In this document: positions 1-64,000 of the stretch, in pieces
How the letters are laid out: each line of letters begins with the position of its first letter
How positions within the stretch are numbered: the first letter of the stretch is position 1
Source: Frankia casuarinae
GTDB lineage: Bacteria; Actinomycetota; Actinomycetes; Frankiales; Frankiaceae
Direction: 5' to 3'
Length of the DNA: 64,000 bases
NCBI RefSeq assembly: GCF_000013345.1
Contig: NC_007777.1
Span: forward strand, 2,108,001 to 2,172,000
Notes under the pieces: generated by a model
Told to the model about the DNA's origin: nothing
The model's database searches: none
What the model saw: only the letters and a program-made list of their open reading frames with translations
Position numbers and translations under genes: made by a program

Positions 1-1397
1 CCCACGACCACGATCGCGGCGATGGCCAGAAAAGCGCCGTGCAAACCCTGGTTGTTCGCCTCGGCCTGGCCCGCCCCGCCGTCGAGGGCGGCAGTGGACC
101 GCCAGGTGACAATCGCGGCGAGCACGGCGGGACCGATCGACTGCCCAATGTTCATGCCAACGTTGAGTAGTCCGGACGCAACACCCTGCCGCTCAGCTGC
201 GACGGTGGCCGTGGCAGCAACGGTGATCGCGACGAACGCGATGCCCTGGCCCAGACCGAGCAGGATCATCGCGGGAACCAGCAACGGCACGCCACCACCG
301 GTGGGCAAGAACGCCATCGCCACCTCGGCCACCGCAGCAATTGCCAGCCCGACAGGCAGGCTGCGGATGGGGCCGATTCTAGCGATCAGCAGGACTCCGA
401 CCTTGTTGCCTACGACCATGAAAAGCGTAACCGGAATAAACATCAGTCCGGCGACGAGCGCGGACATTCCGCTCACTGCCTGCAGATACAGGGTGATAGC
501 GAAGAACTGCCCTCCGAGGGCGGCACCGAAAAACACCGACATCAGGTCGGCGACAGCCACCGGACGGACGCGCAAGATATCGCGGTGCATCAGCCGATCT
601 GTGCTCCGCCGCTCCATAAGCACGAATGCTCCCAGTAGCACCACTACGGCCGTTGCCCGGACCAGGGTATCCGCAGCGGCAGAGACCGGACCCTCGGCGA
701 CCGTCCATACCAGAAGACCCATCGCCGCGCCTGCCGTTAGGACCGCGGGAAGACGGAACCGGGGCCCAGCCTCGGTCTCCCTGGTCGCGTCGACGGCGAT
801 CAGCCGTGGCGCCAAGACCAAGCACAGCAACCCAATCGGGACATTGACCAGCAGGACAGCCCGCCAGTCCAGTGCCCAGGTCAGTACCCCTGCGGCCGGT
901 CCCCCCAGGGCCAGGCCGCCCGCACCGGTGACACCCCACCAACTCAGCGCCCTCGTACGCTGTTTCCCCTCGGGGTATCGCGTGACGACCAAGGCTTGGG
1001 CGGCCGGGGTGATGAGGCCCGCGGCGGCACCCTGCATGCTGCGGCCAACCAGCAACGCGGCGGCCGAGCCTGACACCGCGACTACCGAGGCGACGACGAA
1101 TAGCGCGAGTCCCACCAAGAGCACCCGGCGCCGCCCGAACACGTCCGCGGCTCGGCCACCCAACAGCAGGAACGCAGCGAAGGCCAGCCCGTAAGTCGCG
1201 GTGACGTAGGTCAGCCCACGATCAGTGAGACCGAGGTCGTCCCCCATTGTTGGCAGCGCCACGAAGACGACGGTGAAGTCCATCGCGATCAGCAGGTGTT
1301 GGATGTTCAGCAGAAGGAGCGCACCAGTCGGGCTGGATTTATCAGCGTCAAGGTCGCGCCCGCCGCGAATCGCCCGACTCCCCCTCTTATTAACCAT
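1..1397 (-). CDS. MFS drug/metabolite exporter, DHA2 type (partial)
   Basis: Major facilitator superfamily exporter that would move a small molecule out across the inner membrane by proton antiport. The ATG is at 1397 and the gene runs off the left edge, leaving about 465 residues. Hydrophobic helices begin near residue 26. A motif-A-like GGRAADVFGRRR (about 80-91) and a motif-C-like GGLALGGPAAGVLTW (about 160-174) followed by LVNVPIG are typical of the 14-helix DHA2 (EmrB/QacA) group. It lies 125 bp downstream of the methyltransferase on the same strand, so it is probably the exporter of that biosynthetic operon. Substrate unknown. Confidence 0.9.
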   Translation of the reverse strand, partial: MVNKRGSRAIRGGRDLDADKSSPTGALLLLNIQHLLIAMDFTVVFVALPTMGDDLGLTDRGLTYVTATYGLAFAAFLLLGGRAADVFGRRRVLLVGLALFVVASVVAVSGSAAALLVGRSMQGAAAGLITPAAQALVVTRYPEGKQRTRALSWWGVTGAGGLALGGPAAGVLTWALDWRAVLLVNVPIGLLCLVLAPRLIAVDATRETEAGPRFRLPAVLTAGAAMGLLVWTVAEGPVSAAADTLVRATAVVVLLGAFVLMERRSTDRLMHRDILRVRPVAVADLMSVFFGAALGGQFFAITLYLQAVSGMSALVAGLMFIPVTLFMVVGNKVGVLLIARIGPIRSLPVGLAIAAVAEVAMAFLPTGGGVPLLVPAMILLGLGQGIAFVAITVAATATVAAERQGVASGLLNVGMNIGQSIGPAVLAAIVTWRSTAALDGGAGQAEANNQGLHGAFLAIAAIVVV

Positions 1398-1522
1398 TTC
1401 ACCCGATTCCTGATTGGATAAAGATTGCCTGACACTGGGCCTCGGTGGGCTACCGAGGCCCAGGCAGGCCGGCGAACGCGGCGGCTTCCAGGGTCAGCCG
1501 GCAGATGAAGCGTTTACCGCGG

Positions 1523-2335
1523 TCATGCAACGTCACCGCCAGGTTTGCAGCCGGAGGCGATCACGAAGAGCATGTGATCGACAAACAGGCCGTTTCGCTG
1601 GTGCACCGAGTGCAGGCGGCTGAACTCAGGCGAGGCAGAGCGGTACACCTCGCGGATGGCCTCTCGGGCGGACTCGTCGATAGCGCCGTTGTCCGACCAG
1701 ACATCGACGTCCTCGATCGAGACATACCGCTCGGTCCGCAGATCGGTGCACCCCGAGCTGGCAACCAGCTTCGCCATGTCCTCGGGTAGGAAAAAGTGGC
1801 GCCGTACCGGATTGCGCAGACGCAGCACCTCGAAGTATTCGTCGCGGTCGTCCGGTCCGTAGGCACACAGGTTGATCAGTATGAGCCGCCCGCCCGGCCG
1901 CAGTACCCGCACCATCTCGCGCACCGCATCGGGCAGGCGCATGAACTGCACGCCCTGCCTGCACACCACGACGTCGAAGCTGGCATTGGGCCAGGGCAGT
2001 TCCTCCGCAGGGCTGATGACCAGCTCGTCGAGGTGTGGCCGGGCCTGAGCAGCCATGTCCTCGGTGATATCGACCCCGATGACTGCGCCAACCCTGCCGT
2101 GAAACAGTCGCGATACCAATCCGGTCCCGCAGGCAACGTCCAGCACGCGGTCGGTCGGACCCGCATTGGCGACACGCACGATCACTGCGCCTAGCTCGTC
2201 GTCGGTACACCAGGAACTGGACATGTCATAGGTGCGAGCGCGGGCACTGAAGTGGCCGACGACGTTTTCACGGTCGATCCCGGTCCCTTCCCGGCCGAGC
2301 TCCAGCCTGTTGATTTTCACGCGTCTCCCATTCAT
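1523..2335 (-). CDS. class I SAM-dependent methyltransferase
   Basis: Cytosolic small-molecule methyltransferase of 270 residues. SAM-binding motif I is VLDVACGTGLVSRLF. An acidic GVDIT follows, then the motif ELPWPNASFDVVVC and the post-motif VLRPGGRLILIN, as in UbiE/Methyltransf_11 proteins. The ATG at 2335 is chosen because it shares one base with the TGA of the upstream sulfotransferase (TGATG), which implies translational coupling; a longer reading frame extends upstream but would overlap that gene. It probably methylates the product of the radical SAM/sulfotransferase operon. Substrate not deducible. Confidence 0.88.
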   Translation of the reverse strand: MNGRRVKINRLELGREGTGIDRENVVGHFSARARTYDMSSSWCTDDELGAVIVRVANAGPTDRVLDVACGTGLVSRLFHGRVGAVIGVDITEDMAAQARPHLDELVISPAEELPWPNASFDVVVCRQGVQFMRLPDAVREMVRVLRPGGRLILINLCAYGPDDRDEYFEVLRLRNPVRRHFFLPEDMAKLVASSGCTDLRTERYVSIEDVDVWSDNGAIDESAREAIREVYRSASPEFSRLHSVHQRNGLFVDHMLFVIASGCKPGGDVA

Positions 2336-3420
2336 CACCGGGTTCTCAACTGGGGCAGTTCCATTGGCACCCGGGTGCGCGCCCACGCTGTCAGCCGCAG
2401 CGAGCGCACCGTCGCGTCGCGCCGGAGCCTACGGGTGTAGTTACGGTCCCGGCACAACGAACGCACCTCGATCACGGTGCGCAGTCCAGCCGAGCGCAGC
2501 GCCATGGCGACCATCGAAGGCGCCACCTCCTCCGGCGCGGCGTCGGCGTCCGAGCCATGGTCGTAGCCCAGCCGCCGGGCCAGCGGTGCAGCCACCGCAG
2601 CCACCTGCCTACGCTCGGCGGCGGTCAGGCCGGTGCGGTGCGCGCCGATCCGGTCGGCGCCGACCGGCTGCGCGGCCCGTCTCCAAGACTCGGCGAGCGC
2701 GCCGATCCGACGCGCCCCCGATGTGAGATGATGGTGCAACATCCCGGCATGCATGGGCTCGCCGAGAAAGGAGCAGAGTTCGTTCAACGCGCCCTCTGGC
2801 TCGGTCACCAAGTCCTCGTAGCGAAGCAGGTATACCACCGCGGGCCCGTGCCGCGCCAGCGCCGCGTCCGCGCACCGCTGCTCGCGTAGCCATAGCCGGG
2901 CCATCCGATAGGGCATGCTTGGGCCGAAGACCGCACGCTTGGCCGAGGCAGCGACGTCTAGGGGATCCCGGACCAGCCAGACGAACCGGGCGTCGGGATA
3001 GCGGCGTAGCACCTCGTCGATGTGGTCGACCATGAACGTGCTCTTGCACCCCCACCGCGGCTTGTCCTCGGCCTCGCGGTACTGTTCGTAGATCGCGGCT
3101 ACAACGCCGAACGTGGAGGCGTCGGACTCGCGGACCACGCGTGCGAGATCTACCGGATGCGGCCAAGGATGCAGGTGAGCACGCACGATCCGCAGCGCGT
3201 CGCGGGCCAGCCGTGTGCGGTTGGCCGCAACACCGAGGTCTCCGTAGGACGCTGCCAGCGGGGCCAGGTACCTCATCAGGTGCGGCGGGTGCGGGACCGC
3301 GATGGCGGGGTGTGCGTCGAGCATGAGCCGCAGAAGATTCGACCCGGATCGCTCAGTACCAATAATCAGGACAGGGCGCGCCGACCCAGGTGGTGGAACG
3401 GCGGCGCTCACCACAACCAC
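2335..3420 (-). CDS. PAPS-dependent sulfotransferase family protein
   Basis: A 361-residue cytosolic sulfotransferase-fold protein that would transfer sulfate from PAPS to a hydroxyl or amine. The 5'-phosphosulfate loop is seen as GTERSGSNLL near residue 21, and the 3'-phosphate loop as LVRDPLDVAASAK near residue 150. Both match the bacterial Sulfotransfer_3 family, and the length is normal. It starts only 6 bp after the stop of the interrupted radical SAM gene and ends overlapping the methyltransferase start. Together these suggest an operon making a sulfated, methylated metabolite. Confidence 0.85.
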   Translation of the reverse strand: MVVVSAAVPPPGSARPVLIIGTERSGSNLLRLMLDAHPAIAVPHPPHLMRYLAPLAASYGDLGVAANRTRLARDALRIVRAHLHPWPHPVDLARVVRESDASTFGVVAAIYEQYREAEDKPRWGCKSTFMVDHIDEVLRRYPDARFVWLVRDPLDVAASAKRAVFGPSMPYRMARLWLREQRCADAALARHGPAVVYLLRYEDLVTEPEGALNELCSFLGEPMHAGMLHHHLTSGARRIGALAESWRRAAQPVGADRIGAHRTGLTAAERRQVAAVAAPLARRLGYDHGSDADAAPEEVAPSMVAMALRSAGLRTVIEVRSLCRDRNYTRRLRRDATVRSLRLTAWARTRVPMELPQLRTR

Positions 3421-3426
3421 CGCCGC

Positions 3427-4605
3427 TCAAGCCGATGCGGCCGCGACATGCGCCGGGGCGGCCTTAACCATCCGCGCGGCCCCGCTGGGGATCAGGCTAC
3501 TACCCAGGGCGGCCACATCCGGGCTGGCGCACCTGTCCAGGGTGAATCGCTCCGAGCCGGGGGCCAACGGGCCTGCCGCAGAGCTGAACTCCCGCCGCCA
3601 GTTGCGGCCCGCGTATGACGTCGACCGCTCCAGGCCGTCGTCGGGCTGCGGATGAAAGTACTGGAAGTTCTCGGGGAAGTGCTTGAAGTTCATCACCGGC
3701 CCCGGCTCGTAGGAGTCATAGATGCGCTTGTAGGCATCGCGGCAGACCTGCTCGGGCAGGCCACTGACGTTGAGAAACTCGTCCTCATACAGCGCCTGCT
3801 CGGTCGAGAGCCAATTCAGGTGGTCAATCTCGGAGCGGATAAGACCGGAGGCGATGGCCTGTTGGTAGACCGTGGTTCCCGGCATGGCCGACAGGTACTT
3901 GACTCGGGTGACATGGTTGTAGGTCTCGGCGAACTCCACCATGTGTCTCAGCGATTCCTCGCTCTCGTTGGCCAGTCCGACGATGAGCAGGGACCCGAAG
4001 CGCACGCCAGCGTCGAAGGTGGTGTTCATCGCCCGGATAGTCAGGTTCTCGCTGCTGCCCTTGCGGGCCTCACGGAGCACGTCCTTGCCCAGCGACTCCA
4101 CGCCGTAGAGGATGATATCGGCGCCCGAATCACGCATGGCATCGGCCCTTGGCTTGTCCATGTCCGCACACCGCGTCAGGCACGTCCAGCCGATGTTGTA
4201 TGGCTTGATGACGTCGCACATCTCGATGGTCTGGCCGCGGTGCGAGCTGAAGGTCAGATCGACAAAGAAGCAGAAGTCAATGCCATAGCGAGTCTTCAGC
4301 CAAGCCATGTCCCGATCCATCTTTTCCGGGGATTTGGCCCGTACTTGCGGAGTGGTGCGATAGCAGAAGGAGCAGTCCATCTTGCAGCCGCGGCTGTAGG
4401 AGGAGATGATCTGAGGCTGGAGGCCATTGTGACCCTGAGACTGCGGCCACAGCTCCAGCCGCATCCTGGGCAGCGCGTCGAGATCCATCATTTGACCCCG
4501 AGCAGGCGTCCGCTTGACCTCACCCTCCTTGGTGCGGTAGCAGATCCCACGGATACTGGGCAGGTCGCGCTCCCAACGACCCGCCAGGGTGACCCGCAAA
4601 GTCAT
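3427..4605 (-). pseudogene. B12-type radical SAM protein, C-terminal fragment
   Basis: The larger, 3' part of a radical SAM gene split by the insertion sequence at 4585-6219. It carries the 4Fe-4S motif in SRGCKMDCSFCYRT (C-x3-C-x2-C) and the downstream radical SAM barrel. Removing the IS and one copy of the 10-bp duplication joins this part to the upstream fragment in frame, giving ...SYAAGR-WERDLPSIRG..., a protein of about 562 residues with an N-terminal cobalamin-binding-like domain. The IS end supplies an ATG at 4605 in frame with this fragment and overlapping the transposase stop (ATGA), so a truncated protein of 392 residues could still be made. Without its N-terminal domain, function is doubtful. 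Confidence 0.9.
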
Positions 4606-6219
4606 TGATGCAGGTCAGCGGGGTTGTCGAGAGTGAGGATGGCCAGGAGCAGGGCGTTGTCGTGTCGGATTCTGCGGATGGTCGGGGCGATGCGGTTATG
4701 GCCAGCGAGGCGAATCAGCCCGATGATCAGGTTACGGAGTGTGGTCATGATGCGGGGCAGTGGGCCGGTCCGAACCCGCGAGGCATCCTCACGGAACGTC
4801 ACATCGCGCACCCAGTGGACCTTGTTCTCGATCGTCCAATGCCCTCGGGCGTAGCCCGCGAGATCAGCGGGTGTGACCGCGTCGAGGGTGAGGCTCGTCA
4901 GGACGTGGACCGTGACAGTGCTCGGGATCGTCCGGGTGACCCGGGCCCGGCCCGTGCCGGTGGTCACGGTCCGCCGGACATGACGGCGGATCCGCGCCAC
5001 GGTGCGGGCATGGGGATAGCGGGCACGGATCGCCTCGCTGGCCTGGGCCAGCTGGATGGTGCGTCGTTCGAACCGTCCATGGGCCCTGCCCTCGGCGCTG
5101 TGCCCGATCGGGATCTTCGTCCAGTCGGTCGCCTGGTGGCAGTCGACCGACAACGCCGGGGTGTTCGCCTTCACCGTGAACACGAAGTGCGCTCCCAGCT
5201 CGGTGACGATCAGGTCGGCGTGGGCGCGGGTCGTGTGCAACGCATCAGCGGTCACCACCACCCCATCCAGCGGATCATGGGAATGCAGTTCGCGGAGCAG
5301 CGGTGCGAACGCGGTGACCTCGTTCGTCTTCGCGCCGACCTCATGCTCGGCGAGCACCACACCCGTGCCGTGTTCGGCGACCGCGAGCAGGTGCGGTGCC
5401 CGCCCCTCAGGCCCAGCCGCGCCACGCAGGGTCTTCCCGTCGACCGCGACCACCCGCCGCCCACCACCACGGGCCTGGCGGGCGCGGGCCGCGGCGAACA
5501 TCCCGACCGCCCTCGCCAGCGCCGAGCTGTCCACCGCGGACAGGACCCGGATCATCGTGTCCACCGACGGTGCCTGCGGCTGCCCGGTCACCGGATGGAC
5601 CCGCGCCCCGAGAGCGGTCAGGACCTGCGTCGGGGCGTGCGCAGCCCAGGCCGCGATCTCCTCCACCGACTTCTCCCCCGCGGCGACCGCTGCGGCGGAC
5701 AGTCCCAGGATCACCGGGAGCCGGTGACGTATCCCTCGCGGGTCCCGCGGGTCAGGCACCCCGGCGAGTACGTCGGCGAGCCCCTGCACCTCACCGCCGT
5801 GCGCCCCCAGGACCCGCAGCGACCGCCGCATCCGGACCAGCTGCCCCGACCCGGCCTGTCCGAGATCGGTGGGAGTGACGGGCATGCGAGACTGGACCGG
5901 CAACGGGGCTCCCTACGGCTGGTGATCTAGGCAATCCCCGTCCTACCGGGACCCCGTTGCCTCACCGCAGCCACCCTCACCGTGGTGGCCCGCCGTTGTT
6001 CCCCCGGACCCCACGGCCCCACCGCCCCACCCACCCCACCGGCTGTCACAGAACGTCATCGGTGGCGTTTCCGCCGGCGCCGGAACCCACCCTCACACGC
6101 GCTACTCACAGCGACGAAACAGCAGCCGGGCCCGGATCCTCACACCACCACCGGCCCCAGCCCCCCGCACCCCGTCTCACACCGTCTACCTGCACAAACA
6201 GACTTTGCGGGTCACCCTG
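4585..6219. mobile_element. complete ISAs1-family insertion sequence
   Basis: A 1635-bp element. Its ends are perfect 19-bp inverted repeats: CAGGGTGACCCGCAAAGTC at 4585-4603 and the reverse complement at 6201-6219. Similarity continues inward to GCAGG. It is flanked by a 10-bp direct repeat AACGACCCGC (4575-4584 and 6220-6229), within the usual duplication size for this family. One intact transposase gene is inside. The perfect ends and duplication indicate recent insertion. It interrupts a radical SAM gene. Confidence 0.95.
4602..5903 (-). CDS. ISAs1-family transposase
   Basis: DDE transposase of 433 residues, the normal full length. An N-terminal helical region (LADVLAGVPDPRDPRGIRH) is followed by the catalytic core. 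VAVDGKTLRG carries the first Asp, VVTADALHTT the second, and the HWTIENKVHWVRDV region the Glu. All are characteristic of the H-repeat/ISAs1 family. It catalyses movement of the surrounding element. No frameshift is visible, so it should be active. The stop codon lies inside the inverted repeat region and overlaps an ATG leading into the host gene. Confidence 0.95.
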   Translation of the reverse strand: MPVQSRMPVTPTDLGQAGSGQLVRMRRSLRVLGAHGGEVQGLADVLAGVPDPRDPRGIRHRLPVILGLSAAAVAAGEKSVEEIAAWAAHAPTQVLTALGARVHPVTGQPQAPSVDTMIRVLSAVDSSALARAVGMFAAARARQARGGGRRVVAVDGKTLRGAAGPEGRAPHLLAVAEHGTGVVLAEHEVGAKTNEVTAFAPLLRELHSHDPLDGVVVTADALHTTRAHADLIVTELGAHFVFTVKANTPALSVDCHQATDWTKIPIGHSAEGRAHGRFERRTIQLAQASEAIRARYPHARTVARIRRHVRRTVTTGTGRARVTRTIPSTVTVHVLTSLTLDAVTPADLAGYARGHWTIENKVHWVRDVTFREDASRVRTGPLPRIMTTLRNLIIGLIRLAGHNRIAPTIRRIRHDNALLLAILTLDNPADLHQ

Positions 6220-6760
6220 AACGACCCGCCGCGTAGCTCTCCATCAGCTCCAGGATTGTGATCTCGCCTTCGCTGATCACTGCGATGTCGCAGGCGGTGT
6301 CGTTCATGAACACGTGCGGCACCGAGGTGACCAGCGAGCCGCCGCAGATGATCGGCACGTCCGGTTCTGCTTCCTTCATCTTAGCCATAAGCTCGCGACA
6401 AAAGGGGAAGTTGTCCTCGAATGTGCACACGCCCAGCACGTCGGTCTGTCCGACGATGGCATTGTAGGCCTCGTTTAGCGGGTCCAGCGAGTACCGCACG
6501 TCGATAATGCGCACCGGATAGCCCGCGTTGTGCAGGACAGTGGAGATGTAGCTGGCGCCCTCGTACGGGGAGGTGAGGAAGAACTCCCACCCACGCGGCA
6601 TACTGAAAGGAGAGGGGCCGACGACCAGTGTGAAGCGAGGCAGCGATGGGTTCGTCGCCACCGGAGTAGAATCCTGCTCTCGCATCTGAGCCATGTAGCG
6701 GTGGTCGACGGTGTCGTCGGCGTTGGTATAGAGCTCAAGTGCCAGGGACTTACGTGCCAT
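6212..6760 (-). pseudogene. B12-type radical SAM protein, N-terminal fragment
   Basis: The 5' part of the interrupted radical SAM gene. The ATG at 6760 has a good ribosome site (GGGAGGA, about 7 bp upstream), although the frame stays open further upstream. The 182 residues show a Rossmann-like fold typical of cobalamin-binding domains: PRFTLVVGPSP near residue 42, VRIIDVRYSLDP, DVLGVCTFEDN, and CGGSLVTSVP. Host-encoded sequence ends at AAGR; two residues and a stop come from the IS. The classic DxHxxG motif is absent, as in many members of this B12-binding radical SAM class. The missing remainder lies at 3427-4584. Confidence 0.88.
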
Positions 6761-7349
6761 TGCAGTGTCCTCCCTGAAGAAGTGATATCGGCGTGGCCAC
6801 CGGAATACGATTCGGCCGACTACCAGGTGCATGGCGCTAGTCGTCGACGGGCGCCGGATGACCGATATCCCAATCGTAACACCGCAGCCCAATAGGTCAC
6901 GACAGGAAAACCGAAACCACCCGGAATAACTAGTGCCAGACCGCCCGCGCGACACTCGAATGAAGTTGCTTTCAAGCAGATCATAAAATGTTTCCTGGTG
7001 CGCCGCGGCGAAGTGTCGGGGCAGGTGGCAGCGTCGATGCGCCGAGGCCAGGAGGTAACAGATACGGCATGGCCCTCGACTGTTCACGACAGTTCCCACA
7101 CCAGGCTGGCCCTCACCCAAAGGTGCCATGGGCCGCCGGGTCGCAGCTTCCTGAAAACAGTCGCCCGCCGCTGCGCCTGTCTGGCAGAACCACCGGCCAT
7201 CGGCGAGGTTGCGAACGACCCGCGGGGGCTCTGGTGCATCGGCGGAGTCCGCTGTCCGCGACCGCCGATCGGTCGTGATCGAGTGATGCGTCGACGTCGT
7301 GTCCGTCCACTGGTGACAACTGGTTCCGACGTCGGAGTGCGCCGGGTTC
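6761..7349. other. non-coding stretch upstream of radical SAM gene
   Basis: About 590 bp without a convincing gene. It must hold the promoter of the leftward biosynthetic operon (ribosome site at about 6768-6774). The minus-strand frame is open through much of it, but the composition does not look like protein. It ends at the IS6 transposase remnant. Confidence 0.5.
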
Positions 7350-7890
7350 CGGTTCCCACCCGAGGTGATCACCCTGGCGGTCCGCTGGTACCTGCGGTTC
7401 GCCCTGTCGTACCGCGACGTGGCGGAACTCCTCGCCGAACGCGGCCTCGAGATTGATCACGTCACGGTCTACCGGTGGGTGCGCCGGTTCACCCCGCTGC
7501 TGATCGACGCGGCCCGGCCATGCCGGCACACACCGGATGATCGTTGGTTCGTCGACGAAACGTCGGTGAAGGTCGCCGGACGATGGACCTGTCTGTACCG
7601 GGCCGTCGACCAGGTCGGCCAGGTCATCGACGTGGTGGCCGGCGAGAAGCGGGATCTCGCCGCGGCCCGCCGGTTCTTTACCCGCGCCCTGTCCCACGGC
7701 CGGCGGCCCGTCGAGGTGACCACCGACCGGGCCGCCTCCTCCCCACGAGTCCTCGACGAACAGCTCCCTGCCGCTCCTCACATCGACGACCAGTACGCGA
7801 ACAATCCGATCGAGGCCGACCACGGCCGGATCACGGCACGACTACAGCCGATGCGATCGCCGCGCGGGACGGAACGGGTATCGCTGGTCA
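7350..7890 (+). pseudogene. IS6-family transposase remnant
   Basis: Homology to IS6/IS26-type transposases begins at RFPPEVITLAVRWYL and continues through the core. FVDETSVKVAGRWTCLYRAVDQ has the first Asp, VEVTTDRAA the second, and NNPIEADHGRI the Glu. After PMRSPRGTERVS the expected C-terminal part is missing and the frame runs into unrelated sequence. No proper start with an N-terminal helix is seen (only a GTG at 7365), and no paired inverted ends were recognised. It is a truncated, probably inactive remnant. The reading frame remains open to about 8117 only by chance. Confidence 0.75.
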
Positions 7891-7960
7891 AGCTCGCTGG
7901 CGATCTCCAGGTGGATCATCCCGTGGCCCGCAGGCCGCCGCGGATGTCTTCCATCACTGC

Positions 7961-8605
7961 TCATGGGACGGTCCGCAGGCCTGATCCCCGCTTCCTTCTC
8001 TGGGCTGCGAGGTGCTGGCCAGAGGTGACCGCCTCGGGTCGGCGGGGGTGCTGCCAGGGGTCCAGAGCGCGCAGCGCGTCCGCGACCCGCCGCAGGGTTT
8101 GCTGGTCGGTGCGGTAGGCCACCGGTTCCACCGGTTGCGGCCCTGCCACCGGCGTTCGTGTCGGCATCACCGGAGCCGTGATGGCCGTCGTCGGGCGCAA
8201 TCCACCCGGAATCTGCGCCCAGACGACCTTTCCGCCGGTACGCGCCCGGAACCATCCCCATCGGGTGCTCAGCGCATCGACAAGGGTGAGACCGCGTCCG
8301 TGCTCGTCGAAGGCGTCGGGGCTGGTGAGCTGCGGACCCACCTCGCTGCTATCCCACACTTCGACGAGCACGTGTCCGCTCGCGGCGGTGAGCCGTATCG
8401 CCACCACGTCGCGCGGGTGGCTGGCCTTGACGGCATTGGACGCCAGTTCACAGGCGACGGCTTCGGTGATCGAGACTGCGGCGCGGCTCACGAACCATGC
8501 GGTCAGCGTGCGAACCGTGCTCGTGCGCACGTCGGTCACGGCGGCGTCGGTGGGTGGGAAGTGCGCCACGGCCACCCGGACAATGGGCGTCGGGTCACCG
8601 CTCAT
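7961..8605 (-). CDS. ATP-binding protein, RsbW-like HATPase
   Basis: A 214-residue protein with a GHKL ATPase domain of the anti-sigma/RsbW type (HATPase_c_2). The N box is EAVACELASNAVKAS. The G1-like VEVWDSS and the G2 box DEHGRGLTLVDALSTRWGW follow, then a proline-rich C-terminal tail. In actinomycetes such genes accompany Scr1-type XRE and DUF397 genes (abaA-like loci) and act in developmental or antibiotic regulation. It is divergent from the XRE gene at 8949 with 343 bp between them. Partner protein unknown. Confidence 0.85.
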   Translation of the reverse strand: MSGDPTPIVRVAVAHFPPTDAAVTDVRTSTVRTLTAWFVSRAAVSITEAVACELASNAVKASHPRDVVAIRLTAASGHVLVEVWDSSEVGPQLTSPDAFDEHGRGLTLVDALSTRWGWFRARTGGKVVWAQIPGGLRPTTAITAPVMPTRTPVAGPQPVEPVAYRTDQQTLRRVADALRALDPWQHPRRPEAVTSGQHLAAQRRKRGSGLRTVP

Positions 8606-8948
8606 GCCCGCGGCCCTGGCCGTGTCGCCTCTGGCTGTCTACGGCACCACACAAGCTCATCCCCGCCTGTCGTTGCGGTTGGTGACGCTGACCCCGCCGG
8701 GCCTGGCCTGGCGGCGGTGCATCCGGCGGGGACAGCGGACGGTGTGAAGGACGTGCCCGCGCTGATGCGGCCTGCGTGACCTGATCTGCGCGGATCGTCC
8801 CCCTGGCAAGCCGATGATGGGCCTGTGGACTTCCGGATGCAAGTACGATCGGAAGTCCGTTCGGACTTGTTGTGGTCCTGTGTGGGCGGCGACGCACGCA
8901 GCGGTGCCAGACTGTGGCGCCAGCGGGGCAAGGCGGAGTGGAGGGGTC
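8606..8948. other. divergent intergenic region, HATPase / XRE
   Basis: A 343-bp region between the divergent HATPase and XRE genes. It contains the AAGTCCG/CGGACTT half-site cluster annotated separately and presumably both promoters. No gene is supported here. Confidence 0.5.
8827..8868. promoter_or_regulatory. cluster of AAGTCCG-type inverted half-sites
   Basis: GGACTTCCG (8827-8835) is repeated in inverted form as CGGAAGTCC (8850-8858). The second copy overlaps the hairpin-like AAGTCCG-TT-CGGACTT (8853-8868). This makes three half-sites of one motif within 42 bp, about 80 bp upstream of the XRE gene. It is a likely operator, possibly for the XRE protein itself; that assignment is inference. 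Confidence 0.55.
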
Positions 8949-9827
8949 GTGGCGGCACGATCGGGGCCAACGGTTCGACGACGCAGGCTCGGGGTCGAGC
9001 TGCGCCGCCTGCGCGAAGCGGCCGGGCTCACCGCCGCCGAGGCGGCCAAGGCGATCCGCGGGTCGGAGGCGAAGATCAGCCGGATGGAGAACGGGCTCGT
9101 CTCGTTCCGGGCGATCGACGTCAGTGATCTTCTGCACGCCTACGGCATCACCGACGACGCCCGACGTGAGGCGGTCCTCGCGCTGGCCAAGGAGACCCGG
9201 CAGCAGGGCTGGTGGCACACCTACGGGGATGTGGTTCCGCGCTGGTTCGAGGTGTATGTCGGGCTCGAAGCCGAGGCGAGCCACATCGCGACATTCGAGA
9301 TGTTGCTCGTTCCCGGGCTACTCCAGACCGCCGACTACGCCCGCGCGGTGATGCAGGCCGCCACGCCGCTGCTGGCTGATGCGGAGATCGATCGTGCCGT
9401 GGATCTCCGCCTCGGTCGTCAGAAGGCGCTGGCCGCCGACCCACCGCCGCAGCTCTGGGCGATCCTGGACGAAGCCGCGGTCCGCCGTGTGGTCGGTGGG
9501 CCCACGGTGACACGTGCCCAACTCGCCCACCTGATCGAGATGTCCCGCCGTCCCGAGATCACTATCCAGGTGCTGCCGTTCCGTCTCGGGGCCCACGCGG
9601 GCATGGGTGGATCGTTCATCCTGCTGGGCTTCCCCGACGGGGACAACACACCGGAGATCGTCTACATCGATCAGGCGACCGGCAGCCTGTACCTTGATCG
9701 CCCGGCGGACGTCAGTCAGTACCGGGAACGGATGGATAGGCTGCGGGCATCAGCCCACGATGAGGACGCATCACGCCGCCTGATCGTCGACGCGATGGAA
9801 GGTGTTGACGATGACCACAACCCGTGA
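8949..9827 (+). CDS. XRE-family regulator with Scr1-type sensor domain
   Basis: A 292-residue DNA-binding regulator. An N-terminal helix-turn-helix (RRLREAAGLTAAEAAKAIRGSEAKISRMENG) is followed by the DUF5753/Scr1 region. That region has the hallmark LLVPGLLQTADYARAVM, then LWAILDEAAVRRVVGG, the ITIQVLPF region and IVYIDQATGSLYLD. The GTG at 8949 is preferred because GGAGGGG precedes it closely; the frame stays open further upstream but that part looks non-coding. The 3' end overlaps the DUF397 gene, the usual partner of this family in Streptomyces and Frankia. Confidence 0.92.
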   Translation: MAARSGPTVRRRRLGVELRRLREAAGLTAAEAAKAIRGSEAKISRMENGLVSFRAIDVSDLLHAYGITDDARREAVLALAKETRQQGWWHTYGDVVPRWFEVYVGLEAEASHIATFEMLLVPGLLQTADYARAVMQAATPLLADAEIDRAVDLRLGRQKALAADPPPQLWAILDEAAVRRVVGGPTVTRAQLAHLIEMSRRPEITIQVLPFRLGAHAGMGGSFILLGFPDGDNTPEIVYIDQATGSLYLDRPADVSQYRERMDRLRASAHDEDASRRLIVDAMEGVDDDHNP

Positions 9828-10020
9828 CACCCAGTTGCACTGGCGCAAGAGCAGCCATAGCAACGGCAACGGCGGGGCCTGCGTCGAAGTCGCCGAGCTG
9901 CCCGACGGTGGCCGTGCGGTCCGGGACTCCAAGGACCCCGGCGGGCCCGTCCTCGTGTTCACGGCGGCAGAGTGGACGGCGTTCCTCGCTGGCGCACGCG
10001 ATGGCGAGTTCGGTTCCTGA
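9811..10020 (+). CDS. DUF397 domain protein
   Basis: Small 69-residue DUF397 protein with the family signature LHWRKSSHSNGNGGACVEVA followed by AVRDSKDPGGPVLVFTAAEWTAFL. The ATG at 9811 has GGAAGG 8 bp upstream; an in-frame GTG at 9802 is an alternative. It overlaps the 3' end of the XRE gene by 17 bp, implying co-expression. DUF397 proteins are partners of Scr1-type regulators; their exact role is not settled. Confidence 0.92.
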   Translation: MTTTRDTQLHWRKSSHSNGNGGACVEVAELPDGGRAVRDSKDPGGPVLVFTAAEWTAFLAGARDGEFGS

Positions 10021-10250
10021 CAGCGACGTAGCGGCGTTGCTGATCTCCCAGTCGTGCGCCGTGGGTGAGACGGGCGCCTTCCGCCCGGTCTTCGTCTCCC
10101 GACGCCGACCGCTTCTGTGCGCCGTGCTCAGCCCGGCGTGATCTGCGCTACACCGATCGGGACACCGCCGGTCTCCCGTCTTCGATGATCAGGCGGGACG
10201 GCTTGACGGGACCAGGCGTCGCATCGGCCTACAAGGTGACCGGACATGGG

Positions 10251-10283
10251 TGGAGCCTCCGAGCCGTGGGCTCGGAGGCTCCA
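10251..10283. terminator. strong bidirectional hairpin terminator
   Basis: TGGAGCCTCCGAGCC (10251-10265), a 3-base loop GTG, then GGCTCGGAGGCTCCA (10269-10283): a perfect 15-bp stem. It lies between the convergent DUF397 gene (ends 10020) and the minus-strand gene ending at 10294. There is no U-tract on either side, as is usual in GC-rich actinobacteria. Confidence 0.8.
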
Positions 10284-10293
10284 GGTGGCGCGG

Positions 10294-11088
10294 TCAGTCG
10301 TCGTTGCTGATGCGCCGATGCCGGTCCTGATAGGTGAGAGCGTCTCGGATCGTGTCGCAGCGCGAGGTGAGTTCGCGTGCTTCCGCGAGTGCGGCATCCC
10401 GAACCTTGATCACAGCGCGGCGTGATCCGTACTTTCCGCCGTAGATCTGCTGGGCGACGATGGCGAACACGCCGGTACGTCCAAGATCTTCAGCGCGGCG
10501 AGCGACAGCCATGATCCTCCGCAGCGTCGGGAAGTCGCGTCCGTCTCCCCATGCCGCCGCGAACACGACATCGGAGACGCCAGCGAGGAACGTCACCGCC
10601 GCGAGGTGATGCGCCTGCGACTCGATCTCTCCCGCGCTGGTCTCGCGGCGTGGGGGACGGTAGCCGTTGCGCTGGGCGGCGGACTTGACCGCCCACGCAC
10701 GGACGGTGCCACGGTCAACGATGAACATCTCCCCGTCCTGGGGCTGGTACTGCCAGCGGTCGGGCTCTCGGGTGGCGACATTGACGGACGCGACGACGCA
10801 GTCCCGGACGATCACACCGAGCCTACGCGCGTAGATCAGGACGGCGTCGTGGGCGACGTCGTCGGACACGTCGTCCGTGCCATAGGGGGCGTAGCCGTTG
10901 CGGCTGATGGTGGCGCTGCGGTCGGCCCGCTTGCGGGAGCGGGACGCGTCGAGCTTCCGGCAGTAGCGGCGGGCGTGACCGACGATGGCCTCCCAGTCGG
11001 CTTGGGTGACGCGCGCCATGTCCTCGCGGGTGGCGGCCTCACCGGGAACGGTCGACGGAATCTCACGGGAAAAGAAGACATGCGACAT
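10294..11088 (-). CDS. hypothetical protein, weakly sigma-region-2-like
   Basis: A 264-residue protein of unknown function. The ATG at 11088 has a GGAG about 7 bp upstream. The central part (ADWEAIVGHARRYCRKL ... SDDVAHDAVLIYARRL) resembles the helical, acidic region 2 of sigma factors, and it is followed by a basic, strongly charged C-terminal part. A true sigma-type region 4 is not evident, so this is only a weak hint. An IS5-family element sits 63 bp upstream of the start and may have displaced its promoter. The gene ends 11 bp before a strong terminator hairpin. Confidence 0.6.
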   Translation of the reverse strand: MSHVFFSREIPSTVPGEAATREDMARVTQADWEAIVGHARRYCRKLDASRSRKRADRSATISRNGYAPYGTDDVSDDVAHDAVLIYARRLGVIVRDCVVASVNVATREPDRWQYQPQDGEMFIVDRGTVRAWAVKSAAQRNGYRPPRRETSAGEIESQAHHLAAVTFLAGVSDVVFAAAWGDGRDFPTLRRIMAVARRAEDLGRTGVFAIVAQQIYGGKYGSRRAVIKVRDAALAEARELTSRCDTIRDALTYQDRHRRISNDD

Positions 11089-11151
11089 GGAAAGACTCCA
11101 CAGAAGGGTGAATTGGCGTCGCGCGCCGGGCGCAACGCGCCGATAACTAAT

Positions 11152-12154
11152 GAGCCATTTCAAAGTTGGTTTTCCTAAAGGCCCTCGGTGGCGAGGACGA
11201 GGGCGGCCTGGGCGAAGGTGCCGACGCGGCGTGGGCAGCCACGGAAACGGTCGAATATGTGCCAGTTCTTGAGGACCGCGAATCCTCGTTCGCCTTGTGA
11301 GCGGGTGGTGGCGTGGGTCCGGTTGGCCTCCTTGTCACGGTCGGGGAGGTCGTTGTTCTTGGGTTTCTTGATCGGGACGAGGAGGCGGTCGCCCTCGCCG
11401 CCGACGTAGCCCTTGTCCGCGTAGAGGTAGAGCTCCGAGCGGTCGATCAGATCGAGAATGTCGTGCATCCGGGCCGCGGTGAGGTCATGGACGGAGCCGG
11501 GAAGCCCTTCGGAGATCCAGATCAGCCGGCCGTAGGGGTCGGTGAGGCCCTGCAGGTTGATGCCGTGGTACTTGTGCTTGCCCGAGTAGTACAGCTTGTT
11601 GTGCGCGCGGACACGGTTGGTACGCACGACGGTGCCGTCGAGGATGAGGAAGTTGCTCTGGGTCCACGCGAAGATCCAGACCGCGGCGAGCAGGGTCCGG
11701 CCGTGAGTGGCGAGCAGGCGGACGGCTTCGCGGATGTAGTTGTGGACGGTGCCGACACTGACCTGGAAGCCCTCGGCGAGCTGCTCGTAGCGTTCACCCT
11801 TGCGGAGGTGGACGAGCACCAGGAGTGCCTGCTCGGGTGGGGGCAGCTTGCGCCAGGTCCGACGCTGGGCGCGGTCCTCGGCCAGCAGCCCCGCGAGGAA
11901 GGTCAGGGTCGACTCGGGCAGGTCGACGACACCAGGGTAGGTTAGCAACGGAAGTCCTCGGTCAAGGGCACAGTGGGGTAGACACCCTGTGATCTACCGG
12001 GGACTTCTCTATTTACGGCACCCCTCCGGCCACCGCCCGAACAACTATCGCCGCCGCCAGATGACGGAACGACCGGAACCAGTGCCCGTTCAATTCGTCA
12101 ATTGGTGATCCTCAACGGCCGAAAGAATCAGACAAACAGAGATTGAAAAGGCTC
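11152..12154. mobile_element. IS5-family insertion sequence (about 1.0 kb)
   Basis: A 1003-bp element carrying one transposase gene. Its ends are imperfect inverted repeats: GAGCCATTTCAAA at 11152-11164 and ATTGAAAAGGCTC at 12142-12154. Eleven of these 13 terminal positions match, with weaker similarity further in. A 3-bp direct repeat AAT flanks both ends (11149-11151 and 12155-12157), consistent with the short duplications of IS5-group elements. The right end includes about 190 bp of non-coding sequence upstream of the transposase. Confidence 0.75.
11175..11948 (-). CDS. IS5-family DDE transposase
   Basis: A 257-residue transposase with an N-terminal helix-turn-helix (YEQLAEGFQVSVGTVHNYIREAV) of the HTH_Tnp_4 type and a DDE_Tnp_4 catalytic core. 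ILDGTVVRT carries the first Asp, LYADKGYVGGEGD the second, and the region SQGERGFAVLKNWHIFDRFR the Glu. The length matches IS5-group transposases that are read from one frame. The start is TTG at 11948 with GAGGA upstream. All catalytic residues are present, so it is probably functional. Confidence 0.92.
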   Translation of the reverse strand: MLTYPGVVDLPESTLTFLAGLLAEDRAQRRTWRKLPPPEQALLVLVHLRKGERYEQLAEGFQVSVGTVHNYIREAVRLLATHGRTLLAAVWIFAWTQSNFLILDGTVVRTNRVRAHNKLYYSGKHKYHGINLQGLTDPYGRLIWISEGLPGSVHDLTAARMHDILDLIDRSELYLYADKGYVGGEGDRLLVPIKKPKNNDLPDRDKEANRTHATTRSQGERGFAVLKNWHIFDRFRGCPRRVGTFAQAALVLATEGL

Positions 12155-12157
12155 AAT

Positions 12158-13347
12158 AATCCCCCACCGGTACCGAGAAATCAATATCCCCAGACCATCT
12201 TTTCTGGAATTTCCCAGGCATCGCGCGTCCATTTTTCGTCGACAAAGATGCACCCATCACGCCTACGGGGAGGGCGAAATAAGAATCGGACGAATAGCAG
12301 AAGAGGGCGGAAGGCGTGAAATCGTAGAATGGAAGATGTATAGAAAAGCGGGAGGGATGGAGGGATTCCTTTGCGGGGAAGTCTTCTATTCGGGAGGGCG
12401 TGCCGGTAGTGCCCGGAATTCCAGTCGACCGCCGCCAGCGAACGGCCAGTCCCCACAGGGTCCATCGATTATTAACAAAGCTCCGAGGAGCTAAAGTCGG
12501 GCTGTGTTCTGGTACTGCCAGCAGGCCGCTGACCTGCACCAGCGTGCGAGTGGGGGGTAGCGGCTCAAGCAGGCGACCGGATTGGCTGACGGACGGGCCC
12601 ACCGTCGGGGTGCTGGTCGGGCTGAAGGGGCCAGGTATAGATGAGCAGCGGCCACCGAAGATGCGGACCGCATGAGCAGCGGTGGTCAGGTCTACTTGAG
12701 TAGCGCGCTGACCAGGGCAAACGCCTCGCTGGCAGTTCGCTGGGCACTGCCGCAGCCGGCGATCCGCTGCTTAAGTATCCCGGCCGCGCACCTCGGAGCG
12801 CTGCTCAGATAGACGCGAACTCCCAGGTCCGGCTGCTCATTCTCAGCCGATCCCCACAACGGCTGCGGGGAAGGGCCAGATGGGCAGCGCGACGAAAGCG
12901 AGCACTGCGCAGGAGCGGCGGGGGCCGGGTCCACCTTGAGTAGCGCGCTGACCAGGTTGGATGTCTCGCTGGGCACGCGGGCCGGCGTTCCGGTACCTGC
13001 CCATGCTGGCAGTGTCCGCGGGAACGTCGCCTCGGTGGGCAGCAGGGCCCGGGGCGTTTACTTGCGAGCTGTCCCTATCACGGGATGCGGGAAAGATGAG
13101 CGGCGGCGACCGGGTAGGGGCGCTGCGCGGGCAGTGGAGTTCCTACCTTGAGTATGGCATCTGGCTGGTACGTGTCTCGCTGGCGGCTTGGGCTGCCGCT
13201 GCTGCGGGACCTGCTCACCGATTCCGATTTCACTCTCGGATATGCGATTTCGGATTTGTCGCATTGTTTGAGGGTCGGTTTCTTATTCTCGATGGGCTGC
13301 TGCCCACGCTACTCGCTGCCCCGATGGGCAGGGGTCGCGGTTGGTGG
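12158..13347. other. long non-coding region with decayed repeats
   Basis: About 1.2 kb without a credible gene. Composition is less GC-rich at 12160-12400 than in neighbouring genes. From 12670 onward it holds the three-copy repeat annotated separately. Short open frames occur on both strands but lack start signals and family resemblance. It may be remnant mobile DNA between the IS5 element and the conjugation-like genes. Confidence 0.5.
12682..13185. repeat. three degenerate direct repeats, CTTGAGTA type
   Basis: A 22-bp sequence beginning CTTGAGTAGCGCGCTG occurs exactly at 12695-12716 and again at 12935-12956, 240 bp apart. A diverged copy lies at 13147-13168. Each copy is followed by a CTCGCTGG motif 9-13 bp later. 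Related ATGAGCRGCGG motifs occur near 12640, 12672 and 13096. The units look like decayed copies of one element of roughly 210-240 bp. Function unknown. Confidence 0.6.
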
Positions 13348-14373
13348 TCAGCCTCCGCCGGTGGTCAGTGCGGGCACGGAGATGACGCTGACCTGGGCGG
13401 TGGAGATGGTGGTGAGCCCGTTGAAGGTGCCGTTCTGGCCGCCGCCGGCCCAGGTGACGTTCCAGGTGACGGTGGCGGACACGGGGAAGACGCCGCCGGG
13501 TTCGTCTTCGGAGTCGGTGGTGTAGGTGTGGCCGCAGTCGGGGGAGGCGGCCGTCGGGTCGACGGTGGGCTGGTAGGGGGTGCCGGGGCCGGTGCAGCGC
13601 ACGTCGGTGCCGTCGCCCATGGACCATACGACCTGCGCGGGGGTGGCGACCGCTTGCACCGAGACTCCGCCGGCGGCGGCGGTGGCGGAGACGGGTCGCC
13701 AGCTGGCGGGGTCGAGCCACATCCAGGTTGGTAGTCGCACGAGCTGCCGTCTGGTTGGGCTGAAGGCGATGGCGGGGCCTTGGAGGCGCAGTTGGTTGCG
13801 GGCCTGCTCGGCGAGGGTGGCCGGGTCGGGTGCGGTGGCTGTGGGGCCGGCCTGCCCGTCCGCGATCCATACCGGTGGCCGGTAGAGCGCGTCGTGCCAT
13901 CCGTCGCCCTGGCACTGGTATACGTACCAGGCTCCGGGCTGCCCGTCTGCCGCGGTGGCGACGGGTTGCACCTGTGGCGCGCCGAGGCGGTCCAGGGCGG
14001 CGACGACGCGCGGTCGGCTGCCCTGTGGAGCTGGGCGGAAGGCTACCGGCCGGATCGGGTCGCCCTCGGGCTGGAAGTCGCTGCGCGTGTAGGCGCAGCC
14101 CGCGAGTTCCGAGGGGTCGAGTGAGAGGTCACCGGGCGGACGTGCGCTCTTCTCCCCGCCGCCGCGGCCGGTCGAGGTGCCGCCCGGCGGCCCGGGCCGG
14201 ACGTCACGGCGGGGTGGTGTGGGCGCGGTGCCGTTCGTGCCGGCGCTTACCTCGCAGCCGGGGTGGGGGTTCTGCGCGCAGTCCGCGGTGGCGTAGCTGT
14301 CGGCGAAGGCGGGTGCTGTGGTCGCGAGGAAGCCCAGCAGGCAGGCGCCGATGAGGACGCTGCGGGTCAGCAT
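13348..14373 (-). CDS. secreted protein with signal peptide, PKD-like C-terminus
   Basis: A 341-residue exported protein. The ATG at 14373 is chosen because it begins a clear signal peptide (LTRSVLIGACLLGFLATTA, then PAFA before the likely cleavage site) and overlaps the stop of the upstream lipoprotein gene by 7 bp. A proline/glycine-rich linker follows. The second half (VWSMGDGTDVRCTGPG ... HTYTT ... FPVSATVTWNVTW) matches the pattern of a PKD-type beta-sandwich. Such lipoprotein/PKD pairs are often seen in actinobacterial integrative elements, probably as surface parts of a transfer apparatus. That role is inference. Confidence 0.75.
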   Translation of the reverse strand: MLTRSVLIGACLLGFLATTAPAFADSYATADCAQNPHPGCEVSAGTNGTAPTPPRRDVRPGPPGGTSTGRGGGEKSARPPGDLSLDPSELAGCAYTRSDFQPEGDPIRPVAFRPAPQGSRPRVVAALDRLGAPQVQPVATAADGQPGAWYVYQCQGDGWHDALYRPPVWIADGQAGPTATAPDPATLAEQARNQLRLQGPAIAFSPTRRQLVRLPTWMWLDPASWRPVSATAAAGGVSVQAVATPAQVVWSMGDGTDVRCTGPGTPYQPTVDPTAASPDCGHTYTTDSEDEPGGVFPVSATVTWNVTWAGGGQNGTFNGLTTISTAQVSVISVPALTTGGG

Positions 14374-14981
14374 GACCCGACCGGTTCGACCGCGTACCGG
14401 GTGACCTTCCATGATCCGTCCTGGTGCAGCCGAACCTCGGAGGTGACCGCCCGCCGGCCGCCGGGGTCGTCGGTGAACGACGGGCCGGCGGTGCGGTAGC
14501 GCAGCCAGTTCGCGCTGTCCGCGCAGTCGAACAGCATCACCGTCGTCGGTGCCTGGGTGGGGCTGACCGAGGTGACCTTCGGATGCAGTACCGGCGCGCC
14601 GCGCGACACCAGCCCGTTGTAGTGATCGGCGTACAGGCCCCCGGAGGCGACCTGCAACGCCGATCCGGAGGAGTAACGCGCGAGGTCCGCGGACCGCCAG
14701 TTCGAGGTGTGGCTGGCCTCGGCGATCGCGTGCCACAACCCGTCATACGCAGCGACCGCCCGCTGACCGGCGAGATCCGCCGGCGACGTCGGCGACGGCG
14801 ACGCGGTCAGCCGCGAAGGAGCTGCCGGACCGGTCGAGGGCGCCACCGGTTCCGGCCCCGTGTCCTTACCCGAACTGCACGCCGCAACGGCCATCGTGAC
14901 AGCCAGCAGCGCGCTGGCGGCCGTGTGACGGGCCAGATGGTGGCGACGGCCGGTCGCGGACGGAGAAGCCACAGCGTCCAC
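14367..14981 (-). CDS. putative lipoprotein
   Basis: A 204-residue lipoprotein. After a basic N-terminus, the hydrophobic stretch ASALLAVTMAVAAC ends in a lipobox-like VAAC, followed by a Pro/Ser-rich spacer. The remainder (AVAAYDGLWHAIAEASHTSNW ... YHNG-type turn ... GSWKVTRYAVEPVGSC) resembles small NTF2-like or VirB8-like periplasmic domains; this is a weak comparison. It is translated just ahead of the secreted PKD-like protein, with overlapping ends, so the two probably act together on the outer face of the membrane. Confidence 0.7.
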   Translation of the reverse strand: MDAVASPSATGRRHHLARHTAASALLAVTMAVAACSSGKDTGPEPVAPSTGPAAPSRLTASPSPTSPADLAGQRAVAAYDGLWHAIAEASHTSNWRSADLARYSSGSALQVASGGLYADHYNGLVSRGAPVLHPKVTSVSPTQAPTTVMLFDCADSANWLRYRTAGPSFTDDPGGRRAVTSEVRLHQDGSWKVTRYAVEPVGSC

Positions 14982-15374
14982 CTCGCATCGACTGATGCCG
15001 GTCCGTCACCTCTACGCCGCGGACCGTCTCTTCTCCTAGCCTGCTCCGCCGGACTTCGAACCGTTCGTACCAACTTTTCAGTCAGTACGGCACGCCAGCA
15101 TGATTTGACCCTTTCTAGCCAGCGAGCGACTGGTGCCCAGGGACCAGGAGGAGCCATCAGAACGGACCATTCACCGCTGGCAGCGGGAGAAAGGGGCCTC
15201 CAGGTCGCTGCCGTTGGCCGTGGTCGGCTCGGGCGTGACATCTGCGGTTGTCGGTGATCGGCGCCAGCTCCGTGTCCCATCCGCAGCTCGGTGGGGGCGT
15301 TTGCGGCCCGAAGCCGTGAGCGTGAGCGAGCGGCTGCGGCAGGGCGCGTCGGGGATGGCGAGCGCACGGAGGGG
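14982..15374. other. non-coding gap
   Basis: About 390 bp between the lipoprotein start and the HTH protein stop. It presumably contains the lipoprotein promoter. Open frames on both strands look like shadows. No other signal was recognised. Confidence 0.4.
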
Positions 15375-16292
15375 TCAGCGGTGGGCTCTGCGGCGGCGGG
15401 CTCGTCGACGTTCGGCAGCCTGGTGGCGTAGGTCGGTGAGGAGATGGGACACGGCCTCGTCGCGGGTTGGGTAGTGGCGTGCGGGAGGGAAGACCGAGGT
15501 GTGTCCTGGTGCCTGGGGAAGCCAGCCGCGCGGCCGGTTCCTGACCATGCCCGTATAGACGGGGCGCAGGGTGCCGCACAGCACGCCGTCGACCAGGACG
15601 CGGTAGCCGCTGCCGGTCCGTTCCAGGATGTACTCGCTGTCCTCAGTCAGTCCCGCCGCAGTGGCCAACGCCTGATCCATCTCCGACAACGGCGGCGTCG
15701 TCCGCGCACGCGGCGAACGCGCCGTACGAGGCCGGGCCGCGGCGGAAGGCGCGGCGGCCCTCTCCTGTGGGTCGGAGAACGGCGACGGGGGCGGCTCCTC
15801 CGAGATGACAACCATGGTTGTCGCCTGGTCCGAGACGATCTCCGGCGCGGCGGGTTCGGTCGGGGCTAGATCCAGTCTCTCCTCAGCGCCGCCGGAGTGC
15901 CGGGCTACCGCGCTCCCCTCCCGCCTCACCGCAGGCTCGACAACCCGAGTTGTCGAGTCGGAGGCCGTTGGCTTCGACACCTCAGGCGACGGGCGGCCAG
16001 CCGGGCTCCCCGTGCCCTCCAGCTCCTCCCCGACGACCCGCGGTGTCGCGGGCTGTCGGGCGTCCACGAGCCGGGGGAATCGCTTGCGGGCTCCTTGCCG
16101 TGTGATCCCGAGGGCGCGGCCGATATCGCCGTAGGACGCCCCCTCGGCCGCCGCCCGTGCCGCGAGCGTCCGGATCTCCGTCTCGATGGACCGCGCCCGT
16201 TCCCGGGCCTCGGCCAACGCGCCGAGCGCGGCCGTGCGCGCGTCATCGTCCACGCGACAACCGACGTTGTCGCGCCCGCCTTCGACAGTCAT
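15375..16292 (-). CDS. helix-turn-helix protein, probable element regulator
   Basis: A 305-residue protein with an N-terminal helical segment (ALAEARERARSIETEIRTLAA) and a helix-turn-helix (SYGDIGRALGITRQGARKRF, about residues 55-75). A long, low-complexity linker follows. The small C-terminal domain (SEYILERTGSGYRVLVDGVL ... RHYPTRDEAVSHLLTDLRHQ) ends in an Arg-rich tail. The ATG is at 16292 with GGAGGAGAC upstream. The gene contains four copies of a GACAAC-N4-GTTGTC palindrome, one across the start codon, so autoregulation or a partition-like role is plausible. Similar proteins occur beside replication-relaxation genes on actinobacterial elements. Confidence 0.7.
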   Translation of the reverse strand: MTVEGGRDNVGCRVDDDARTAALGALAEARERARSIETEIRTLAARAAAEGASYGDIGRALGITRQGARKRFPRLVDARQPATPRVVGEELEGTGSPAGRPSPEVSKPTASDSTTRVVEPAVRREGSAVARHSGGAEERLDLAPTEPAAPEIVSDQATTMVVISEEPPPSPFSDPQERAAAPSAAARPRTARSPRARTTPPLSEMDQALATAAGLTEDSEYILERTGSGYRVLVDGVLCGTLRPVYTGMVRNRPRGWLPQAPGHTSVFPPARHYPTRDEAVSHLLTDLRHQAAERRRARRRRAHR

Positions 16293-16299
16293 GGTTGTC
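15805..16299. promoter_or_regulatory. four GACAAC-N4-GTTGTC palindromes
   Basis: Exact copies lie at 15805-15820, 15939-15954 and 16256-16271. The second and third extend to 9-bp arms (15936-15957 and 16253-16274). A fourth, with two mismatches, lies at 16284-16299 across the start codon of the HTH gene. Spacing is constant at 4 bases and arm sequence is conserved. These look like binding sites for one dimeric protein. Confidence 0.7.
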
Positions 16300-16679
16300 G
16301 TCTCCTCCTGATCCCTGGTAGGGGATGACACGGGCCAGCGTGAGCAGCTGGCACAGCTGATCTTTTTCGGCCAGTGATCGCTGGCAGCCTGTGCCCGTGT
16401 CACAGCGCGGCAGGTCAGCCGTTGGTGGGCCAGGAAGGCTTGTCGTCCCCTGCCCTGCGCTCGCCCTGCGGCCCACGGTCGGTACGGCGTCCGGTTCGTC
16501 TCCGGCCCGGTCCCACGCGGTGTGGATCCGGTTTCGGCCCCTGGCCGGACCGAGTCCGGACCCGGACTTCACGGAAGCGGACAGCGGACTCTGGGCGATC
16601 CCGAGGCGAGTGCCTTCCTCCGCGGGCGACGCGGACCCCAAGCAGCGCGCCGCGGGACGTTCAGGCGACCGGTCAGCGA
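16293..16679. other. non-coding gap upstream of HTH gene
   Basis: About 390 bp that should contain the HTH gene promoter. Open frames on either strand have no recognisable product. Nothing else was recognised. Confidence 0.4.
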
Positions 16680-17189
16680 TCACGTCGGCAGATGGGAGGC
16701 GAGGTCGGGGATGTTGGCGGTCAGAAGGCGGTGCAGCGCGGCGCCGGGGGTGCGCTGGAGCGAGTGGACGGGGCTGGTGAAGTACTCGGGGTCGTCGAAG
16801 ACCGGTTCGCCGTTGGGTCGGCGGGTGAACGGGACGCGGCCGTAGTCGACGCCGTCGGTGTCGTCGCAGCTCATCCAGGTGATCGCCTCCTGCTCGTCGG
16901 CTTGGACGGGTGCGGTGTGCAGCGGCCGGGCCTGGATGATCTCGCCGTCGTCGTACCAGACCTGGGGAACGGCGAGGACCCACCGGTGGGTGGCGTTGCT
17001 CTGGGCCTGGGCCGCGGCGCGGATCTCGAAGGCGAGGGCGGTGGCCCAGCTGCAGAGGTAGTCGTAGTCGCTGACGATCAGGTTCCGTGTGCCGTGGAGT
17101 CCGAGGATCGCGGGCTGGTCGCCGGCGCGGACGGCGCGTTGCACGCGGGCGGTGATGTCCTCGATCAGGGTCCAGGTGTGGGTGTTCAT
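16680..17189 (-). CDS. hypothetical protein
   Basis: A 169-residue protein starting at ATG 17189 with GGAGAGGAC upstream. The N-terminal helix (TWTLIEDITARVQRAVRAGDQ) precedes a mixed fold with many aromatic residues (SDYDYLCSWATALAFEIRAA; RWVLAVPQVWYDDGEI; FDDPEYFTSPVHSLQ). No family was recognised. It lies between the HTH protein and the replication-relaxation gene on the same strand, so it probably belongs to the same mobile-element remnant. A longer upstream frame exists, but its Arg/Pro-rich sequence looks non-coding. Confidence 0.6.
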   Translation of the reverse strand: MNTHTWTLIEDITARVQRAVRAGDQPAILGLHGTRNLIVSDYDYLCSWATALAFEIRAAAQAQSNATHRWVLAVPQVWYDDGEIIQARPLHTAPVQADEQEAITWMSCDDTDGVDYGRVPFTRRPNGEPVFDDPEYFTSPVHSLQRTPGAALHRLLTANIPDLASHLPT

Positions 17190-17486
17190 GGGCTTTGTTG
17201 TCCTCTCCGGTGACGGTCGCGGCAGGGTCCGAGTCCGGTCCCTGCCTGCTATGCGGGTGCGGGCCGGTCCCGACCGTCCGCCTCGGCTGGACACGCCGCG
17301 CGCGCCGGCCGGTGGCGGTGCCGCCCCTTCACCTCTATGCGGGCCGTGCACGGCCCCGACCGTCCGGGCCGCGCCGAGAAGACGTGAGGTGAGGTGCCGC
17401 GGCCGATGGTGCCGGAAACAGCGACGGTCCCGCCGCATGCCGGGGGGTGGGCACGAGGGCGGGACCGTCGGCGAGCGTGGGGGCGG

Positions 17487-18518
17487 TCAGGCGGCGTTGT
17501 ACTGCCCGTCCACACCGGTCGGGGGCATCGGCGGTGGCGGGCGCAGCCGCCCCTCGCGGGTCGGAGGGCTGGCGACGGCGTCCGTGCCGCTGGCGGCGAG
17601 ACGGTTGGGCCAGAACTGGCCGAGGTGACGCAGGCTGAGGCGACCAGGCCCGGTCGGGCCCAGGGGAAGCCAGCGGGCGAGCGTGGGGTCGAGGTGGTCG
17701 TCGGTCGCGGTGAGGTCCGCGGCGGTGGTGGCCACGGGTACGAGGGCCGGCTGGCCGAGTCCACGGAGCGTGGGCGCCAGCGCTTTGCGGGCAGCGACCT
17801 CGCGGCGGGTGGTGGGAAACCAGAACAGCACCGGCGTGGTGATCCGGGTGGTGGTCGCGAGCTTGTGGTAGTCGAGGAGCTTCACGGCGAGGCGACGCGT
17901 CGCTTCGGTGCCCTGGTCGAGTTCGAGGAACCAGTCGAGCGTGACACCGCGCTCGGCCCAGCGGCCGTAGGCGTCGGGCCGCACGATGTCCCCGAACGCG
18001 AAGGCACAGCGCTCCTGCGACCACCAGGCGGTCAGCCGGGCGGCGCTGTCGGGCTGGCGGGCGTGGTGGACGAGGTGGGTGAACATCTCGTTGACCACGA
18101 CACGGTGCGCGAGATGCAGGGAGTGGGCGATGCCCTTCGCCCGGTCATGCTGATAGCCGATCTTCTTCGGGTCCAGGTCGTCCTCGTGGGCCAGGACCGC
18201 CGCCCCGGCGACGTCGAGAATGTAGTGCATGGGCGCCAGGCCGCGGGACACCAGCGGTTGAAAGCGGTCGAGGACCCGCCACCGGTAGAGCCCCAGCAGG
18301 CGGATGTTCGCCGAGCGCTGCGACGTCCAGCCAAGCCGGGTGATCTGATGGGTGGTCAGTACCCGATGCTCCCCGACCATCCGGGCGAGCCACCGGTCCC
18401 GGGCAGTGAGATGGCGAACCAGCCAGAGCTGATGGTCGCCTCCGGTCACCGTGCGAGCGGAGGGCCGGGCGTAGGTACGGCGGCCGACATGACGCTGCTG
18501 CGGAGGATTCGTGATCAT
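17487..18518 (-). CDS. replication-relaxation family protein
   Basis: A 343-residue protein matching the actinobacterial Replic_Relax family. The N-terminal winged-helix region reads RDRWLARMVGEHRVLTTHQI then RLGWTSQRSANIRLLGLYRW. It is followed by HYILDVAGAAVLAHE, a histidine-rich segment (AHSLHLAHRVVVNEMFTHLVHHAR) and an endonuclease-like region DWFLELDQGTEATRRLAVKLLDYH. The family is linked to plasmid and integrative-element replication. The ATG at 18518 begins MITNPPQQ; an open frame further upstream looks non-coding. Its presence is the best evidence that 13-19 kb derives from a mobile element. Confidence 0.85.
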   Translation of the reverse strand: MITNPPQQRHVGRRTYARPSARTVTGGDHQLWLVRHLTARDRWLARMVGEHRVLTTHQITRLGWTSQRSANIRLLGLYRWRVLDRFQPLVSRGLAPMHYILDVAGAAVLAHEDDLDPKKIGYQHDRAKGIAHSLHLAHRVVVNEMFTHLVHHARQPDSAARLTAWWSQERCAFAFGDIVRPDAYGRWAERGVTLDWFLELDQGTEATRRLAVKLLDYHKLATTTRITTPVLFWFPTTRREVAARKALAPTLRGLGQPALVPVATTAADLTATDDHLDPTLARWLPLGPTGPGRLSLRHLGQFWPNRLAASGTDAVASPPTREGRLRPPPPMPPTGVDGQYNAA

Positions 18519-19216
18519 ACGGTGGCGGCTCCCAACCCAGGACGGTGCAGGCGACGGCGACGAGAACGACGGCAGCCCGGAACCCGAGCAGCGGGACGGC
18601 GCGTGAGGCCGGAAGGCGCAGACAGTCGCGGCATTCCGTCGGACGCCCACCGCTGCGCACGCCCTCGAAGCAGCGCGGCAAGCATCGTGCCGTGCCGATG
18701 TCCGACGGGCACGCTCCGACGTCCATGGCAGCCCGGGACAGCACCGAGCGAACGCCGATGCTCAAACGGCCCCGCGCACCAGTTACATGACACGATCCAC
18801 AAAAGCTAACCCGAATCGTCGCTTAATCCAACCGGCCACCCGTTACCCCGCCGCGCCCACCTCACCGCCTCCCAGAAAACCGTGTCCATAGCGCGAATCC
18901 GGGACCTGTCGGGTAGGGAGCGGATAGCCTCTGACCTGCGACATCACCCTTGATCGCCGACGTCACGCGGCTCTTCCTTTGGCGCACGGACGGGGGGTCC
19001 GGTGGGTAGGGGCAGCACGATCGCCACATGTCCGACAATCCAGAACGAAAGCCCCTCACTTGCTGTGACCCGAATCACGTCTCCGGTGGGGCTGGGTGTT
19101 CGACAACCGGGGCCGCCCGCTGTCGCGCCTCAGCGGAGTTCGAGGATGTGACGCACGTGGTGTTGCCGTGACGAGGTTGTCGGCCTGGAGGACGCGAGCT
19201 GCTTCGTCCGGCCCGC
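18519..19216. other. non-coding region
   Basis: About 700 bp between the replication-relaxation gene and the Imm35-like genes. Short frames on both strands are not convincing. It holds the presumed promoter of the replication-relaxation gene and the 3' end of the large minus-strand operon. No clear terminator stem or attachment site was seen. Confidence 0.4.
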
Positions 19217-19504
19217 TCACGAACTTTGTTGGTGTGGCGAGGCGACCCTCGCGGCCCCCACAACGGAGTCGTACTCGGTCATGATCCGGCCGGTCGGAAT
19301 ACGGGTGGGGAAGCGCATCACCCGTCCACCCTCCCTCTCGATCACGTGACCCAGAGAGCCGACAAAGTCGTCGCCAAGATAGCCGGTCTCGTTGATGATC
19401 CATCCCTGGGGGAACTCGATGAGGCTCCAGGGCCGGATCGGATCGCTGCTCGGCCGTCCGAGGAACGCGACCGCGATCTCCCGGGCTCTTTCCGTGTCAA
19501 TCAT
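19217..19504 (-). CDS. Imm35-like / YrhB-like small protein (copy 1)
   Basis: A 95-residue cytosolic protein. The pattern REIAVAFLGRPSS...PWSLIEFPQGWIINETGYL...DFVGSLGHVIEREGGRVMRFP, with a central conserved Trp, resembles the Imm35/YrhB immunity-protein family. It is paralogous to the gene just upstream: both share the W-S-L-x-E-F-P-Q-G-W core. The ATG at 19504 overlaps the upstream stop by 8 bp. No toxin gene is next to it. It is the last gene of the overlapping operon starting near 24878. Confidence 0.65.
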   Translation of the reverse strand: MIDTERAREIAVAFLGRPSSDPIRPWSLIEFPQGWIINETGYLGDDFVGSLGHVIEREGGRVMRFPTRIPTGRIMTEYDSVVGAARVASPHQQSS

Positions 19505-19775
19505 CGGCGTGCTCCGGGTATCCCCGGTCGACGACCGCGTCGTACTCGTGCAAGATCCGGCGGGGCGGCACGAACGAGGGGAAGCACATGACGCGGCCGG
19601 CGTTCTTCTCGATGACGTACCCCGCCGCGCCGACGTACTCCTCGGTGAGGTGCGCGGTCCTGTTGATCAGCCAGCCCTGGGGGAACTCCTGGAGACTCCA
19701 GGGCTGCTGCGGGTCCTCGGCGGGGCGGCCGAGCAGGGTGGCGGCGATCTCCTGTGCCCGCTGTTCGTCGATCAC
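19497..19775 (-). CDS. Imm35-like / YrhB-like small protein (copy 2)
   Basis: A 92-residue paralogue of the following gene, with the sequence AQEIAATLLGRPAED...PWSLQEFPQGWLINRTAHLTEEYVGAAGYVIEK...GRVMCFP. The start is GTG at 19775, overlapping the TGA of the ROK kinase gene (GTGA), so the two are coupled. Members of this family protect against polymorphic toxins in some species. Here the context is metabolic, and a role in protein binding or folding is equally possible. Confidence 0.65.
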   Translation of the reverse strand: MIDEQRAQEIAATLLGRPAEDPQQPWSLQEFPQGWLINRTAHLTEEYVGAAGYVIEKNAGRVMCFPSFVPPRRILHEYDAVVDRGYPEHADD

Positions 19776-20731
19776 AGCTCACCCTCGGAGGCGAGGAGAG
19801 CCGCGCCGATCAGCGGCCCGTCCGGCCCGTAGGCGGCGGGGGTGAGAACGGCCCGGTCGGCCAGGCGGGGAACCGCCCGTTGGCGCAGCGCACGTTGGGC
19901 GGCGCCGAGGTAGCCGCTGTCGGGGCCGGCGGCGCTGAGGGCGGCCTGCGCGAGCCCCCCACCGATGGTGATCACGTCGGCGCCCAGAATGTTCAGGACG
20001 GTCGCGGCGGATACCCCCAGCCAGTAGCCGGCGGCCTCGAACGTGCGGCGGGCCGCCGGGTCGCCGTGTTGGGTCTTGTGGACGAGTTCGGCCACGGTCG
20101 GGACCCGTGTGCGCGGGGCTGGGGAGGTGCGCCGCGCCGCGGCGGGCTGTGACGGCTGGTAGCCGCGGCGCACGGCACGCGCGCCAGCGAGGGTTTCCAC
20201 GCAGCCGGTGCGGGTGCAGGAGCAGCGCAGCGTGCTGACCGGGTCGACGAGAATGTGACCGAGACCGGCAGGGCCTGGCGGTGTGCCCTGCGCGAGCTGT
20301 CCGCCGATCGCGATGCCTCCACCGATCCCGGAGCCGAGCGCGAAGTGGACGTGGGTCCCGGTGCGCCCGCGCCGCCGGTATTCCGCCCAGGTCGCGGCGG
20401 CGCCGTCGTTGACGACATAGACCCGCCCTCGCAGGTCGGGGAAGAAGCCGGCGAGCAGGGTGGGCCAGTGGATGCGGGTGTAGCCCTGGATGGCCCCGGC
20501 GCGGATCACGGTGCCGTCGGCGTCGATCGCGCCGGCCGTCGCGATCGCGACCCGCTCGACCTCGACCGCGCCGGTCAGCGCCGCGAGGATGCGTTCCTGC
20601 ACGGCGTGGAACGTCGGTGTCGGGGGGAGCCGCAGCACGGGAAGCGCGGTGACGATCTGGCAGGGCGGACCGGTATCGACGATCGCCTGTTTGATGGCCG
20701 ACGCGCCGATGTCGAAAGCGTGGACTTTCAT
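19772..20731 (-). CDS. ROK-family sugar kinase
   Basis: A 319-residue kinase of the ROK family (glucokinase, N-acetylmannosamine/allose kinases). The ATP phosphate loop is FDIGASAIKQAIVD at the N-terminus. VVNDGAAATWAEY carries the catalytic Asp. GSGIGGGIAIGG and the zinc-binding signature CSCTRTGCVETLAG follow, and the C-terminus has ITIGGGLAQA. The family's usual GH(I/M) motif is seen as LGHILVDP. The start overlaps the upstream stop (ATGA). No DNA-binding domain is present, so this is an enzyme rather than a NagC-type repressor. It would phosphorylate a hexose; the epimerase-like gene upstream suggests a rare sugar. Confidence 0.88.
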   Translation of the reverse strand: MKVHAFDIGASAIKQAIVDTGPPCQIVTALPVLRLPPTPTFHAVQERILAALTGAVEVERVAIATAGAIDADGTVIRAGAIQGYTRIHWPTLLAGFFPDLRGRVYVVNDGAAATWAEYRRRGRTGTHVHFALGSGIGGGIAIGGQLAQGTPPGPAGLGHILVDPVSTLRCSCTRTGCVETLAGARAVRRGYQPSQPAAARRTSPAPRTRVPTVAELVHKTQHGDPAARRTFEAAGYWLGVSAATVLNILGADVITIGGGLAQAALSAAGPDSGYLGAAQRALRQRAVPRLADRAVLTPAAYGPDGPLIGAALLASEGEL

Positions 20732-20928
20732 CGGTGCACCACCGTCCAGACACCCACCCCGATCATCCCTATGATCAGGGCGTTCCCCGTTCCCGCGATC
20801 AGGGCGGCGCGGACTTCGCGGTGGTGTCCCTGCCGCAGGGCCTGGCGGATCAGATCCGCGTACCACCCCAGGAGCAGGCTCATCGCCGCACTGACGGCGA
20901 CGACGATTCCCACGCTGGTGAGCGTCAT
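20728..20928 (-). CDS. small membrane protein, two TM segments
   Basis: A 66-residue protein with a hydrophobic N-terminal helix (SVGIVVAVSAAMSLLLGWYA), a short basic loop (RQALRQGHHREVR) and a second helix (AALIAGTGNALIIGMIGVGV). The ATG at 20928 overlaps the previous stop and the gene ends overlapping the ROK start. Basic residues in the loop predict a cytosolic loop with both termini outside. Function unknown. Confidence 0.7.
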   Translation of the reverse strand: MTLTSVGIVVAVSAAMSLLLGWYADLIRQALRQGHHREVRAALIAGTGNALIIGMIGVGVWTVVHR

Positions 20929-21146
20929 CCCGGTTCCTCCCCTCGTTCCCGCACCCGTCGTTCGCCGTCGGTGGTCGCGAGCGCCGCGCAGTACCTCTCG
21001 TAGAGAGGGCCGGCCCGCAGGCTGCGCCGCCAGAAGCCGGCCAGTACCTGCTGGTCGCGGTCGCAGTGCGCCGCCGCGAACGCCAGCGGCACGGCCCCGG
21101 CCAGGTCCGCGAGCCGCGCCCGCCCCTGTGTATCGATGTCTGCCAT
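20925..21146 (-). CDS. hypothetical small protein
   Basis: A 73-residue, soluble, largely helical protein (QGRARLADLAGAVPLAFAAA ... YERYCAALATTDGERRVRER). It begins at ATG 21146 and its stop overlaps the next start (ATGA). No family recognised. Its place in the tightly overlapping operon supports it being real. Confidence 0.6.
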   Translation of the reverse strand: MADIDTQGRARLADLAGAVPLAFAAAHCDRDQQVLAGFWRRSLRAGPLYERYCAALATTDGERRVRERGEEPG

Positions 21147-21213
21147 CCACGTGTCCCGCCCCTGGATGTGCGAGGCCGCTCCGCCCGCAGGGGCGACGGG
21201 CAGAGCGGCCGTC

Positions 21214-21390
21214 CTACCGGCACACGATCATGGACAGGAGGAAGGCGACGCCCAGGCCAACCGAGACGTAGACCAGCCCCCAGCCGGTCTGGCCGGCTTC
21301 GTCGACCGCTCTGCGTACGGCCGGGTCCATCTCCTCCCACCGTTCGCCGTCGTCCAGGTCGACGATCTGCCATCGCCGCCGGGCGTTCAT
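21214..21390 (-). CDS. small single-pass membrane protein
   Basis: A 58-residue protein beginning MNARRRWQIVDLDDGE. An acidic/basic soluble N-terminal half is followed by a C-terminal membrane helix (GLVYVSVGLGVAFLLSMIV) ending in CR. The ATG at 21390 overlaps the TGA of the PHP gene. This places the N-terminus in the cytosol, with a membrane tail anchor. Function unknown; it may recruit a soluble operon product to the membrane. Confidence 0.7.
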   Translation of the reverse strand: MNARRRWQIVDLDDGERWEEMDPAVRRAVDEAGQTGWGLVYVSVGLGVAFLLSMIVCR

Positions 21391-22220
21391 CCGCGGATCG
21401 GCGGGGTGCCGGTGGCCGTGGCCATGAGCCGCCGGTAGACGGCGGGCGGTGTGGTCTCGGAGCCGAGGCGTCCTGGTGGTCTGTGGTAGCCGCTGCCACC
21501 GATCGGCAGCAGACGCAGCCCCCCGGCGACATCGAGCAGCCGGCGGCGGGTGTCTTCGTCATGCTCGGGGTGATCAACCTCGATGCCGGCCAGGCCGCGC
21601 GCCGCCAGATCCCTCAGAAGGTCCACGGGCAGCGACGCGCAGGGATAGGCGAGTGCGGCGACGCCTCCGGCGCCGCGGACCACGGTCAGCGCCGCTGTGA
21701 TGTCCGGCTGCCGTGACGCGACGTGGAACGGGCCGCCGGCCCCGAGCCAGCCCCGTCCGAGCGCGGCGTCGAGGGTGGGCACGATGCCCGCGGCGACCAG
21801 GGCTGCCGCGATGTGCCTGCGGCCGACCGGTCCGCCCCGGGTCTGGGCGGCTACCTGCGGCCAGTCGATCGGGTAGCCCTCCATGTGCAGGAGGCGGACG
21901 GCGCGTCGTGCCCGCAGCTCGGCGCTGTCGCGGGCCCGGCCGAGCAGCTCGCTCACCGCCCGATCGTCGGGGTCGAACAGGTAGGAGAGCAGACGGACCG
22001 GCCTCGGCCGCCCACCGACGACCGCCTGGCAGGAGATCTCCACACCCGGCACCAGCGTCATCCTCGCCGGCAGCACCGCGGCCGCCGGATCGATCCCCGC
22101 CACCGTGTCCCGATCGGTGATCGCGAGAACCTTGACGCCGGCCACGACGGCCTGCGCGACCAGCTCGTGCGGCATCAGACTGCCACCGGACTCCGACGTG
22201 TACGCGTGAAGATCAATCAT
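21387..22220 (-). CDS. PHP-domain protein with altered metal ligands
   Basis: A 277-residue protein of the PHP phosphoesterase superfamily (as in histidinol phosphatase and polymerase PHP domains). The overall order is preserved: DLHAYTSESGG at residues 3-13, VLAITDRDT at 31-39, PGVEIS at 59-63 and GSGYHRP near the end. However, several usual metal ligands are changed: the second His of DLHxH is Tyr7, the Asp of SDG is Gly12, the His of TDHDT is Arg37, and the Asp of the final GSD is Gly. His5 and Glu61 remain. It may be a catalytically dead binding protein. It overlaps the genes on both sides. Confidence 0.8.
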   Translation of the reverse strand: MIDLHAYTSESGGSLMPHELVAQAVVAGVKVLAITDRDTVAGIDPAAAVLPARMTLVPGVEISCQAVVGGRPRPVRLLSYLFDPDDRAVSELLGRARDSAELRARRAVRLLHMEGYPIDWPQVAAQTRGGPVGRRHIAAALVAAGIVPTLDAALGRGWLGAGGPFHVASRQPDITAALTVVRGAGGVAALAYPCASLPVDLLRDLAARGLAGIEVDHPEHDEDTRRRLLDVAGGLRLLPIGGSGYHRPPGRLGSETTPPAVYRRLMATATGTPPIRG

Positions 22221-22497
22221 GGTGCCGTCCGGCCCTGGAAGTGGGGATGTCCACCCGTAGGCGAAGGAACGCCCCCCGCGTGGGCGCGCTCGCCCGCCTG
22301 CTCCCGGCTTCCGCGATCCATGGGCCGGTGCCGGGCCGGATCGGGGCCGGCAGGGACACCCCTACCGACCCCCTCCGGATCCTGCTCGCGGCGCGTACCG
22401 TGGCGGTCGCCAGCGCGGCACGCAGCTCGATCCGGCTGTAGGACGATCGCGCCGGTCCCAGCCGGTGGCCCCCGCGACGACGGTCGCCGCTGGTCAT
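22213..22497 (-). CDS. hypothetical basic protein
   Basis: A 94-residue, arginine-rich protein (SSYSRIELRAALATATVRAA ... GAFLRLRVDIPTS). The ATG at 22497 overlaps the upstream TGA and its end overlaps the PHP start by 8 bp. No family recognised. Support comes from the overlapping gene arrangement, which would be unlikely for non-coding sequence. Confidence 0.5.
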   Translation of the reverse strand: MTSGDRRRGGHRLGPARSSYSRIELRAALATATVRAASRIRRGSVGVSLPAPIRPGTGPWIAEAGSRRASAPTRGAFLRLRVDIPTSRAGRHHD

Positions 22498-23186
22498 GCG
22501 GCCCGCTGGGCACGCAGAAACATGACCGGGGAATGCAGTCGTAGCGCACCATGGACGTCGACGGCCCGGTGGCAGGCCGCCGCGTACCGGCGTGCGACCC
22601 GCGCGTCGAGACCCACTCGCACCGCCGCCACCGGTGACGGGCCGACGGGTGTTGACGTGTACAGGTACTCCTCGACACCCTGGTGGTCCAGGTCGGCGGT
22701 CATCCGCAGCATGTTGACGTCGGCGGGGTGCAACCCGGGGCGGCCGGTGGACATCACCTCGATCAGCGGGTCCCACGGATGCGGCGCCTCGGCCACCGCT
22801 GCGCCGACAGCCCGGCCGATCCGCCGTGCGTCTTCGTCGGTGAGACCGGGCAGGTCGCTGGCGGGTTGACGCAGATGCGCCAGCGTCACGGTGAACACGA
22901 CCTGCCCCGACCGGGTGAGAACCCGGCACGCCTCGTCGAGCAGCGAAGTCGGATCCGCCGGGGTGATGCCGTCGACGGCGACCATGTCCACCGCGCAGTC
23001 GGCGACGGGTAGCCCCGCCGCCAGGTCGGCCACGATCCGCCCGCCGCCGCTGTCCGCCTCGCCGATGGCGAGCGAGGGCACCAGGGCCACGACACGGGCG
23101 GCCTGACCCATCCCCGCGACGATGCCCGCGACCAGCGACAGACCACCGCCTGGCAGCAGCACCAGCACCCGAGGTGTGTGGATCAT
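22494..23186 (-). CDS. methyltransferase-like protein
   Basis: A 230-residue protein with the order of elements of a class I methyltransferase. A Gly-rich loop (VLLPGGGLSLVAGIVAGMGQ) is followed by a strand (ARVVALVPS), then AAGLPVADCAVDMVAVDG, and SLLDEACRVLTRSGQVVFTV in the position of the usual post-motif. The Gly-rich motif is atypical, so SAM binding is inferred only. The ATG at 23186 overlaps the stop of the DUF574 gene. Two methyltransferase-type genes side by side suggest related roles. Confidence 0.7.
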   Translation of the reverse strand: MIHTPRVLVLLPGGGLSLVAGIVAGMGQAARVVALVPSLAIGEADSGGGRIVADLAAGLPVADCAVDMVAVDGITPADPTSLLDEACRVLTRSGQVVFTVTLAHLRQPASDLPGLTDEDARRIGRAVGAAVAEAPHPWDPLIEVMSTGRPGLHPADVNMLRMTADLDHQGVEEYLYTSTPVGPSPVAAVRVGLDARVARRYAAACHRAVDVHGALRLHSPVMFLRAQRAA

Positions 23187-24044
23187 GGCTTGCGGGCAAC
23201 CGCGCTGTAGATGCTCACCTGCGCGTCCGCCAGCTCCTCCACCGGCCCGCCCGGCCGCCACCGGTGCGCCACGACAAGGCCCGGGTTCACCAGGTCCAGC
23301 CCGTCGAAGAACCGTGCCACCTCCGCGCGGCTTCGCAGCTGCCCGGCGATGCCCTGCGACCGGTAGGAGTCGGCCGCCCGGGCCACCGCCGGGTCGAAGT
23401 CGCCGGTGGCGTGGCTGAGCATCAGGTAGCTGCCCGCCGGCAACGCGTCCATCAACCTGGCCACGATCGCGTACGGCTCCGCCACGTCGGGGAAGAAGTG
23501 CAGGATTGCGATCAGGGACAGGGCCACCGGCCTGGTCAGGTCGAGCGTGTCCGCGAGCACCGGCGAGGACAGGATCGACTCCGGGTCCGCGAGATCGGCC
23601 TCCACGTAGGCCGTGCGTCCCGCCGGCGTGCTGGTCAGCAGCGCCCGCGCATGGGTCAAAACCAGCGGGTCGTTGTCGACGTACACGATGCGCGCGTCCG
23701 GGGCGACGCCTTGGGCGACCTCGTGGGTGTTGTCGGTTGCCGGCAGCCCGGTGCCGATGTCGAGGAACTGCCGTATCCCGCAGTCGGCTGCCAGGAAGCG
23801 CACCGCGTTGCGCAGGAACGCCCGGTTCACGAGCACACCTTCATGGATCGGGCACTGTCCGGATCATGGCCTCGGCGACAGCCTGGTCCGCCGGGTAGTT
23901 GTTCTTGCCGCCGAGCCAGTAGTCGTAGATCCGGGCCAGGTGCGGCACCTCGGGCCGCAGACCCGTCGGCACCGCCGCCTCCGGAACCGCCGACTGGAAG
24001 TTCCAGCCAGCGACCGCGCTGTCCTGTTCCGCCACTGCTGTCAT
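23183..24044 (-). pseudogene. DUF574 SAM methyltransferase, frameshifted
   Basis: Homologue of the actinobacterial S-adenosyl methyltransferase family (PF04672, formerly DUF574). The N-terminal part (24044 to 23841) has the signature PHLARIYDYWLGGKNNYPAD. The rest (VLVNRAFLRNAVRFLAADCG, FLDIGTGLPATDNTHEVAQ, VYVDNDPLVLTHARALL, SLIAILHFFPD, SYLMLSHATGD, FFDGLDLVNPGLV) follows in a different frame. The frames meet at 23841-23850 (GAT CCA TGA versus CAT GAA GGT), so a single extra base breaks the gene. It could be a genuine lesion, a sequencing error or, less likely, +1 frameshifting at CCA-UGA. A second family member is at the right edge of the window. Confidence 0.82.
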
Positions 24045-24098
24045 ACCCCTTGTCGACTCAGCCGGGATTGGTGATCGTTTCGTTGTGGTCCAGACACG

Positions 24099-24878
24099 CT
24101 AGGGGAGCCTTCGCGTGAACCCCTGCCCGTCCCGAGGCGGCCTCGGCAAAGGGCGCCGTCCCGCCGGGCGTTGGCTACGAAGCCACTGGGCGGTGCCCGC
24201 GGGGTCGTCGCCGAGGACGGGCAGATCCGTGATCAGGCCGTCGACCCCGGCGACACTGAGCGGCCCCACGGTGCGCGCACCGACCCCTCCCTCGGCCAGG
24301 AGACGCACCGTGTGCTGGTGCCCGGTCGCCTCAACGAGTCTGCGAGCAGCGTGCAGGCGGCGCAGAGCGGCCAGGGTCAGCGCGGCGTCCCGCGCGCCGC
24401 CAGGTGTGCAGACGACCACGAGCACGTCGATCGCGCCGAGGTAGGGGCGGGCATCGACGACCCGGGTGTCCACCCCGAGTGCCAGGCCCGCTGCGTTGCC
24501 GTTGTCGCGAATGCGATGCAGGGCACGCGCGACGTCATCGATCTCGGCTGGCACCGTGATCAGATCGGCGCCCGCGGTCGTGACCGCGTCGATGAGCGCT
24601 ATCGGCCGGCGCGCCAGCAGGTGGGCGTGGAACGGGACCGTCGTCCGAGGGCGCAGGGCCGCAAGCATCGCCGGGGAGAACATCAGGTCAGGCCCGAAGG
24701 ACCCGTCAGCGATGTCGAAGTGGACCACGTCAGCGACGCCGCTGGTCCGATCGAGCTCCACCCCGAGCGCGGCCAGATCCGCCGACCACAGCGACACGTC
24801 AAGCAGAAGCCGACCATGGGGAAGTGCAGCCGGCCAACCGGTCGGCCGGCTCGCCGAGGGCGTCTGCTCCGTCGTCAT
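24099..24878 (-). CDS. ribulose-phosphate 3-epimerase-like TIM barrel protein
   Basis: A 259-residue (beta-alpha)8 protein related to ribulose- and allulose-phosphate 3-epimerases. SLWSADLAALGVELDR matches the family's SxLSADFxxL. VVHFDIADGSFGPDLMFSP gives the His-x-Asp metal pair and the DG-x-F-xP loop. PFHAHLLARRP supplies the third His, and the C-terminal phosphate loop is LLAEGGVGARTVGPLSVAGVDGLITD. The ATG at 24878 is preferred; open sequence upstream looks non-coding. With the ROK kinase downstream, the pair recalls the allose operon logic (kinase plus 3-epimerase). Likely first gene of the operon, 54 bp before the DUF574 gene. Confidence 0.8.
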   Translation of the reverse strand: MTTEQTPSASRPTGWPAALPHGRLLLDVSLWSADLAALGVELDRTSGVADVVHFDIADGSFGPDLMFSPAMLAALRPRTTVPFHAHLLARRPIALIDAVTTAGADLITVPAEIDDVARALHRIRDNGNAAGLALGVDTRVVDARPYLGAIDVLVVVCTPGGARDAALTLAALRRLHAARRLVEATGHQHTVRLLAEGGVGARTVGPLSVAGVDGLITDLPVLGDDPAGTAQWLRSQRPAGRRPLPRPPRDGQGFTRRLP

Positions 24879-25077
24879 CGGCTGCGCAACCTCTCGACCC
24901 CGGGGAATGTTCGAGATCATGGTTGCAGTCGTCGCGAGGCTGGTCATTCCCCCGCGCACGAAGAAACCATTCGCGCCATTGCACGCTGCTGACCAGCGAT
25001 GATGGTTCACCGACAGGCGACTTCTTCCACCGCATGAATCCGGTTTTGGAGATCGCCAAGGACCGTATGCTGGGCGA

Positions 25078-25772
25078 ATGGCCTTGAAAGCGCGTCTACG
25101 GGGCAGGGAGACCGACCTCGCCCTGCTCTCGCGGGTCCTGCCCACGGGTGACACTCAGGTCGTCCGCGACGCGGAGGACTACTACCTCACCTCGCCGGCG
25201 GTGGACTACCGGCCCGAGGGCACGGACTTCCACGAGGCAGCGGCTGAGGTGCTCGCCTGGGTCAACGGCATCGGCTGGCTGAACAGCACCGGCTTCCACG
25301 CCGTCGAGCTGACCGGGATGTACGACGACGGTGATCGACGTCATGCCGTCCTCACGCCCAAGACGATCAGATTGACCACCCGCATCGGGAGCGTCGTCAT
25401 AGGAGGAGACGCGGTGGCCTCCGAGCCGCCACCGCCGCCGGGCCCTCCGCAGGCGGCTGCCGCGGCCCGCGGTCCGGCGCTCGCTGAGGCCCTGGCGATT
25501 CTCGGCCGGACCACGCACCTTGGGTGGGTCGAGCTCTACAAGGTGTGGGAGATCATGCAGGACGGCCGCGACCCGGTCGCATTCGGCTGGGTGACGAAAG
25601 CCGAGGCGCGGGCGTTCACGCAGGCCGTAACCATCCCGGCATCAGCGGGCAGGCCGCACGCCACGCCCGGATGCCCGGCACCCCGAGCAAGACGTCGGCC
25701 ATGGACCTCGCCGAAGGTCAAGCCTTCGTACGGCGGGTGGTCCTCGCCTGGATCGCGGCGGAATCGAACTGA
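25078..25772 (+). pseudogene. hypothetical protein, frameshifted near its end
   Basis: Begins at ATG 25078 (MALKARLRGRETDLALLSRV) and encodes a soluble, roughly 230-residue protein of unknown function. It includes YLTSPAVDYRPEGTDFHEAA and LGWVELYKVWEIMQDG, then TKAEARAFTQAV. At about 25626-25629 the sensible protein continues only in another frame: NHPGISGQAARHARMPGTPS, then TSAMDLAEGQAFVRRVVLAW, ending at 25772. One missing base explains the break. In the original frame the sequence degenerates into Arg/Pro-rich nonsense and runs on to 26811. The continuity of the C-terminal part shows the lesion is recent or a sequencing artefact. Confidence 0.7.
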
Positions 25773-25782
25773 CGCCGGCGAC

Positions 25783-26613
25783 CTATGGCTGGAGCTGCCG
25801 GGGAGCAACGACAGCGGCGACGGCCATCGCGGCATGGTCGCTGAGGCCGTGGTGGCGGGGGGCGTGGACGTAGTCGCAGCGGGTCAGGTCGAGCCGGTCG
25901 GTGGTGAGGAAGGTGTGGTCGAAGCGGTAGCCGTTGCCGCCGCGGCCGTACCAGCTGTGGCCGGGGGCGTCGGGGTGCAGGGTGCGGTAGGCGTCGGTGA
26001 GGCCGGCGTCGGTGAAGGAGCGGTAGAAGTCGTGCTCCCAGCGGCCGAAGACCGGGTAGTGCGGGACGTGGCCGGGTTCGACGACGTTGAGGTCGCCGGT
26101 GACCACGACCGGCCCGTCGAAGCCGGCAAGGACGCCGGGCAGGGCGCGGGTGACGGCGTGTTGGAAGGCGCGCTTGTTCTCGTTGCGGCGTGCGGCCGGC
26201 CCGCGGGACGGGACGTAGAGGCCGACCAGGCGCAGTCGCTGTCCGCCGACCCACAGGTCGACGGCGGGTGCGCGGTGGGCAAGCACGTCGATGCCGGCGG
26301 GCACGGGTTCGAGGGGCGTATGGCGGGAGGCGATGACCGTGCTGTAGTCGGGCTGGTCCGGCCGCGGGGCGTGGAGGTGGGTGTAACCGTGCTGGGCGAG
26401 CGCGTCGAGGAGCGCGTGGCGACCGGGTCCGTGGCCGACCTCGGTGAGCACGACGAGGTCCGCGTCGGGTTGCTGTCCGAGCCAGGCTGCTTGGCGGCGG
26501 GCCCGGTCGGGTGCGGCGTGCTGGGCGTTGAACGTGACGAGCCGCAGCTCGGTCGTGGATGTGGGAGCGACCGGCGTGGGCGGGTTCGGGAACAGGGACT
26601 GCTGCGGGTTCAT
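25783..26613 (-). CDS. endonuclease/exonuclease/phosphatase family protein
   Basis: A 276-residue Mg-dependent hydrolase of the EEP (DNase I/exonuclease III-like) fold. Conserved elements in order are LVTFNAQHA (Asn), LVVLTEVGH (metal-binding Glu), LVGLYVPSRG, VVVTGDLNVVEP (the GDxN catalytic motif), SWYGRGGNGYRFDHTFL (RxDH) and GLSDHAAMAV (SDH). All active-site positions are present. The substrate could be DNA, a nucleotide or a phosphorylated metabolite. Its ATG overlaps the stop of the aldo-keto reductase gene (ATGA). Confidence 0.85.
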   Translation of the reverse strand: MNPQQSLFPNPPTPVAPTSTTELRLVTFNAQHAAPDRARRQAAWLGQQPDADLVVLTEVGHGPGRHALLDALAQHGYTHLHAPRPDQPDYSTVIASRHTPLEPVPAGIDVLAHRAPAVDLWVGGQRLRLVGLYVPSRGPAARRNENKRAFQHAVTRALPGVLAGFDGPVVVTGDLNVVEPGHVPHYPVFGRWEHDFYRSFTDAGLTDAYRTLHPDAPGHSWYGRGGNGYRFDHTFLTTDRLDLTRCDYVHAPRHHGLSDHAAMAVAAVVAPRQLQP

Positions 26614-27710
26614 TCGGGCAGGGCCGTTTCGTCGAGGAAGACTTCGCCGGCGGCGTCGAGGTCCTGCTGGAGCTGGCCGAGAGTGGCGCGGACGAAGCTG
26701 AGGTCGTCGCCGGACAGCGGTGTGTCGAGGGCGGTGAGGTTCTCGCGGACCTGGTCGGGGGTGGTGAAGCCGACAAGGACGGCCGCGCTGTCGGCGCGCT
26801 GGAGGCTGTAGGCCAGTGCCACCCGGACCAGGTCGCGGGTCGACGGGCCGAACCGGTCGCGCAGAGGTGCAAGGTGGCGCTCGACGAGTGCGAGGGCATC
26901 CGGGGTATACCAGCGTTTGCGTTGCCGATGATCCCCGGCACCGAACTGGGGTGGCCGACGCGGGTCGTGCTTACCGGTGAGCAGGCCCTGCCCGAGCGGC
27001 TTGTTGATCAGGATGCTGATGTGGTGGTCGGCGGCGAGGGTGAAGATGTCCGGCTGGCCGGCGGGCGGCGGTGGGGTCAGCGGGTTGTGTCGGACGGCGA
27101 GGAAGTCGGGACGGATTCGCTCGAACAGGACCCGGAACCGGGCGTGCTTGTCCGGCCGATCGGATCGTGGCTGTATGAGCCGGTCAGGGGCGTAGCGGTG
27201 CGGGCCGCGCATCCCGACGCAGCGCACCAGGCCCTGGCGTTGGAACTCGCGCATCTGGGCGACGGCGCCGTCGAGGTAGCGGTCGTCGGGGCCGAACTCG
27301 CTGGTGTGGAAGAAGTAGATGTCGAGCCGGTCGGTGCGCAGGTTCTCCAGGCTGGTCTCCAGCTGGCGGCGCATCGCGGCGGGCAGATAGGCGTGGGCGG
27401 CGGTGCCCGCAAAGTAGCCGACCTTGGACGACAGCACGAGACTGTCCCGGTCGACCTGCTCGACGAGGTGGCCGAGGAGACGTTCGGAGTGGCCGTGGCC
27501 ATAGACGTCGGCGGTGTCGAACAGGTTCGCACCCAGGGTGTAGGCGAGTTCTAACCCCGCGCGGGAGGCGTGGTCGTCGGCGGTGGACCAGCCCATCGGC
27601 AGGCCCAGGTTGTGGTCGGGTCCGCCGATGGCCCAGCAGCCGACGCCGATCGGGTGCACCGTCAGCCCGCCGGCCAGCGCGCGGGGCGCGGGAAAACGTT
27701 CTTCCGTCAT
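26610..27710 (-). CDS. aldo/keto reductase
   Basis: A 366-residue NADPH-dependent reductase. GVGCWAIGGP starts the barrel. NLFDTADVYGHGHSERLLGH provides the catalytic Asp and Tyr, LVLSSKVGYF the Lys, and DIYFFHTSEF the His. The C-terminal cofactor region VLVGFTTPDQVRENLTAL is also typical. The ATG at 27710 has GAGG 9-12 bp upstream. It reduces an aldehyde or ketone; the substrate is unknown. Transcribed with the EEP hydrolase and divergent from the nucleotidyltransferase gene, 82 bp apart. Confidence 0.9.
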   Translation of the reverse strand: MTEERFPAPRALAGGLTVHPIGVGCWAIGGPDHNLGLPMGWSTADDHASRAGLELAYTLGANLFDTADVYGHGHSERLLGHLVEQVDRDSLVLSSKVGYFAGTAAHAYLPAAMRRQLETSLENLRTDRLDIYFFHTSEFGPDDRYLDGAVAQMREFQRQGLVRCVGMRGPHRYAPDRLIQPRSDRPDKHARFRVLFERIRPDFLAVRHNPLTPPPPAGQPDIFTLAADHHISILINKPLGQGLLTGKHDPRRPPQFGAGDHRQRKRWYTPDALALVERHLAPLRDRFGPSTRDLVRVALAYSLQRADSAAVLVGFTTPDQVRENLTALDTPLSGDDLSFVRATLGQLQQDLDAAGEVFLDETALPE

Positions 27711-27792
27711 CTCGTTCACCTCATTGTCTGCCGACGATTGCTGGACGGGCCTGTGCATGGGCGCCGCTGACTGTGACGTTAAGGTCACCGGC

Positions 27793-28413
27793 ATGACGAC
27801 TCCGGACCCTGACACCCCGCTGAACCTGGATGCGATCAGGGCGAAGGGGTGGGCCGACCGCAGCGACTTCCCCACCGCCGAGTTCGACCGCGCCGAGGCG
27901 TTCTACACGGCGATGCGCGCCCACGACGAACGCCTGCACGCGGTGCGCGCGAGGGCGTCGGAACTCATCGAGCGGTGGACCGGGCATCGGCCGCGGGACG
28001 TCGGCTCGTTCGGAACCCGGTTGAACCTGGAGACCTCGGATCTGGATCTGGGCATCGGCTACCCGGTGGAACGCCGTGCCGAGCTGATGGCCACGCTCGA
28101 CGGGACCGCCCGCTTCCTCGGCGAGCGCTACACCAGCTTCTCCACCACCCGGCTGGTGTTCAGCTTCACCGTGGACGACGTCGAGATCGACCTGAGCGCG
28201 CTGACCGTGGACGACTTCGCGGTCGCCTGCCGAATGCTCGACCAGATCGACGAGGCGATGAGCCACGACGAGCGGGTGTGTCACACCTGGGTCAAGCACC
28301 TGCTGCGCCAAGCCGGCCGGCTGGAGGACTACGCGGCCTGGAAGCTGGTCACCTACGCCCGGTTCTGCCCAGAGTTCAACTGGGTGCCGATCCCGGAAAA
28401 GACCGGCGCCTGA
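27793..28413 (+). CDS. nucleotidyltransferase-fold protein
   Basis: A 206-residue protein with the pol-beta-type nucleotidyltransferase signature. VGSFGTRLNLETSDLDLGIG gives GS-x3-R and DxD, and the third acidic residue comes in FTVDDVEIDLSAL. An N-terminal helical region (FDRAEAFYTAMRAHDERLHA) precedes it and a helical C-terminal part follows (HTWVKHLLRQAGRLEDYAAW). The ATG at 27793 is preferred over a long Arg/Pro-rich upstream extension. It may add a nucleotide to a small molecule or protein; the resemblance to antibiotic nucleotidyltransferases is general only. Confidence 0.75.
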   Translation: MTTPDPDTPLNLDAIRAKGWADRSDFPTAEFDRAEAFYTAMRAHDERLHAVRARASELIERWTGHRPRDVGSFGTRLNLETSDLDLGIGYPVERRAELMATLDGTARFLGERYTSFSTTRLVFSFTVDDVEIDLSALTVDDFAVACRMLDQIDEAMSHDERVCHTWVKHLLRQAGRLEDYAAWKLVTYARFCPEFNWVPIPEKTGA

Positions 28414-28435
28414 TCTTCCGATTCGGGTCCGCCGG

Positions 28436-30580
28436 TCAGCTGGCACAGGCGTCCGCCGCGTTGATCAGCGTCCAACCGCCGGCTGCGGACCATCGCCGGT
28501 GTTCGGTGACGAGCAGTGCGGCGTGTTCCCGGCCGAAAACAGGCAGCAGGTCGTGCACAGCGGCGGCGAGGACGCCCCGCAATAGAGCGAGACGGTTCTC
28601 AATCCGCTGCCAGATCCGCACGTCCAGGATCGCCTCGGCCGTCGGATCACGGTGCAGCGGGCGGGTGTCGAGTTCGGTGATCAGGTCGCCGAGGACCGTG
28701 TAGCTGGCGTCCTTGAGCACGCCGCGGGCCTCACGCACCTGACGGCGCGGGGCGCCGTCGAGGACCTTCTCCAGCGACTTGAACGTGTAGTCGAGGGCGA
28801 AGTGCCGGTCGACCCAGCGCTGCGCCCAGCTGGCGGCTACTCCGATCCGCCAGTCGGCGTAGCGGGCCTCTACCCGGCCCATCGACGGCGTCACCGCCCC
28901 GGCAAGTCCAGCCTGCTGGACTCGGCGGGTGTAGGCGGCGCCGATCAGGCACTCCATGCTGACCAGCAGGTAGGAGATCCCCTGGTAGAACGGCTGGCCC
29001 GTGCCCGCCGCCGCGGCGAACCGAGCGTCCCGGACTCCGCGGACGACCTCGGCGGGCGAAAGATCGGGTTGCGGGGCCAGGAGCAGATCGGTGCGGCCCT
29101 GGAACGCATGTGTGGCCTTCAGCTCGTCGAGGGTCATCAGCGGGTCGAAGGTGATGTAGGTGAACCGGGTCGGGACGCCGAGTGCGGACAGGGTACGGAC
29201 AGCCAGCAGGTTCTGCTCGCCCGTGGTGTCCTTCGCGAACCGGTCCAGAATGCTGTCGACGCCGGACTCGACGCCGAACAGCATCCGCCGCAGGCCCCGG
29301 GCGACCAGCGCCCGCCACATCTCGGCGCGTTCGACGTGCCAGCCATGGCTCTGGTCGGGGTCGACGACCTGGTCGACGCGGCAGCTGGATTCCCACCCGA
29401 ACCCCGCCCGGTGCAGCAGACTGGCCAGCTCTAACGCCCTGCTGGTCGCGTCGGGGGCGCGACCGAGGAATTCCTCGTCAACCAGGTACAACGTCCGCGA
29501 CACCTGCGGGTAGCGCTCGAAGACCGCCGAAAGCTCACCCAGGAGCCACGGCAACCGGCCCGTACCGGCCCCCACCCAACTGCCCTTGTGGTCGCGTGGG
29601 CAGAACGAGCAGTAGCTGGTGCAGCCCCGGCTGGTCTCCAACTGCGCGACACCGTGACGGTCGAACGTCGCCGGCAGCAGATCGAGTTCCGGAACGACGT
29701 CGGCCGTCACGTCCCGGGTGACGGGCTTCGCGGTCCGCCGCCGCCCGACCGCCAGCCCACCCCCACGTGGTGCCCCCGCGTACCCCAGTCCGGGCACGTC
29801 GTCGAGGCCGCAGTCGCCGTGCCAGTGCGCCAGCAACGCGCCGATCGTCGCCTCGCCACCCGCCCTGGCGACCAGCAGCGACGGGAACCTGTCCAGCAGG
29901 ACCCGCTCGACCCGCAGGGTGAGACTGCCACCGGCGACGACCAGCGGCGGATCATCCTGGGCGTAGACCGATTCCAGCAGCTCGACGAGCAGGTCGTACT
30001 GGCCGAACGTCGCCGAGACCCCGAGGATGTCCGGCCGGTCGCCGTCGATGCGGGCGACGAGGCCATCGAGGGAGAGCCCGAGCTGCATGTCGGCCAAGGC
30101 CACTGTTCCGAGCAACGTGTCCCGGGCCGCCCGCGCCACCGTGCTGATCCCCAACGGAAACCGCGGCAGCGGGAACGTCTCCGGGTGATACAGCGCCGCT
30201 AGCAGGGCGCTGGGCCGCGACAGCCGCCACACGGCCCGCTCGTCCAGGTGGGCCAGCGACAGCCACGACGCCGGGTCCTCCAGGATCAGTTGTTCGCGCG
30301 TCCACGCTGGCCAGGCCCGGGAGCGGTGTGGCTGGCCGGAGAGATCCGCGACGACCCACCGGCCGTCGGTCCGCTCGACGACGGCCAGACGGCGATCGAG
30401 CGGTCCCGCGATCCGGACCCGACCCACGTGGCCGGCGCACCGCTGCTCTACCCAGCCACGGAACACAGCCGGATCGAGCAGCAACTCCCACCGATCCGGA
30501 GACGGGAAGTCGGGACGCACGCCGGCGCTGCGTAGGGCGACGGACAAGCGAGCCAAGGGCTCATGTGGATGCTGCTCCAC
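28436..30580 (-). CDS. B12-binding-domain radical SAM protein
   Basis: A 714-residue protein. An N-terminal domain of about 120 residues of unknown function comes first. A B12-binding-like Rossmann region follows (GDRPDILGVSATFGQYDLLV, PPLVVAGGSLTLRVERVLL, GGEATIGALLAHW). Next is the radical SAM core with SRGCTSYCSFCPRDHKG (C-x3-C-x2-C), LYLVDEEFLG, FGWESSCRVD and MLFGVESGVDSILDRFAKDT. A helical C-terminal domain (about 200 residues) ends the protein. It resembles class B methylases and ring-forming enzymes. The start is GTG at 30580 with only a weak ribosome site, so the start is uncertain. No partner enzyme is adjacent on the same strand. Confidence 0.85.
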   Translation of the reverse strand: MEQHPHEPLARLSVALRSAGVRPDFPSPDRWELLLDPAVFRGWVEQRCAGHVGRVRIAGPLDRRLAVVERTDGRWVVADLSGQPHRSRAWPAWTREQLILEDPASWLSLAHLDERAVWRLSRPSALLAALYHPETFPLPRFPLGISTVARAARDTLLGTVALADMQLGLSLDGLVARIDGDRPDILGVSATFGQYDLLVELLESVYAQDDPPLVVAGGSLTLRVERVLLDRFPSLLVARAGGEATIGALLAHWHGDCGLDDVPGLGYAGAPRGGGLAVGRRRTAKPVTRDVTADVVPELDLLPATFDRHGVAQLETSRGCTSYCSFCPRDHKGSWVGAGTGRLPWLLGELSAVFERYPQVSRTLYLVDEEFLGRAPDATSRALELASLLHRAGFGWESSCRVDQVVDPDQSHGWHVERAEMWRALVARGLRRMLFGVESGVDSILDRFAKDTTGEQNLLAVRTLSALGVPTRFTYITFDPLMTLDELKATHAFQGRTDLLLAPQPDLSPAEVVRGVRDARFAAAAGTGQPFYQGISYLLVSMECLIGAAYTRRVQQAGLAGAVTPSMGRVEARYADWRIGVAASWAQRWVDRHFALDYTFKSLEKVLDGAPRRQVREARGVLKDASYTVLGDLITELDTRPLHRDPTAEAILDVRIWQRIENRLALLRGVLAAAVHDLLPVFGREHAALLVTEHRRWSAAGGWTLINAADACAS

Positions 30581-31370
30581 GGCTATGCCTTCCGGAGGGA
30601 CGGCGCTCGACCGCGATGCGGGCGCCCGTTACCGGAGCAGCCTCGGCGGCCTGCGGGTAGCTCCTGTCACTGTCCGCCGCCGCGACTTGCTAATCATTCC
30701 CCGTTCCGCGAAGAAGTTCGTTCGGCGCCGCGCTATGCCGCTACCTGCGCAGACGGCGACATACGGCGCCGTAACTTCCACGACGATCTCGGATCTCACG
30801 CGGAATTGTTCGTGGATACCGAATGCCCATCCGAACGTGGAGGCGCGCCCGGGGTCACACCCAGGCCGGGATCGAGTTGGCGCTGATGGGGCGTGCGACG
30901 CTGGCCGGTCCGGTTCGCTTTCTTGGGCAGCACTGGCGACGGCGCAGACCTACAGATGCACCGGGATCGCCCGGTGCTTCACCGGTTTGGGTCATGTTGA
31001 CCCTCGCACGCCGCCTGCCTCGCTGGAATCCCGACGACCGCGCCCAGCCGACGACAACGTCAGTTGCGTACATCGCGGGTCAACCCAGCCCGCTCCTGGT
31101 CGAGGACCGGCGCTCGTTCAGGCTTGTGGCTATGGCGCGCGTGGTTCATGCGGGTGGTTCGAGGCGGCCGGGGTGGGCCCGGCGAGTGCGGCTGGGCGCG
31201 GTCGGACACGCCGACGCCTCCACGGTGAGATCGGACGGCCGGTGCCCTATGCTGACATCTCGGATCGGCCACAACATCTGGCACTGCTCGGGATGTGGTG
31301 GCGCTATCTGTTGTGATCGTCTCCGGATGTGAGTATGCGGCATCGACGCGCCGATCGAGAGGAACGTGTT
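30581..31370. other. non-coding region between divergent genes
   Basis: About 790 bp between the radical SAM gene (leftward) and the TSCPD gene (rightward). It contains a perfect 7-bp stem with a 4-base loop, CACCGGG-ATCG-CCCGGTG at 30959-30976, of unknown role. No cobalamin riboswitch consensus was recognised. Long open frames here are not protein-like. Confidence 0.5.
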
Positions 31371-31904
31371 GTGGTTGACGCAACATCAACGATGGGAACC
31401 CAGCCGCCCAGTGGCGTGGCACGGCGCGCGCCACGGCATCGCGAGTCCGTGACGAGGTCGTTCACGGTGGGCGGCGCTTACGGCTTCGTCATCACGTCCC
31501 TGCACGCTGACGGTTCGCTGGCGGACGTCAATCTGATCATGGCGAAGCAGGGGTCGACCCTGCGCGGGATGACCGAGACCCTCTCGTTGGCGATCTCGAC
31601 TGGTCTGGCGCACGACGTACCGCTGGTGACGTTCGTTCGGCAGTTCATAGACCTGCGGTTCGAGCCGGCGGGGCTAACCGACGACGCGGAGATCCCACAG
31701 GCCACGTCGATCATCGATTATGTGGTGCGGCGTCTGGCCTTGGATTTCCTGCCGTTGGAGGAGCGGGCCGCGTTGGGTGTGCTCACGCCGTCGGAGCGCG
31801 CCACGGTGGCGACCGGGGTGACGCCGGTGCCGAAGGTTTGGTCGGACACGCCGGGGATGCCGATGTTCGTACCGTTCGAGATCCCGGTCCAGGTCTCGCG
31901 CTGA
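31371..31904 (+). CDS. stand-alone TSCPD domain, class II RNR C-terminus-like
   Basis: A 177-residue protein that matches the TSCPD domain normally found at the C-terminus of vitamin B12-dependent (class II, NrdJ) ribonucleotide reductase. SFTVGGAYGFVITSLHADGS, VNLIMAKQGSTLRGMTETLS, GLAHDVPLVTFVRQFIDLRF (continuing EPAG) and ATSIIDYVVRRLALDFLPLE follow the family pattern closely. The start is GTG at 31371 with GAGAGGAA about 6 bp upstream. No catalytic NrdJ gene is in the window. It may be a separate regulatory or nucleic-acid-binding subunit. Confidence 0.75.
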   Translation: MVDATSTMGTQPPSGVARRAPRHRESVTRSFTVGGAYGFVITSLHADGSLADVNLIMAKQGSTLRGMTETLSLAISTGLAHDVPLVTFVRQFIDLRFEPAGLTDDAEIPQATSIIDYVVRRLALDFLPLEERAALGVLTPSERATVATGVTPVPKVWSDTPGMPMFVPFEIPVQVSR

Positions 31905-31928
31905 GGGGCCTTCTGCCTGCTGGATTGT

Positions 31929-33068
31929 TCAGGTGGCGTGGTCCGTGAGGGCGTGATGTGCCGCAGTCAGGGCGCTGTCGATGTCGTCGCTGATCGTGAC
32001 GGAAGGCAGCATGTCGAAGCTGCATCGGGGTGAGCCCTTGGCGATGATGACGGGTTTGCCGTAGGCGAGCGCGCAGCCGATCTCGGCCGTGACGCCGTCG
32101 CTGCGCCGGCTGAGCGGGTAGGCGAGGAGAAGGCGCGCGCGGGCGATGTCGTGGATGCAGAGCTGGGCCGCGAGTTGGTTGACGACGATGCCTGCGTCGA
32201 ACTGGCTGCTGGGTCGGGTGAGGGGGTCGAGGTCGAGCCAGCGGGCGGTGGATTCCAGGGGCGGGGGCAGGCGGGCGCGGATACGGCGGATCTCGTCTCG
32301 GTCGCGCAGCGTCGCCGCGAGGTAGACGCCGTGGCGAGGGGTGGCATCGCCGGCGAGGCTCTGTGGTGTCCGCTGCTGGGTGCGCCGGAGTTGTGGGGCT
32401 GGGCTGGTGGCCGGCGCCCAGAGGTTGACGGGTGCGCTGCGGGCCTGCCGGTAGGGGGTGATCGGGCAGTAGGCGTAGGGCGTGTCGTCGGCGAGACTCG
32501 GCAGTCCGATCCGACTCCGCTGATCATCAATATGGTTGATGTCGGCAATCGGGTAGAGGAAGCGCGGGCGGTCGTCACGAATGAGGACGAATGTTCCGTA
32601 CAGCTGCTCCTCACCGCGCAGGGAACGGTCCCGGTCCGTCAGGAGAGCCAGCTGTCGCGGGTCGGCCCCGCGGTGCTGCCACGTGCGCGCCAGATCGCGG
32701 AGGAGATCGTGGCGGGTCTCGGTTTCGGTGTCGGCGTGTTGGAGGAGAAGCCAGGCGGCGTCGCTGGCGGCGCACGAGGCGGGAGACGGCCAGCCCCATC
32801 GGTTCAGTGTCGTGAGGACCGCGGTCGTCGCGGCAGTCGAGACGGACGCGAAGGTGGCGAGTTCGGGTGTGCCGGCAGTGAGGTGTGCCGCTCGGTGCGG
32901 TAGCAGCGTGAGGGGTAGCGGCCAGCCGGGGTAGTCCAGGGCTGCGGCGACCTGGGCTTCGAGGCGGGGGTCGGTGACAAGCCGGGTCAGGACGGCGAGG
33001 AGCGCCTGCTGTTCTTGCTCGGCGAGCGTGATGAGGTCAGCCCACGCGGCGACGGCGGGTGATGTCAT
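31929..33068 (-). CDS. DUF6624-like / nucleoside deoxyribosyltransferase-like fusion
   Basis: A 379-residue protein in two parts. The first 220 residues contain a helical region with the elements WGWPSPASCAASDAAWLLLQ and LLTDRDRSLRGEEQLYGTFV, resembling the DUF6624 pattern. The last 140 residues (GVYLAATLRDRDEIRRIRAR ... IHDIARARLLLAYPLSRRSD, then TAEIGCALAYGKPVIIA) match the nucleoside 2-deoxyribosyltransferase fold, including the Glu-bearing E-x-G motif. It may cleave or transfer a glycosidic bond of a nucleoside-like product. Its ATG overlaps the stop of the acyl-AMP ligase gene. Confidence 0.65.
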   Translation of the reverse strand: MTSPAVAAWADLITLAEQEQQALLAVLTRLVTDPRLEAQVAAALDYPGWPLPLTLLPHRAAHLTAGTPELATFASVSTAATTAVLTTLNRWGWPSPASCAASDAAWLLLQHADTETETRHDLLRDLARTWQHRGADPRQLALLTDRDRSLRGEEQLYGTFVLIRDDRPRFLYPIADINHIDDQRSRIGLPSLADDTPYAYCPITPYRQARSAPVNLWAPATSPAPQLRRTQQRTPQSLAGDATPRHGVYLAATLRDRDEIRRIRARLPPPLESTARWLDLDPLTRPSSQFDAGIVVNQLAAQLCIHDIARARLLLAYPLSRRSDGVTAEIGCALAYGKPVIIAKGSPRCSFDMLPSVTISDDIDSALTAAHHALTDHAT

Positions 33069-34645
33069 GAACTGGCCTCCTGGTCGCTGAGGAGCTGGCG
33101 GGCGCGGACGAGGTCGACCTTCCCGGCCGGGGTCCTGGGTATGGCGGCGACGACCCGCACCACCCGTGGGATCTTGTAGCCGGCGAGGTCGCCACGGATG
33201 TCACCCAGTACCTGTGCGAGTCTGCCGCCGGCGTGGAGCTGGAGGAGGCCGCCGACGGTGCTCCCGAGCCGCGTGTCGGGGACGGCGAGGATGGCGGCGT
33301 CGGCGACGTGGGGGTGGGCCAGGAGGACGGCGGCGACATCGGGGGCGTACACCTTCTCCCCGCCGGTGTTGATGCAGTCCTGCTCGCGGCCGAGCAGCGC
33401 GATCCTCCGACTCGTCTGAAGCCGGACGAGGTCTCCGGACAGGAGGTAGGTGCGGCCGTCATAGGCGCGGACGTAGCGGTGGGGTGGAAGCGTGCCGTGG
33501 GGGTGCAGACCGACGGGCAGCGGCCGGTGGACCGCGACCTGTCCCGTCTCACCGACCGCGGTCGGGGTTCCATCAGCGTGGAACACCCGGGCGTGTCGGC
33601 CGAGGTCGAAGGACCCGGTCGCAGGTACGTCTCCGAGGCGGGCGAGTGATGATCCCAGGCCGGTGGCCTCGGTGGCGCCGAGGGTTTCGACCAGCCGCAG
33701 GTGTGGGACCAGGGCGAGGAGTTCGGTCTTGACCTGGTCCGTCCACGGCGCGCCCGACGAGGTGACCGTCCGCAAAGCGGACAGGTCAGCGCCGAGGCGG
33801 GCGCCAAGCGCGCTCGTGAGCGGTCGTGCGTAGGCGTCGCCGACGATCGCCAGGGTGTCGGCGCGCTGCTGCACGACCGTGTCGAGCACCCTGTCGGGGT
33901 CGTAGGACGACCCTGGCAGGGTGATCACTGTGCCGCCGGCGCAGAGCGCGCCCATCGCGCGCGTCAGACCCGAGCCGTGGCTGAGGGGACTGGCGACGAC
34001 GATGCGCGCGTCGGCCAGCGTCAGGGACGCCATCCGGGTGAGAGGGCGGGACAGGTCGTGGCGGGCCCAGGGGTTGTGGGCGTTGAGGTTGTCCAGGATG
34101 TCGGCGACGCGCCAGAGCACGGCCTGGGGTGTGCCGGTGGTCCCACCCGTACATTTGATCATCAAAGGCGGTCGCGGCCCATTCGCCGGCGGCGACGAGG
34201 ATGCCCGCGGGGCCGCGGAGGTCAGGAGCAGCCCGTGGCCTCCGAGGGGGCGGATCGGTACTTCCTGGCCAGGTTGGCAGCGGGCGTGGAGCGTCGCGAC
34301 GTCTGGGACCTGGACCGGATCGGCGATCATTGCGGCGGGCTGGAGCAGGCGGTGAAGCTGGTCGAGTTCGCGGGCACGGTAGCGGGGGTTGAGCTGCGCG
34401 GGCGTTGCGCCGAGACGGAGCACGGCAGCGAGGCTGACAAGGTGTTCGGGGATGTTCGGCAGGCAGAGGGCGACGACCTGGCCGGCCTGCACTCCGTGCC
34501 GCCGCAGGGTGCGGGCGAGGGCCGCTGATGCCGCGTCGAACTGCGCCCACGTCCACGCCTGATCGCCGTGGATCAGCGCGGTCTGGTGGGGCTGCTGCGC
34601 GGCGATGCGCTGCCAGAGAGCCGCGAGGGTCCACGGGGTTGTCAT
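33065..34645 (-). CDS. AMP-dependent acyl/aryl ligase (ANL family)
   Basis: A 526-residue adenylate-forming ligase with all core motifs. The P-loop is IKCTGGTTGTPQAVLW. SPLSHGSGLTRAMGALCAGG and ETLGATEATGLGSS (A5) follow. LLSGDLVRLQTSRRIALLGR (A7/A8) and INTGGEKVYAPDVAAVLLAH come next, and the C-terminal catalytic lysine lies in TPAGKVDLVRA (A10). It would activate a carboxylic acid as its adenylate and pass it to CoA or a carrier; no carrier protein is visible nearby. Both ends overlap neighbours (ATGA), placing it firmly in the operon with the HIT protein and the second ligase homologue. Confidence 0.92.
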   Translation of the reverse strand: MTTPWTLAALWQRIAAQQPHQTALIHGDQAWTWAQFDAASAALARTLRRHGVQAGQVVALCLPNIPEHLVSLAAVLRLGATPAQLNPRYRARELDQLHRLLQPAAMIADPVQVPDVATLHARCQPGQEVPIRPLGGHGLLLTSAAPRASSSPPANGPRPPLMIKCTGGTTGTPQAVLWRVADILDNLNAHNPWARHDLSRPLTRMASLTLADARIVVASPLSHGSGLTRAMGALCAGGTVITLPGSSYDPDRVLDTVVQQRADTLAIVGDAYARPLTSALGARLGADLSALRTVTSSGAPWTDQVKTELLALVPHLRLVETLGATEATGLGSSLARLGDVPATGSFDLGRHARVFHADGTPTAVGETGQVAVHRPLPVGLHPHGTLPPHRYVRAYDGRTYLLSGDLVRLQTSRRIALLGREQDCINTGGEKVYAPDVAAVLLAHPHVADAAILAVPDTRLGSTVGGLLQLHAGGRLAQVLGDIRGDLAGYKIPRVVRVVAAIPRTPAGKVDLVRARQLLSDQEASS

Positions 34646-35295
34646 GGCAGCGGCCGGCTGGTGGTGGGGGCGAGATCGTCCACGGTGCGGCGCATGAGAT
34701 CGGCGTGGGGATCGCTCTCCCAGTCCCAGTCGCTTCCGTCCAGTCGTGGGTCGAGGGCGGCGACGACGTGCCGCAGCCGAATGCGGGGATGGGTGCCGGT
34801 CGGGACCGGGTAGACGGTCAACGCACCGCTTTGATCACGCACCAGGATGTAGGAGTGGGCCGGGTCAGCGGGCAGGTCGACCAGGGAGGCGATGGGATGG
34901 CCGGTGAGCCGCTTGGCCAGCCACCCGCGCAGGTTCGCCTCGGTGGGGAGCAGGTGCAGGTGGCCGTGTTCGATCCGCCGCTGCCCGGCGGCGTTCAGGC
35001 CGTACTCGAAGCCCAGCACCGGGCTGTCGTAACGATCGGCGAGACGTGCGGCCATCTCCCGCATCAGCGCGTCGACGCCGGCGCGAGCAGTGCGGTCGAG
35101 TGCGCCCAGGGACAGGACATGGCTTCGGGGGACGAGGAGCAGGTAGCCGGCGACGTACGCCCCGATGGTGGGGACCGCGGCGGCATACGCGTTCGCCGCC
35201 AGGATGCGGGGCGCTGCCACGGTCAGGTGCCGTTGCAGCGCGCAGTCGCTGACGGCCGGGTCGAGGGCGTCACACAGGTCACAGGTCGACGGCAT
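34642..35295 (-). CDS. HIT-like nucleotide-binding protein
   Basis: A 217-residue protein of the histidine-triad superfamily. An N-terminal CDLCD pair of cysteines recalls the zinc-binding start of HIT proteins. GYLLLVPRSHVLSLGAL is the strand before the triad, and EHGHLHLLP is the H-x-H-x-H catalytic loop. The C-terminal 80 residues are extra. HIT enzymes split nucleotide-phosphate bonds such as acyl- or aminoacyl-adenylates, which fits its place between two adenylate-forming ligase homologues. It overlaps the upstream ligase homologue by 17 bp. Confidence 0.82.
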   Translation of the reverse strand: MPSTCDLCDALDPAVSDCALQRHLTVAAPRILAANAYAAAVPTIGAYVAGYLLLVPRSHVLSLGALDRTARAGVDALMREMAARLADRYDSPVLGFEYGLNAAGQRRIEHGHLHLLPTEANLRGWLAKRLTGHPIASLVDLPADPAHSYILVRDQSGALTVYPVPTGTHPRIRLRHVVAALDPRLDGSDWDWESDPHADLMRRTVDDLAPTTSRPLP

Positions 35296-36586
35296 GGGCA
35301 GTGGCCTCCGACGGGCTGAGACGGATCAGGTCAAGGCGGCTCGGCCGTTCGGGCGCGGCGAGGCGGGTGGCGCAGTAGGCGTGGATCTCCTCGGCCGTCA
35401 GCGTCGGATGCCGGGTGCATGCGCGGGCAGTCAGACGATGGCCGTAGACGGCGTCGGGGACCACCGACACCGTGCAGTCGCTGATCGCGGGGTGAGCGGC
35501 GAGCACGACACGGACCTGGGCGACGGCGACGTTGACGCCGCCGACGATCGCCCGTCCAGGCACGGCGACGGAGGCGACATGCAGCCGTCCGGTGCCGTCG
35601 AGATGGCCGCGGTCACCGACGCTCTGCCACGCACCGGATGGTGGGCATGCCCCGGGAACAGGGTGGCTGGCGAGCCCCACGCGGCTTCGCCCTTCGATCG
35701 TGCCGACCGTCCCCGCGGGAACCGGCACCCGCTGCGGCCCGGTGATCCGTATCTCGGCTCCGTCGATCGGGACGCCACCGTCGGCGGCTCCGACGCGCAG
35801 CGTGCCGTCGTATTCGGCGGTGCCGTAATACTCCGCGAGCCGGTCGCCGCCCAGCAACGCGAGCAGACGCCCGCGGAGGTCGGGTGGGCAGGGCTGGGAG
35901 GAGTAGACCAGCCTGTCCACCGACGAGGCGGCCTTCGCGACGGCGGTCTCGCCGGCGTCGTCGAGCAGCCGGCGCAGCTGCGTGGGCACGAGGAACGCCC
36001 AGGTCGGCCGGTGGCGGCCCGCGTAGGTGACCCACACCTGCGGGGTGAAGACCGGACAGATCACGACGGTGCCGCCGAGCAGGATCTGCCGCACGGCGAA
36101 CTCGAACGGGCCGTTGAGGTGCAACGGGGAGCCGATCAATGCTCGCCCGTCGGGGCGCAGGCCGAGCGCGAGCGCCTTCCGCGGGACGCTCGGGGGCTCC
36201 CCATGTGTCACCAGCGGGCGGTAGAGGCCGTCACAGACGCCGACGATCGCCTTCCACGGCTCGCATCCGCCAGCCGGAGCGCGCGGGAAATCCGGTGTCG
36301 ACACCGCGGCCCCACGGGCGGACAGCGGCAGGGGGATTCCCCCGGCCAGCCAGGTGGCGAACACCTCGACGAGGAAATCCGCCTCCGACCGGGCGGTGAC
36401 GGGACGCAGCAGGCCACGGCCGCCCTCACCGCCAAGATCACGGGCAAGACGGTGGGCGTCCCGGCCCAGCTGGCCGAAGGTGCACGCACCCCCGGAGTCG
36501 ATCACCGCGGGCTGGTCGCGGCGATCACGGGCCAGTCGGTCGAGGGCGACGGTGATCTCCTGCCGCCATGCCTGCGGGCCGGTCAC
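35279..36586 (-). CDS. ANL-family ligase homologue lacking key motifs
   Basis: A 435-residue homologue of adenylate-forming ligases. The start is GTG at 36586, overlapping the TGA of the dioxygenase gene (GTGA). Recognisable elements are ACTFGQLGRDAHRLARDLGG, PLHLNGPFEFAVRQILLGGT, LAEYYGTAEYDGT (A5-like) and VGDRGHLDGTGRLHVAS with GRAIVGGVNV (A7/A8). The Gly/Thr-rich P-loop (A3) is not found, and the final PxGK lysine is replaced (SPSEATAHAVDL). The loss of both suggests it no longer forms adenylates by the usual route. It may use the fold for acyl transfer or binding. Confidence 0.8.
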   Translation of the reverse strand: MTGPQAWRQEITVALDRLARDRRDQPAVIDSGGACTFGQLGRDAHRLARDLGGEGGRGLLRPVTARSEADFLVEVFATWLAGGIPLPLSARGAAVSTPDFPRAPAGGCEPWKAIVGVCDGLYRPLVTHGEPPSVPRKALALGLRPDGRALIGSPLHLNGPFEFAVRQILLGGTVVICPVFTPQVWVTYAGRHRPTWAFLVPTQLRRLLDDAGETAVAKAASSVDRLVYSSQPCPPDLRGRLLALLGGDRLAEYYGTAEYDGTLRVGAADGGVPIDGAEIRITGPQRVPVPAGTVGTIEGRSRVGLASHPVPGACPPSGAWQSVGDRGHLDGTGRLHVASVAVPGRAIVGGVNVAVAQVRVVLAAHPAISDCTVSVVPDAVYGHRLTARACTRHPTLTAEEIHAYCATRLAAPERPSRLDLIRLSPSEATAHAVDL

Positions 36587-37674
36587 GTGGGGCCGTCCGC
36601 AAGACCGGCGGCGGTGGGAGGTGTCCAGGTGGAGGCGGCAGCCTGCTGTAGATCGTCCGTGAGCCATCCGCCTCGCAGGCCCTGCTCGACGGCACCGGGC
36701 CGGCGGTCGGGGGCCGGCAGGGTGATCCAGCAGCGCAGCAGGTGGCGGGCCTGCCGGGGGTCGGGCGCGTCGGTGTAGGCCGTGCGGGAATGCAGAACAC
36801 AGTGGTTGTGGACGATCTGGAGATCACCGGGCCGAAGTTCCATGTCGCAGGCCAGCTGGTCGGCGACCTCGTCGAGGAGGTCAAACGCCGCGAGAGCTGT
36901 CGGGGACAGCGGCACACCGGTGACCGTCTGCGTCTCCAGGAGCGTGTGCCGCACGAAGCGGACACTGAAAAGCCCGCGGTACGCGCAGAAGATCGGCGAG
37001 AGGAACGTCGGTGGGCCGCCGGGGATGTTCCCGCCGGCCATGTGGAAGTGAAACGGCTGGTAGAGCTCGGCGACGAGGTTCGGCGCGCTCGCGAGCATCG
37101 CGTTGTGCACCGCCGCGGCGGACGCCACGCGGCTCATCCCACCCCGGTCCGCGGGGCGCCGGCACAGCAGCAGCGTCGCGTCGGCGCCGTCAGTGTGAAA
37201 CCACAACCGTTCCGCGGTTTGGTGTCCCCGTACCCGGCCGTCACCGAGCTGCCGGCCACTCGCCCGAACGCGACGGACAAGCTGCCCGTCGCGGCTCTGG
37301 GTCGCGATCCGTCCCAGCCGGGCCGCGATGCCGCGGATCAGCACGAGGCACTCGCGGTCGTCGAGATCCTCCACAGGTAAGCCCCGGAGTACGGCGAAGC
37401 CGTGTCCCACGGCGACCGCCGTGGCGAGCGCGGCGAGCGGCGCGTCCAGGTGCGGCAGGAGAACGTCCTGGTCTGTGAGGTCACGGTCGTGGAACAGGTC
37501 TCGGGATGCCAACCGGGCACTCGCCGCGCGCACCGCCGCGGCCAGGTCGGCGCGGTGCGCATCGTCGATCCGCTGGAGATAGGCATCGGGATGCAGCTCC
37601 CGACCGGTCCAGAGCGGTGCATGACCGGCTGTCAGCTCGGTCGGTATGAAAATGGAGTCGATGGTTTCCGCCAT
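36583..37674 (-). CDS. TauD/TfdA-like Fe(II)/2-oxoglutarate oxygenase
   Basis: A 363-residue member of the clavaminate synthase/TauD group. The iron ligands are visible as HTD in LWFHTDGADATLLLC and the distal His in LQIVHNHCVLHSRTAYTD. The 2-oxoglutarate-binding Arg is probably in RHLLRCWITLP. GFAVLRGLPVEDLDD near residue 93 is the typical N-terminal strand. It would hydroxylate, desaturate or cyclise a small-molecule substrate. First gene of the coupled set oxygenase - ligase homologue - HIT - ligase - deoxyribosyltransferase-like protein; the flavoprotein gene ends 48 bp upstream. Confidence 0.88.
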   Translation of the reverse strand: MAETIDSIFIPTELTAGHAPLWTGRELHPDAYLQRIDDAHRADLAAAVRAASARLASRDLFHDRDLTDQDVLLPHLDAPLAALATAVAVGHGFAVLRGLPVEDLDDRECLVLIRGIAARLGRIATQSRDGQLVRRVRASGRQLGDGRVRGHQTAERLWFHTDGADATLLLCRRPADRGGMSRVASAAAVHNAMLASAPNLVAELYQPFHFHMAGGNIPGGPPTFLSPIFCAYRGLFSVRFVRHTLLETQTVTGVPLSPTALAAFDLLDEVADQLACDMELRPGDLQIVHNHCVLHSRTAYTDAPDPRQARHLLRCWITLPAPDRRPGAVEQGLRGGWLTDDLQQAAASTWTPPTAAGLADGPT

Positions 37675-37722
37675 AGCGGACCTCCGATGTTGAGTCGCCG
37701 ATATTAATGGGCGAAAAGTGCA

Positions 37723-39093
37723 CTAACGGCGCGCCTGCGCAGTAATGGCGTCGCCCGCGAGCCAGCCTGTTTCCGCCGCGCCGATGATGCCGCCGGTGAG
37801 CCCGGGGCCGTCGCCCACGAGATACAGTCCCGGCTGGCCTGGGGCTTCCATCTCGTCGGTAACCGTGAAACGTGATGCCCACCGTTCCACCGCGGGCCCG
37901 TAGAGAAAGTTATCCGGGTGCAGAACCCCCGGACACAGGGAGGCGAGCCGGAAAAGAAATGTTTGTAGCGCGCTCACGATCGCTGTCGGGAACTCGGCGG
38001 TGAAGTCGCCGGGCGCGGCATCGGGCAGGCTCGGCACAAACTCGCCTACCGCCTGGCTGGTGGGCAGAGGCGTGTCCGGAAGGAAGGCGCCGAGCCGCTG
38101 GCCGATCAGCCCACCGTGGCGGCGGTTGATCGCGGCCACGAGCGTGCGGGCATCGTCAGCGGTGAGGGGCAATCTCCGGCCGGCCGTTGCAATAATCGCG
38201 CTGTTGGAGCGGTTCTCGGCATGCGCTGAGGTCGCATGCCCGCCTACCAGGGTCAGCCCGTGATAGTCGGCCGCGACGACGTCGCCGCCGTAGCACACGC
38301 AGTGGGTTCGGACCTCGACCCCATCGGGCCCGCTCCAGATGACCTTCGGGTCGGTGGCTATCTCCAGCAGCGGTCCGAGGAACTCCTTCGCTCCCTCCAA
38401 CCGGAACCCGATCTTCGGTTGGGCGTCGTCGCGGCCCAGGCCCAGCTCCCGACCCACGTCCCCGAGCCACGATGCGCCGACCTTCCCCGGGGCCAGGACG
38501 ACGTTGACCGCGTGGACCCGCCTGACCCCGGGACCATCCAACTCCAGCTCCCACCGGAAATCGGAACGTCCTGACGGGCGGATACCGATACACGTCGTAC
38601 GGCAGGCGACCGTCGCCCTCGCCGCCAGACGCGTCCGCAACCGGCTGAGCATCCGAGGTAGCTGGTCGGTCCCGACGTGACGGACCGGATAATGAACATA
38701 TTCTAATCCGGCGACCTTCGCGCGTTTCTCGAAATTTTCTGCGGCTTCGGCGTCCCCGCCGTGCAGGTCGGCCCGCTCGCCGGAGCGAAGAACCTCATCG
38801 ATCGCGTGCTGCCGCGCGGAAACGCGAGAAGGATCGAATCTGTGGCTGACGGTGCTCCCGATCCGCGGTGACAAGCACAGCTTGCCGTCCGAGAACAGCC
38901 CGGCACCGCCAAACCCCCGGGTCACCACGTCCCCTCGGCTATCGGAGCCCAGAGCGCCAATCCGCTCCTCCACATCGTCACCTCCGTCGAGGAGGAGAAG
39001 GCCCGGCGCGGGCACATCAGATCGGTAGGCTGCAATCAACCCCCCGGGGCCGGCACCCACCACGACGGTATGGAAAACCCGCGCATTCATCAT
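37723..39093 (-). CDS. FAD-dependent dehydrogenase, COG2509-like
   Basis: A 456-residue flavoprotein. The dinucleotide-binding motif is TVVVGAGPGGLIAAYRS at the N-terminus. GFGGAGLFSDGKLCLSPRIG and the terminal FAD loop GLYLVGDGPGLTGGIIGAAE match the NAD(FAD)-utilising dehydrogenase group (COG2509). HCVCYGGDVVAADYHGLTLV and the central YPVRHVGTDQLPRMLSRLRT are also typical. Two adjacent ATGs (39093 and 39090) follow GAGAGGAACG; either could start. It probably oxidises an intermediate of the neighbouring pathway. Confidence 0.85.
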   Translation of the reverse strand: MMNARVFHTVVVGAGPGGLIAAYRSDVPAPGLLLLDGGDDVEERIGALGSDSRGDVVTRGFGGAGLFSDGKLCLSPRIGSTVSHRFDPSRVSARQHAIDEVLRSGERADLHGGDAEAAENFEKRAKVAGLEYVHYPVRHVGTDQLPRMLSRLRTRLAARATVACRTTCIGIRPSGRSDFRWELELDGPGVRRVHAVNVVLAPGKVGASWLGDVGRELGLGRDDAQPKIGFRLEGAKEFLGPLLEIATDPKVIWSGPDGVEVRTHCVCYGGDVVAADYHGLTLVGGHATSAHAENRSNSAIIATAGRRLPLTADDARTLVAAINRRHGGLIGQRLGAFLPDTPLPTSQAVGEFVPSLPDAAPGDFTAEFPTAIVSALQTFLFRLASLCPGVLHPDNFLYGPAVERWASRFTVTDEMEAPGQPGLYLVGDGPGLTGGIIGAAETGWLAGDAITAQARR

Positions 39094-39905
39094 CGTTCCT
39101 CTCGATGGGTTACAGGTAGAGGTGCGCCGCGCAATCAACCTGACTCATGCCGGTAGCGAGGCAAGAGCGACCGGAAGGCGCAGCAGGGAAGAAGAATCGA
39201 CGGCAATCAGGGTGAAATGCCGGTCACGAGTCTCCGCCGATATCAATGCGCCCTTTCCTCCACCTGGCATCGACGGCGGCGGACCAGAGAAAAGCGCGAG
39301 CAGTCGAGGAATTTCTCCAACACTTGAATACTCTCAGGCATGCGGGAAGGAGTCGTTCGAGCGGCGGGTCAGGAAACGCTCACGTGATGCCAAGATTCCA
39401 ACCTTCCGGCCAAAGGGTGCAGCGTGCACCAACGCGGCGCTCGCCCCGGGTGGCCCACTGACCGGGACGAGAAACTCACGAGGTGACGCCACTATCCCCA
39501 GCGGACGGGCGCGAACCATTCCCTTCAGCGCGAAGCTTCGGTTCGGGGCCGCGGAGCGCCGTGAGCTGGGCAGATGCCTCACGTGAAGGAAGATCATTGC
39601 CGCTAGGGATGGCGAACACTCGGGAAACGTTCGGGAGCAGGGTGAGACGAGGGGGCGGACCGTGTCGACTCGCCGGTCCTCTCGCTGGTTGAGAGGAACG
39701 ACCAGCCGAGCTGAGATTTCCATGGTATGGAATGACAGCCGACACGGGACCCGGAGTACCGGATTGCCGGCTCACCAATGGCGTCAACATGTCGTCTATC
39801 CAGTCCCACCGCCGGCCGAGTGTGATGGTCCGGACATATTCGATCCGCTTTCGCAAGGATCAGTTGGCTCGCTAGCAAACGGTACGGATGCCGTCGTAGC
39901 GCTTT
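39094..39905. other. non-coding region
   Basis: About 810 bp between the flavoprotein start and the Nudix stop. It is less GC-rich than the flanks. Several open frames of 120-130 codons exist on the minus strand, but none has a ribosome site, domain resemblance or coding-like composition. It should contain the promoter for the leftward oxygenase/ligase operon. Confidence 0.45.
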
Positions 39906-40343
39906 CTATGTCTCCCACCCGGAGATGGCAAAGTTCTCCCGCCGCCTGTGGAGATCGATGCCGACACGGGTGTATGGATACGTGCTGTCGGGAATCTCGT
40001 CGAGGGGAAACCAGGCGATCCGGGCACACTTTTGGGGTTCCGCGTTGACGGGTTCTCCGTGCCAGCACTCCGGCTGAAAGAACAGGCCAAGGCGCGCTTC
40101 CCCGCGCTCGTTCCGGAAGTGGACCGTCGAAGCGAGAGTAAGCGAGGCGGGATCGAGATGAAGGCCAATTTCTTCACGGCTCTCGCGGCATAGCGCGGAA
40201 GCGGCGTCCTCACCATCTTCGAGTTTTCCTGACGGGACGTTCCACCAGCCGTCGGCGAATCCCGTGCCGGATCGCAACGCGAGCAGGACCGCATCATCGC
40301 GGATGAGCAGGAGCATGACGTCGATGACGCTGCGGTACCCCAT
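39906..40343 (-). CDS. Nudix hydrolase
   Basis: A 145-residue Nudix protein. The Nudix box GKLEDGEDAASALCRESREE followed by IGL fits G-x5-E-x7-R-E-U-x-E-E-x-G-U with all acidic ligands present. It starts at ATG 40343, 35 bp after the P-loop kinase gene on the same strand. It hydrolyses a nucleoside diphosphate linked to some moiety X. With a kinase and radical SAM enzyme upstream, a nucleotide-derived intermediate is plausible, though it could be a house-cleaning enzyme. Confidence 0.92.
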   Translation of the reverse strand: MGYRSVIDVMLLLIRDDAVLLALRSGTGFADGWWNVPSGKLEDGEDAASALCRESREEIGLHLDPASLTLASTVHFRNERGEARLGLFFQPECWHGEPVNAEPQKCARIAWFPLDEIPDSTYPYTRVGIDLHRRRENFAISGWET

Positions 40344-40378
40344 GGTGGCAGTATCTCCCGACTGTGCTGAGGAAACGG

Positions 40379-40993
40379 TCAGCGGCTGGTCGGGTTGAGC
40401 CCGAGGGTCGTGAGCTGCTCGGCGATCCAGCCGACCCGCGCGCTGGTGGACATGTTCGGTGGAATGTCGAAGATGCGCTGCCCGACGGTGGCGCAGATGC
40501 TGCGCACGACGCGGTCGGCGGCGGGTTGGATGTCGAGGACCTTGGACCGGTAGGGGTCGCCGATCTGGTGCTGGTCGAACTTGTCGCAGCAGTAGAAGAC
40601 CGCGTCGTAGACGGACGCCCAGGCCCGGCAGAAGGCTTCCATCGCGCGCAGGACCGGCGCGTGGGGTCCCTCTGGGCCGCCGGGCAGGACGAGCCAGGCG
40701 TAGGCGAGGACGTTCGCGATCGTCTTGTCACAGATGATCATGGTGTGTTGGCGTGCGACGCGGAGTTGGCTGGACAGCTGGGCGGCGAACAAGTCGACCT
40801 CGGTTTCCAGGTCGAACTCGCCGCGGCCGTGCACGACGATCTCCTCGATGAACGGGGAGTTCCGAGCCGGTTCGGGCACGCAGGCGACGTGCACCCCACG
40901 CTCCCGGAAATGTGCCGCCAGGGCATGGGTGAGCGTGGTCTTGCCGGAGGCGTGGGTACCCTCGACGGCCACGACGAGGCAGTTGCGCAGCAT
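40379..40993 (-). CDS. P-loop kinase, thymidylate kinase-like
   Basis: A 204-residue P-loop protein. The Walker A is VVAVEGTHASGKTTLTHALA. VACVPEPARNSPFIEEIVVH and the DRS-like motif MIICDKTIANVLAY place it near thymidylate/deoxynucleoside kinases and the AAA_28 group. The C-terminal part (FDQHQIGDPYRSKVLDIQPA) is not typical of canonical Tmk, so the substrate need not be dTMP. The ATG at 40993 shares a base with the upstream TGA. Confidence 0.75.
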   Translation of the reverse strand: MLRNCLVVAVEGTHASGKTTLTHALAAHFRERGVHVACVPEPARNSPFIEEIVVHGRGEFDLETEVDLFAAQLSSQLRVARQHTMIICDKTIANVLAYAWLVLPGGPEGPHAPVLRAMEAFCRAWASVYDAVFYCCDKFDQHQIGDPYRSKVLDIQPAADRVVRSICATVGQRIFDIPPNMSTSARVGWIAEQLTTLGLNPTSR

Positions 40994-41808
40994 CAGCGGA
41001 CTCCTTCCGCGGCCAACGTCTGGTCGTCGCGACCAGCCGGTACGGCAGGCACGGACGAGGGCCGTGCTGGAGGGGTAGTCGCGGGAGTCACAGCCGTTGG
41101 ACCTGCGGCAGGGATGTCGGTGGTCTGGTCCCAGGCGGCGGCCTCGACGACATCGTCGAGATTGAGCTGGTCCCACTGATAATGGCCCGTGCTGCGCGCC
41201 GCGACGAGCGCGATCGCCAGCGCGCGGAGAACAACCTGCCGAAGGATCTGCGGTGCCCCCGCCGAGGCGCCATACCCCACCCGTGCAGGGTCGGCAGAGG
41301 TACCCGACTCCGCGAACAGGCCGTGGAGATGAAACGCGGTACACACGTCTTCCAGTACGACCGGCGTGGAGCCGCGCGCCGTGTCGTGAAGACGCGCGAG
41401 ACTGGGCTGCGCGGTCTCGCCCGGCCAGGCGGCGGCGAGGGCGGTGATTCCGCGTGTAGGTGCGCCGGCGGCGGCGAGCCTCGCCAGGTCGTCGGCGAGC
41501 CGGTGGCCTGCGAGGATCGCCGCCCGGCGTCGGGCCTGCACCAGCAGGGCATCGAGCCCGGCGGCGACGAGGAGAGTCTCCGCCGGGTCCTCGGCCGCGA
41601 CGGCGTGGAAGCCGAACCGCAACGTCCTCTCGGTCACCGCCAGAGTGCGGCCCCGTGGCAGCCGCAGGTACACCGCTCCCATGGCGTCCGGCGACGCGGC
41701 GCGGGTCAGGACGGTGAACGCGGCCAACAGCGGTGTGCGTTCGGCGAACGGCCGCCGCTCGGCACCAAAAGGTGTGTCGGCCCAGCCCAGGTTCGTTGCC
41801 TCACGCAT
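40993..41808 (-). CDS. hypothetical protein of radical SAM operon
   Basis: A 271-residue protein of unknown function. It starts at ATG 41808, overlapping the radical SAM stop by 8 bp, and ends overlapping the kinase start, so it is translated with both. Visible elements are VYLRLPRGRTLAVTERTLRF, LLVAAGLDALLVQARRRAAI, LAGHRLADDLARLAAAGAPT and a Pro/Ala/Thr-rich C-terminal tail. The GHRLADDL segment loosely recalls exonuclease-fold proteins, but acidic metal ligands are not evident. Function cannot be assigned. Confidence 0.65.
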   Translation of the reverse strand: MREATNLGWADTPFGAERRPFAERTPLLAAFTVLTRAASPDAMGAVYLRLPRGRTLAVTERTLRFGFHAVAAEDPAETLLVAAGLDALLVQARRRAAILAGHRLADDLARLAAAGAPTRGITALAAAWPGETAQPSLARLHDTARGSTPVVLEDVCTAFHLHGLFAESGTSADPARVGYGASAGAPQILRQVVLRALAIALVAARSTGHYQWDQLNLDDVVEAAAWDQTTDIPAAGPTAVTPATTPPARPSSVPAVPAGRDDQTLAAEGVR

Positions 41809-42841
41809 GGCTGATCCGCAGCAAAGGACGCCCTGATGGCGGTCGCTCGGCGCGGGTGAGGGCGCGGATCGAGCGGCCCAGGTATTTGGCGTAGTGGTTG
41901 CGCTGGAACCGGTACCGCGCCCAGATCGCCGCGATCGGCTCGTCGAGCAGGTTGCCCAGCGGTTCGAGTAGGTCGGGGGCGCCGTAGACCGGCCAGGCAC
42001 TGGCCTGCCCCGACGGCCCGACAACGATCATGTGGCCTTCGGTGTCCGGGGTCCAGGCCGTCAGGCGCAGTGCCGGCCGCCAGTCGTGCACCGTCCGCAG
42101 CTCGGCCAGCCGGTCGAACATCAGCGTGGCTTCGTCCAGGCTGATGAACTCGTGGTCGGCGAGGTCGAGCGCGTTGCCCTTCTTCAACGGCAGGATCAAT
42201 TTGAGCTTTCCGGCGTCCAGCAGGTCGGCGATCTGGTAGGTGAACGGCAACGCGGCCAGCGTCGAGCGGTAGACCACCGCCGACAGCGACAACGGCAGCC
42301 CGGCGTCCTGGAACGCCCGTATCCCGGCCATCACCGCGTCGTAGTCGCCGCGGACCCGGTTCGTCGTCGCCCGCGGCCCTTCCAGCCCGACGTTCACGAA
42401 CGCGATCTTGCCGGACAGGCGCGCCGCGTGCTGAAGACCGCGGGTCGCGTTGGTCGGCACGCCGATGACCGTCCCAGCGAACAGGTCGACGATGTCCACG
42501 AAGTCCCGGCGCAGCAACGGCTCACCGCCGGACAGGAACACCCGCGGCACCCCGGCCAGATTGTCCCGCATCCGCTCCAACGCATCCAGCGTGGGGTCCG
42601 GCTCCTGCAACGTCTCCGAGCAGAACGAACAGTCAAAATTGCACCGCTTCGTCACCTGAAGGATCACCGACAGAGGGCCGGCCGCCGTCGAGGCAACCGA
42701 GTCCAGGTCCGAGGACGCCGCGAGGTTGAAGTGGTGCCCGTCGGTGAAGACCACAGGTTCATCAGCGCGGGAACGCCCCTCGTCGCAGGCGGACCGCGCC
42801 GCGGGATCGACGGCAGGTACGGATGGGGAATACGCGATCAT
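41801..42841 (-). CDS. radical SAM protein, SPASM-like tail without Cys
   Basis: A 346-residue radical SAM enzyme. The cluster motif is TKRCNFDCSFCSETLQ (C-x3-C-x2-C). VFLSGGEPLLRRDFVDIVDL (the GGEP motif), GVPTNATRG and FVNVGLEGPRATTNRVRGDY follow. The C-terminal region has the order seen in SPASM proteins (VGPSGQASAWPVYG ... LGNLLDEPIAAIW) but lacks the cysteines that bind extra clusters. The ATG at 42841 has GAGAAGGG just upstream; an alternative ATG lies at 42982. It probably modifies a small molecule, since no precursor peptide is nearby on this strand. Confidence 0.88.
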   Translation of the reverse strand: MIAYSPSVPAVDPAARSACDEGRSRADEPVVFTDGHHFNLAASSDLDSVASTAAGPLSVILQVTKRCNFDCSFCSETLQEPDPTLDALERMRDNLAGVPRVFLSGGEPLLRRDFVDIVDLFAGTVIGVPTNATRGLQHAARLSGKIAFVNVGLEGPRATTNRVRGDYDAVMAGIRAFQDAGLPLSLSAVVYRSTLAALPFTYQIADLLDAGKLKLILPLKKGNALDLADHEFISLDEATLMFDRLAELRTVHDWRPALRLTAWTPDTEGHMIVVGPSGQASAWPVYGAPDLLEPLGNLLDEPIAAIWARYRFQRNHYAKYLGRSIRALTRAERPPSGRPLLRISHA

Positions 42842-43157
42842 CAGGCCCTTCTCGACGTAGGCGCGCACGGCGACCGGGCCAGCTGACCGCCGCCTTCCTG
42901 ACGGTGAGCTGCCGCGCCGACGCTGAACGTCCCCAGCGTCCCAAGAGACCCACATGATGGTCATTCCCTGCGGAGCGAACATCTGATTCGTGCGGGTACA
43001 GGCCGCTGACCTGCCCGAAGACCTGCCGATGAGGCTTCATGTTCGGATCGATAGCGGCGAATCGTTCGTGTGCCTGTTGGGTATTGTGGCGCGCCACATG
43101 TGATCAACAACGTGTGCGCCCGGCGCGGACGTCCCCGCGCGTGCAGGTTGGAGGTTC
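42842..43157. other. intergenic region
   Basis: About 315 bp upstream of the radical SAM operon and downstream of the first DCoH-type gene. It presumably holds the radical SAM promoter. No clear terminator stem or small gene is seen. Confidence 0.4.
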
Positions 43158-43472
43158 TCAGCTGGGTTCGGCGCCGTGAGCTCGGGCGATGTCGTCGATG
43201 CGCCGAGCGAGATCGAAGTCGGCGTCGGTGATCCGGTGACCGGCATCGTGCGTGGTGATGCCGAAGCGGATGCTGTCCCAGCGTAGGTCGATGTCGGCGT
43301 GGTGACCGATCAGCCGCTCGATGTCCGCGACGTGCACGATTAGCGCGACCGCGCCGTGGTAGCGGATGCCGAAGGTTCTCGTGATCTCGTCGTCGACCCG
43401 TGACCAGCCGGGTAGCTCACGCAGTCGTCTCTCGATCTCGTCGTCGGACAGGGGCACGGGCGCAGCCGTCAT
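43158..43472 (-). CDS. pterin-4a-carbinolamine dehydratase (DCoH), module A
   Basis: A 104-residue protein of the PCD/DCoH family. IERLIGHHADIDLRWDSIRF contains the catalytic HH-x-D core and ITTHDAGHRITDADFDLARR the second conserved block. It dehydrates 4a-hydroxytetrahydropterin and, in some organisms, also acts as a transcription co-activator. No pterin-dependent hydroxylase is in the window. The ATG at 43472 overlaps the TGA of the flavoprotein gene. Very similar to the module B copy at 55952. Confidence 0.92.
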   Translation of the reverse strand: MTAAPVPLSDDEIERRLRELPGWSRVDDEITRTFGIRYHGAVALIVHVADIERLIGHHADIDLRWDSIRFGITTHDAGHRITDADFDLARRIDDIARAHGAEPS

Positions 43473-44023
43473 CACGGGTCCTCCTGCGCGGAGATTTCGC
43501 TGGCGGGCCGGGCGGCGGGCAGCGAGTCCAGAACGGGACGCCAGGCGAAGGTGGTGGTGCCGTCGGGGGGACCGATCGCGTTGGTCGGCAGGACGGTGAA
43601 CCCGTAGGCGGCCAGGTCGCGTAGGGCTCGGGCGAAGGCCGGGTGGGCGGCGAGGGTGGGTTTGACGTAGGGGGCGACGACGACGGGCAGACCGAGTCCG
43701 ATCGCCTCGTTGACGACGCCCAGCGCTGAATTGTCGTTGATCCCGACGGCGCACTTGTTGATCGTGTTGAAGGTCGCGGGGACGACCGCCACGGCGTCCG
43801 CGGGCGGTAGGCGAGGCTCGTCTGGCTGCCGGGGTCGCGAGCGGATCGGGTGGCCGGTTAGCTCCTCCAGAAGGCGCACGTCCAGCCAGGTCGCGGCGGC
43901 CGGCGTCGGAATGAGGCAGACGGCCCACCCCTCGCCGCGGACGTGGCGGATCAGCTCGTTGATCTGCGCGGCGGGCGGGGCCGCGCAGACGACCAGATGC
44001 AGCACCGGTCGCCCAGCCGTCAC
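43472..44023 (-). CDS. HFCD-type flavoprotein
   Basis: A 183-residue flavoprotein of the family that includes phosphopantothenoylcysteine decarboxylase and the lanthipeptide decarboxylase EpiD. LHLVVCAAPPAAQINELIRH starts the fold, VVPATFNTINKCAVGINDNS is the flavin-binding P-x-T-x-N-T region, and LGLPVVVAPYVKPTLAAHPA follows. The start is GTG at 44023, overlapping the XRE stop (GTGA). It lies outside the lanthipeptide operon on the opposite strand. The precursor there does not end in Cys, so an EpiD-like job on that peptide is unlikely. Confidence 0.82.
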   Translation of the reverse strand: MTAGRPVLHLVVCAAPPAAQINELIRHVRGEGWAVCLIPTPAAATWLDVRLLEELTGHPIRSRPRQPDEPRLPPADAVAVVPATFNTINKCAVGINDNSALGVVNEAIGLGLPVVVAPYVKPTLAAHPAFARALRDLAAYGFTVLPTNAIGPPDGTTTFAWRPVLDSLPAARPASEISAQEDP

Positions 44024-45603
44024 GCCGCGACTCCGGCCTGCTCGGCGACGTCCCGCAGGACAGAGACGATGGAACCGCGGGCGCGGCTCAGCAGCGTCGC
44101 CAGCACCGCCCGAGCGGTCGGGTCGACCCGCAGCAGCTGTGGAGCTCGCCGGGCGACGTCGAGGATGTGCACGGCCGCGACGGCGTCCTCGCCCAGGCGG
44201 GCGTGCCCGTCGGCAAGATCTAGGTGCAATCGCGCACGCCTGCCCACCAGCGGGGGAGGCAGCAGACGCGTGTCGATCTGTTCGCCGACGGCGACCGCCT
44301 CCGTCGGATCGTCGAGCGTCAGGGCCGCGGTGAGGGTGTGGATCGCCACGTTCGTCGGCCCGAACGCCGACCACAACCGGTTGTCGTCCCGGCCCAGCGT
44401 GCCCGCCTGCTCGGCCGCGGCGGTGAGCCGGCGGCGGGCTTGCGCCCGCTCACCCTGACGGACCGAGGTCATCGCCGCGAGCAGGAGAAGGGCGCCCCGC
44501 GCGGAAACGATGTCGGGGTGGTCCTCGTCGCCTCGCCGCCGGTTCAGGGCGTCGAGTGCGCTGAGGGCGACCCGTTCGGCGTCGGCCAGCCGCCCTGTGT
44601 CGTGGAAGACGCAGGCGATCTGCCTGCGTGCGGTCGCCAGAAGCACTGGCGTGTCGGCGGCGAGCGCCGCGTGTTGACCACGGTCCGCGGCCAGCCACGC
44701 TAGATCGTGGTCGCCGGTCCTGGTCGCGAGCTTGGCGGCAGCGATGTACGCGACAGCCTGAGACCGCCGGACCGCGCGGTGGTCCACGCCCGCCGGCGAA
44801 TCAGCGACCAGCGTGTCGATACCCCGCACCACCGCGGGAAGGAGCCGCGCCGCCCCAGCATAGTCGGCCCGCTGATACCGGTTGTGGCACTCCCGCCCCC
44901 GCGCCTCAAGGTCAGCAAAGGCACCCGCCGAGGTCACGCCAGGGTCAGCGGACCACTCCGCTGGAACCGTGACGGCCTCCCGCAGATCAGCAAGAAGATC
45001 GTCCCCGGCCGGTGCCCTACTGGTGTTTACCGACACGGCAGGCGCGGCCGGTTGTCGGGGTGTCACCGCGGCAACCCCCGAGATCGACACGGCGAGCAGG
45101 AACTGCTGCCGGTTCAATGCGGTCATCAGCGGCGCCTCGACGTCCACCGCCTTGGTGCGCGCAAGGGAACCGACAGCGCTCGCGGGCACGCCCTCCACGC
45201 GGATCGTGCTGATGAGGAGCAGGTCTGCTGGGGGCATCTGTTCGCGGTCATCGAGGTCGATCAGGTTGTGGATACTGGTGCCATAGACCTCGGCGAGCAG
45301 CGCGAGGAACTGCGGTGTGGGCCGGCGGCGGTTGTTCGGTTGCGGCCACAGCTCCCGTTCGCATAGCCCCGGCCCGGTCAACGGAGCGGCGCCGCCCGGG
45401 TCGAGGCCAACCCGGGCGGCATGAGCGTTGATGTGCCCAGCGGCCTGCGCCTGGGTCCAGCCGTGCGCGACCCGGTGGGCGGCGCGGGGACGGTAGCTAT
45501 AACGGCGGGCGAACTCGGTCGCGATCTCGTCGTGGGACATGCCGACCGCGCGCATCCGCGCCCGCAGCTCTTCCTGCTCGACGCGCTGGCTGGTCTTGCC
45601 CAT
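44020..45603 (-). CDS. XRE-family regulator with helical C-terminus, module A
   Basis: A 527-residue regulator. The N-terminal 115 residues form a cro/C1-type DNA-binding domain (HGWTQAQAAGHINAHAARVG, TPQFLALLAEVYGTSIHNLI). A short segment NRQQFLLAVSISGVAAVTP lies near residue 165, as in related actinobacterial regulators. The rest is a TPR-like helical array (ECHNRYQRADYAGAARLLPA, TARRQIACVFHDTGRLADAE, LHLDLADGHARLGEDAVAAV). It is the first gene of an operon with the HFCD flavoprotein and DCoH protein. Two related regulators lie at 56268 and 58148. Effector unknown. Confidence 0.88.
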   Translation of the reverse strand: MGKTSQRVEQEELRARMRAVGMSHDEIATEFARRYSYRPRAAHRVAHGWTQAQAAGHINAHAARVGLDPGGAAPLTGPGLCERELWPQPNNRRRPTPQFLALLAEVYGTSIHNLIDLDDREQMPPADLLLISTIRVEGVPASAVGSLARTKAVDVEAPLMTALNRQQFLLAVSISGVAAVTPRQPAAPAVSVNTSRAPAGDDLLADLREAVTVPAEWSADPGVTSAGAFADLEARGRECHNRYQRADYAGAARLLPAVVRGIDTLVADSPAGVDHRAVRRSQAVAYIAAAKLATRTGDHDLAWLAADRGQHAALAADTPVLLATARRQIACVFHDTGRLADAERVALSALDALNRRRGDEDHPDIVSARGALLLLAAMTSVRQGERAQARRRLTAAAEQAGTLGRDDNRLWSAFGPTNVAIHTLTAALTLDDPTEAVAVGEQIDTRLLPPPLVGRRARLHLDLADGHARLGEDAVAAVHILDVARRAPQLLRVDPTARAVLATLLSRARGSIVSVLRDVAEQAGVAA

Positions 45604-46799
45604 GCCGCTGTGCCCCTTCCCTGGCCGTGGACGGCAATCCGTTTCGGGCTTCGGTCACCGACCGCCATCGCAACCGTAGTCGTCGGCGCACGGCCAGAAC
45701 AGAAGGGCTGAGCGGATCGAAGTCACGGCATCGTGCGGTCGTGCCGGTCGCGGCGCCCGCGAGGGCGGACTAGGCCACAGGCTGCTGGCTCCTCGGCACG
45801 ATCTGGGCGACGAGCACGGTCGTGTCCTTGTGGGCTCCTCCGGAACGAATCGGCATGGTCGCTACGGACAAAGCGACGCGCGCGGCAGTGTTCTCGCAGG
45901 TCAGCGGCTCTGCGAAGGGGTGAACAGGATGTTCGTAGTGGAGGGAATGACTTGCGTCCCCGCGTCGGCGATCGTTGTCAGGCGTCGCCGTTTCTGGCCA
46001 TGCGTCAGCGATGTGGCCTGTCGCTGGCTTTCCGTCATCCGATCTGGCCTGGGCTGGTTCCCACGGCGTCCGATCTGGCATCTTGTCGGCTCGCCCGCGA
46101 GCCGAACGGCGTGGGAGTCGGTCTCTCCGCTAGAAAGGGGCCAGATCGGATGACGGCCGGCGGGCTCGCACACGACACCGCACATGGCCCCGCCTCAGGT
46201 CAGTCACTCCCGGTGGGTCAGATCGACTGTCGCCTGGCAATCGTGGTGGGAGCGACTCCCTGGAGGAACACGGCGGTCACGCCCACACTGGTCAGCTCGG
46301 CCGGCGCGAGAGAGCGAGGGGCTGTGGAGGAGGTCTTCGGGTCGGTCCGCCTTGCTGGAAGGATCGTCCACGTTGACGACGGCCGCCTGAGGCGCGGCGG
46401 TCCGCATGAGTGGAGGACGCAGAGGGAACCCGCTGATGGACCCCGAGTACGAGCTGAATCTGCGCCTAGTCGACGCCGGCCCTCTGGCGAGTGGCGACGC
46501 CACCCAACACCAACGATGAGCGCGGCTCCGGTAACACGGGTCCGTCAGTTTACACGACGACCAGCGACTGACCGTTCTTCCGCAGGCCCCTGCATTCCTA
46601 AAGTCACAGAGCGCCCCTGCCGCCTGTGCCTGCGTGCTGCGCTGCGCTGCGCGTCGAGAACAGAACACGCACAGCCCGCCGGGCGGGTACTCCCCGAAGC
46701 GCGATGGGGGTGTCCCTCCCAGACCAATTCCGCAGCCAAAGGCGAATGCCCCGGGCATCCAGGCCACGGGCCGCTGTCCAATCCCGCAGTGAGGATTCG
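45604..46799. other. long intergenic region before lanthipeptide operon
   Basis: About 1.2 kb between the divergent module A regulator and the FxLD methyltransferase. It contains the 125-bp inverted-repeat structure at 46032-46156. A tiny open frame (46436-46519, beginning MDPEYELNLRLVDAG) follows an AGAGGG site but resembles no known peptide. It should also carry both divergent promoters. No larger gene is convincing. Confidence 0.5.
46032..46156. repeat. 125-bp element with 18-bp perfect inverted ends
   Basis: CCGTCATCCGATCTGGCC at 46032-46049 is matched exactly in inverted form at 46139-46156. Inside, TCCCACG and CGTGGGA form a second nested pair, and CGGCTCGC-CC-GCGAGCCG a third, perfect hairpin. 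CCGATCTGGC also recurs as a direct repeat near 46069. No gene is inside. It resembles a miniature inverted-repeat element or a strongly folded RNA or regulatory structure. Confidence 0.6.
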
Positions 46800-48032
46800 A
46801 TGACCATTCAGCATGAGGAGAGTTCCACCGCGGCTGCTGTGTTGCGCGCGGCCATGGTTGACGAGCTGCGGGAACTCGGCGCGGTCCGTGACCCGAGGGT
46901 GGCGCGTGCGTTGGCCGTGGTGCCGCGGCATTTGTTCGCGCCGGGCGCAGATCTGGCAGCGGCGTACGCGGCTACAGGGACGGTCGTCCCGGTGCGCGAC
47001 GCGGTGGGTCGGATGGTCAGTACGGTGTCGGCGCCGCACATCCAGGCGATGATGCTGGAGCAGGCGCGGGTGGCGCCGGGGATGCGGGTCCTTGAGGTCG
47101 GTTCGGCGGGCTACAACGCGGCGCTGCTCGCGGAGCTCGTCGGCGAGACAGGCGAGGTCACTACCGTCGACATTCTGCCCGGGGTTGCCGAGCGCGCCCG
47201 GCGTTGTCTGGACGCGGCGGGCTATGGCCGGGTGCGGGTGGTGCTGGCCGACGCCGAGGGTGGCGTGCCCGACCACGCGCCCTATGACCTGGTGCTGGTG
47301 ACGACGGCGGTCCGTGACATTCCCTCCGCGTGGACGGACCAGCTCGCGCCCGGCGGCCGGCTGGTTGTGCCGCTGCGGCTGCGGGGCCAGACACGCTCGG
47401 TCGTGTTCGAGGCCGACGGCGGGCGGCTGGTTGGCCACGACGCCCAGGTCTGTAGTTTTGTCCCGCTCGCGGGTGCTGGGGCTTTCCCGGAGCAGGTGCT
47501 GGCGTTGGACGGGGACGATGTCGTGGTCCGGCTGGACGACGCGGCCCCGGTGGACGTGGACGAGGTCCGCCAAGCGCTGACCTGGCCGCGGGTGAAGACC
47601 TGGTCGGGTGTCCACAGCGGCGAAGAACCGTTCGATGACCTGCTGCTGTGGCTCGCGGTCGGCCTGGAGAACTCTGGTCTGCTGCTGGCCCGGCAGGCTG
47701 CGGTCACGCGGGGGACAGTCGCCCACGCGTGGAGCCTCGGCATGCCGGCGGTCGTAGGAAAAGGCAGTCTCGCCTACTTCTCGCTCAGTGCGAAGGTTCC
47801 CGGCCGTGTGTCCCGCGAGTTTGGCGTTCAGGCCCAGGGTCCCGCCGCCGAGCTGCTGACCTCCCAGTTCATCGAACGGATCCGCGCGTGGAAGGCCGAT
47901 CGGCCGGCCCGTATCGAGGCATTCCCCGCGGGTACTCCGGACGCCGCGCTGCCCGCCGGCGGCGTGTTTCTCGATCGCCCTCATCGGCGTGTCGTCGTCT
48001 CCTGGCCGTCCGGCCCGGAGGTTCCCGTCTGA
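46800..48032 (+). CDS. FxLD-system methyltransferase
   Basis: A 410-residue protein of the L-isoaspartate O-methyltransferase (PCMT) superfamily as found in FxLD lanthipeptide clusters. VVPRHLFAP near residue 40 and VSTVSAPHIQAMMLEQARVA precede the SAM motif MRVLEVGSAGYNAALLAELV. GEVTTVDILPGVAERARRCL and YDLVLVTTAVRDIP follow, and an additional C-terminal half is typical of this subgroup. The ATG at 46800 has GTGAGGA 6 bp upstream. Related enzymes in class I clusters methylate an aspartate of the modified peptide, which can then rearrange to isoaspartate. It is the first gene of the cluster. Confidence 0.9.
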   Translation: MTIQHEESSTAAAVLRAAMVDELRELGAVRDPRVARALAVVPRHLFAPGADLAAAYAATGTVVPVRDAVGRMVSTVSAPHIQAMMLEQARVAPGMRVLEVGSAGYNAALLAELVGETGEVTTVDILPGVAERARRCLDAAGYGRVRVVLADAEGGVPDHAPYDLVLVTTAVRDIPSAWTDQLAPGGRLVVPLRLRGQTRSVVFEADGGRLVGHDAQVCSFVPLAGAGAFPEQVLALDGDDVVVRLDDAAPVDVDEVRQALTWPRVKTWSGVHSGEEPFDDLLLWLAVGLENSGLLLARQAAVTRGTVAHAWSLGMPAVVGKGSLAYFSLSAKVPGRVSREFGVQAQGPAAELLTSQFIERIRAWKADRPARIEAFPAGTPDAALPAGGVFLDRPHRRVVVSWPSGPEVPV

Positions 48033-48057
48033 GTGCGGGAACCGTCGTGGCGCCTCA

Positions 48058-48079
48058 CGGGAGGGCACACGCCCTCCCG
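48058..48079. terminator. hairpin after methyltransferase gene
   Basis: CGGGAGGGC-ACAC-GCCCTCCCG, a perfect 9-bp stem with a 4-base loop, lies 25 bp after the methyltransferase stop and 80 bp before the precursor gene. It may partly end transcription or protect the 3' end. A less GC-rich stretch (TCTCTATTCCCTATTCC) just after it could belong to a separate precursor promoter. Confidence 0.55.
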
Positions 48080-48159
48080 GCTGGCGTGGCCATCCGGCCG
48101 TAGGCGCCAGCACGGCCACGGCGATGTCTCTATTCCCTATTCCTTCTCAAGGAGGTTCC

Positions 48160-48345
48160 GTGACCCCCCAGAACGCCCCCGCGCCGGTCGTCGATCCCGA
48201 TTCCGCGCTTGACCTCGACGAGTTCGACCTCGACGTGACGGTGGTCGAGTCCGGCCAGCTCGTCGAGGAGCTGATTCGCATGACCGACGACGGCTGCGGC
48301 ACGACCTGCCAGAGCGCCTGCCCGAACACCTGCCCTGGCGACTGA
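48160..48345 (+). CDS. FxLD-family lanthipeptide precursor peptide
   Basis: A 61-residue precursor. The GTG at 48160 follows an excellent GGAGG site. The leader is acidic and carries FDLD at residues 22-25, the motif that names the FxLD family. The core region (from about residue 41) reads MTDDGCGTTCQSACPNTCPG then D. Its four Cys (46, 50, 54, 58) are spaced exactly every fourth residue, and Thr42, Thr48, Thr49, Ser52 and Thr57 are available for dehydration. The peptide would be dehydrated by LanB, cyclised by LanC, and probably methylated on an Asp. No Cys at the C-terminus, so no aminovinylcysteine is expected. Confidence 0.92.
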   Translation: MTPQNAPAPVVDPDSALDLDEFDLDVTVVESGQLVEELIRMTDDGCGTTCQSACPNTCPGD

Positions 48346-48365
48346 ACCCGGCCGGAACATGACCT

Positions 48366-48407
48366 GAGCCCGGTCCGGCCGACAAGCTGCCTGGCCGGAC
48401 CGGGCTC
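48366..48407. terminator. 15-bp stem-loop between precursor and lanB
   Basis: GAGCCCGGTCCGGCC (48366-48380), a 12-base loop, then GGCCGGACCGGGCTC (48393-48407): a perfect 15-bp stem. It sits 20 bp after the precursor stop and 11 bp before lanB. In lantibiotic operons a stem here typically works as a leaky terminator or processing site, giving more precursor mRNA than enzyme mRNA. That role is inferred from position. Confidence 0.8.
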
Positions 48408-48418
48408 GCCGGACAGGA

Positions 48419-51400
48419 ATGACGACCATGCCGACCATTCGCGACCCAGGCGGGTCCGCTGCACCACGCTCGGCGATCCCGCGAGCCACGCCGTCAGAGG
48501 TCCGCGACTCCGACTTGGCGAGCGGCCCGCAGGTCGCCGGGCTCGGCGCTCGGGCCAGCGACGCGCTGTACAGGGTGGCTGGCCCGGGTGTCGTTCGGGT
48601 GGCCGAACCGATGCCAGGTCTGGCCGCGCTGCCTTGGCCTGACCTTGGGGACGGGGGCGAGGAGACCGAGCGGTGGTGCCAGTGGCTGCGCGAGGCTTGG
48701 GCGTGTGCGCCGTTCGCCGCAGCCGTGCAGGCCGCGAGCCCAGTGCTCGCGCGCCGGATCGCCCAGGTGTGCGCGGGCGGCGATCTACCCGCACGGCAGG
48801 CACGTAGCGCCGTGCTGTCGCTCATGCGGTACCGGTTACGGCTGGTGAGCCGAGCTACACCGTTCGGCCTGTTCGCCGGGGTCGGCCCGGCCCGGCCCGG
48901 TACCGCGCTCACCGTGTATGAAGACCCGACGCACCATCGCATGCTGGCACGGGTGGACACGGCGTGGTTGTTCGATGTGCTTGACCAGCTCGAAGGCGTT
49001 CCGGGTGTTCTCGACGTCCTGCCCGTCCGCGCGAACGATCTCGCCTTCGTTCGTGATGGTCGGCTGGTACTGCCGTTCGAGGGCCCGCGAGCCGGGAGCG
49101 ACGCCGAGGTGTCCACAGCCGAGACCTCGGTCCGATACACACAGGCTGTCGCGGCGGTGATGAAGGCTGCGGCCGGACCCGTTCTCGTCGGGACGTTGGC
49201 CGCCCAGCTCGGCACCGAGTTCCCGGCCGCGCCTGCGCGGGTGCTTCGAGGCATGCTCTCGACACTGGTCGAGCGGCGGTTCCTGCTGTCCGGGCTTCGG
49301 CCACCGTCCACCGAACTCGACCCGCTCGGCGCGGTCCTCGCGACGCTGCGGGCGATCGGTGCCGACCCGGTACCCGAGGCGGCCGATCTCGTGGACGCCC
49401 TGCGCCGCCGCTCTCGCGGGCTCGCCGACATCACGGAACCGTGGACGTCACAGCCGGCGACCCCAGACACCGCAGCCCCGACCTCAAGCCCCTCCGGGCG
49501 CCGGCCTCCCATCGCCCTCGACATGCGGGCCGGCGTCGGGCTGGAACTGCCTCGGCTGCTCCTCCGAGAGGTAGAAGCAGCCGTCGACCTGCTGGTCCGG
49601 CTCGCGCCGGCACCCCGGGGCAACGCCGCCTGGCGCGACTATCATGATCGATTTCTTGAGCGCTTTGGTGCCGGCGCGTTCGTGCCGGTCAACTCCCTGA
49701 TCAATTGTGAAACCGGGCTCGGCCTGCCCGCCGGATACCGGGGAACCACACTCGGCCCGGCAACGGCCGGCCCGCTCTCGGACCGCGACGCGCTGCTGCT
49801 TGCCCTGGCGCAGACCGCGGCGGCCCGCCGAGACCGCGAAGTCACCCTTGATGCCGAGTCGCTCGCGCTGCTCCGCACGAGCGACGCGGTGGGCTGGACC
49901 TGCCAGCCCCACACGGAGCTGCGGTTTCGGCTGCACGCAGCAGACCGCCGCGCGGTGGAACGCGGCGCGTTCGACCTCGCTGTCGAGGGAGTCTCACGGG
50001 CCGCCGGGACAACTCTGGGCCGCTTCCTCGACCTCGCCAACGAGGCCGACCGCGAGGAGATGACCTCGGCACTTCGCGCGCTGCCGACCCGCCAGCCGGG
50101 GGCACTTCTCGTCCAGTTGTCGGGTGGCACGCTGTCGGCCACCGCTGCGAACGTCTCCCGCGCGCCGCGCATCCTGGACCATCTCATCGCGCTCGGCGAG
50201 TACCAGCCGCCGGACCGCGGGATGATCCCCGTGACGGACCTCGCCGTCACCGCAGACGGTTCGGGTCTGTGGCTGGTCTCGTTGTCCCTGGGCCGACCGG
50301 TGGAGCCGGTCGCGTTCCACGCCGTCGAACTCACCCGTCACGGACACCCCCTGCTCCGGTTCCTCAGCGAGATCGGCACTTCCCGCGCCGCCCCCTGCGC
50401 GCCGTTCTCCTGGGGCGCGGCCCGACGGCTGCCGTTCCTGCCACGCCTGCGCCACGGGCGGACGATCCTCGCCCCGGCCCGCTGGCTCCTGGCCCCGGCT
50501 GACCTGCCCGGACCGGACGCCACCTTCGCCCGGTGGAGCGACGACCTCGCGGCCTGGCGGGACCAATGGGGCGTTCCCGACCAGGTCTTCCTCGGCAGCG
50601 ACGACCGCCGCCTCCTGCTCGATCTGACCGAGCCCGCCCACCTCCACCTGCTGCGCGCAGACTTGGGCCGCGCCACGCGGGCAACCCTGCGGGAAGCACC
50701 GCCGCCTGACGCAGCCGGATGGATCGGCGGGCGGACCCACGAGATCGTCCTCCCGCTCGCCGCACCTCCGACCCCGACGGCGGAGGTACCGCGCCCACGG
50801 CGCCCGGCGCGGATCGCGACCTCGGCGGACGCCCATCTACCCGGAGACGGCGCCTGGCTGTACGCCAAGCTCTACGCCCAGCCCGACCGTCAGGTCACCA
50901 TCCTCACCGAACGCCTCGCCAGCCTGTGGGAACACTGGGACACCCCGCCGCTGTGGTGGTTCCAGCGATACCAGGACCCAGCCCCACATCTGCGGCTACG
51001 AATCCGCCTCATCGACCCTGACGGGTTCGGCGACGCGGCCCGGAGAGTGGGCCGCTGGGCGACCGCACTGCGCCAAGCCGGCCTACTGGACCAGCTCCAG
51101 TTCGACACCTACCTTCCAGAGACCGGCCGCTTCGGCGGCGCCTCGACGCTCGCCGCCACGGAGACGCTGTTCGCCGCGGACTCCACCGCCGCACTCGCCC
51201 AGCTCGCAGCCTCCGCCCGCGGTGCCACCCACCCCCATGCGCTGGTCGCCGTGAGCCTGCTCGACCTCGCCGCGGGCTGCCTACCCGGAGACGACGCCGC
51301 CCGCTGGCTCGTCGAGCAGCTACCACGCACGCAGGGACCGCCGATCGACCGCGCGCAGCACGACGCCGCCGTTCACCTCGCTGACCCGCGCGAAAGCCAG

Positions 51401-51652
51401 GCGACGATGCACACCCTGCCGGGCGGGAAGGAGATCCTCACCGCCTGGGCGCGCCGCCGGGCGAGGCTCGCCGACTATCAGACGGCGCTCACCTCGGCCG
51501 GCGACGGACTCACGACCCGCGGCCTCTTGCCGACGCTGATGCACCTCCACCAGTTCCGGATGACGGGGCCGTCCGTCCAGGCAGAGCGCGACTGCGCCCG
51601 CCTCACCCGCGCCGTTGCGCTCAGCGTTCTCCGCCGCCGGGAGATGGCATGA
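48419..51652 (+). CDS. lanB: lanthipeptide dehydratase LanB with fused SpaB-C domain
   Basis: A 1077-residue class I lanthipeptide dehydratase. The N-terminal glutamylation domain shows the hallmark LVSRATPFGLFAGV near residue 145, and FLERFGAGAFVPVNSLINCE in its middle. The C-terminal elimination (SpaB_C-type) domain starts near residue 800 with GAWLYAKLYAQPDRQVTILT and WWFQRYQDPAPHLRLRIRLI, ending with LMHLHQFRMTGPSVQAERDC. The enzyme uses glutamyl-tRNA to activate Ser/Thr of the precursor and then eliminates glutamate to leave dehydro residues. Its ATG overlaps no other gene; its stop overlaps the lanC start (ATGA). Confidence 0.95.
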   Translation: MTTMPTIRDPGGSAAPRSAIPRATPSEVRDSDLASGPQVAGLGARASDALYRVAGPGVVRVAEPMPGLAALPWPDLGDGGEETERWCQWLREAWACAPFAAAVQAASPVLARRIAQVCAGGDLPARQARSAVLSLMRYRLRLVSRATPFGLFAGVGPARPGTALTVYEDPTHHRMLARVDTAWLFDVLDQLEGVPGVLDVLPVRANDLAFVRDGRLVLPFEGPRAGSDAEVSTAETSVRYTQAVAAVMKAAAGPVLVGTLAAQLGTEFPAAPARVLRGMLSTLVERRFLLSGLRPPSTELDPLGAVLATLRAIGADPVPEAADLVDALRRRSRGLADITEPWTSQPATPDTAAPTSSPSGRRPPIALDMRAGVGLELPRLLLREVEAAVDLLVRLAPAPRGNAAWRDYHDRFLERFGAGAFVPVNSLINCETGLGLPAGYRGTTLGPATAGPLSDRDALLLALAQTAAARRDREVTLDAESLALLRTSDAVGWTCQPHTELRFRLHAADRRAVERGAFDLAVEGVSRAAGTTLGRFLDLANEADREEMTSALRALPTRQPGALLVQLSGGTLSATAANVSRAPRILDHLIALGEYQPPDRGMIPVTDLAVTADGSGLWLVSLSLGRPVEPVAFHAVELTRHGHPLLRFLSEIGTSRAAPCAPFSWGAARRLPFLPRLRHGRTILAPARWLLAPADLPGPDATFARWSDDLAAWRDQWGVPDQVFLGSDDRRLLLDLTEPAHLHLLRADLGRATRATLREAPPPDAAGWIGGRTHEIVLPLAAPPTPTAEVPRPRRPARIATSADAHLPGDGAWLYAKLYAQPDRQVTILTERLASLWEHWDTPPLWWFQRYQDPAPHLRLRIRLIDPDGFGDAARRVGRWATALRQAGLLDQLQFDTYLPETGRFGGASTLAATETLFAADSTAALAQLAASARGATHPHALVAVSLLDLAAGCLPGDDAARWLVEQLPRTQGPPIDRAQHDAAVHLADPRESQATMHTLPGGKEILTAWARRRARLADYQTALTSAGDGLTTRGLLPTLMHLHQFRMTGPSVQAERDCARLTRAVALSVLRRREMA

Positions 51653-52875
51653 ATCCAGGCACCGCGGAAGACACCGGCCGCGACACGCTCTCCAGCCGGG
51701 CACTGGCCGCCTCAGCGGCAATCGCGGACCAGCTCGCCGACCCCGCCGCCGTTCCCCGAGGCCCTGGCCGGCGGCGAGGCCAGTCCCTCGCGGGCGGTGC
51801 AGCCGGCATCGCGCTGCTCCACCTCGAACGAGCCCGCACCGGCCACGGCGACCCCGCCATCGCCAACGCCTGGCTACGGGCGGCAACCCGAGACCCAGCC
51901 AGCGCAGGGCCCAACGCCTCCCTCTACTTCGGCGCCCCCACCCTCGCCTTCGTACTCGACGCCGCAGGCCGCCCAGACCAGCTCACCCAAGCGGTCACCA
52001 CACTCGACACCGCGACCATCGCGGTCACACAGCGACGACTTGCCGCGGCTGACGCCCGCCTCCGCGCGGGCCTCCGCCCGCCGCTCGCCGAATTCGACCT
52101 CATCCGCGGCCTCGCCGGCCTCGGCCGCTACCACCTACGCCGCCAGCACCCGATCATCACCGATGTCCTGACCCACCTCGTCCGTCTCACTCAGCCCCCT
52201 GCCAGCGGAGACGGACTACCCGGGTGGTGGACCGACCTCGACCCCAGCGGCGCATCCTCCCGTGACTACCCACACGGTCATGGAAATGCCGGAATGTCCC
52301 ACGGCATCGCCGCCTGCCTCGCCCTGCTCGCACTAGCCAACAGCCGCGGCACCGAGGTCGACGGCCACCGGGAAGCGATCGAACGGATCTGCGCCTGGCT
52401 CGACGGGCACCAGCAGCCTGGCATCGCTGGCTGGCCGGGCATCGTCACCCCGACACCGGGCCATGACGTCAGGCAGCAGCGGTTGTCCTGGTGCTACGGC
52501 ACCCCAGGGATTGCCCGTGCGTACCAACTCGCTGGACTCGCCACCAGTGACCCGAGGCGCTGCGAGAAGGCCGAAACCGCGTTGCACGCATGTCTCGACG
52601 ACGCGGCTCGCCTCGAACTGACCACCGACATCGGCTTGTGCCACGGCCTGGCAGGGCTGGTCCACACGACATCCCGGGTCGCGGCCGACGCCACCACACC
52701 CGAACTCGCCCAGCTCCTGCCCACCCTCGTCGCCCGGCTGCTCGACCAATACCCCACCGCGCCGCACGACCCGGAGCTTCTCGATGGCTTGGCCGGGGTG
52801 GCGCTTGCCCTGCACACCGCGGCCCTCGGCTCCGCCCCCGTGACCGGGTGGGACGCCGCCTTGCTCCTCGCGTGA
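51649..52875 (+). CDS. lanC: lanthionine synthetase LanC
   Basis: A 408-residue cyclase. The zinc ligands are visible as Cys in LSWCYGTPGIARAYQ and Cys-His in GLCHGLAGLVHTTS. GHGNAGMSHGIAACLALLAL is the conserved GxxHG-type repeat of the alpha-toroid. It joins Cys thiols of the precursor to dehydrated Ser/Thr to form lanthionine rings. The ATG overlaps the lanB stop and the gene ends overlapping the next start (GTGA). Length is usual for the family. Confidence 0.94.
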   Translation: MNPGTAEDTGRDTLSSRALAASAAIADQLADPAAVPRGPGRRRGQSLAGGAAGIALLHLERARTGHGDPAIANAWLRAATRDPASAGPNASLYFGAPTLAFVLDAAGRPDQLTQAVTTLDTATIAVTQRRLAAADARLRAGLRPPLAEFDLIRGLAGLGRYHLRRQHPIITDVLTHLVRLTQPPASGDGLPGWWTDLDPSGASSRDYPHGHGNAGMSHGIAACLALLALANSRGTEVDGHREAIERICAWLDGHQQPGIAGWPGIVTPTPGHDVRQQRLSWCYGTPGIARAYQLAGLATSDPRRCEKAETALHACLDDAARLELTTDIGLCHGLAGLVHTTSRVAADATTPELAQLLPTLVARLLDQYPTAPHDPELLDGLAGVALALHTAALGSAPVTGWDAALLLA

Positions 52876-53735
52876 GAGAACCGATGATCCGCAACGACTC
52901 CGACCCCCGCCCGTGCATCGACGACGCACCTCAAAACGACGAAGACGGGTGTTCGCCGCGCCACCCCTGGCGGCAGGCCACCATGCACTTCGCCGACTAC
53001 GCCCAGGCCGATGCCGCCGGCCGGGACCTCGGCGCCGCGCTGGTGGCCGCCGAAAATGATCATCTGCTGGATGCGTGGTGGTTCATCCGCAAGTCCCCCT
53101 GCTGGCGGCTCCGCTTCCAGCCGACCTCACCGGTAGACGACGCGGCAACCAAAGCGGTCCACGACCATCTCCATGCTCTGCGCGAGCGCGGCCGGATTGC
53201 CGGCTGGAGCGAAACCCTGTACGAACCGGAAACCTTCGCCTTCGGCGGCCCGCCCGCCATGCAGATCGCGCACCGGCTCTTCCACCAGGACAGCCGCCAC
53301 CTGCTCACGACCGCGCCCCGCAGCCGCGCCCGCGCCCGAGCGCTGTCGATCCTGGCCTGCGTGAGCCTGATGCGCTCCGCCGGCCAGGACTGGTACGAAC
53401 AAGGCGACATCTGGGCCCGGGTCGCCGAACACCGCCGCTGCCCACCCGACCTTGTCAGCGACAGCCGTTCCCTGGAGCCCAGCCTGACCCGCCTTCTGAG
53501 CGCACAGACGCCAGACACCAACGCCCTGGGCAAGGACGCGGATCTGGCTCACTGGATCGGTGCCTTCGGCGCCACCGGCCGTGACCTTGGCCGGCTCGCT
53601 CATGACGGCACACTCCAGCGCGGGCTACGCGCGGTCCTCGCGCACCACATCATCTTCCACTGGAACCGCGCAGGGCTATCCCACGACGCACAGGCAGTGC
53701 TCGCCCGCGCCGCAAGCACCGTGGTCCTCGGATGA
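52872..53735 (+). CDS. thiopeptide-type (SpaB-C) biosynthesis protein
   Basis: A 287-residue stand-alone SpaB_C-type elimination domain, as found in thiopeptide and FxLD clusters. HPWRQATMHFADYAQADAAG, LLDAWWFIRKSPCWRLRFQP, WSETLYEPETFAFGGPPAMQ and ARALSILACVSLMRSAGQDW follow the family pattern. The start is taken as GTG 52872 because it overlaps the lanC stop, as at the other junctions; an ATG at 52884 with GAGAGAA upstream is also possible. LanB already has its own such domain, so this second copy may act on another step or partner. Confidence 0.88.
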   Translation: MREPMIRNDSDPRPCIDDAPQNDEDGCSPRHPWRQATMHFADYAQADAAGRDLGAALVAAENDHLLDAWWFIRKSPCWRLRFQPTSPVDDAATKAVHDHLHALRERGRIAGWSETLYEPETFAFGGPPAMQIAHRLFHQDSRHLLTTAPRSRARARALSILACVSLMRSAGQDWYEQGDIWARVAEHRRCPPDLVSDSRSLEPSLTRLLSAQTPDTNALGKDADLAHWIGAFGATGRDLGRLAHDGTLQRGLRAVLAHHIIFHWNRAGLSHDAQAVLARAASTVVLG

Positions 53736-54907
53736 CCGCCAGCCCGACCACGCCGCCGCCCCTTCCCCAGACGGTGGCGAACTGGTTTCCCCTGGTACCC
53801 CGGCCGCGTCCACCGACCATCGACCGGCGACAGCGGCTCACCGAGATCGAACACCTCGCCCACTCCGCACCGGGAAACGCGCGCAGGACGACCAACGCTG
53901 CCGAGGCTCTCAACAAGGCCGCGCTCCTCGCGAGCGACTGCGGACTGCCCGACCTCGCCAAGGATCTCTGCTGGCGCCAGTTCCACGTCTTCGACAACGC
54001 CGGCCCCCAGCCCCCGGCCCTCGCGACAGCCGTACTGCAACCGCTGATCAATCTCGGCCGGCTGGAGCTCCGTGCCGATGACCCCGACCGGGCATACACG
54101 TTCTTCAACCAAATCCACCACGCGGTCCGCACCTCGACCGCCGTCGTTCTCGACGGCGTCACCGTCAACCCTGCGCGGTTGTTCGCCGACGACAACACGC
54201 TCCTCCGGGCACGCCGGTTTACCTGGACCGTCCTGCTCGGCGACGGGACACGGGCGTTGGCGCGCGCGGGCCGCTGGGACGACGCCGTTGCCCACCTCCA
54301 CCGACACCACGGCATCGGACGACGGCTCCTCGACGGCCGCCAGACCCTCATACTCGCGAGCCACCTTGCAGGAGAATCCGAAGCCGCACGCACCGCGCTC
54401 GCCACCAGTGTCACTCCGACACCCTGGGAACGAGCGGTCGCCGCCGTTCTCGGAATCCTCTGCCGACACGGCAGCGAGCCGCAGGCGATCGGAGCGGCGC
54501 TCGATGACCTCCGCGCCAGCAGCCGTGACCCGACCCACCCTGTATTCCAGAACCGGCTTGGCCTAACGCTCCTAGACCTCGCCACCGACGCCACCGACCA
54601 GAAGTGGATTGCGTCCGCGATCCTCGCCGGCCTCCGCGACGGACACGACGGGCGGTGCGCGGCTGATGCCCTCGCCCACCCCCGGCTACAACAGCACCTT
54701 TCCCCCGCCCATCGGGTCGACCTAGTCGAGCGAGTCAAGACCGCTGGAATCCAGCGACCTCCCCCGACCACCTTCCGTGACGCGATGACGACAGCCACGC
54801 TGGCCGCGGAACGCGGACTCCGCGACGCGCTCGCCGGGCCATTGGAAGGCGGCCGGTTGATTACCCGCCGTCCTGACCAGAGTGCAGCTCGCGGAGAAGC
54901 AGGTTGA
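53732..54907 (+). CDS. helical-repeat protein of lanthipeptide operon
   Basis: A 391-residue soluble protein of unknown function, composed largely of alpha-helical hairpins (NAAEALNKAALLASDCGLPD, LINLGRLELRADDPDRAYTF, RALARAGRWDDAVAHLHRHH) in the manner of TPR arrays. A proline-rich N-terminus contains WFPLVPRPRPPT. The ATG overlaps the stop of the SpaB-C gene (ATGA), so it belongs to the operon. It may be a scaffold or regulator. The 3' end overlaps the convergent dehydrogenase gene by 47 bp. Dedicated export and protease genes were not found. Confidence 0.75.
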   Translation: MTASPTTPPPLPQTVANWFPLVPRPRPPTIDRRQRLTEIEHLAHSAPGNARRTTNAAEALNKAALLASDCGLPDLAKDLCWRQFHVFDNAGPQPPALATAVLQPLINLGRLELRADDPDRAYTFFNQIHHAVRTSTAVVLDGVTVNPARLFADDNTLLRARRFTWTVLLGDGTRALARAGRWDDAVAHLHRHHGIGRRLLDGRQTLILASHLAGESEAARTALATSVTPTPWERAVAAVLGILCRHGSEPQAIGAALDDLRASSRDPTHPVFQNRLGLTLLDLATDATDQKWIASAILAGLRDGHDGRCAADALAHPRLQQHLSPAHRVDLVERVKTAGIQRPPPTTFRDAMTTATLAAERGLRDALAGPLEGGRLITRRPDQSAARGEAG

Positions 54908-55715
54908 GCGGGGCGTGCTCGATGTCTTTATGCTCGTACCAGGTGCGGAGGAGTTCTTCCGCTCCGCGGAGCATCGCGTCCGGCAGTCCGACGGTCCGGT
55001 AGCTCTCGGCCGCTTGGGCGAGTTCGGGTCCCCACCGCCAAGCGCGGGCCGCGACAGTGGCGAAGAAGTCTGGTTCGGCGAGCGCCGGTCGGCTTCGTCT
55101 GCGGGCCTCGTCGGTGAGCGCTTGCTGGACGCCGTATTCGGCGGCCAGTGCGTGCGCGAGCGCGGCGAGAACCCGCGACGTCTTCGCGAACGACGAGTGG
55201 GCGATCTTCAAGGCGGACGCTGCGCCCACCTGGCCGTCGAACACGATGACCTGCACGGTTGATCCGGTGAACAGCCCGGAGATCTCGCCGGCGTGGCGGG
55301 CATCCCCGGCCAGGTACATGCGTGTGGTGTCCTGCCGTGTCGGGACCGGGCCGATGAGGCAAGCATCAACGATGGTGCCGCCCGCAGCGGTCATGAGCCG
55401 CTCGATGGCGCGCATACGTTCCGGGTTGACGGCATTGGCGTCTACGTACAGACCCGTAAACCCCGCCGCGGCCACCGCCCGTGCCACGTCAAGCGCGGCC
55501 TCCGGTGGACACAACGACATCAGGATCTCGGTGCTGTCGCAGAGGTCGTCCAGGCGGCTGACGGGCAGCAGGCCGGCATCCTGGGCCCGTTGCAACGTCT
55601 GCGGGCTTCGTCCCGTGGGGCAGTACAGCACCTCGTGCCCTGCGGTCCGCAAGATCTCGCCGATCCGCGCGCCCATGCTCCCCGGGTGTAGCAGCCCAAT
55701 CCGGCGGGGCGTCAC
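54861..55715 (-). CDS. NAD(P)-dependent beta-hydroxyacid dehydrogenase-like protein
   Basis: A 284-residue member of the 6-phosphogluconate/3-hydroxyisobutyrate dehydrogenase superfamily. The cofactor loop is RIGLLHPGSMGARIGEILRT, a variant with His-Pro. LYVDANAVNPERMRAIERL occupies the substrate-motif position. GQVGAASALKIAHSSFAKTS contains the catalytic-position Lys, followed by a DUF1932-like helical C-terminus. The start is GTG at 55715. Its end overlaps the lanthipeptide-operon gene on the other strand, so the two may affect each other's transcription. Confidence 0.83.
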   Translation of the reverse strand: MTPRRIGLLHPGSMGARIGEILRTAGHEVLYCPTGRSPQTLQRAQDAGLLPVSRLDDLCDSTEILMSLCPPEAALDVARAVAAAGFTGLYVDANAVNPERMRAIERLMTAAGGTIVDACLIGPVPTRQDTTRMYLAGDARHAGEISGLFTGSTVQVIVFDGQVGAASALKIAHSSFAKTSRVLAALAHALAAEYGVQQALTDEARRRSRPALAEPDFFATVAARAWRWGPELAQAAESYRTVGLPDAMLRGAEELLRTWYEHKDIEHAPLNLLLRELHSGQDGG

Positions 55716-55730
55716 GAGACCTGGTCTCCT

Positions 55731-55928
55731 TCATAGCCGGCGGCCGAGGGATTTGCTGCCGTAGGCCGGGACCGCACCACCATCTCTGATCTGATCGCGC
55801 AGCCCGACGGCGAGTGCCTGCCCTCGGTAGGCCGGCCGGTCGAGAATGGTCAGCACCTGGGTGAGGCGTCTCGCACTCTCGACGCGCCGGACCGACAACA
55901 TTTCGATCACGATACGGACCGCGGACAT
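55731..55928 (-). CDS. small hypothetical protein
   Basis: A 65-residue open frame with a protein-like sequence (SAVRIVIEMLSVRRVESARR ... VLTILDRPAYRGQALAVGLR). ATG at 55928. It lies 15 bp before the dehydrogenase gene and 23 bp after the module B DCoH gene, on the same strand. No family recognised; support is by position and composition only. Confidence 0.4.
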   Translation of the reverse strand: MSAVRIVIEMLSVRRVESARRLTQVLTILDRPAYRGQALAVGLRDQIRDGGAVPAYGSKSLGRRL

Positions 55929-55951
55929 CGAGGGGACAATGCGCCGTCAAG

Positions 55952-56266
55952 TCAGAGCGGTTCGGCATTGTGGGCCTGGGCGATGGCCTCGATGCGCCGT
56001 GCGAGATCGAAGTCGGCGGTGGTGATCTGATGCCCGGCGTCGTGGGTGGTGATCCCGAAGCGGATGCTATCCCAGCGCAGGTCGATGTCCGCATGGTGGC
56101 CGATCAGCCGCTCGACGTCGGCAACGTGCACGATCAGGGCGACTCCACCGTGGTAACGGACGCGGAACGACTTGGTGATCTCCTGGCCAGCACGGGCCCA
56201 GCCGGATAGCTCGCGCAGCTGCGCCTCGATCTCGTCGTCGGCCAGGGGCACGGGAGCGTCCGCCAC
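55952..56266 (-). CDS. pterin-4a-carbinolamine dehydratase (DCoH), module B
   Basis: A 104-residue PCD/DCoH protein, closely similar to the module A copy. The catalytic block is VERLIGHHADIDLRWDSIRF and the second block ITTHDAGHQITTADFDLARR. The start is GTG at 56266, one base after the TGA of the regulator gene, so the two are co-translated. The repeated pairing with XRE regulators suggests a role linked to them, as either a cofactor enzyme or a protein partner. Confidence 0.9.
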   Translation of the reverse strand: MADAPVPLADDEIEAQLRELSGWARAGQEITKSFRVRYHGGVALIVHVADVERLIGHHADIDLRWDSIRFGITTHDAGHQITTADFDLARRIEAIAQAHNAEPL

Positions 56267-56267
56267 G

Positions 56268-57722
56268 TCAGGTCTCCTTCTCCGGGGCGAAGATCTCATC
56301 GATGTCGCGGCCGACGGCCGCGCCTTTCAAGGGTTGCGCCGCTTGTCGTAGGCCGGCGAGCTCGCGGCGAATCCGCACGGACCCAGTTTCCACCGCCAGG
56401 GCCGCCGCAAGTCGCCCGGCATCGACCGCGCGCCCGACGTCGCCGCTCTGGACGCACGCGGTGGCCTGCCGGGCGAGAAAAACACCGCGGTCTCGCCGGG
56501 CGTTGGCAGGCGTCGTGTCGAGGATCTGCCGCCACAGGCCGGCAGCGGCCGTAACCAGGCCCAAGCGTCCGTAGCAGGTGGCGCGTTGCACCTCCAGGTA
56601 GGCCGACGTGCGACGGCATGCGTTGCCCCACGGCAGGCCGTCGTCGCATCTCTCGACGAGCGGAGCCGCCTGGTCCAGGGCGGAGTCGACGGTGGCGCGG
56701 TCTCCGACGAGTGACGCGCCGTGGGCCTGCTGCTGGAGCGCCAGGACCCGCATCTTCGGGCTGAGTCGACCGGCGTCGGCCAGGACCGCGCCACACAGGT
56801 CGAGCGCGCCGAGCCCGTCAGCAAGATCTGTGCGGACTGATGCGTGGTTGAGCAGCGCGTAGGCGACGAGCTGCGGGTCCCGGGAGCGTTGTGCGACCTC
56901 CAAAGCGACGCCCCGCCAGACGGACGAAGTTTCAAGGTCACCGGCATCCTGATGGAGCCAGCCGATCAGCGAGGCATAGGCCGCGCTGGAGCGCAGGAGG
57001 GCCAGCCGCGTCTCCCCGCGTGCGGTCGCCACCAGGTTGCTGATGAGCGTGTGCTGAACGGTGACGGTACTGATCAGCTCGCGGGGACCGAGCATCACGT
57101 CCGCTCGGTAGTGGCCCTCCAGCTGCTGGCCGAAGTAGTCGACGAGCGCCGGGTCGACGTGCCGCGGGGCGGTTCTCCCGAACGTGAGCGCGGTAGCCGT
57201 CGCGGTGACGAAGTCGCGTCGGTCGATGTGGGCCGGAGAGCCTGGCTGGACGAGCCCCCGGGCGGAAGGAGCAGCCCGGGGCGCAGGCAGAATGCGGCCA
57301 GCGGCAGGCTCGATGCGATCAACGCGGCTGATCAAGAGGGTGTCGGCGGGAGTGAAGTGTTCGCGGTCGTCGAGGTCGATGAGGTTGTGGATGTTGGTGC
57401 CGTAGACCTCGGCGAGCAGCGCGAGGAGCTGGGGGGTGGGCCGGCGGCGGTTGTTGGGGAGCGGCCAGTTCTCCAGCTCGGACAGGCGGGGGCCGTCCAT
57501 CGGGGCGGCGCCACGGGGGTCGAGGCCGACCTGGGCGGCGTGGCTGTTGATGTGTCCGGCGGCTTGTACTTGGGACCAGCCGTGCGCGTGGCGGTGCGCG
57601 GCGCGGGGGCGGTAGCCGTAGCGGCGGGCGAACTCGACGGCGATTTCGTCGTGGGACATGCCGGCCGCGCGCATCCGCGCCCGCAGCTCGTCCTGTTCCG
57701 CCCGCCGGCTGGACCTACTCAC
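56268..57722 (-). CDS. XRE-family regulator with helical C-terminus, module B
   Basis: A 484-residue paralogue of the module A and C regulators. The DNA-binding domain has HGWSQVQAAGHINSHAAQVG and TPQLLALLAEVYGTNIHNLI. It is followed by RRDFVTATATALTFG and the helical sensor (VDPALVDYFGQQLEGHYRAD, ALQQQAHGASLVGDRATVDS, YLEVQRATCYGRLGLVTAAA). The start is GTG at 57722. Its first 120 or so codons are identical in DNA to those of module C apart from the start codon, whereas the C-terminal parts are only moderately similar. Confidence 0.9.
   Translation of the reverse strand: MSRSSRRAEQDELRARMRAAGMSHDEIAVEFARRYGYRPRAAHRHAHGWSQVQAAGHINSHAAQVGLDPRGAAPMDGPRLSELENWPLPNNRRRPTPQLLALLAEVYGTNIHNLIDLDDREHFTPADTLLISRVDRIEPAAGRILPAPRAAPSARGLVQPGSPAHIDRRDFVTATATALTFGRTAPRHVDPALVDYFGQQLEGHYRADVMLGPRELISTVTVQHTLISNLVATARGETRLALLRSSAAYASLIGWLHQDAGDLETSSVWRGVALEVAQRSRDPQLVAYALLNHASVRTDLADGLGALDLCGAVLADAGRLSPKMRVLALQQQAHGASLVGDRATVDSALDQAAPLVERCDDGLPWGNACRRTSAYLEVQRATCYGRLGLVTAAAGLWRQILDTTPANARRDRGVFLARQATACVQSGDVGRAVDAGRLAAALAVETGSVRIRRELAGLRQAAQPLKGAAVGRDIDEIFAPEKET
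57357..57721. repeat. 365-bp identical block, copy 1 (with 59342-59706)
   Basis: Read base by base, 57357-57721 and 59342-59706 appear identical. The block covers the DNA-binding domain codons of regulators B and C and stops abruptly on both sides, at the start codon and just after the LIDLDDREH codons. The flanks are clearly diverged. This is a footprint of recent recombination or gene conversion. Confidence 0.85.
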
Positions 57723-57855
57723 TCCAACGCCCCGCTATCTTCTCCACCAGTGTGTCGGCGGCTTTGAACGTACGAAAAGGATTCGTGCACGCCGCGGCGA
57801 ATCGCCGTCACAGCCTACCTCCTTTCGCGGCGTTGAACGAATACCCGGTTCTATT

Positions 57856-58155
57856 TTATCGTGCGCCATGCGCTGACGCGATTTCCTGAATGCGCCTGGC
57901 GAGCTCGATGTCGTGTTCGGCGACGTAGCCGCCGATGTCGCTGGAGCTGATCGACACATGCACGGTCTTGTATCCGAGTGTCGCGTCGGAGTGGTGGCCG
58001 AACTCGTCCTGGATCGCGGCGATGTGCACGATGAACGCGGCGCCCTGGATGTGGGGTATCGAGTAGAGCCGTTCGATCCGCCGGCCGTCGGTCGTCCATC
58101 CGTCCAGGGTCTTGAGGTGTTCGTCGATCATGTCTCGGGTCAGCGCCTCAGCCAT
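57856..58155 (-). CDS. DCoH-family protein, module C (divergent)
   Basis: A 99-residue DCoH-family protein more distant from copies A and B. IQDEFGHHSDATLGYKTVHV keeps the HH-x-D core, but the second block (ISSSDIGGYVAEHDIELARR) is altered. The ATG at 58155 overlaps the end of the module C regulator by 8 bp. The catalytic His pair is retained, so dehydratase activity is possible. Divergence from A and B suggests an older duplication or a different partner. Confidence 0.88.
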   Translation of the reverse strand: MAEALTRDMIDEHLKTLDGWTTDGRRIERLYSIPHIQGAAFIVHIAAIQDEFGHHSDATLGYKTVHVSISSSDIGGYVAEHDIELARRIQEIASAHGAR

Positions 58156-59707
58156 GCTCTCTCCCGGTCTCGTCGGTGGTGAAGGGTGTGAGCACGTCGG
58201 CGAGCTCCTGGCCGAGGGGGTGCGCGCGCCACGGAGCCATCGCCGCCGCGACCGCGGCCAGTTCTCGCCGGGCCCGCGCGGAGCCGGTCTCCACCGCGAG
58301 CGCGCTGGCCTGGCGCGTGAGGTCTACCGCCCGCTCTGGTTCTCCCTGCCGCGCGGCGGCGACCGCGTGGCGCGCTGACCAGACCCCGACGTCCCGGCGG
58401 GCAGAGGCCGGGGCAGCGGGGATGATCTGCTGCCAGAGGCGGTCAGCGTCGTCGGCGAGACCCAGCCGTCCATAGCAGGTTGCACGCTGCACTTCGACGT
58501 AGCCGTCGGTGCGGCGGCAGGCCGTGCCGTATTCCTCGACCTCGACGTGCTCCACGAGCCGGCCGGCCTGATCGAGGAGGAGATCAACCTGGCGACGGTC
58601 ACCGCGCAGCGACGCGCCGTGTGCCTGCTGCTGCAAGGCGAACACCTGGACTTCGGGTGCCAGCTGCCGGGCGTCACCCAGCGCGGCCTGGCACAGGTCG
58701 ATCACGGCCGCCGCGTTTCCCAGGTCGGTGAAGGCCATCGCCCGATCGACCAGCGCGCAGGCGACGGCGTCGCGTTCCCCGCAGCGGTGGGCCAGTTCCA
58801 AGGCCGCGTCGTGGCAGCGCATCGCGGCGACCGCGTCTCCCGCGTCGAGCCACAGCCAGGCCGCGAACGCGGCGAACGAGGAGCCGACCTTCGCCAGGCC
58901 CCGGCGGGTCGACCCGTCCGCGGCATCCAGCAGTTGCGTGATGACCTCGTATTGGGAGGCGACCGTGCCGATCAGGGCGCCGGCGCCGAGCAGCATGTCC
59001 GCGTGGTAGTGGCCCTGGAGCTGGCCGTCGAAGTAGGAGATGAGCGCCGGGTCGACGTGGCGGGCGCGGCCGGCGCCGGCCAGACCCGCCACTACTGCTG
59101 ATCCCGCGAGAAGAGTGAACCCGCGGCGGCCGAGAGCGTCCACCCACTCCATGCTTCCAGCAGGCCCGTCGAGACGCAGCCCCCTGGCCGCACCATGACC
59201 GCGTCCCGACTGGACGCACGGGGCCGTGGGGCTGAAACACGGGGCCGCGGGCAGTGCAAGGTTCACCGGTGATCCCGTCGGCGGCGTTGGCCGAGCGTCC
59301 TGGCGTGTGGTGGTGATGACCAGCATGTCTGCTGGGGGCATGTGTTCGCGGTCGTCGAGGTCGATGAGGTTGTGGATGTTGGTGCCGTAGACCTCGGCGA
59401 GCAGCGCGAGGAGCTGGGGGGTGGGCCGGCGGCGGTTGTTGGGGAGCGGCCAGTTCTCCAGCTCGGACAGGCGGGGGCCGTCCATCGGGGCGGCGCCACG
59501 GGGGTCGAGGCCGACCTGGGCGGCGTGGCTGTTGATGTGTCCGGCGGCTTGTACTTGGGACCAGCCGTGCGCGTGGCGGTGCGCGGCGCGGGGGCGGTAG
59601 CCGTAGCGGCGGGCGAACTCGACGGCGATTTCGTCGTGGGACATGCCGGCCGCGCGCATCCGCGCCCGCAGCTCGTCCTGTTCCGCCCGCCGGCTGGACC
59701 TACTCAT
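58148..59707 (-). CDS. XRE-family regulator with helical C-terminus, module C
   Basis: A 519-residue paralogue of regulators A and B, starting at ATG 59707. After the DNA-binding domain, which is identical to B, it has a linker of about 75 residues rich in Pro and Ala, then LGRRGFTLLAGSAVVAGLAG and the helical sensor (VDPALISYFDGQLQGHYHAD, ALQQQAHGASLRGDRRQVDL, YVEVQRATCYGRLGLADDAD). The hydrophobic RRxF segment could be a buried helix or a membrane contact. It overlaps the DCoH gene that follows. Likely autoregulated, but no operator was identified. Confidence 0.9.
   Translation of the reverse strand: MSRSSRRAEQDELRARMRAAGMSHDEIAVEFARRYGYRPRAAHRHAHGWSQVQAAGHINSHAAQVGLDPRGAAPMDGPRLSELENWPLPNNRRRPTPQLLALLAEVYGTNIHNLIDLDDREHMPPADMLVITTTRQDARPTPPTGSPVNLALPAAPCFSPTAPCVQSGRGHGAARGLRLDGPAGSMEWVDALGRRGFTLLAGSAVVAGLAGAGRARHVDPALISYFDGQLQGHYHADMLLGAGALIGTVASQYEVITQLLDAADGSTRRGLAKVGSSFAAFAAWLWLDAGDAVAAMRCHDAALELAHRCGERDAVACALVDRAMAFTDLGNAAAVIDLCQAALGDARQLAPEVQVFALQQQAHGASLRGDRRQVDLLLDQAGRLVEHVEVEEYGTACRRTDGYVEVQRATCYGRLGLADDADRLWQQIIPAAPASARRDVGVWSARHAVAAARQGEPERAVDLTRQASALAVETGSARARRELAAVAAAMAPWRAHPLGQELADVLTPFTTDETGREHG
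59342..59706. repeat. 365-bp identical block, copy 2 (with 57357-57721)
   Basis: Second copy of the block described at 57357-57721. It encodes the complete DNA-binding domain of regulator C. Because the two regulators would then recognise the same DNA, they probably share or compete for targets. Confidence 0.85.
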
Positions 59708-60108
59708 GCTTTCTCCGCGGACCTGTCCGGTCCCCGAGCACGTCCTCCGCCGGCATTTCGGGGCAAACAGGTGCCGCGCCGCCTGCTCGGCCTCCACCGT
59801 CGCGGTCGGTGCTGTCGGTTGCCGAGGTGAGCACCAGGCTTCTCCTCCGCTCGGCCGGCGGGTGACGGTCTGTCAACCCTACGACGTCGTGGATCTATCC
59901 GGCGTCGATGGATCAGTAGGGGCACGGCGCGCACAGCACGAAGATCAAGCCGGGCGCGGCGCTCCACCAGGATGCCCGGCGTCATGAGCGGAGACATTCC
60001 CCTCGTCGCGAACCTTTTCTTCGGCTGCTATGAAGCCGCTGATCTGCGGAAACGACGTGCGGCAGTGCGATTTGTTCGGCGCCACACGGGCCAAGAGTTC
60101 GCGGACCT
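59708..60108. other. intergenic region
   Basis: About 400 bp between regulator C and the small-protein operon, containing the regulator's promoter. A plus-strand frame of 67 codons (59972-60175) overlaps the minus-strand gene and has no family resemblance. No other feature seen. Confidence 0.4.
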
Positions 60109-60420
60109 CTATCGAGCCGGCCGGGTGCTTGTGGCAACCGACTCGTGGGGGCTGGCACCGCAACAGCGCACATAGATGATCATGGCGGCGATGTCGACGC
60201 GGGTACGGGCCTCGTCCAAGCCCAGGCCGAGCCGTGCGGCCCGGTCATAGTCGTCCAAGGCCGAGCACAGGTCGGCCCAGTCGGGGTCCGTCGGGTCGAG
60301 CGGTGGGGTGAAGGTGGCGAGCAGACTCGCCAGTTTTTCGGGGGGCAGGAGTTCGCGCATACGCGCGAGCAGAACGATGGGACGGAGCGCGGGCGGGACT
60401 GTGTGTCGGTGAGATCGCAT
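60109..60420 (-). CDS. hypothetical small protein
   Basis: A 103-residue soluble protein (IVLLARMRELLPPEKLASLL ... DWADLCSALDDYDRAARLGL, then DEARTRVDIAAMIIYVRCCG), mostly helical. ATG at 60420. It is the last gene of the minus-strand operon, 45 bp after the preceding gene. No family recognised. Confidence 0.6.
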   Translation of the reverse strand: MRSHRHTVPPALRPIVLLARMRELLPPEKLASLLATFTPPLDPTDPDWADLCSALDDYDRAARLGLGLDEARTRVDIAAMIIYVRCCGASPHESVATSTRPAR

Positions 60421-60465
60421 GGAGGTGGCTTCGTTGTTGGCGGTCCGGGTCGGCGTGGAGCCGCC

Positions 60466-60753
60466 TCACCGCCGGCCGCGACGGAATCGCGGCCGGGACC
60501 CGGACCGGGGAGGGGAAAACGAGGAGAAGCTGCCGACCATCTGTCCATCGGTGCTGATGAGGGCCACGTAGCCGTCGAAGCGCAGTCCCCAGGCGACGAC
60601 GTGGATATCGCCGTAGGAGGGTTCGGCGACGATCGCGAACAGACGGGGCGCCAGGACGTGCACGAGCGCACTGAGCAAACCCACGTCGGCCTGACCCGGC
60701 AGGTCGGCGTCGACGATGGCGGGGCTGTCGGTGTGGGGATAGTCGACGGTCAC
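60466..60753 (-). CDS. hypothetical small protein
   Basis: A 95-residue protein (DVGLLSALVHVLAPRLFAIV ... DIHVVAWGLRFDGYVALIST) with a basic, Arg-rich tail. The start is GTG at 60753, overlapping the stop of the DUF6907-like gene (GTGA). Alternating strands and helices suggest a small globular fold. Function unknown. Confidence 0.6.
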   Translation of the reverse strand: MTVDYPHTDSPAIVDADLPGQADVGLLSALVHVLAPRLFAIVAEPSYGDIHVVAWGLRFDGYVALISTDGQMVGSFSSFSPPRSGSRPRFRRGRR

Positions 60754-61130
60754 GGTTGTTCTCCGGCCGGTGGTCTGGGTACCGCCCCTTGTTTCGAGGG
60801 CGGGTGTGCTGGAGCGTCGCGGGCCGCGGTGACGGCCCGGCTGAGGGCGGTGGCGAGAGCGTCGGCTTCGTCGAGGGTGAGGGCCTCGCTGTCGGGGTCG
60901 TCGTCCCCGACAGCGAGGGAGATCAGGGGGTCGTAGATGGTCGTGGAGGTCACGTACTGTTCGATGGCCACCTGGACGGCGGTGCCCTCGCGTATCCCGG
61001 CGATCTCTGGCAGGTCGATCACGATGAACGCGGAGATGTGGTAGTCGCCGGGGCCTGCCGGCTCTACCTGGAGGTGGCCGGTTGGCTGGTCGCACCACGG
61101 TGGGCAGGCGGCGTCCACAGGCTCGCTCAC
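60750..61130 (-). CDS. DUF6907-like protein
   Basis: A 126-residue protein with an N-terminal CPPWC...H motif (ACPPWCDQPTGH), a probable small metal site. A beta-rich part (YHISAFIVIDLPEIAG) and a helix ending the domain (LTLDEADALATALSRAVTAA) follow. This pattern is seen in small actinobacterial proteins annotated as DUF6907. The start is GTG at 61130, overlapping the HATPase stop. Function unknown. Confidence 0.72.
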   Translation of the reverse strand: MSEPVDAACPPWCDQPTGHLQVEPAGPGDYHISAFIVIDLPEIAGIREGTAVQVAIEQYVTSTTIYDPLISLAVGDDDPDSEALTLDEADALATALSRAVTAARDAPAHPPSKQGAVPRPPAGEQP

Positions 61131-61831
61131 GGGGTCGTCACCTGTTCGCCGTCGCGTGGGTCGCCCGAGTTTGTGATCGTCGTCCAGTCGTCGCCCAGGT
61201 TGCGCAGGGCGTCGAGGACGCGTTGCAGCAGCGCGTGGTCGAAGATGTCCGCATCCGGTCCGCCGTCGCTGGTGGGGGGCGGCGGGTCACGGCGCGGCAG
61301 ATCCTCGGCCGGCTTGTCCGGAAGGTGCTGGATGGGTGGCAGGTCGTGGGCGAGCGCCGCCCAGACGATCTTTCCTTTGGTGCGGTAGCCGTCGGGGGTG
61401 CGGACGCGGACTGGGTAGTAGCCGAGATCGCGGGCGAGCGCGGCGACGAGAGGCAGACCCCTGCCGTTTTCGGCGTCGGGCCCGGCGGTCCGGCGGGTTG
61501 GGCGGCCTGGGCCGCCATCCCACACCTCCACGATCAGGTCGCGGTGGCTGTAGGTCAGGCGCATCCCGATCCGGGACCTGGTGTCCTGCTCACCGTGGGG
61601 ACGGCGTGCCTCGTGGGAGGCGGCGTAGGCGTTGGTGATCAATTCTGATGTCACGCAGGTCGCGGAGTCGATCAGGCTGTCGAGGCCCCAGCGGCGCAGC
61701 TGTGCCGCGACATCGTGGCGGGCGGGTCTGACGGACTGTGGGCGGGCCGGGTAGTGCCGGATGTACTGCGGCAGCGGCTCGGCAGGCTGCTCAGGCGTGG
61801 TGGACGGGGTTATGGCGAGCACGGTGGTCAT
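61127..61831 (-). CDS. ATP-binding protein, RsbW-like HATPase
   Basis: A 234-residue GHKL-type ATPase. The N box is CVTSELITNAYAASHEARRP, the G1 box LIVEVWDGGPGRPT, and the G2 box ENGRGLPLVAALARDLGYYP. It has an N-terminal extension and a C-terminal acidic tail (FDHALLQRVLDALRNLGDDW). Similar in design to the protein at 7961, including the C-terminal VLDAL/VADAL helix. It probably acts as an anti-sigma or switch protein. ATG at 61831, overlapping the upstream stop. Confidence 0.88.
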   Translation of the reverse strand: MTTVLAITPSTTPEQPAEPLPQYIRHYPARPQSVRPARHDVAAQLRRWGLDSLIDSATCVTSELITNAYAASHEARRPHGEQDTRSRIGMRLTYSHRDLIVEVWDGGPGRPTRRTAGPDAENGRGLPLVAALARDLGYYPVRVRTPDGYRTKGKIVWAALAHDLPPIQHLPDKPAEDLPRRDPPPPTSDGGPDADIFDHALLQRVLDALRNLGDDWTTITNSGDPRDGEQVTTP

Positions 61832-62235
61832 ACGGATTCTCCTGACACGGAGGCGGAAAGCGGCCCTCGCGCTGACGCTGCGGGTGCGGCCGGGGGTGTA
61901 GGGCCACTGCCAGCCGCCCTGGACGCGACAGGCTGGGCCGGAGAGACCACGTGATCCCCGGCCGTGTCGGCGGGAGCGGTCGGGCGGTCGGGCGGGGAAT
62001 CCGGGGCACGGGCAGGGGCGGTGTCGGCGACCAGCGTCAGGTTCTGGTCTGCGAGCAGGACCAGGTCGCACGGCCATGGCCGCCCGCAGCCCGCGCAGAC
62101 GGCGCCGTGACGGACGTGGGTATCGAGCAGGCGGACCGCGGCGCCTCGAAGCCGCTCGAAGTCACGATCGAGCGGGTCGTGACCCTCGTTGTGCGGTGAC
62201 CGGCTCACCGGGGCGCGGTGCAGCGTCGTGACCAT
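61828..62235 (-). CDS. hypothetical protein with CxxC motif
   Basis: A 135-residue protein. The first half contains DFERLRGAAVRLLDTHVRHG, then VCAGCGRPWPCDLVLLAD with three Cys that could bind zinc. The second half is a Pro/Ala-rich tail, probably disordered. ATG at 62235; the stop overlaps the HATPase start (ATGA). Unknown function, possibly a partner of the HATPase. Confidence 0.65.
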   Translation of the reverse strand: MVTTLHRAPVSRSPHNEGHDPLDRDFERLRGAAVRLLDTHVRHGAVCAGCGRPWPCDLVLLADQNLTLVADTAPARAPDSPPDRPTAPADTAGDHVVSPAQPVASRAAGSGPTPPAAPAASARGPLSASVSGESV

Positions 62236-62275
62236 GAAGGTTCGCCTTCCGTGGGCGGGGTCCGCGACGGTGCAT

Positions 62276-63514
62276 TCAGCGCCGCGCGGTCGTCGTGGCC
62301 CTCTCGACGTCGTCGTCGTCCGCCGGGCGGCCGGCGAGCGCGGCCAGGGTGGCGTTCAGCGCGGGCAGAGCGCCTCGCCGGCGCAGCTCACCGGTGAGGG
62401 TCTTGACGTCGGCCAGCGCCGGCAGCGGACGAGCCGCCAGCTGGCCGATGGCCGGGTCGAGGGGCAGCGCGGCGGGCAGTGTCAGGGCGGCGACGACCGT
62501 GTCGTAGACGGTGGCCGCCCAGGTCGTCATCACGAGGGTCAGCCAGCCGTTCCACTCGGCGCCATGGGCGGCCACCCGGCCAGCAAGGTACGCCTCGATA
62601 CCCTCGACGAAGTCCGACCGCACCGTCGGTGGGCTGTCGAGGGCCAGCAGATGCAGGTGGCCAAGCAGGGTTCCGATGTCCGCGGGCTCTCCCCCCGGCC
62701 CCAGGTCAGGGGACACCAGCACCGGGCGGGACGAGGTTTCCGGGTACAGCACGTGGCGTGGTGTGAGCCCGCCGAACGCGATCCCGGTTCGGGTGACCAG
62801 CAACGGATCGAGCTGGGCGGCCAGCCGCGTGAGCCGTAGGGACAGGGTTCCCAGCAGCGCGCCCAGCTCGCCGGTCCCGGCTGGCTGCGCGGGAGCTGAA
62901 TGAAGGTGATTCACCGAGTGGGCCAATGCCTGGGCGAGAATCCGAGGGTGCGTTCGCAGGGTCGTCGGCGCGGCCACCTGCCGCAGCTGCTCCGGTGGGT
63001 CGCGGTGCAGTTCACCCAGGTCGTCCATGAGCGTCGTCAGCAGGTGCGTGAGGGCCGCCGGGCGGTCCTGGAGCCTGCTGGTCAGGCTGGCGCCGGTCAC
63101 CCACGGGGCGAACATCACCCCGCGTACCGTGGCGATCGGGCCGGCGACCCGCAGACCGCTGTAGGCGACGAGGGCGGTGAGCTGTTCGGCTTCCCGGGCG
63201 GTCGCGTCCTCCTGGGCCGTCGCGTCCGCGTCGCCCGCCTCGTCGCTCAGCACGGCGGCGAGGTCGCCGCAGTCGCCGAGCACCACGCCAGTGAGCGGTG
63301 TGCCCGCGGGGCGCAGCGTCGCGCACAGCGTCTCGGGACCGACGTGCACCTGGCGCAGGATCGCGCTGCCAGCCGTGAGCGTCGGTCCGAACGTCGTCTC
63401 GGTCCGCGGCCACAGCGCGGCGGTCGCGGCGGCGATCCGTCCCTCGGCGTGCTCCACCAGCCGGCGGACGTCGGCCGCAGGCCAGCAGGTCGAGCAGCCC
63501 GGCGGCGGGCTCAT
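62276..63514 (-). CDS. aminoglycoside-phosphotransferase-like protein, catalytic residues altered
   Basis: A 412-residue protein with the layout of a phosphotransferase/kinase-like fold. A variable N-lobe with GVMFAPWVTGASLTSRLQD comes first. A C-lobe segment GIAFGGLTPRHVLYPE stands where HGDxxxxN is expected, followed by VLVSPDLGPGGEPADIGTLL resembling the metal-binding D-x-G region. The catalytic HGD is FGG here, so phosphotransfer is doubtful. The ATG overlaps the stop of the DUF574 gene. It may be a binding or regulatory protein. Confidence 0.6.
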   Translation of the reverse strand: MSPPPGCSTCWPAADVRRLVEHAEGRIAAATAALWPRTETTFGPTLTAGSAILRQVHVGPETLCATLRPAGTPLTGVVLGDCGDLAAVLSDEAGDADATAQEDATAREAEQLTALVAYSGLRVAGPIATVRGVMFAPWVTGASLTSRLQDRPAALTHLLTTLMDDLGELHRDPPEQLRQVAAPTTLRTHPRILAQALAHSVNHLHSAPAQPAGTGELGALLGTLSLRLTRLAAQLDPLLVTRTGIAFGGLTPRHVLYPETSSRPVLVSPDLGPGGEPADIGTLLGHLHLLALDSPPTVRSDFVEGIEAYLAGRVAAHGAEWNGWLTLVMTTWAATVYDTVVAALTLPAALPLDPAIGQLAARPLPALADVKTLTGELRRRGALPALNATLAALAGRPADDDDVERATTTARR

Positions 63515-64000
63515 CGGATACGACCGACGCCGGCGTAGACCGGCAGCCGTCCGGCGGCCGTCGTCGCCCGGCGCTGCCGGTCGTCCTCCCAGCCCGGGAG
63601 CAGGACCACGCCGGGCTCGACCAGCTCGGTGCCGTCGAAGAACCCCGTCACCTGGTCCCGGTCGCGCAGCTGGAACGGCGCGGTCGTGCGCCGGTACACC
63701 TCGGCCGCGTCCGCGACGTCCCTGCCCTGCCCGTCGCCGGTGGCGTGGGTCAAGACCAGGTAACTGCCCGCCGGAAGGGCGTCGCGCAGAGAGGCGACCA
63801 GCCGTTGCGGGTCGGTGTCGTCGGGGAAGAAGTGCAGGATCGCCACGAGCAGGAGCCCGACCGGCTGGGACAGGTCCAGCAGGCCGGTGATCTCCGGGTG
63901 GGTCAGGATCTCCTCGGGCCGGGCCAAGTCGGCTTCCACCGCCAGCGCCTTTGGATTGGACGCGAGCAGGATCTGGCTGTGCGCGACCGCGACGGGGTCG
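63511..64000 (-). CDS. DUF574 SAM methyltransferase (partial)
   Basis: The C-terminal part of an S-adenosyl methyltransferase family (PF04672) protein that runs off the right edge. DPVAVAHSQILLASNPKALA, VEADLARPEEIL, LLLVAILHFFPDD, SYLVLTHATGDGQGRDVADA and TGFFDGTELVEPGVVLLPGW align with the frameshifted homologue at 23183. About 163 residues are visible. The frame is intact here. It is upstream of, and coupled to, the phosphotransferase-like gene (ATGA). Confidence 0.9.
   Translation of the reverse strand, partial: DPVAVAHSQILLASNPKALAVEADLARPEEILTHPEITGLLDLSQPVGLLLVAILHFFPDDTDPQRLVASLRDALPAGSYLVLTHATGDGQGRDVADAAEVYRRTTAPFQLRDRDQVTGFFDGTELVEPGVVLLPGWEDDRQRRATTAAGRLPVYAGVGRIR

Follow-up and report, generated by a model that had tools for sequence, protein, structure and literature searches.

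The six genes at positions 46800-54907 of the window, by which is meant the whole 64,000-nucleotide stretch of Frankia casuarinae DNA analysed here, make up a complete FxLD class I lanthipeptide operon, read throughout from the forward strand. The first gene (46800..48032, 410 aa from an ATG start) encodes the FxLD-system O-methyltransferase, a LanSA/PIMT homologue with a C-terminal extension (TIGR04364, 480 bits; PF01135, 153 bits), and is followed by the gene for the precursor peptide LanA, 61 aa from a GTG start with AAGGAGG upstream (48160..48345; TIGR04363, 63 bits). LanB, a full-length dehydratase of the NisB/MibB type with its own elimination domain, starts with an ATG at 48428 (or 48419) and ends at 51652 (PF04738, 701 bits; PF14028); in the PDB it matches MibB (5ehk, 5e-86) and NisB, and R901 and H1039 are kept. 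The LanC cyclase (51649..52875; PF05147, 142 bits) carries WCYG and LCHG motifs, which we take to be its zinc ligands. Two further genes complete the operon, one for a standalone paralogue of the LanB elimination domain (SpaB_C / thiopep_ocin; 52884..53735, 283 aa; PF14028; TIGR03891, 208 bits) and the other, orf6 (53732..54907, 391 aa), for a predicted TPR-like alpha-helical protein conserved in FxLD operons. Gene calling used a custom codon-score script whose training set was drawn from the window's own genes.

The initial annotation placed this locus in the FxLD class and held its core enzymes to be intact, and both statements were borne out. The curated models match the precursor (TIGR04363, 63.2 bits against a cut-off of 30) and the methyltransferase (TIGR04364, 479.8 bits against 320), a full LanB and a separate LanC are present (PF04738, PF14028, PF05147), and all the named genes were found open, with matches to family models. 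Neither the elimination-domain paralogue nor orf6 had been singled out. It might be argued that such a cluster is silent or decaying and yields nothing, as no product is known and a relative's locus (L062) keeps the methyltransferase, the precursor and orf6 while no LanB, LanC or paralogue is seen there, but here all six frames are intact and retain the residues conserved in their families, which makes this reading improbable.

The absence of a recognisable exporter, leader protease or immunity gene, also noted at the outset, stands as an observation. Pfam recognised none among 28 of the 67 genes called in the window, precursor included; immunity genes, for which there is no single model, were covered by that scan only. 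Crude motif tests found no ABC, multi-span or subtilase motif at the locus. When the same crude tests were applied to 853 called genes from 61 FxLD loci, each at most nine genes away from the anchor, an ABC-ATPase motif appeared in three loci (L076, L077 and L104), a protein with at least four predicted membrane spans in six, and a subtilase motif in none. On these grounds a hidden transporter or protease nearby was rejected. Ten representatives of the families that recur near FxLD loci were scanned with Pfam, one of them without a match, and the names of one further family (L111_0) and of the core families were assigned by eye or by BLAST. The dedicated LanT, LanP and immunity genes that stand beside a classical lantibiotic operon are thus not found here, and nearby transporter and protease genes are commonly missing across the FxLD family. 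Because the absence is common to the family, it is not evidence that this product in particular acts internally, which had been put forward as one of two options.

The precursor carries the leader motif FDLD at residues 22-25 (48223..48234) and a CX3CX3CX3C ladder with cysteines at 46, 50, 54 and 58 (48295..48333), both exactly as first described. The ladder is hardly a product of chance, an explanation that was rejected: with the first Cys and the core composition held, the exact spacing arose in 0.2% of 200,000 core shuffles, and it is common to 9 of 66 FxLD precursors, a set that excludes six precursor matches below cut-off, or to 9 of 61 once precursors with identical last 40 residues are removed. 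One precursor scan scored 18 candidates per genome, and its count of 7/396 may be low. From this regularity small stacked rings had been deduced, and one could picture the ladder as a regular stack of small thioether rings, one every four residues, in an antibacterial lantibiotic. The exact spacing and its recurrence in related precursors would suit such a structure, but the residues available to form the rings make it highly improbable. A Cys lies four residues from C50 and from C54 in either direction, and from C58 upstream, and since each later Cys has a Cys four residues away, a four-residue ring is possible only for T42-C46. The residues three upstream of C50, C54 and C58 are Gly, Gln and Pro, so that three-residue rings are open only to the reverse direction, which is the rarer one (C46-T49 and C54-T57). 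The cysteines of other FxLD cores are spaced 3-3, 3-4, 3-3-2, 3-2, 3-6, 7 or 9, and a period of four is therefore not a shared design rule. Judged by the core residues, then, even spacing of the cysteines does not support evenly stacked rings.

What the family does share is the element at the start of the ladder. The pattern [ST]xDxC is conserved in 62 of 66 FxLD precursors, and in the other four the Asp lies one place earlier ([ST]DxGC); TxD[GN]C is found in 49 of the 66 and TxDGC in 30. Here the element reads TDDGC (residues 42-46, 48283..48297), which conforms to the TxDGC motif given in passages of two studies as the usual core of LanSA-modified lanthipeptides (PMC10787088, PMC13001092), and would mark the first MeLan ring, around Asp44 as the predicted methyltransferase target. 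The relatives of the methyltransferase in the PDB are PIMTs, with 2yxe (1.2e-30) as the best match, its PCMT domain stops near residue 225 of 410, and TIGR04364 aligns over the full length of the profile, so that the enzyme has the form expected in a lanthimiditide system, a PIMT homologue with a C-terminal extension of more than 100 aa. As recorded in passages of PMC13001092, LanSA-type methyltransferases methylate Asp, which then passes to aspartimide and isoaspartate, and OlvSA requires a cyclised peptide. By homology to OlvA and OlvSA, the methyltransferase is expected to convert Asp44, within the Thr42-Cys46 ring, to aspartimide or isoaspartate. As for the methylated peptide anticipated in the initial annotation, with aspartimide and isoaspartate following upon methylation in the recorded chemistry, the product need not retain its methyl group.

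The standalone paralogue retains the fold of an elimination domain but not the full set of eliminase residues. Its structure model (pLDDT 88.8) matches MibB (Z 19.9), NisB (Z 19.4) and PbtD (Z 18.0), and R77, the equivalent of NisB R786, is kept. A119 and I257 replace R826 and H961, so that two of the three residues by which a NisB-type glutamate eliminase is recognised are gone. These losses are widespread: the R826 position holds Ala in 89% of 38 paralogues, the H961 position Ile in 74%, whereas both residues are retained by all 48 LanB domains compared. In NisB itself, according to passages of PMC4979651, Ala at R786, R826 or H961 abolishes elimination. Reuse of the elimination-domain fold for other chemistry has a precedent in the thiopeptide [4+2] cyclases PbtD, TbtD and TsrL (Z 16.6-18.0 to the paralogue), but the elimination domains of LanB proteins (Z 19.0-19.9) resemble the paralogue at least as closely, and no azole-forming gene, the partner expected in a thiopeptide system, was seen among the window genes scanned.

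The partner of the paralogue appears to be orf6. In a genome scan for orf6, the best 80 of 144 stretches, a set thus without the copies least like the query, show the paralogue adjoining orf6 in 78 loci, and the other two begin at a contig end, which cuts them short; orf6 as a random neighbour was rejected on this count. It could still be supposed that the paralogue is a glutamate eliminase helping LanB, with orf6 merely lying next to it, and the shared fold and the retained R77 would agree with that. There is little to recommend this, given the losses at the R826 and H961 positions, the complete LanB of the same operon and the constancy with which the paralogue and orf6 adjoin. The commonest gene orders, with M for methyltransferase, A for precursor, B for LanB, C for LanC, S for the paralogue and 6 for orf6, are M-A-B-C-S-6, M-A-B-C-S and A-B-C-(S+M fused)-6. 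Paralogue and methyltransferase share one frame in 40 of the 78 named loci that show the paralogue, and elsewhere in the genome to which the window belongs, near 3.92 Mb, a single natural 747-aa frame joins a paralogue to an orf6. A flag at L193, with paralogue and methyltransferase in the orf6 frame, was read as frame overlap at a match edge and was not counted as a fusion.

The association was also viewed from the side of the precursor, in a table of 62 loci in which genes beyond a cut contig are scored absent (seven loci show no LanC), methyltransferase frames longer than 600 aa are taken as paralogue fusions, and L032, where orf6 is fused, counts as orf6-positive. Of the 28 loci that bear orf6, 27 also have the paralogue, either by itself or within a long frame that includes the methyltransferase. 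In 34 of the 62, some of them cut by contig ends, orf6 was not seen, and it is therefore not needed for every FxLD product. All nine loci with the Cys ladder have orf6, against 19 of the other 53 (Fisher p 0.0003, a value that ignores relatedness and is not proof). The tie of the module to the methyltransferase is not strict. Among the 80 orf6 loci kept from the scan, six lack a visible methyltransferase, and two of the six, L146 and L196, have LanB, LanC, the paralogue and orf6 all present inside a long contig; L138 has the methyltransferase, paralogue and orf6 with no detectable LanB or LanC.

As a protein, orf6 belongs to no family recognised by the collections searched and was rejected as a member of a known one: there is no Pfam match over cut-off, with TPR_4 at 23.3 bits against a gathering score of 27, no NCBIfam or PHROGs match, and sequence matches in the PDB go no lower than E 0.069. 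Its model (pLDDT 90.5) is nearly all helix. The 50 structural matches listed (Z 10.8-14.9, rmsd 3.8-9.2) consist largely of TPR chains and the best Foldseek E is 3e-3, so that a TPR-like helical fold may be assigned from the model at the level of shape only. Among the lanthipeptide and TPR papers listed, subscription papers lying outside this scope, no title or abstract opening describes orf6. As Rap proteins are among the best aligned chains, orf6 might be a peptide-sensing regulator of the Rap/NprR kind that controls the cluster and has no part in maturation. This is unlikely. The RapI match (Z 14.9, rmsd 5.4, 245 residues aligned) is near the level of unrelated helical repeats, which often reach Z of about 13 by shape alone, and no DNA-binding domain was found in orf6 with Pfam or NCBIfam. 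Here and in many relatives, orf6 starts across the stop codon of the paralogue gene or a short way beyond it, and this, like the one natural fusion of the two, fits an enzyme partner better.

Taken together, the gene content, motifs, conservation, fusions and residue losses observed at these loci favour, with a probability of about 80%, an FxLD-type class I operon that makes an isoaspartate- or aspartimide-bearing lanthipeptide, a lanthimiditide, with the paralogue and orf6 as additional maturation partners. LanB would bind the FDLD leader and dehydrate core Thr and Ser residues, and LanC would add Cys to the dehydrated residues, so that the Thr42-Cys46 ring, at least, is closed. Asp44, inside this ring, would then be methylated by the LanSA enzyme and pass by way of aspartimide mostly to isoaspartate. 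The other cysteines may remain unbridged or close longer rings that overlap one another, such as T48/T49-C54 and S52-C58. The paralogue would have given up elimination and, jointly with the TPR-like orf6, would work alongside the methyltransferase on the cyclised peptide, which the two proteins would either present or modify further. Leader removal and export would fall to genes elsewhere. The two proteins look like an extra maturation module. A bolder and more tentative version, to which we give somewhat less than even odds, is a third maturation module in which the orf6 family and an ex-eliminase paralogue with a conserved site of its own (YEPExxAFGG, DWYEQGD, NR), linked by fusion to the LanSA methyltransferase, grip the cyclised precursor and make or direct an undescribed modification beyond isoaspartate.

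Within its family, a large one of clusters predicted to make ring-bearing peptides that has already been catalogued, the cluster is ordinary. It adds one more predicted product to a family from which no native product is characterised. We estimate that the tag Francci3_1820, presumably that of the precursor, lies near 2.15 Mb. The cluster appears to have been in print since 2010 as the 'CcI3 II' cluster of Frankia sp. CcI3 (PMC3091789), whose precursor, Francci3_1820, is given there as 69% identical to FraEuI1cDRAFT_6351. The precursor studied here matches that of genome G412, taken as EuI1c, at 27 of 39 positions (69%), reproducing the published figure, and a literature search for the presumed precursor tag's neighbourhood, four locus tags in all, led to that survey alone. 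As here, LanB, LanC and an O-methyltransferase are noted for cluster II, but two O-methyltransferase genes are counted per CcI3 cluster where one is found here; the passages of the survey that deal with these clusters assign the O-methyltransferase no firm role, suggest Ser/Thr protection and make no mention of the paralogue or of orf6 (PMC3091789). What is new here is orf6 and its pairing with the paralogue, the cluster itself being already known, and it is this pair that could matter, with orf6 a conserved, unnamed protein worth study.

A close parallel is OlvA/OlvB/OlvC/OlvSA, the lanthimiditide system of Streptomyces olivaceus, in which class I enzymes are joined, as here, by a PIMT-like LanSA, and OlvSA acts on an Asp inside an N-terminal MeLan ring (PMC13001092 and PMC7268733, in the passages concerned), a likeness that extends as far as the first ring. 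The actinobacterial class I families I 1-4 of Walker et al. 2020 likewise have a conserved core Asp and an O-methyltransferase, and the passages of that study that treat them say nothing of orf6 or of eliminase residues missing from the standalone protein (PMC7268733). In the same passages class I clusters generally are described as having a full LanB together with a standalone elimination-domain protein, often fused to a methyltransferase, and the role of such proteins is raised as an open question (PMC7268733). Now that the paralogue is seen to have lost eliminase residues and to be tied to orf6, the question can be tested on a small operon.

It is clear that the operon at 46800-54907 is an FxLD class I lanthipeptide cluster with intact core enzymes, as the initial annotation had it: all six reading frames are open throughout, and the five genes that have a family model score far over the cut-offs. 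The window itself (2108001-2172000) belongs to a single contig of 5,433,628 bases. The precursor, which starts with GTG at 48160 preceded by AAGGAGG, has 61 residues (MTPQ...FDLD...MTDDGCGTTCQSACPNTCPGD) and carries cysteines at 46, 50, 54 and 58, exactly where they had been placed.

The small stacked rings that had been read from this period of four are, by contrast, wrong. Equal rings of four are ruled out because the residue four before each of C50, C54 and C58 is itself Cys, and the residues at position -3 are G, Q and P, respectively. As far as can be read from the sequence, T42 to C46 would be the only short ring possible in the usual Ser/Thr-to-Cys direction; the next shortest, one- or two-span rings aside, run from T48 or T49 to C54 and from S52 to C58. 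The ladder is shared by 9 of 66 FxLD precursors over the cut-off (62 from a scan of 58 near genomes and four more from a 396-genome scan), and the near-constant core element is instead [ST]xDxC, found in 62 of the 66, the remaining four having [ST]DxGC with the Asp shifted one place earlier. Other spacings after the first Cys were 3-3 (14), 9 (12), 3-4 (11), 3-3-2 (6), 7 (6), 3-6 (4), 3-2 (3) and 3-3-4 (1). One of the nine CX3CX3CX3C precursors is the second in this genome (L031, 2393823-2393927), a clear FxLD precursor adjoining a LanB at 2.39 Mb.

FxLD precursors occur in 30 of the 58 near genomes and, with 18 candidates scored per genome, in at least 7 of 396 genomes sampled from the whole phylum (E <= 0.001; both counts include the genome of the window), and in at least 6 of the 396 over the cut-off. 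This genome alone has four over the cut-off, each of which neighbours a full LanB as well as an FxLD methyltransferase, and it carries a fifth FxLD methyltransferase too. The precursor in the window matches that of an 8.8-Mb relative, which we take to be EuI1c, at 27 of 39 aligned residues (69%), and by rough reckoning locus tag 1820 would be expected near 2.15 Mb. In the sections available, a 2010 survey counts three lantibiotic clusters of CcI3 that include LanA and two further LanB/LanC pairs that lack it, and reports the cluster II precursor Francci3_1820 as 69% identical to FraEuI1cDRAFT_6351 (PMC3091789). Given the reproduced identity and the position of the tag, the window cluster appears to have been in print since 2010, as CcI3 cluster II. 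One mismatch is that those sections give two O-methyltransferase genes per CcI3 cluster, whereas one was found here. The cluster of L031, by its rough position, looks like cluster IV, entered there without LanA.

Absence of nearby export genes is common in the FxLD family, since the gene families recurring in at least five FxLD loci within nine genes include none recognised as a transporter or peptidase, and an ABC motif was present in 3 of 61 loci. The recurring families were the core genes, helix-turn-helix regulators, HATPase, DUF397, DUF5753, DUF6879, S-adenosyl methyltransferase, HAD, Pterin_4a, acetyltransferase, SDR and two without Pfam identity. Three genes past LanB, two relatives encode a 681-aa protein that combines an ABC-ATPase motif with four predicted membrane spans and could possibly be an exporter in a minority of clusters. 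In the window, three minus-strand pairs of regulator-like and pterin-4a-carbinolamine dehydratase-like (PF01329) genes (43158-45603, 55952-57674 and 57856-59707) flank the operon on both sides; their long regulator-like proteins are similar by eye, one matching a PHROG transcription regulator, and a flavoprotein gene (43472-44005) lies between the members of the first pair. A minus-strand radical SAM gene (41801-42754) stands two genes from a P-loop kinase-like gene (40379-40993), and a five-gene minus-strand row upstream (31929-37674), with two AMP-binding enzymes, a TauD/TfdA dioxygenase and a DUF6624 protein, is a separate pathway.

The part worth following is the pair formed by the standalone LanB elimination-domain paralogue (52884-53735) and the helical protein orf6 (53732-54907). 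No Pfam match over the cut-off and no NCBIfam match was obtained for orf6, of which 20 aligned copies share a mean column identity of 48% and 22 invariant columns. Its predicted model (pLDDT 90.5) is nearly all helix and TPR-like; Foldseek gave no match under E 0.001, and the best structural matches were the Rap and LGN TPR proteins (Z 12-15, rmsd ~5-8), a modelled likeness of shape, not function. It occurs in 28 of the 62 precursor loci, once fused, and in 27 of these the paralogue is present, alone or within a long methyltransferase frame. The exception, a relative's locus (L062) with methyltransferase, precursor and orf6 but with LanB, LanC and paralogue absent among called genes, is likely a decayed cluster. 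Among the best 80 of the 144 orf6-encoding stretches that the orf6 alignment picked up in named genomes, orf6 stands beside the paralogue in 78, LanC in 77, LanB in 75, the methyltransferase in 74 and a precursor-model match in 71. Three stretches without LanB and methyltransferase (L140, L156, L192) start at a contig end. Contig ends do not explain L138 (methyltransferase, paralogue and orf6 present; LanB and LanC undetected) or L146 and L196 (LanB, LanC, paralogue and orf6 present; methyltransferase undetected), and from these departures orf6 is associated more closely with the paralogue than with the methyltransferase. Paralogue and methyltransferase share one frame in 40 of the 78 paralogue-bearing loci, and in a sister FxLD cluster of this genome (L032:2054-4297, ~3.92-3.93 Mb) paralogue and orf6 form one 747-aa frame. 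By guilt by association, we claim paralogue, orf6 and, by fusion, methyltransferase as one module. At ~5.34 Mb in this genome (L120) a paralogue adjoins the fifth FxLD methyltransferase, with no LanB, LanC or precursor among called genes nearby.

The paralogue has probably given up eliminase activity, as judged from an alignment in which 48 LanB C-terminal domains were set against 38 standalone paralogues, that of the window among them. In NisB, R786A, R826A and H961A are described as keeping glutamylation and losing elimination (PMC4979651, in part). Aligned with NisB, LanB has R858 at the place of R786 and R901 at that of R826; its H1039 is matched to H961 through the H-x4-R-x8-E spacing that it has in common with NisB H961, R966 and E975 (numbering from the available part of PMC4341554); MibB and MadB have an aligned His. 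R901 and H1039 are retained in all 48 LanB domains. The window paralogue keeps R77 (the R786 equivalent) and has A119 and I257 in place of the other two, where its family has Ala (89%) and Ile (74%), so that two of the three elimination residues are replaced. Motifs common to the paralogues are YEPExxAFGG, DWYEQGD, RGLR and NR. The predicted model (pLDDT 88.8) resembles the elimination domains of MibB, MadB and NisB at Z 19.0-19.9, against 16.6-18.0 for the [4+2] cyclases PbtD, TbtD, TsrL and relatives.

The methyltransferase (46800-48032) is a PIMT homologue with a long C-terminal part. Its lanthipeptide counterpart OlvSA, in the text available, needs prior dehydration and cyclisation of its substrate, and yields methyl ester, then aspartimide, then 70-80% isoaspartate (PMC13001092); most lanthipeptides of this kind are reported to have TxDGC as their core (PMC10787088, in part), and the window core, TDDGC, fits it exactly. 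The conserved Asp, the methyltransferase and an extra standalone elimination-domain protein are all described by Walker et al. (2020; PMC7268733), where, in the portion drawn on here, a non-elimination role for the standalone protein was suggested as possible.
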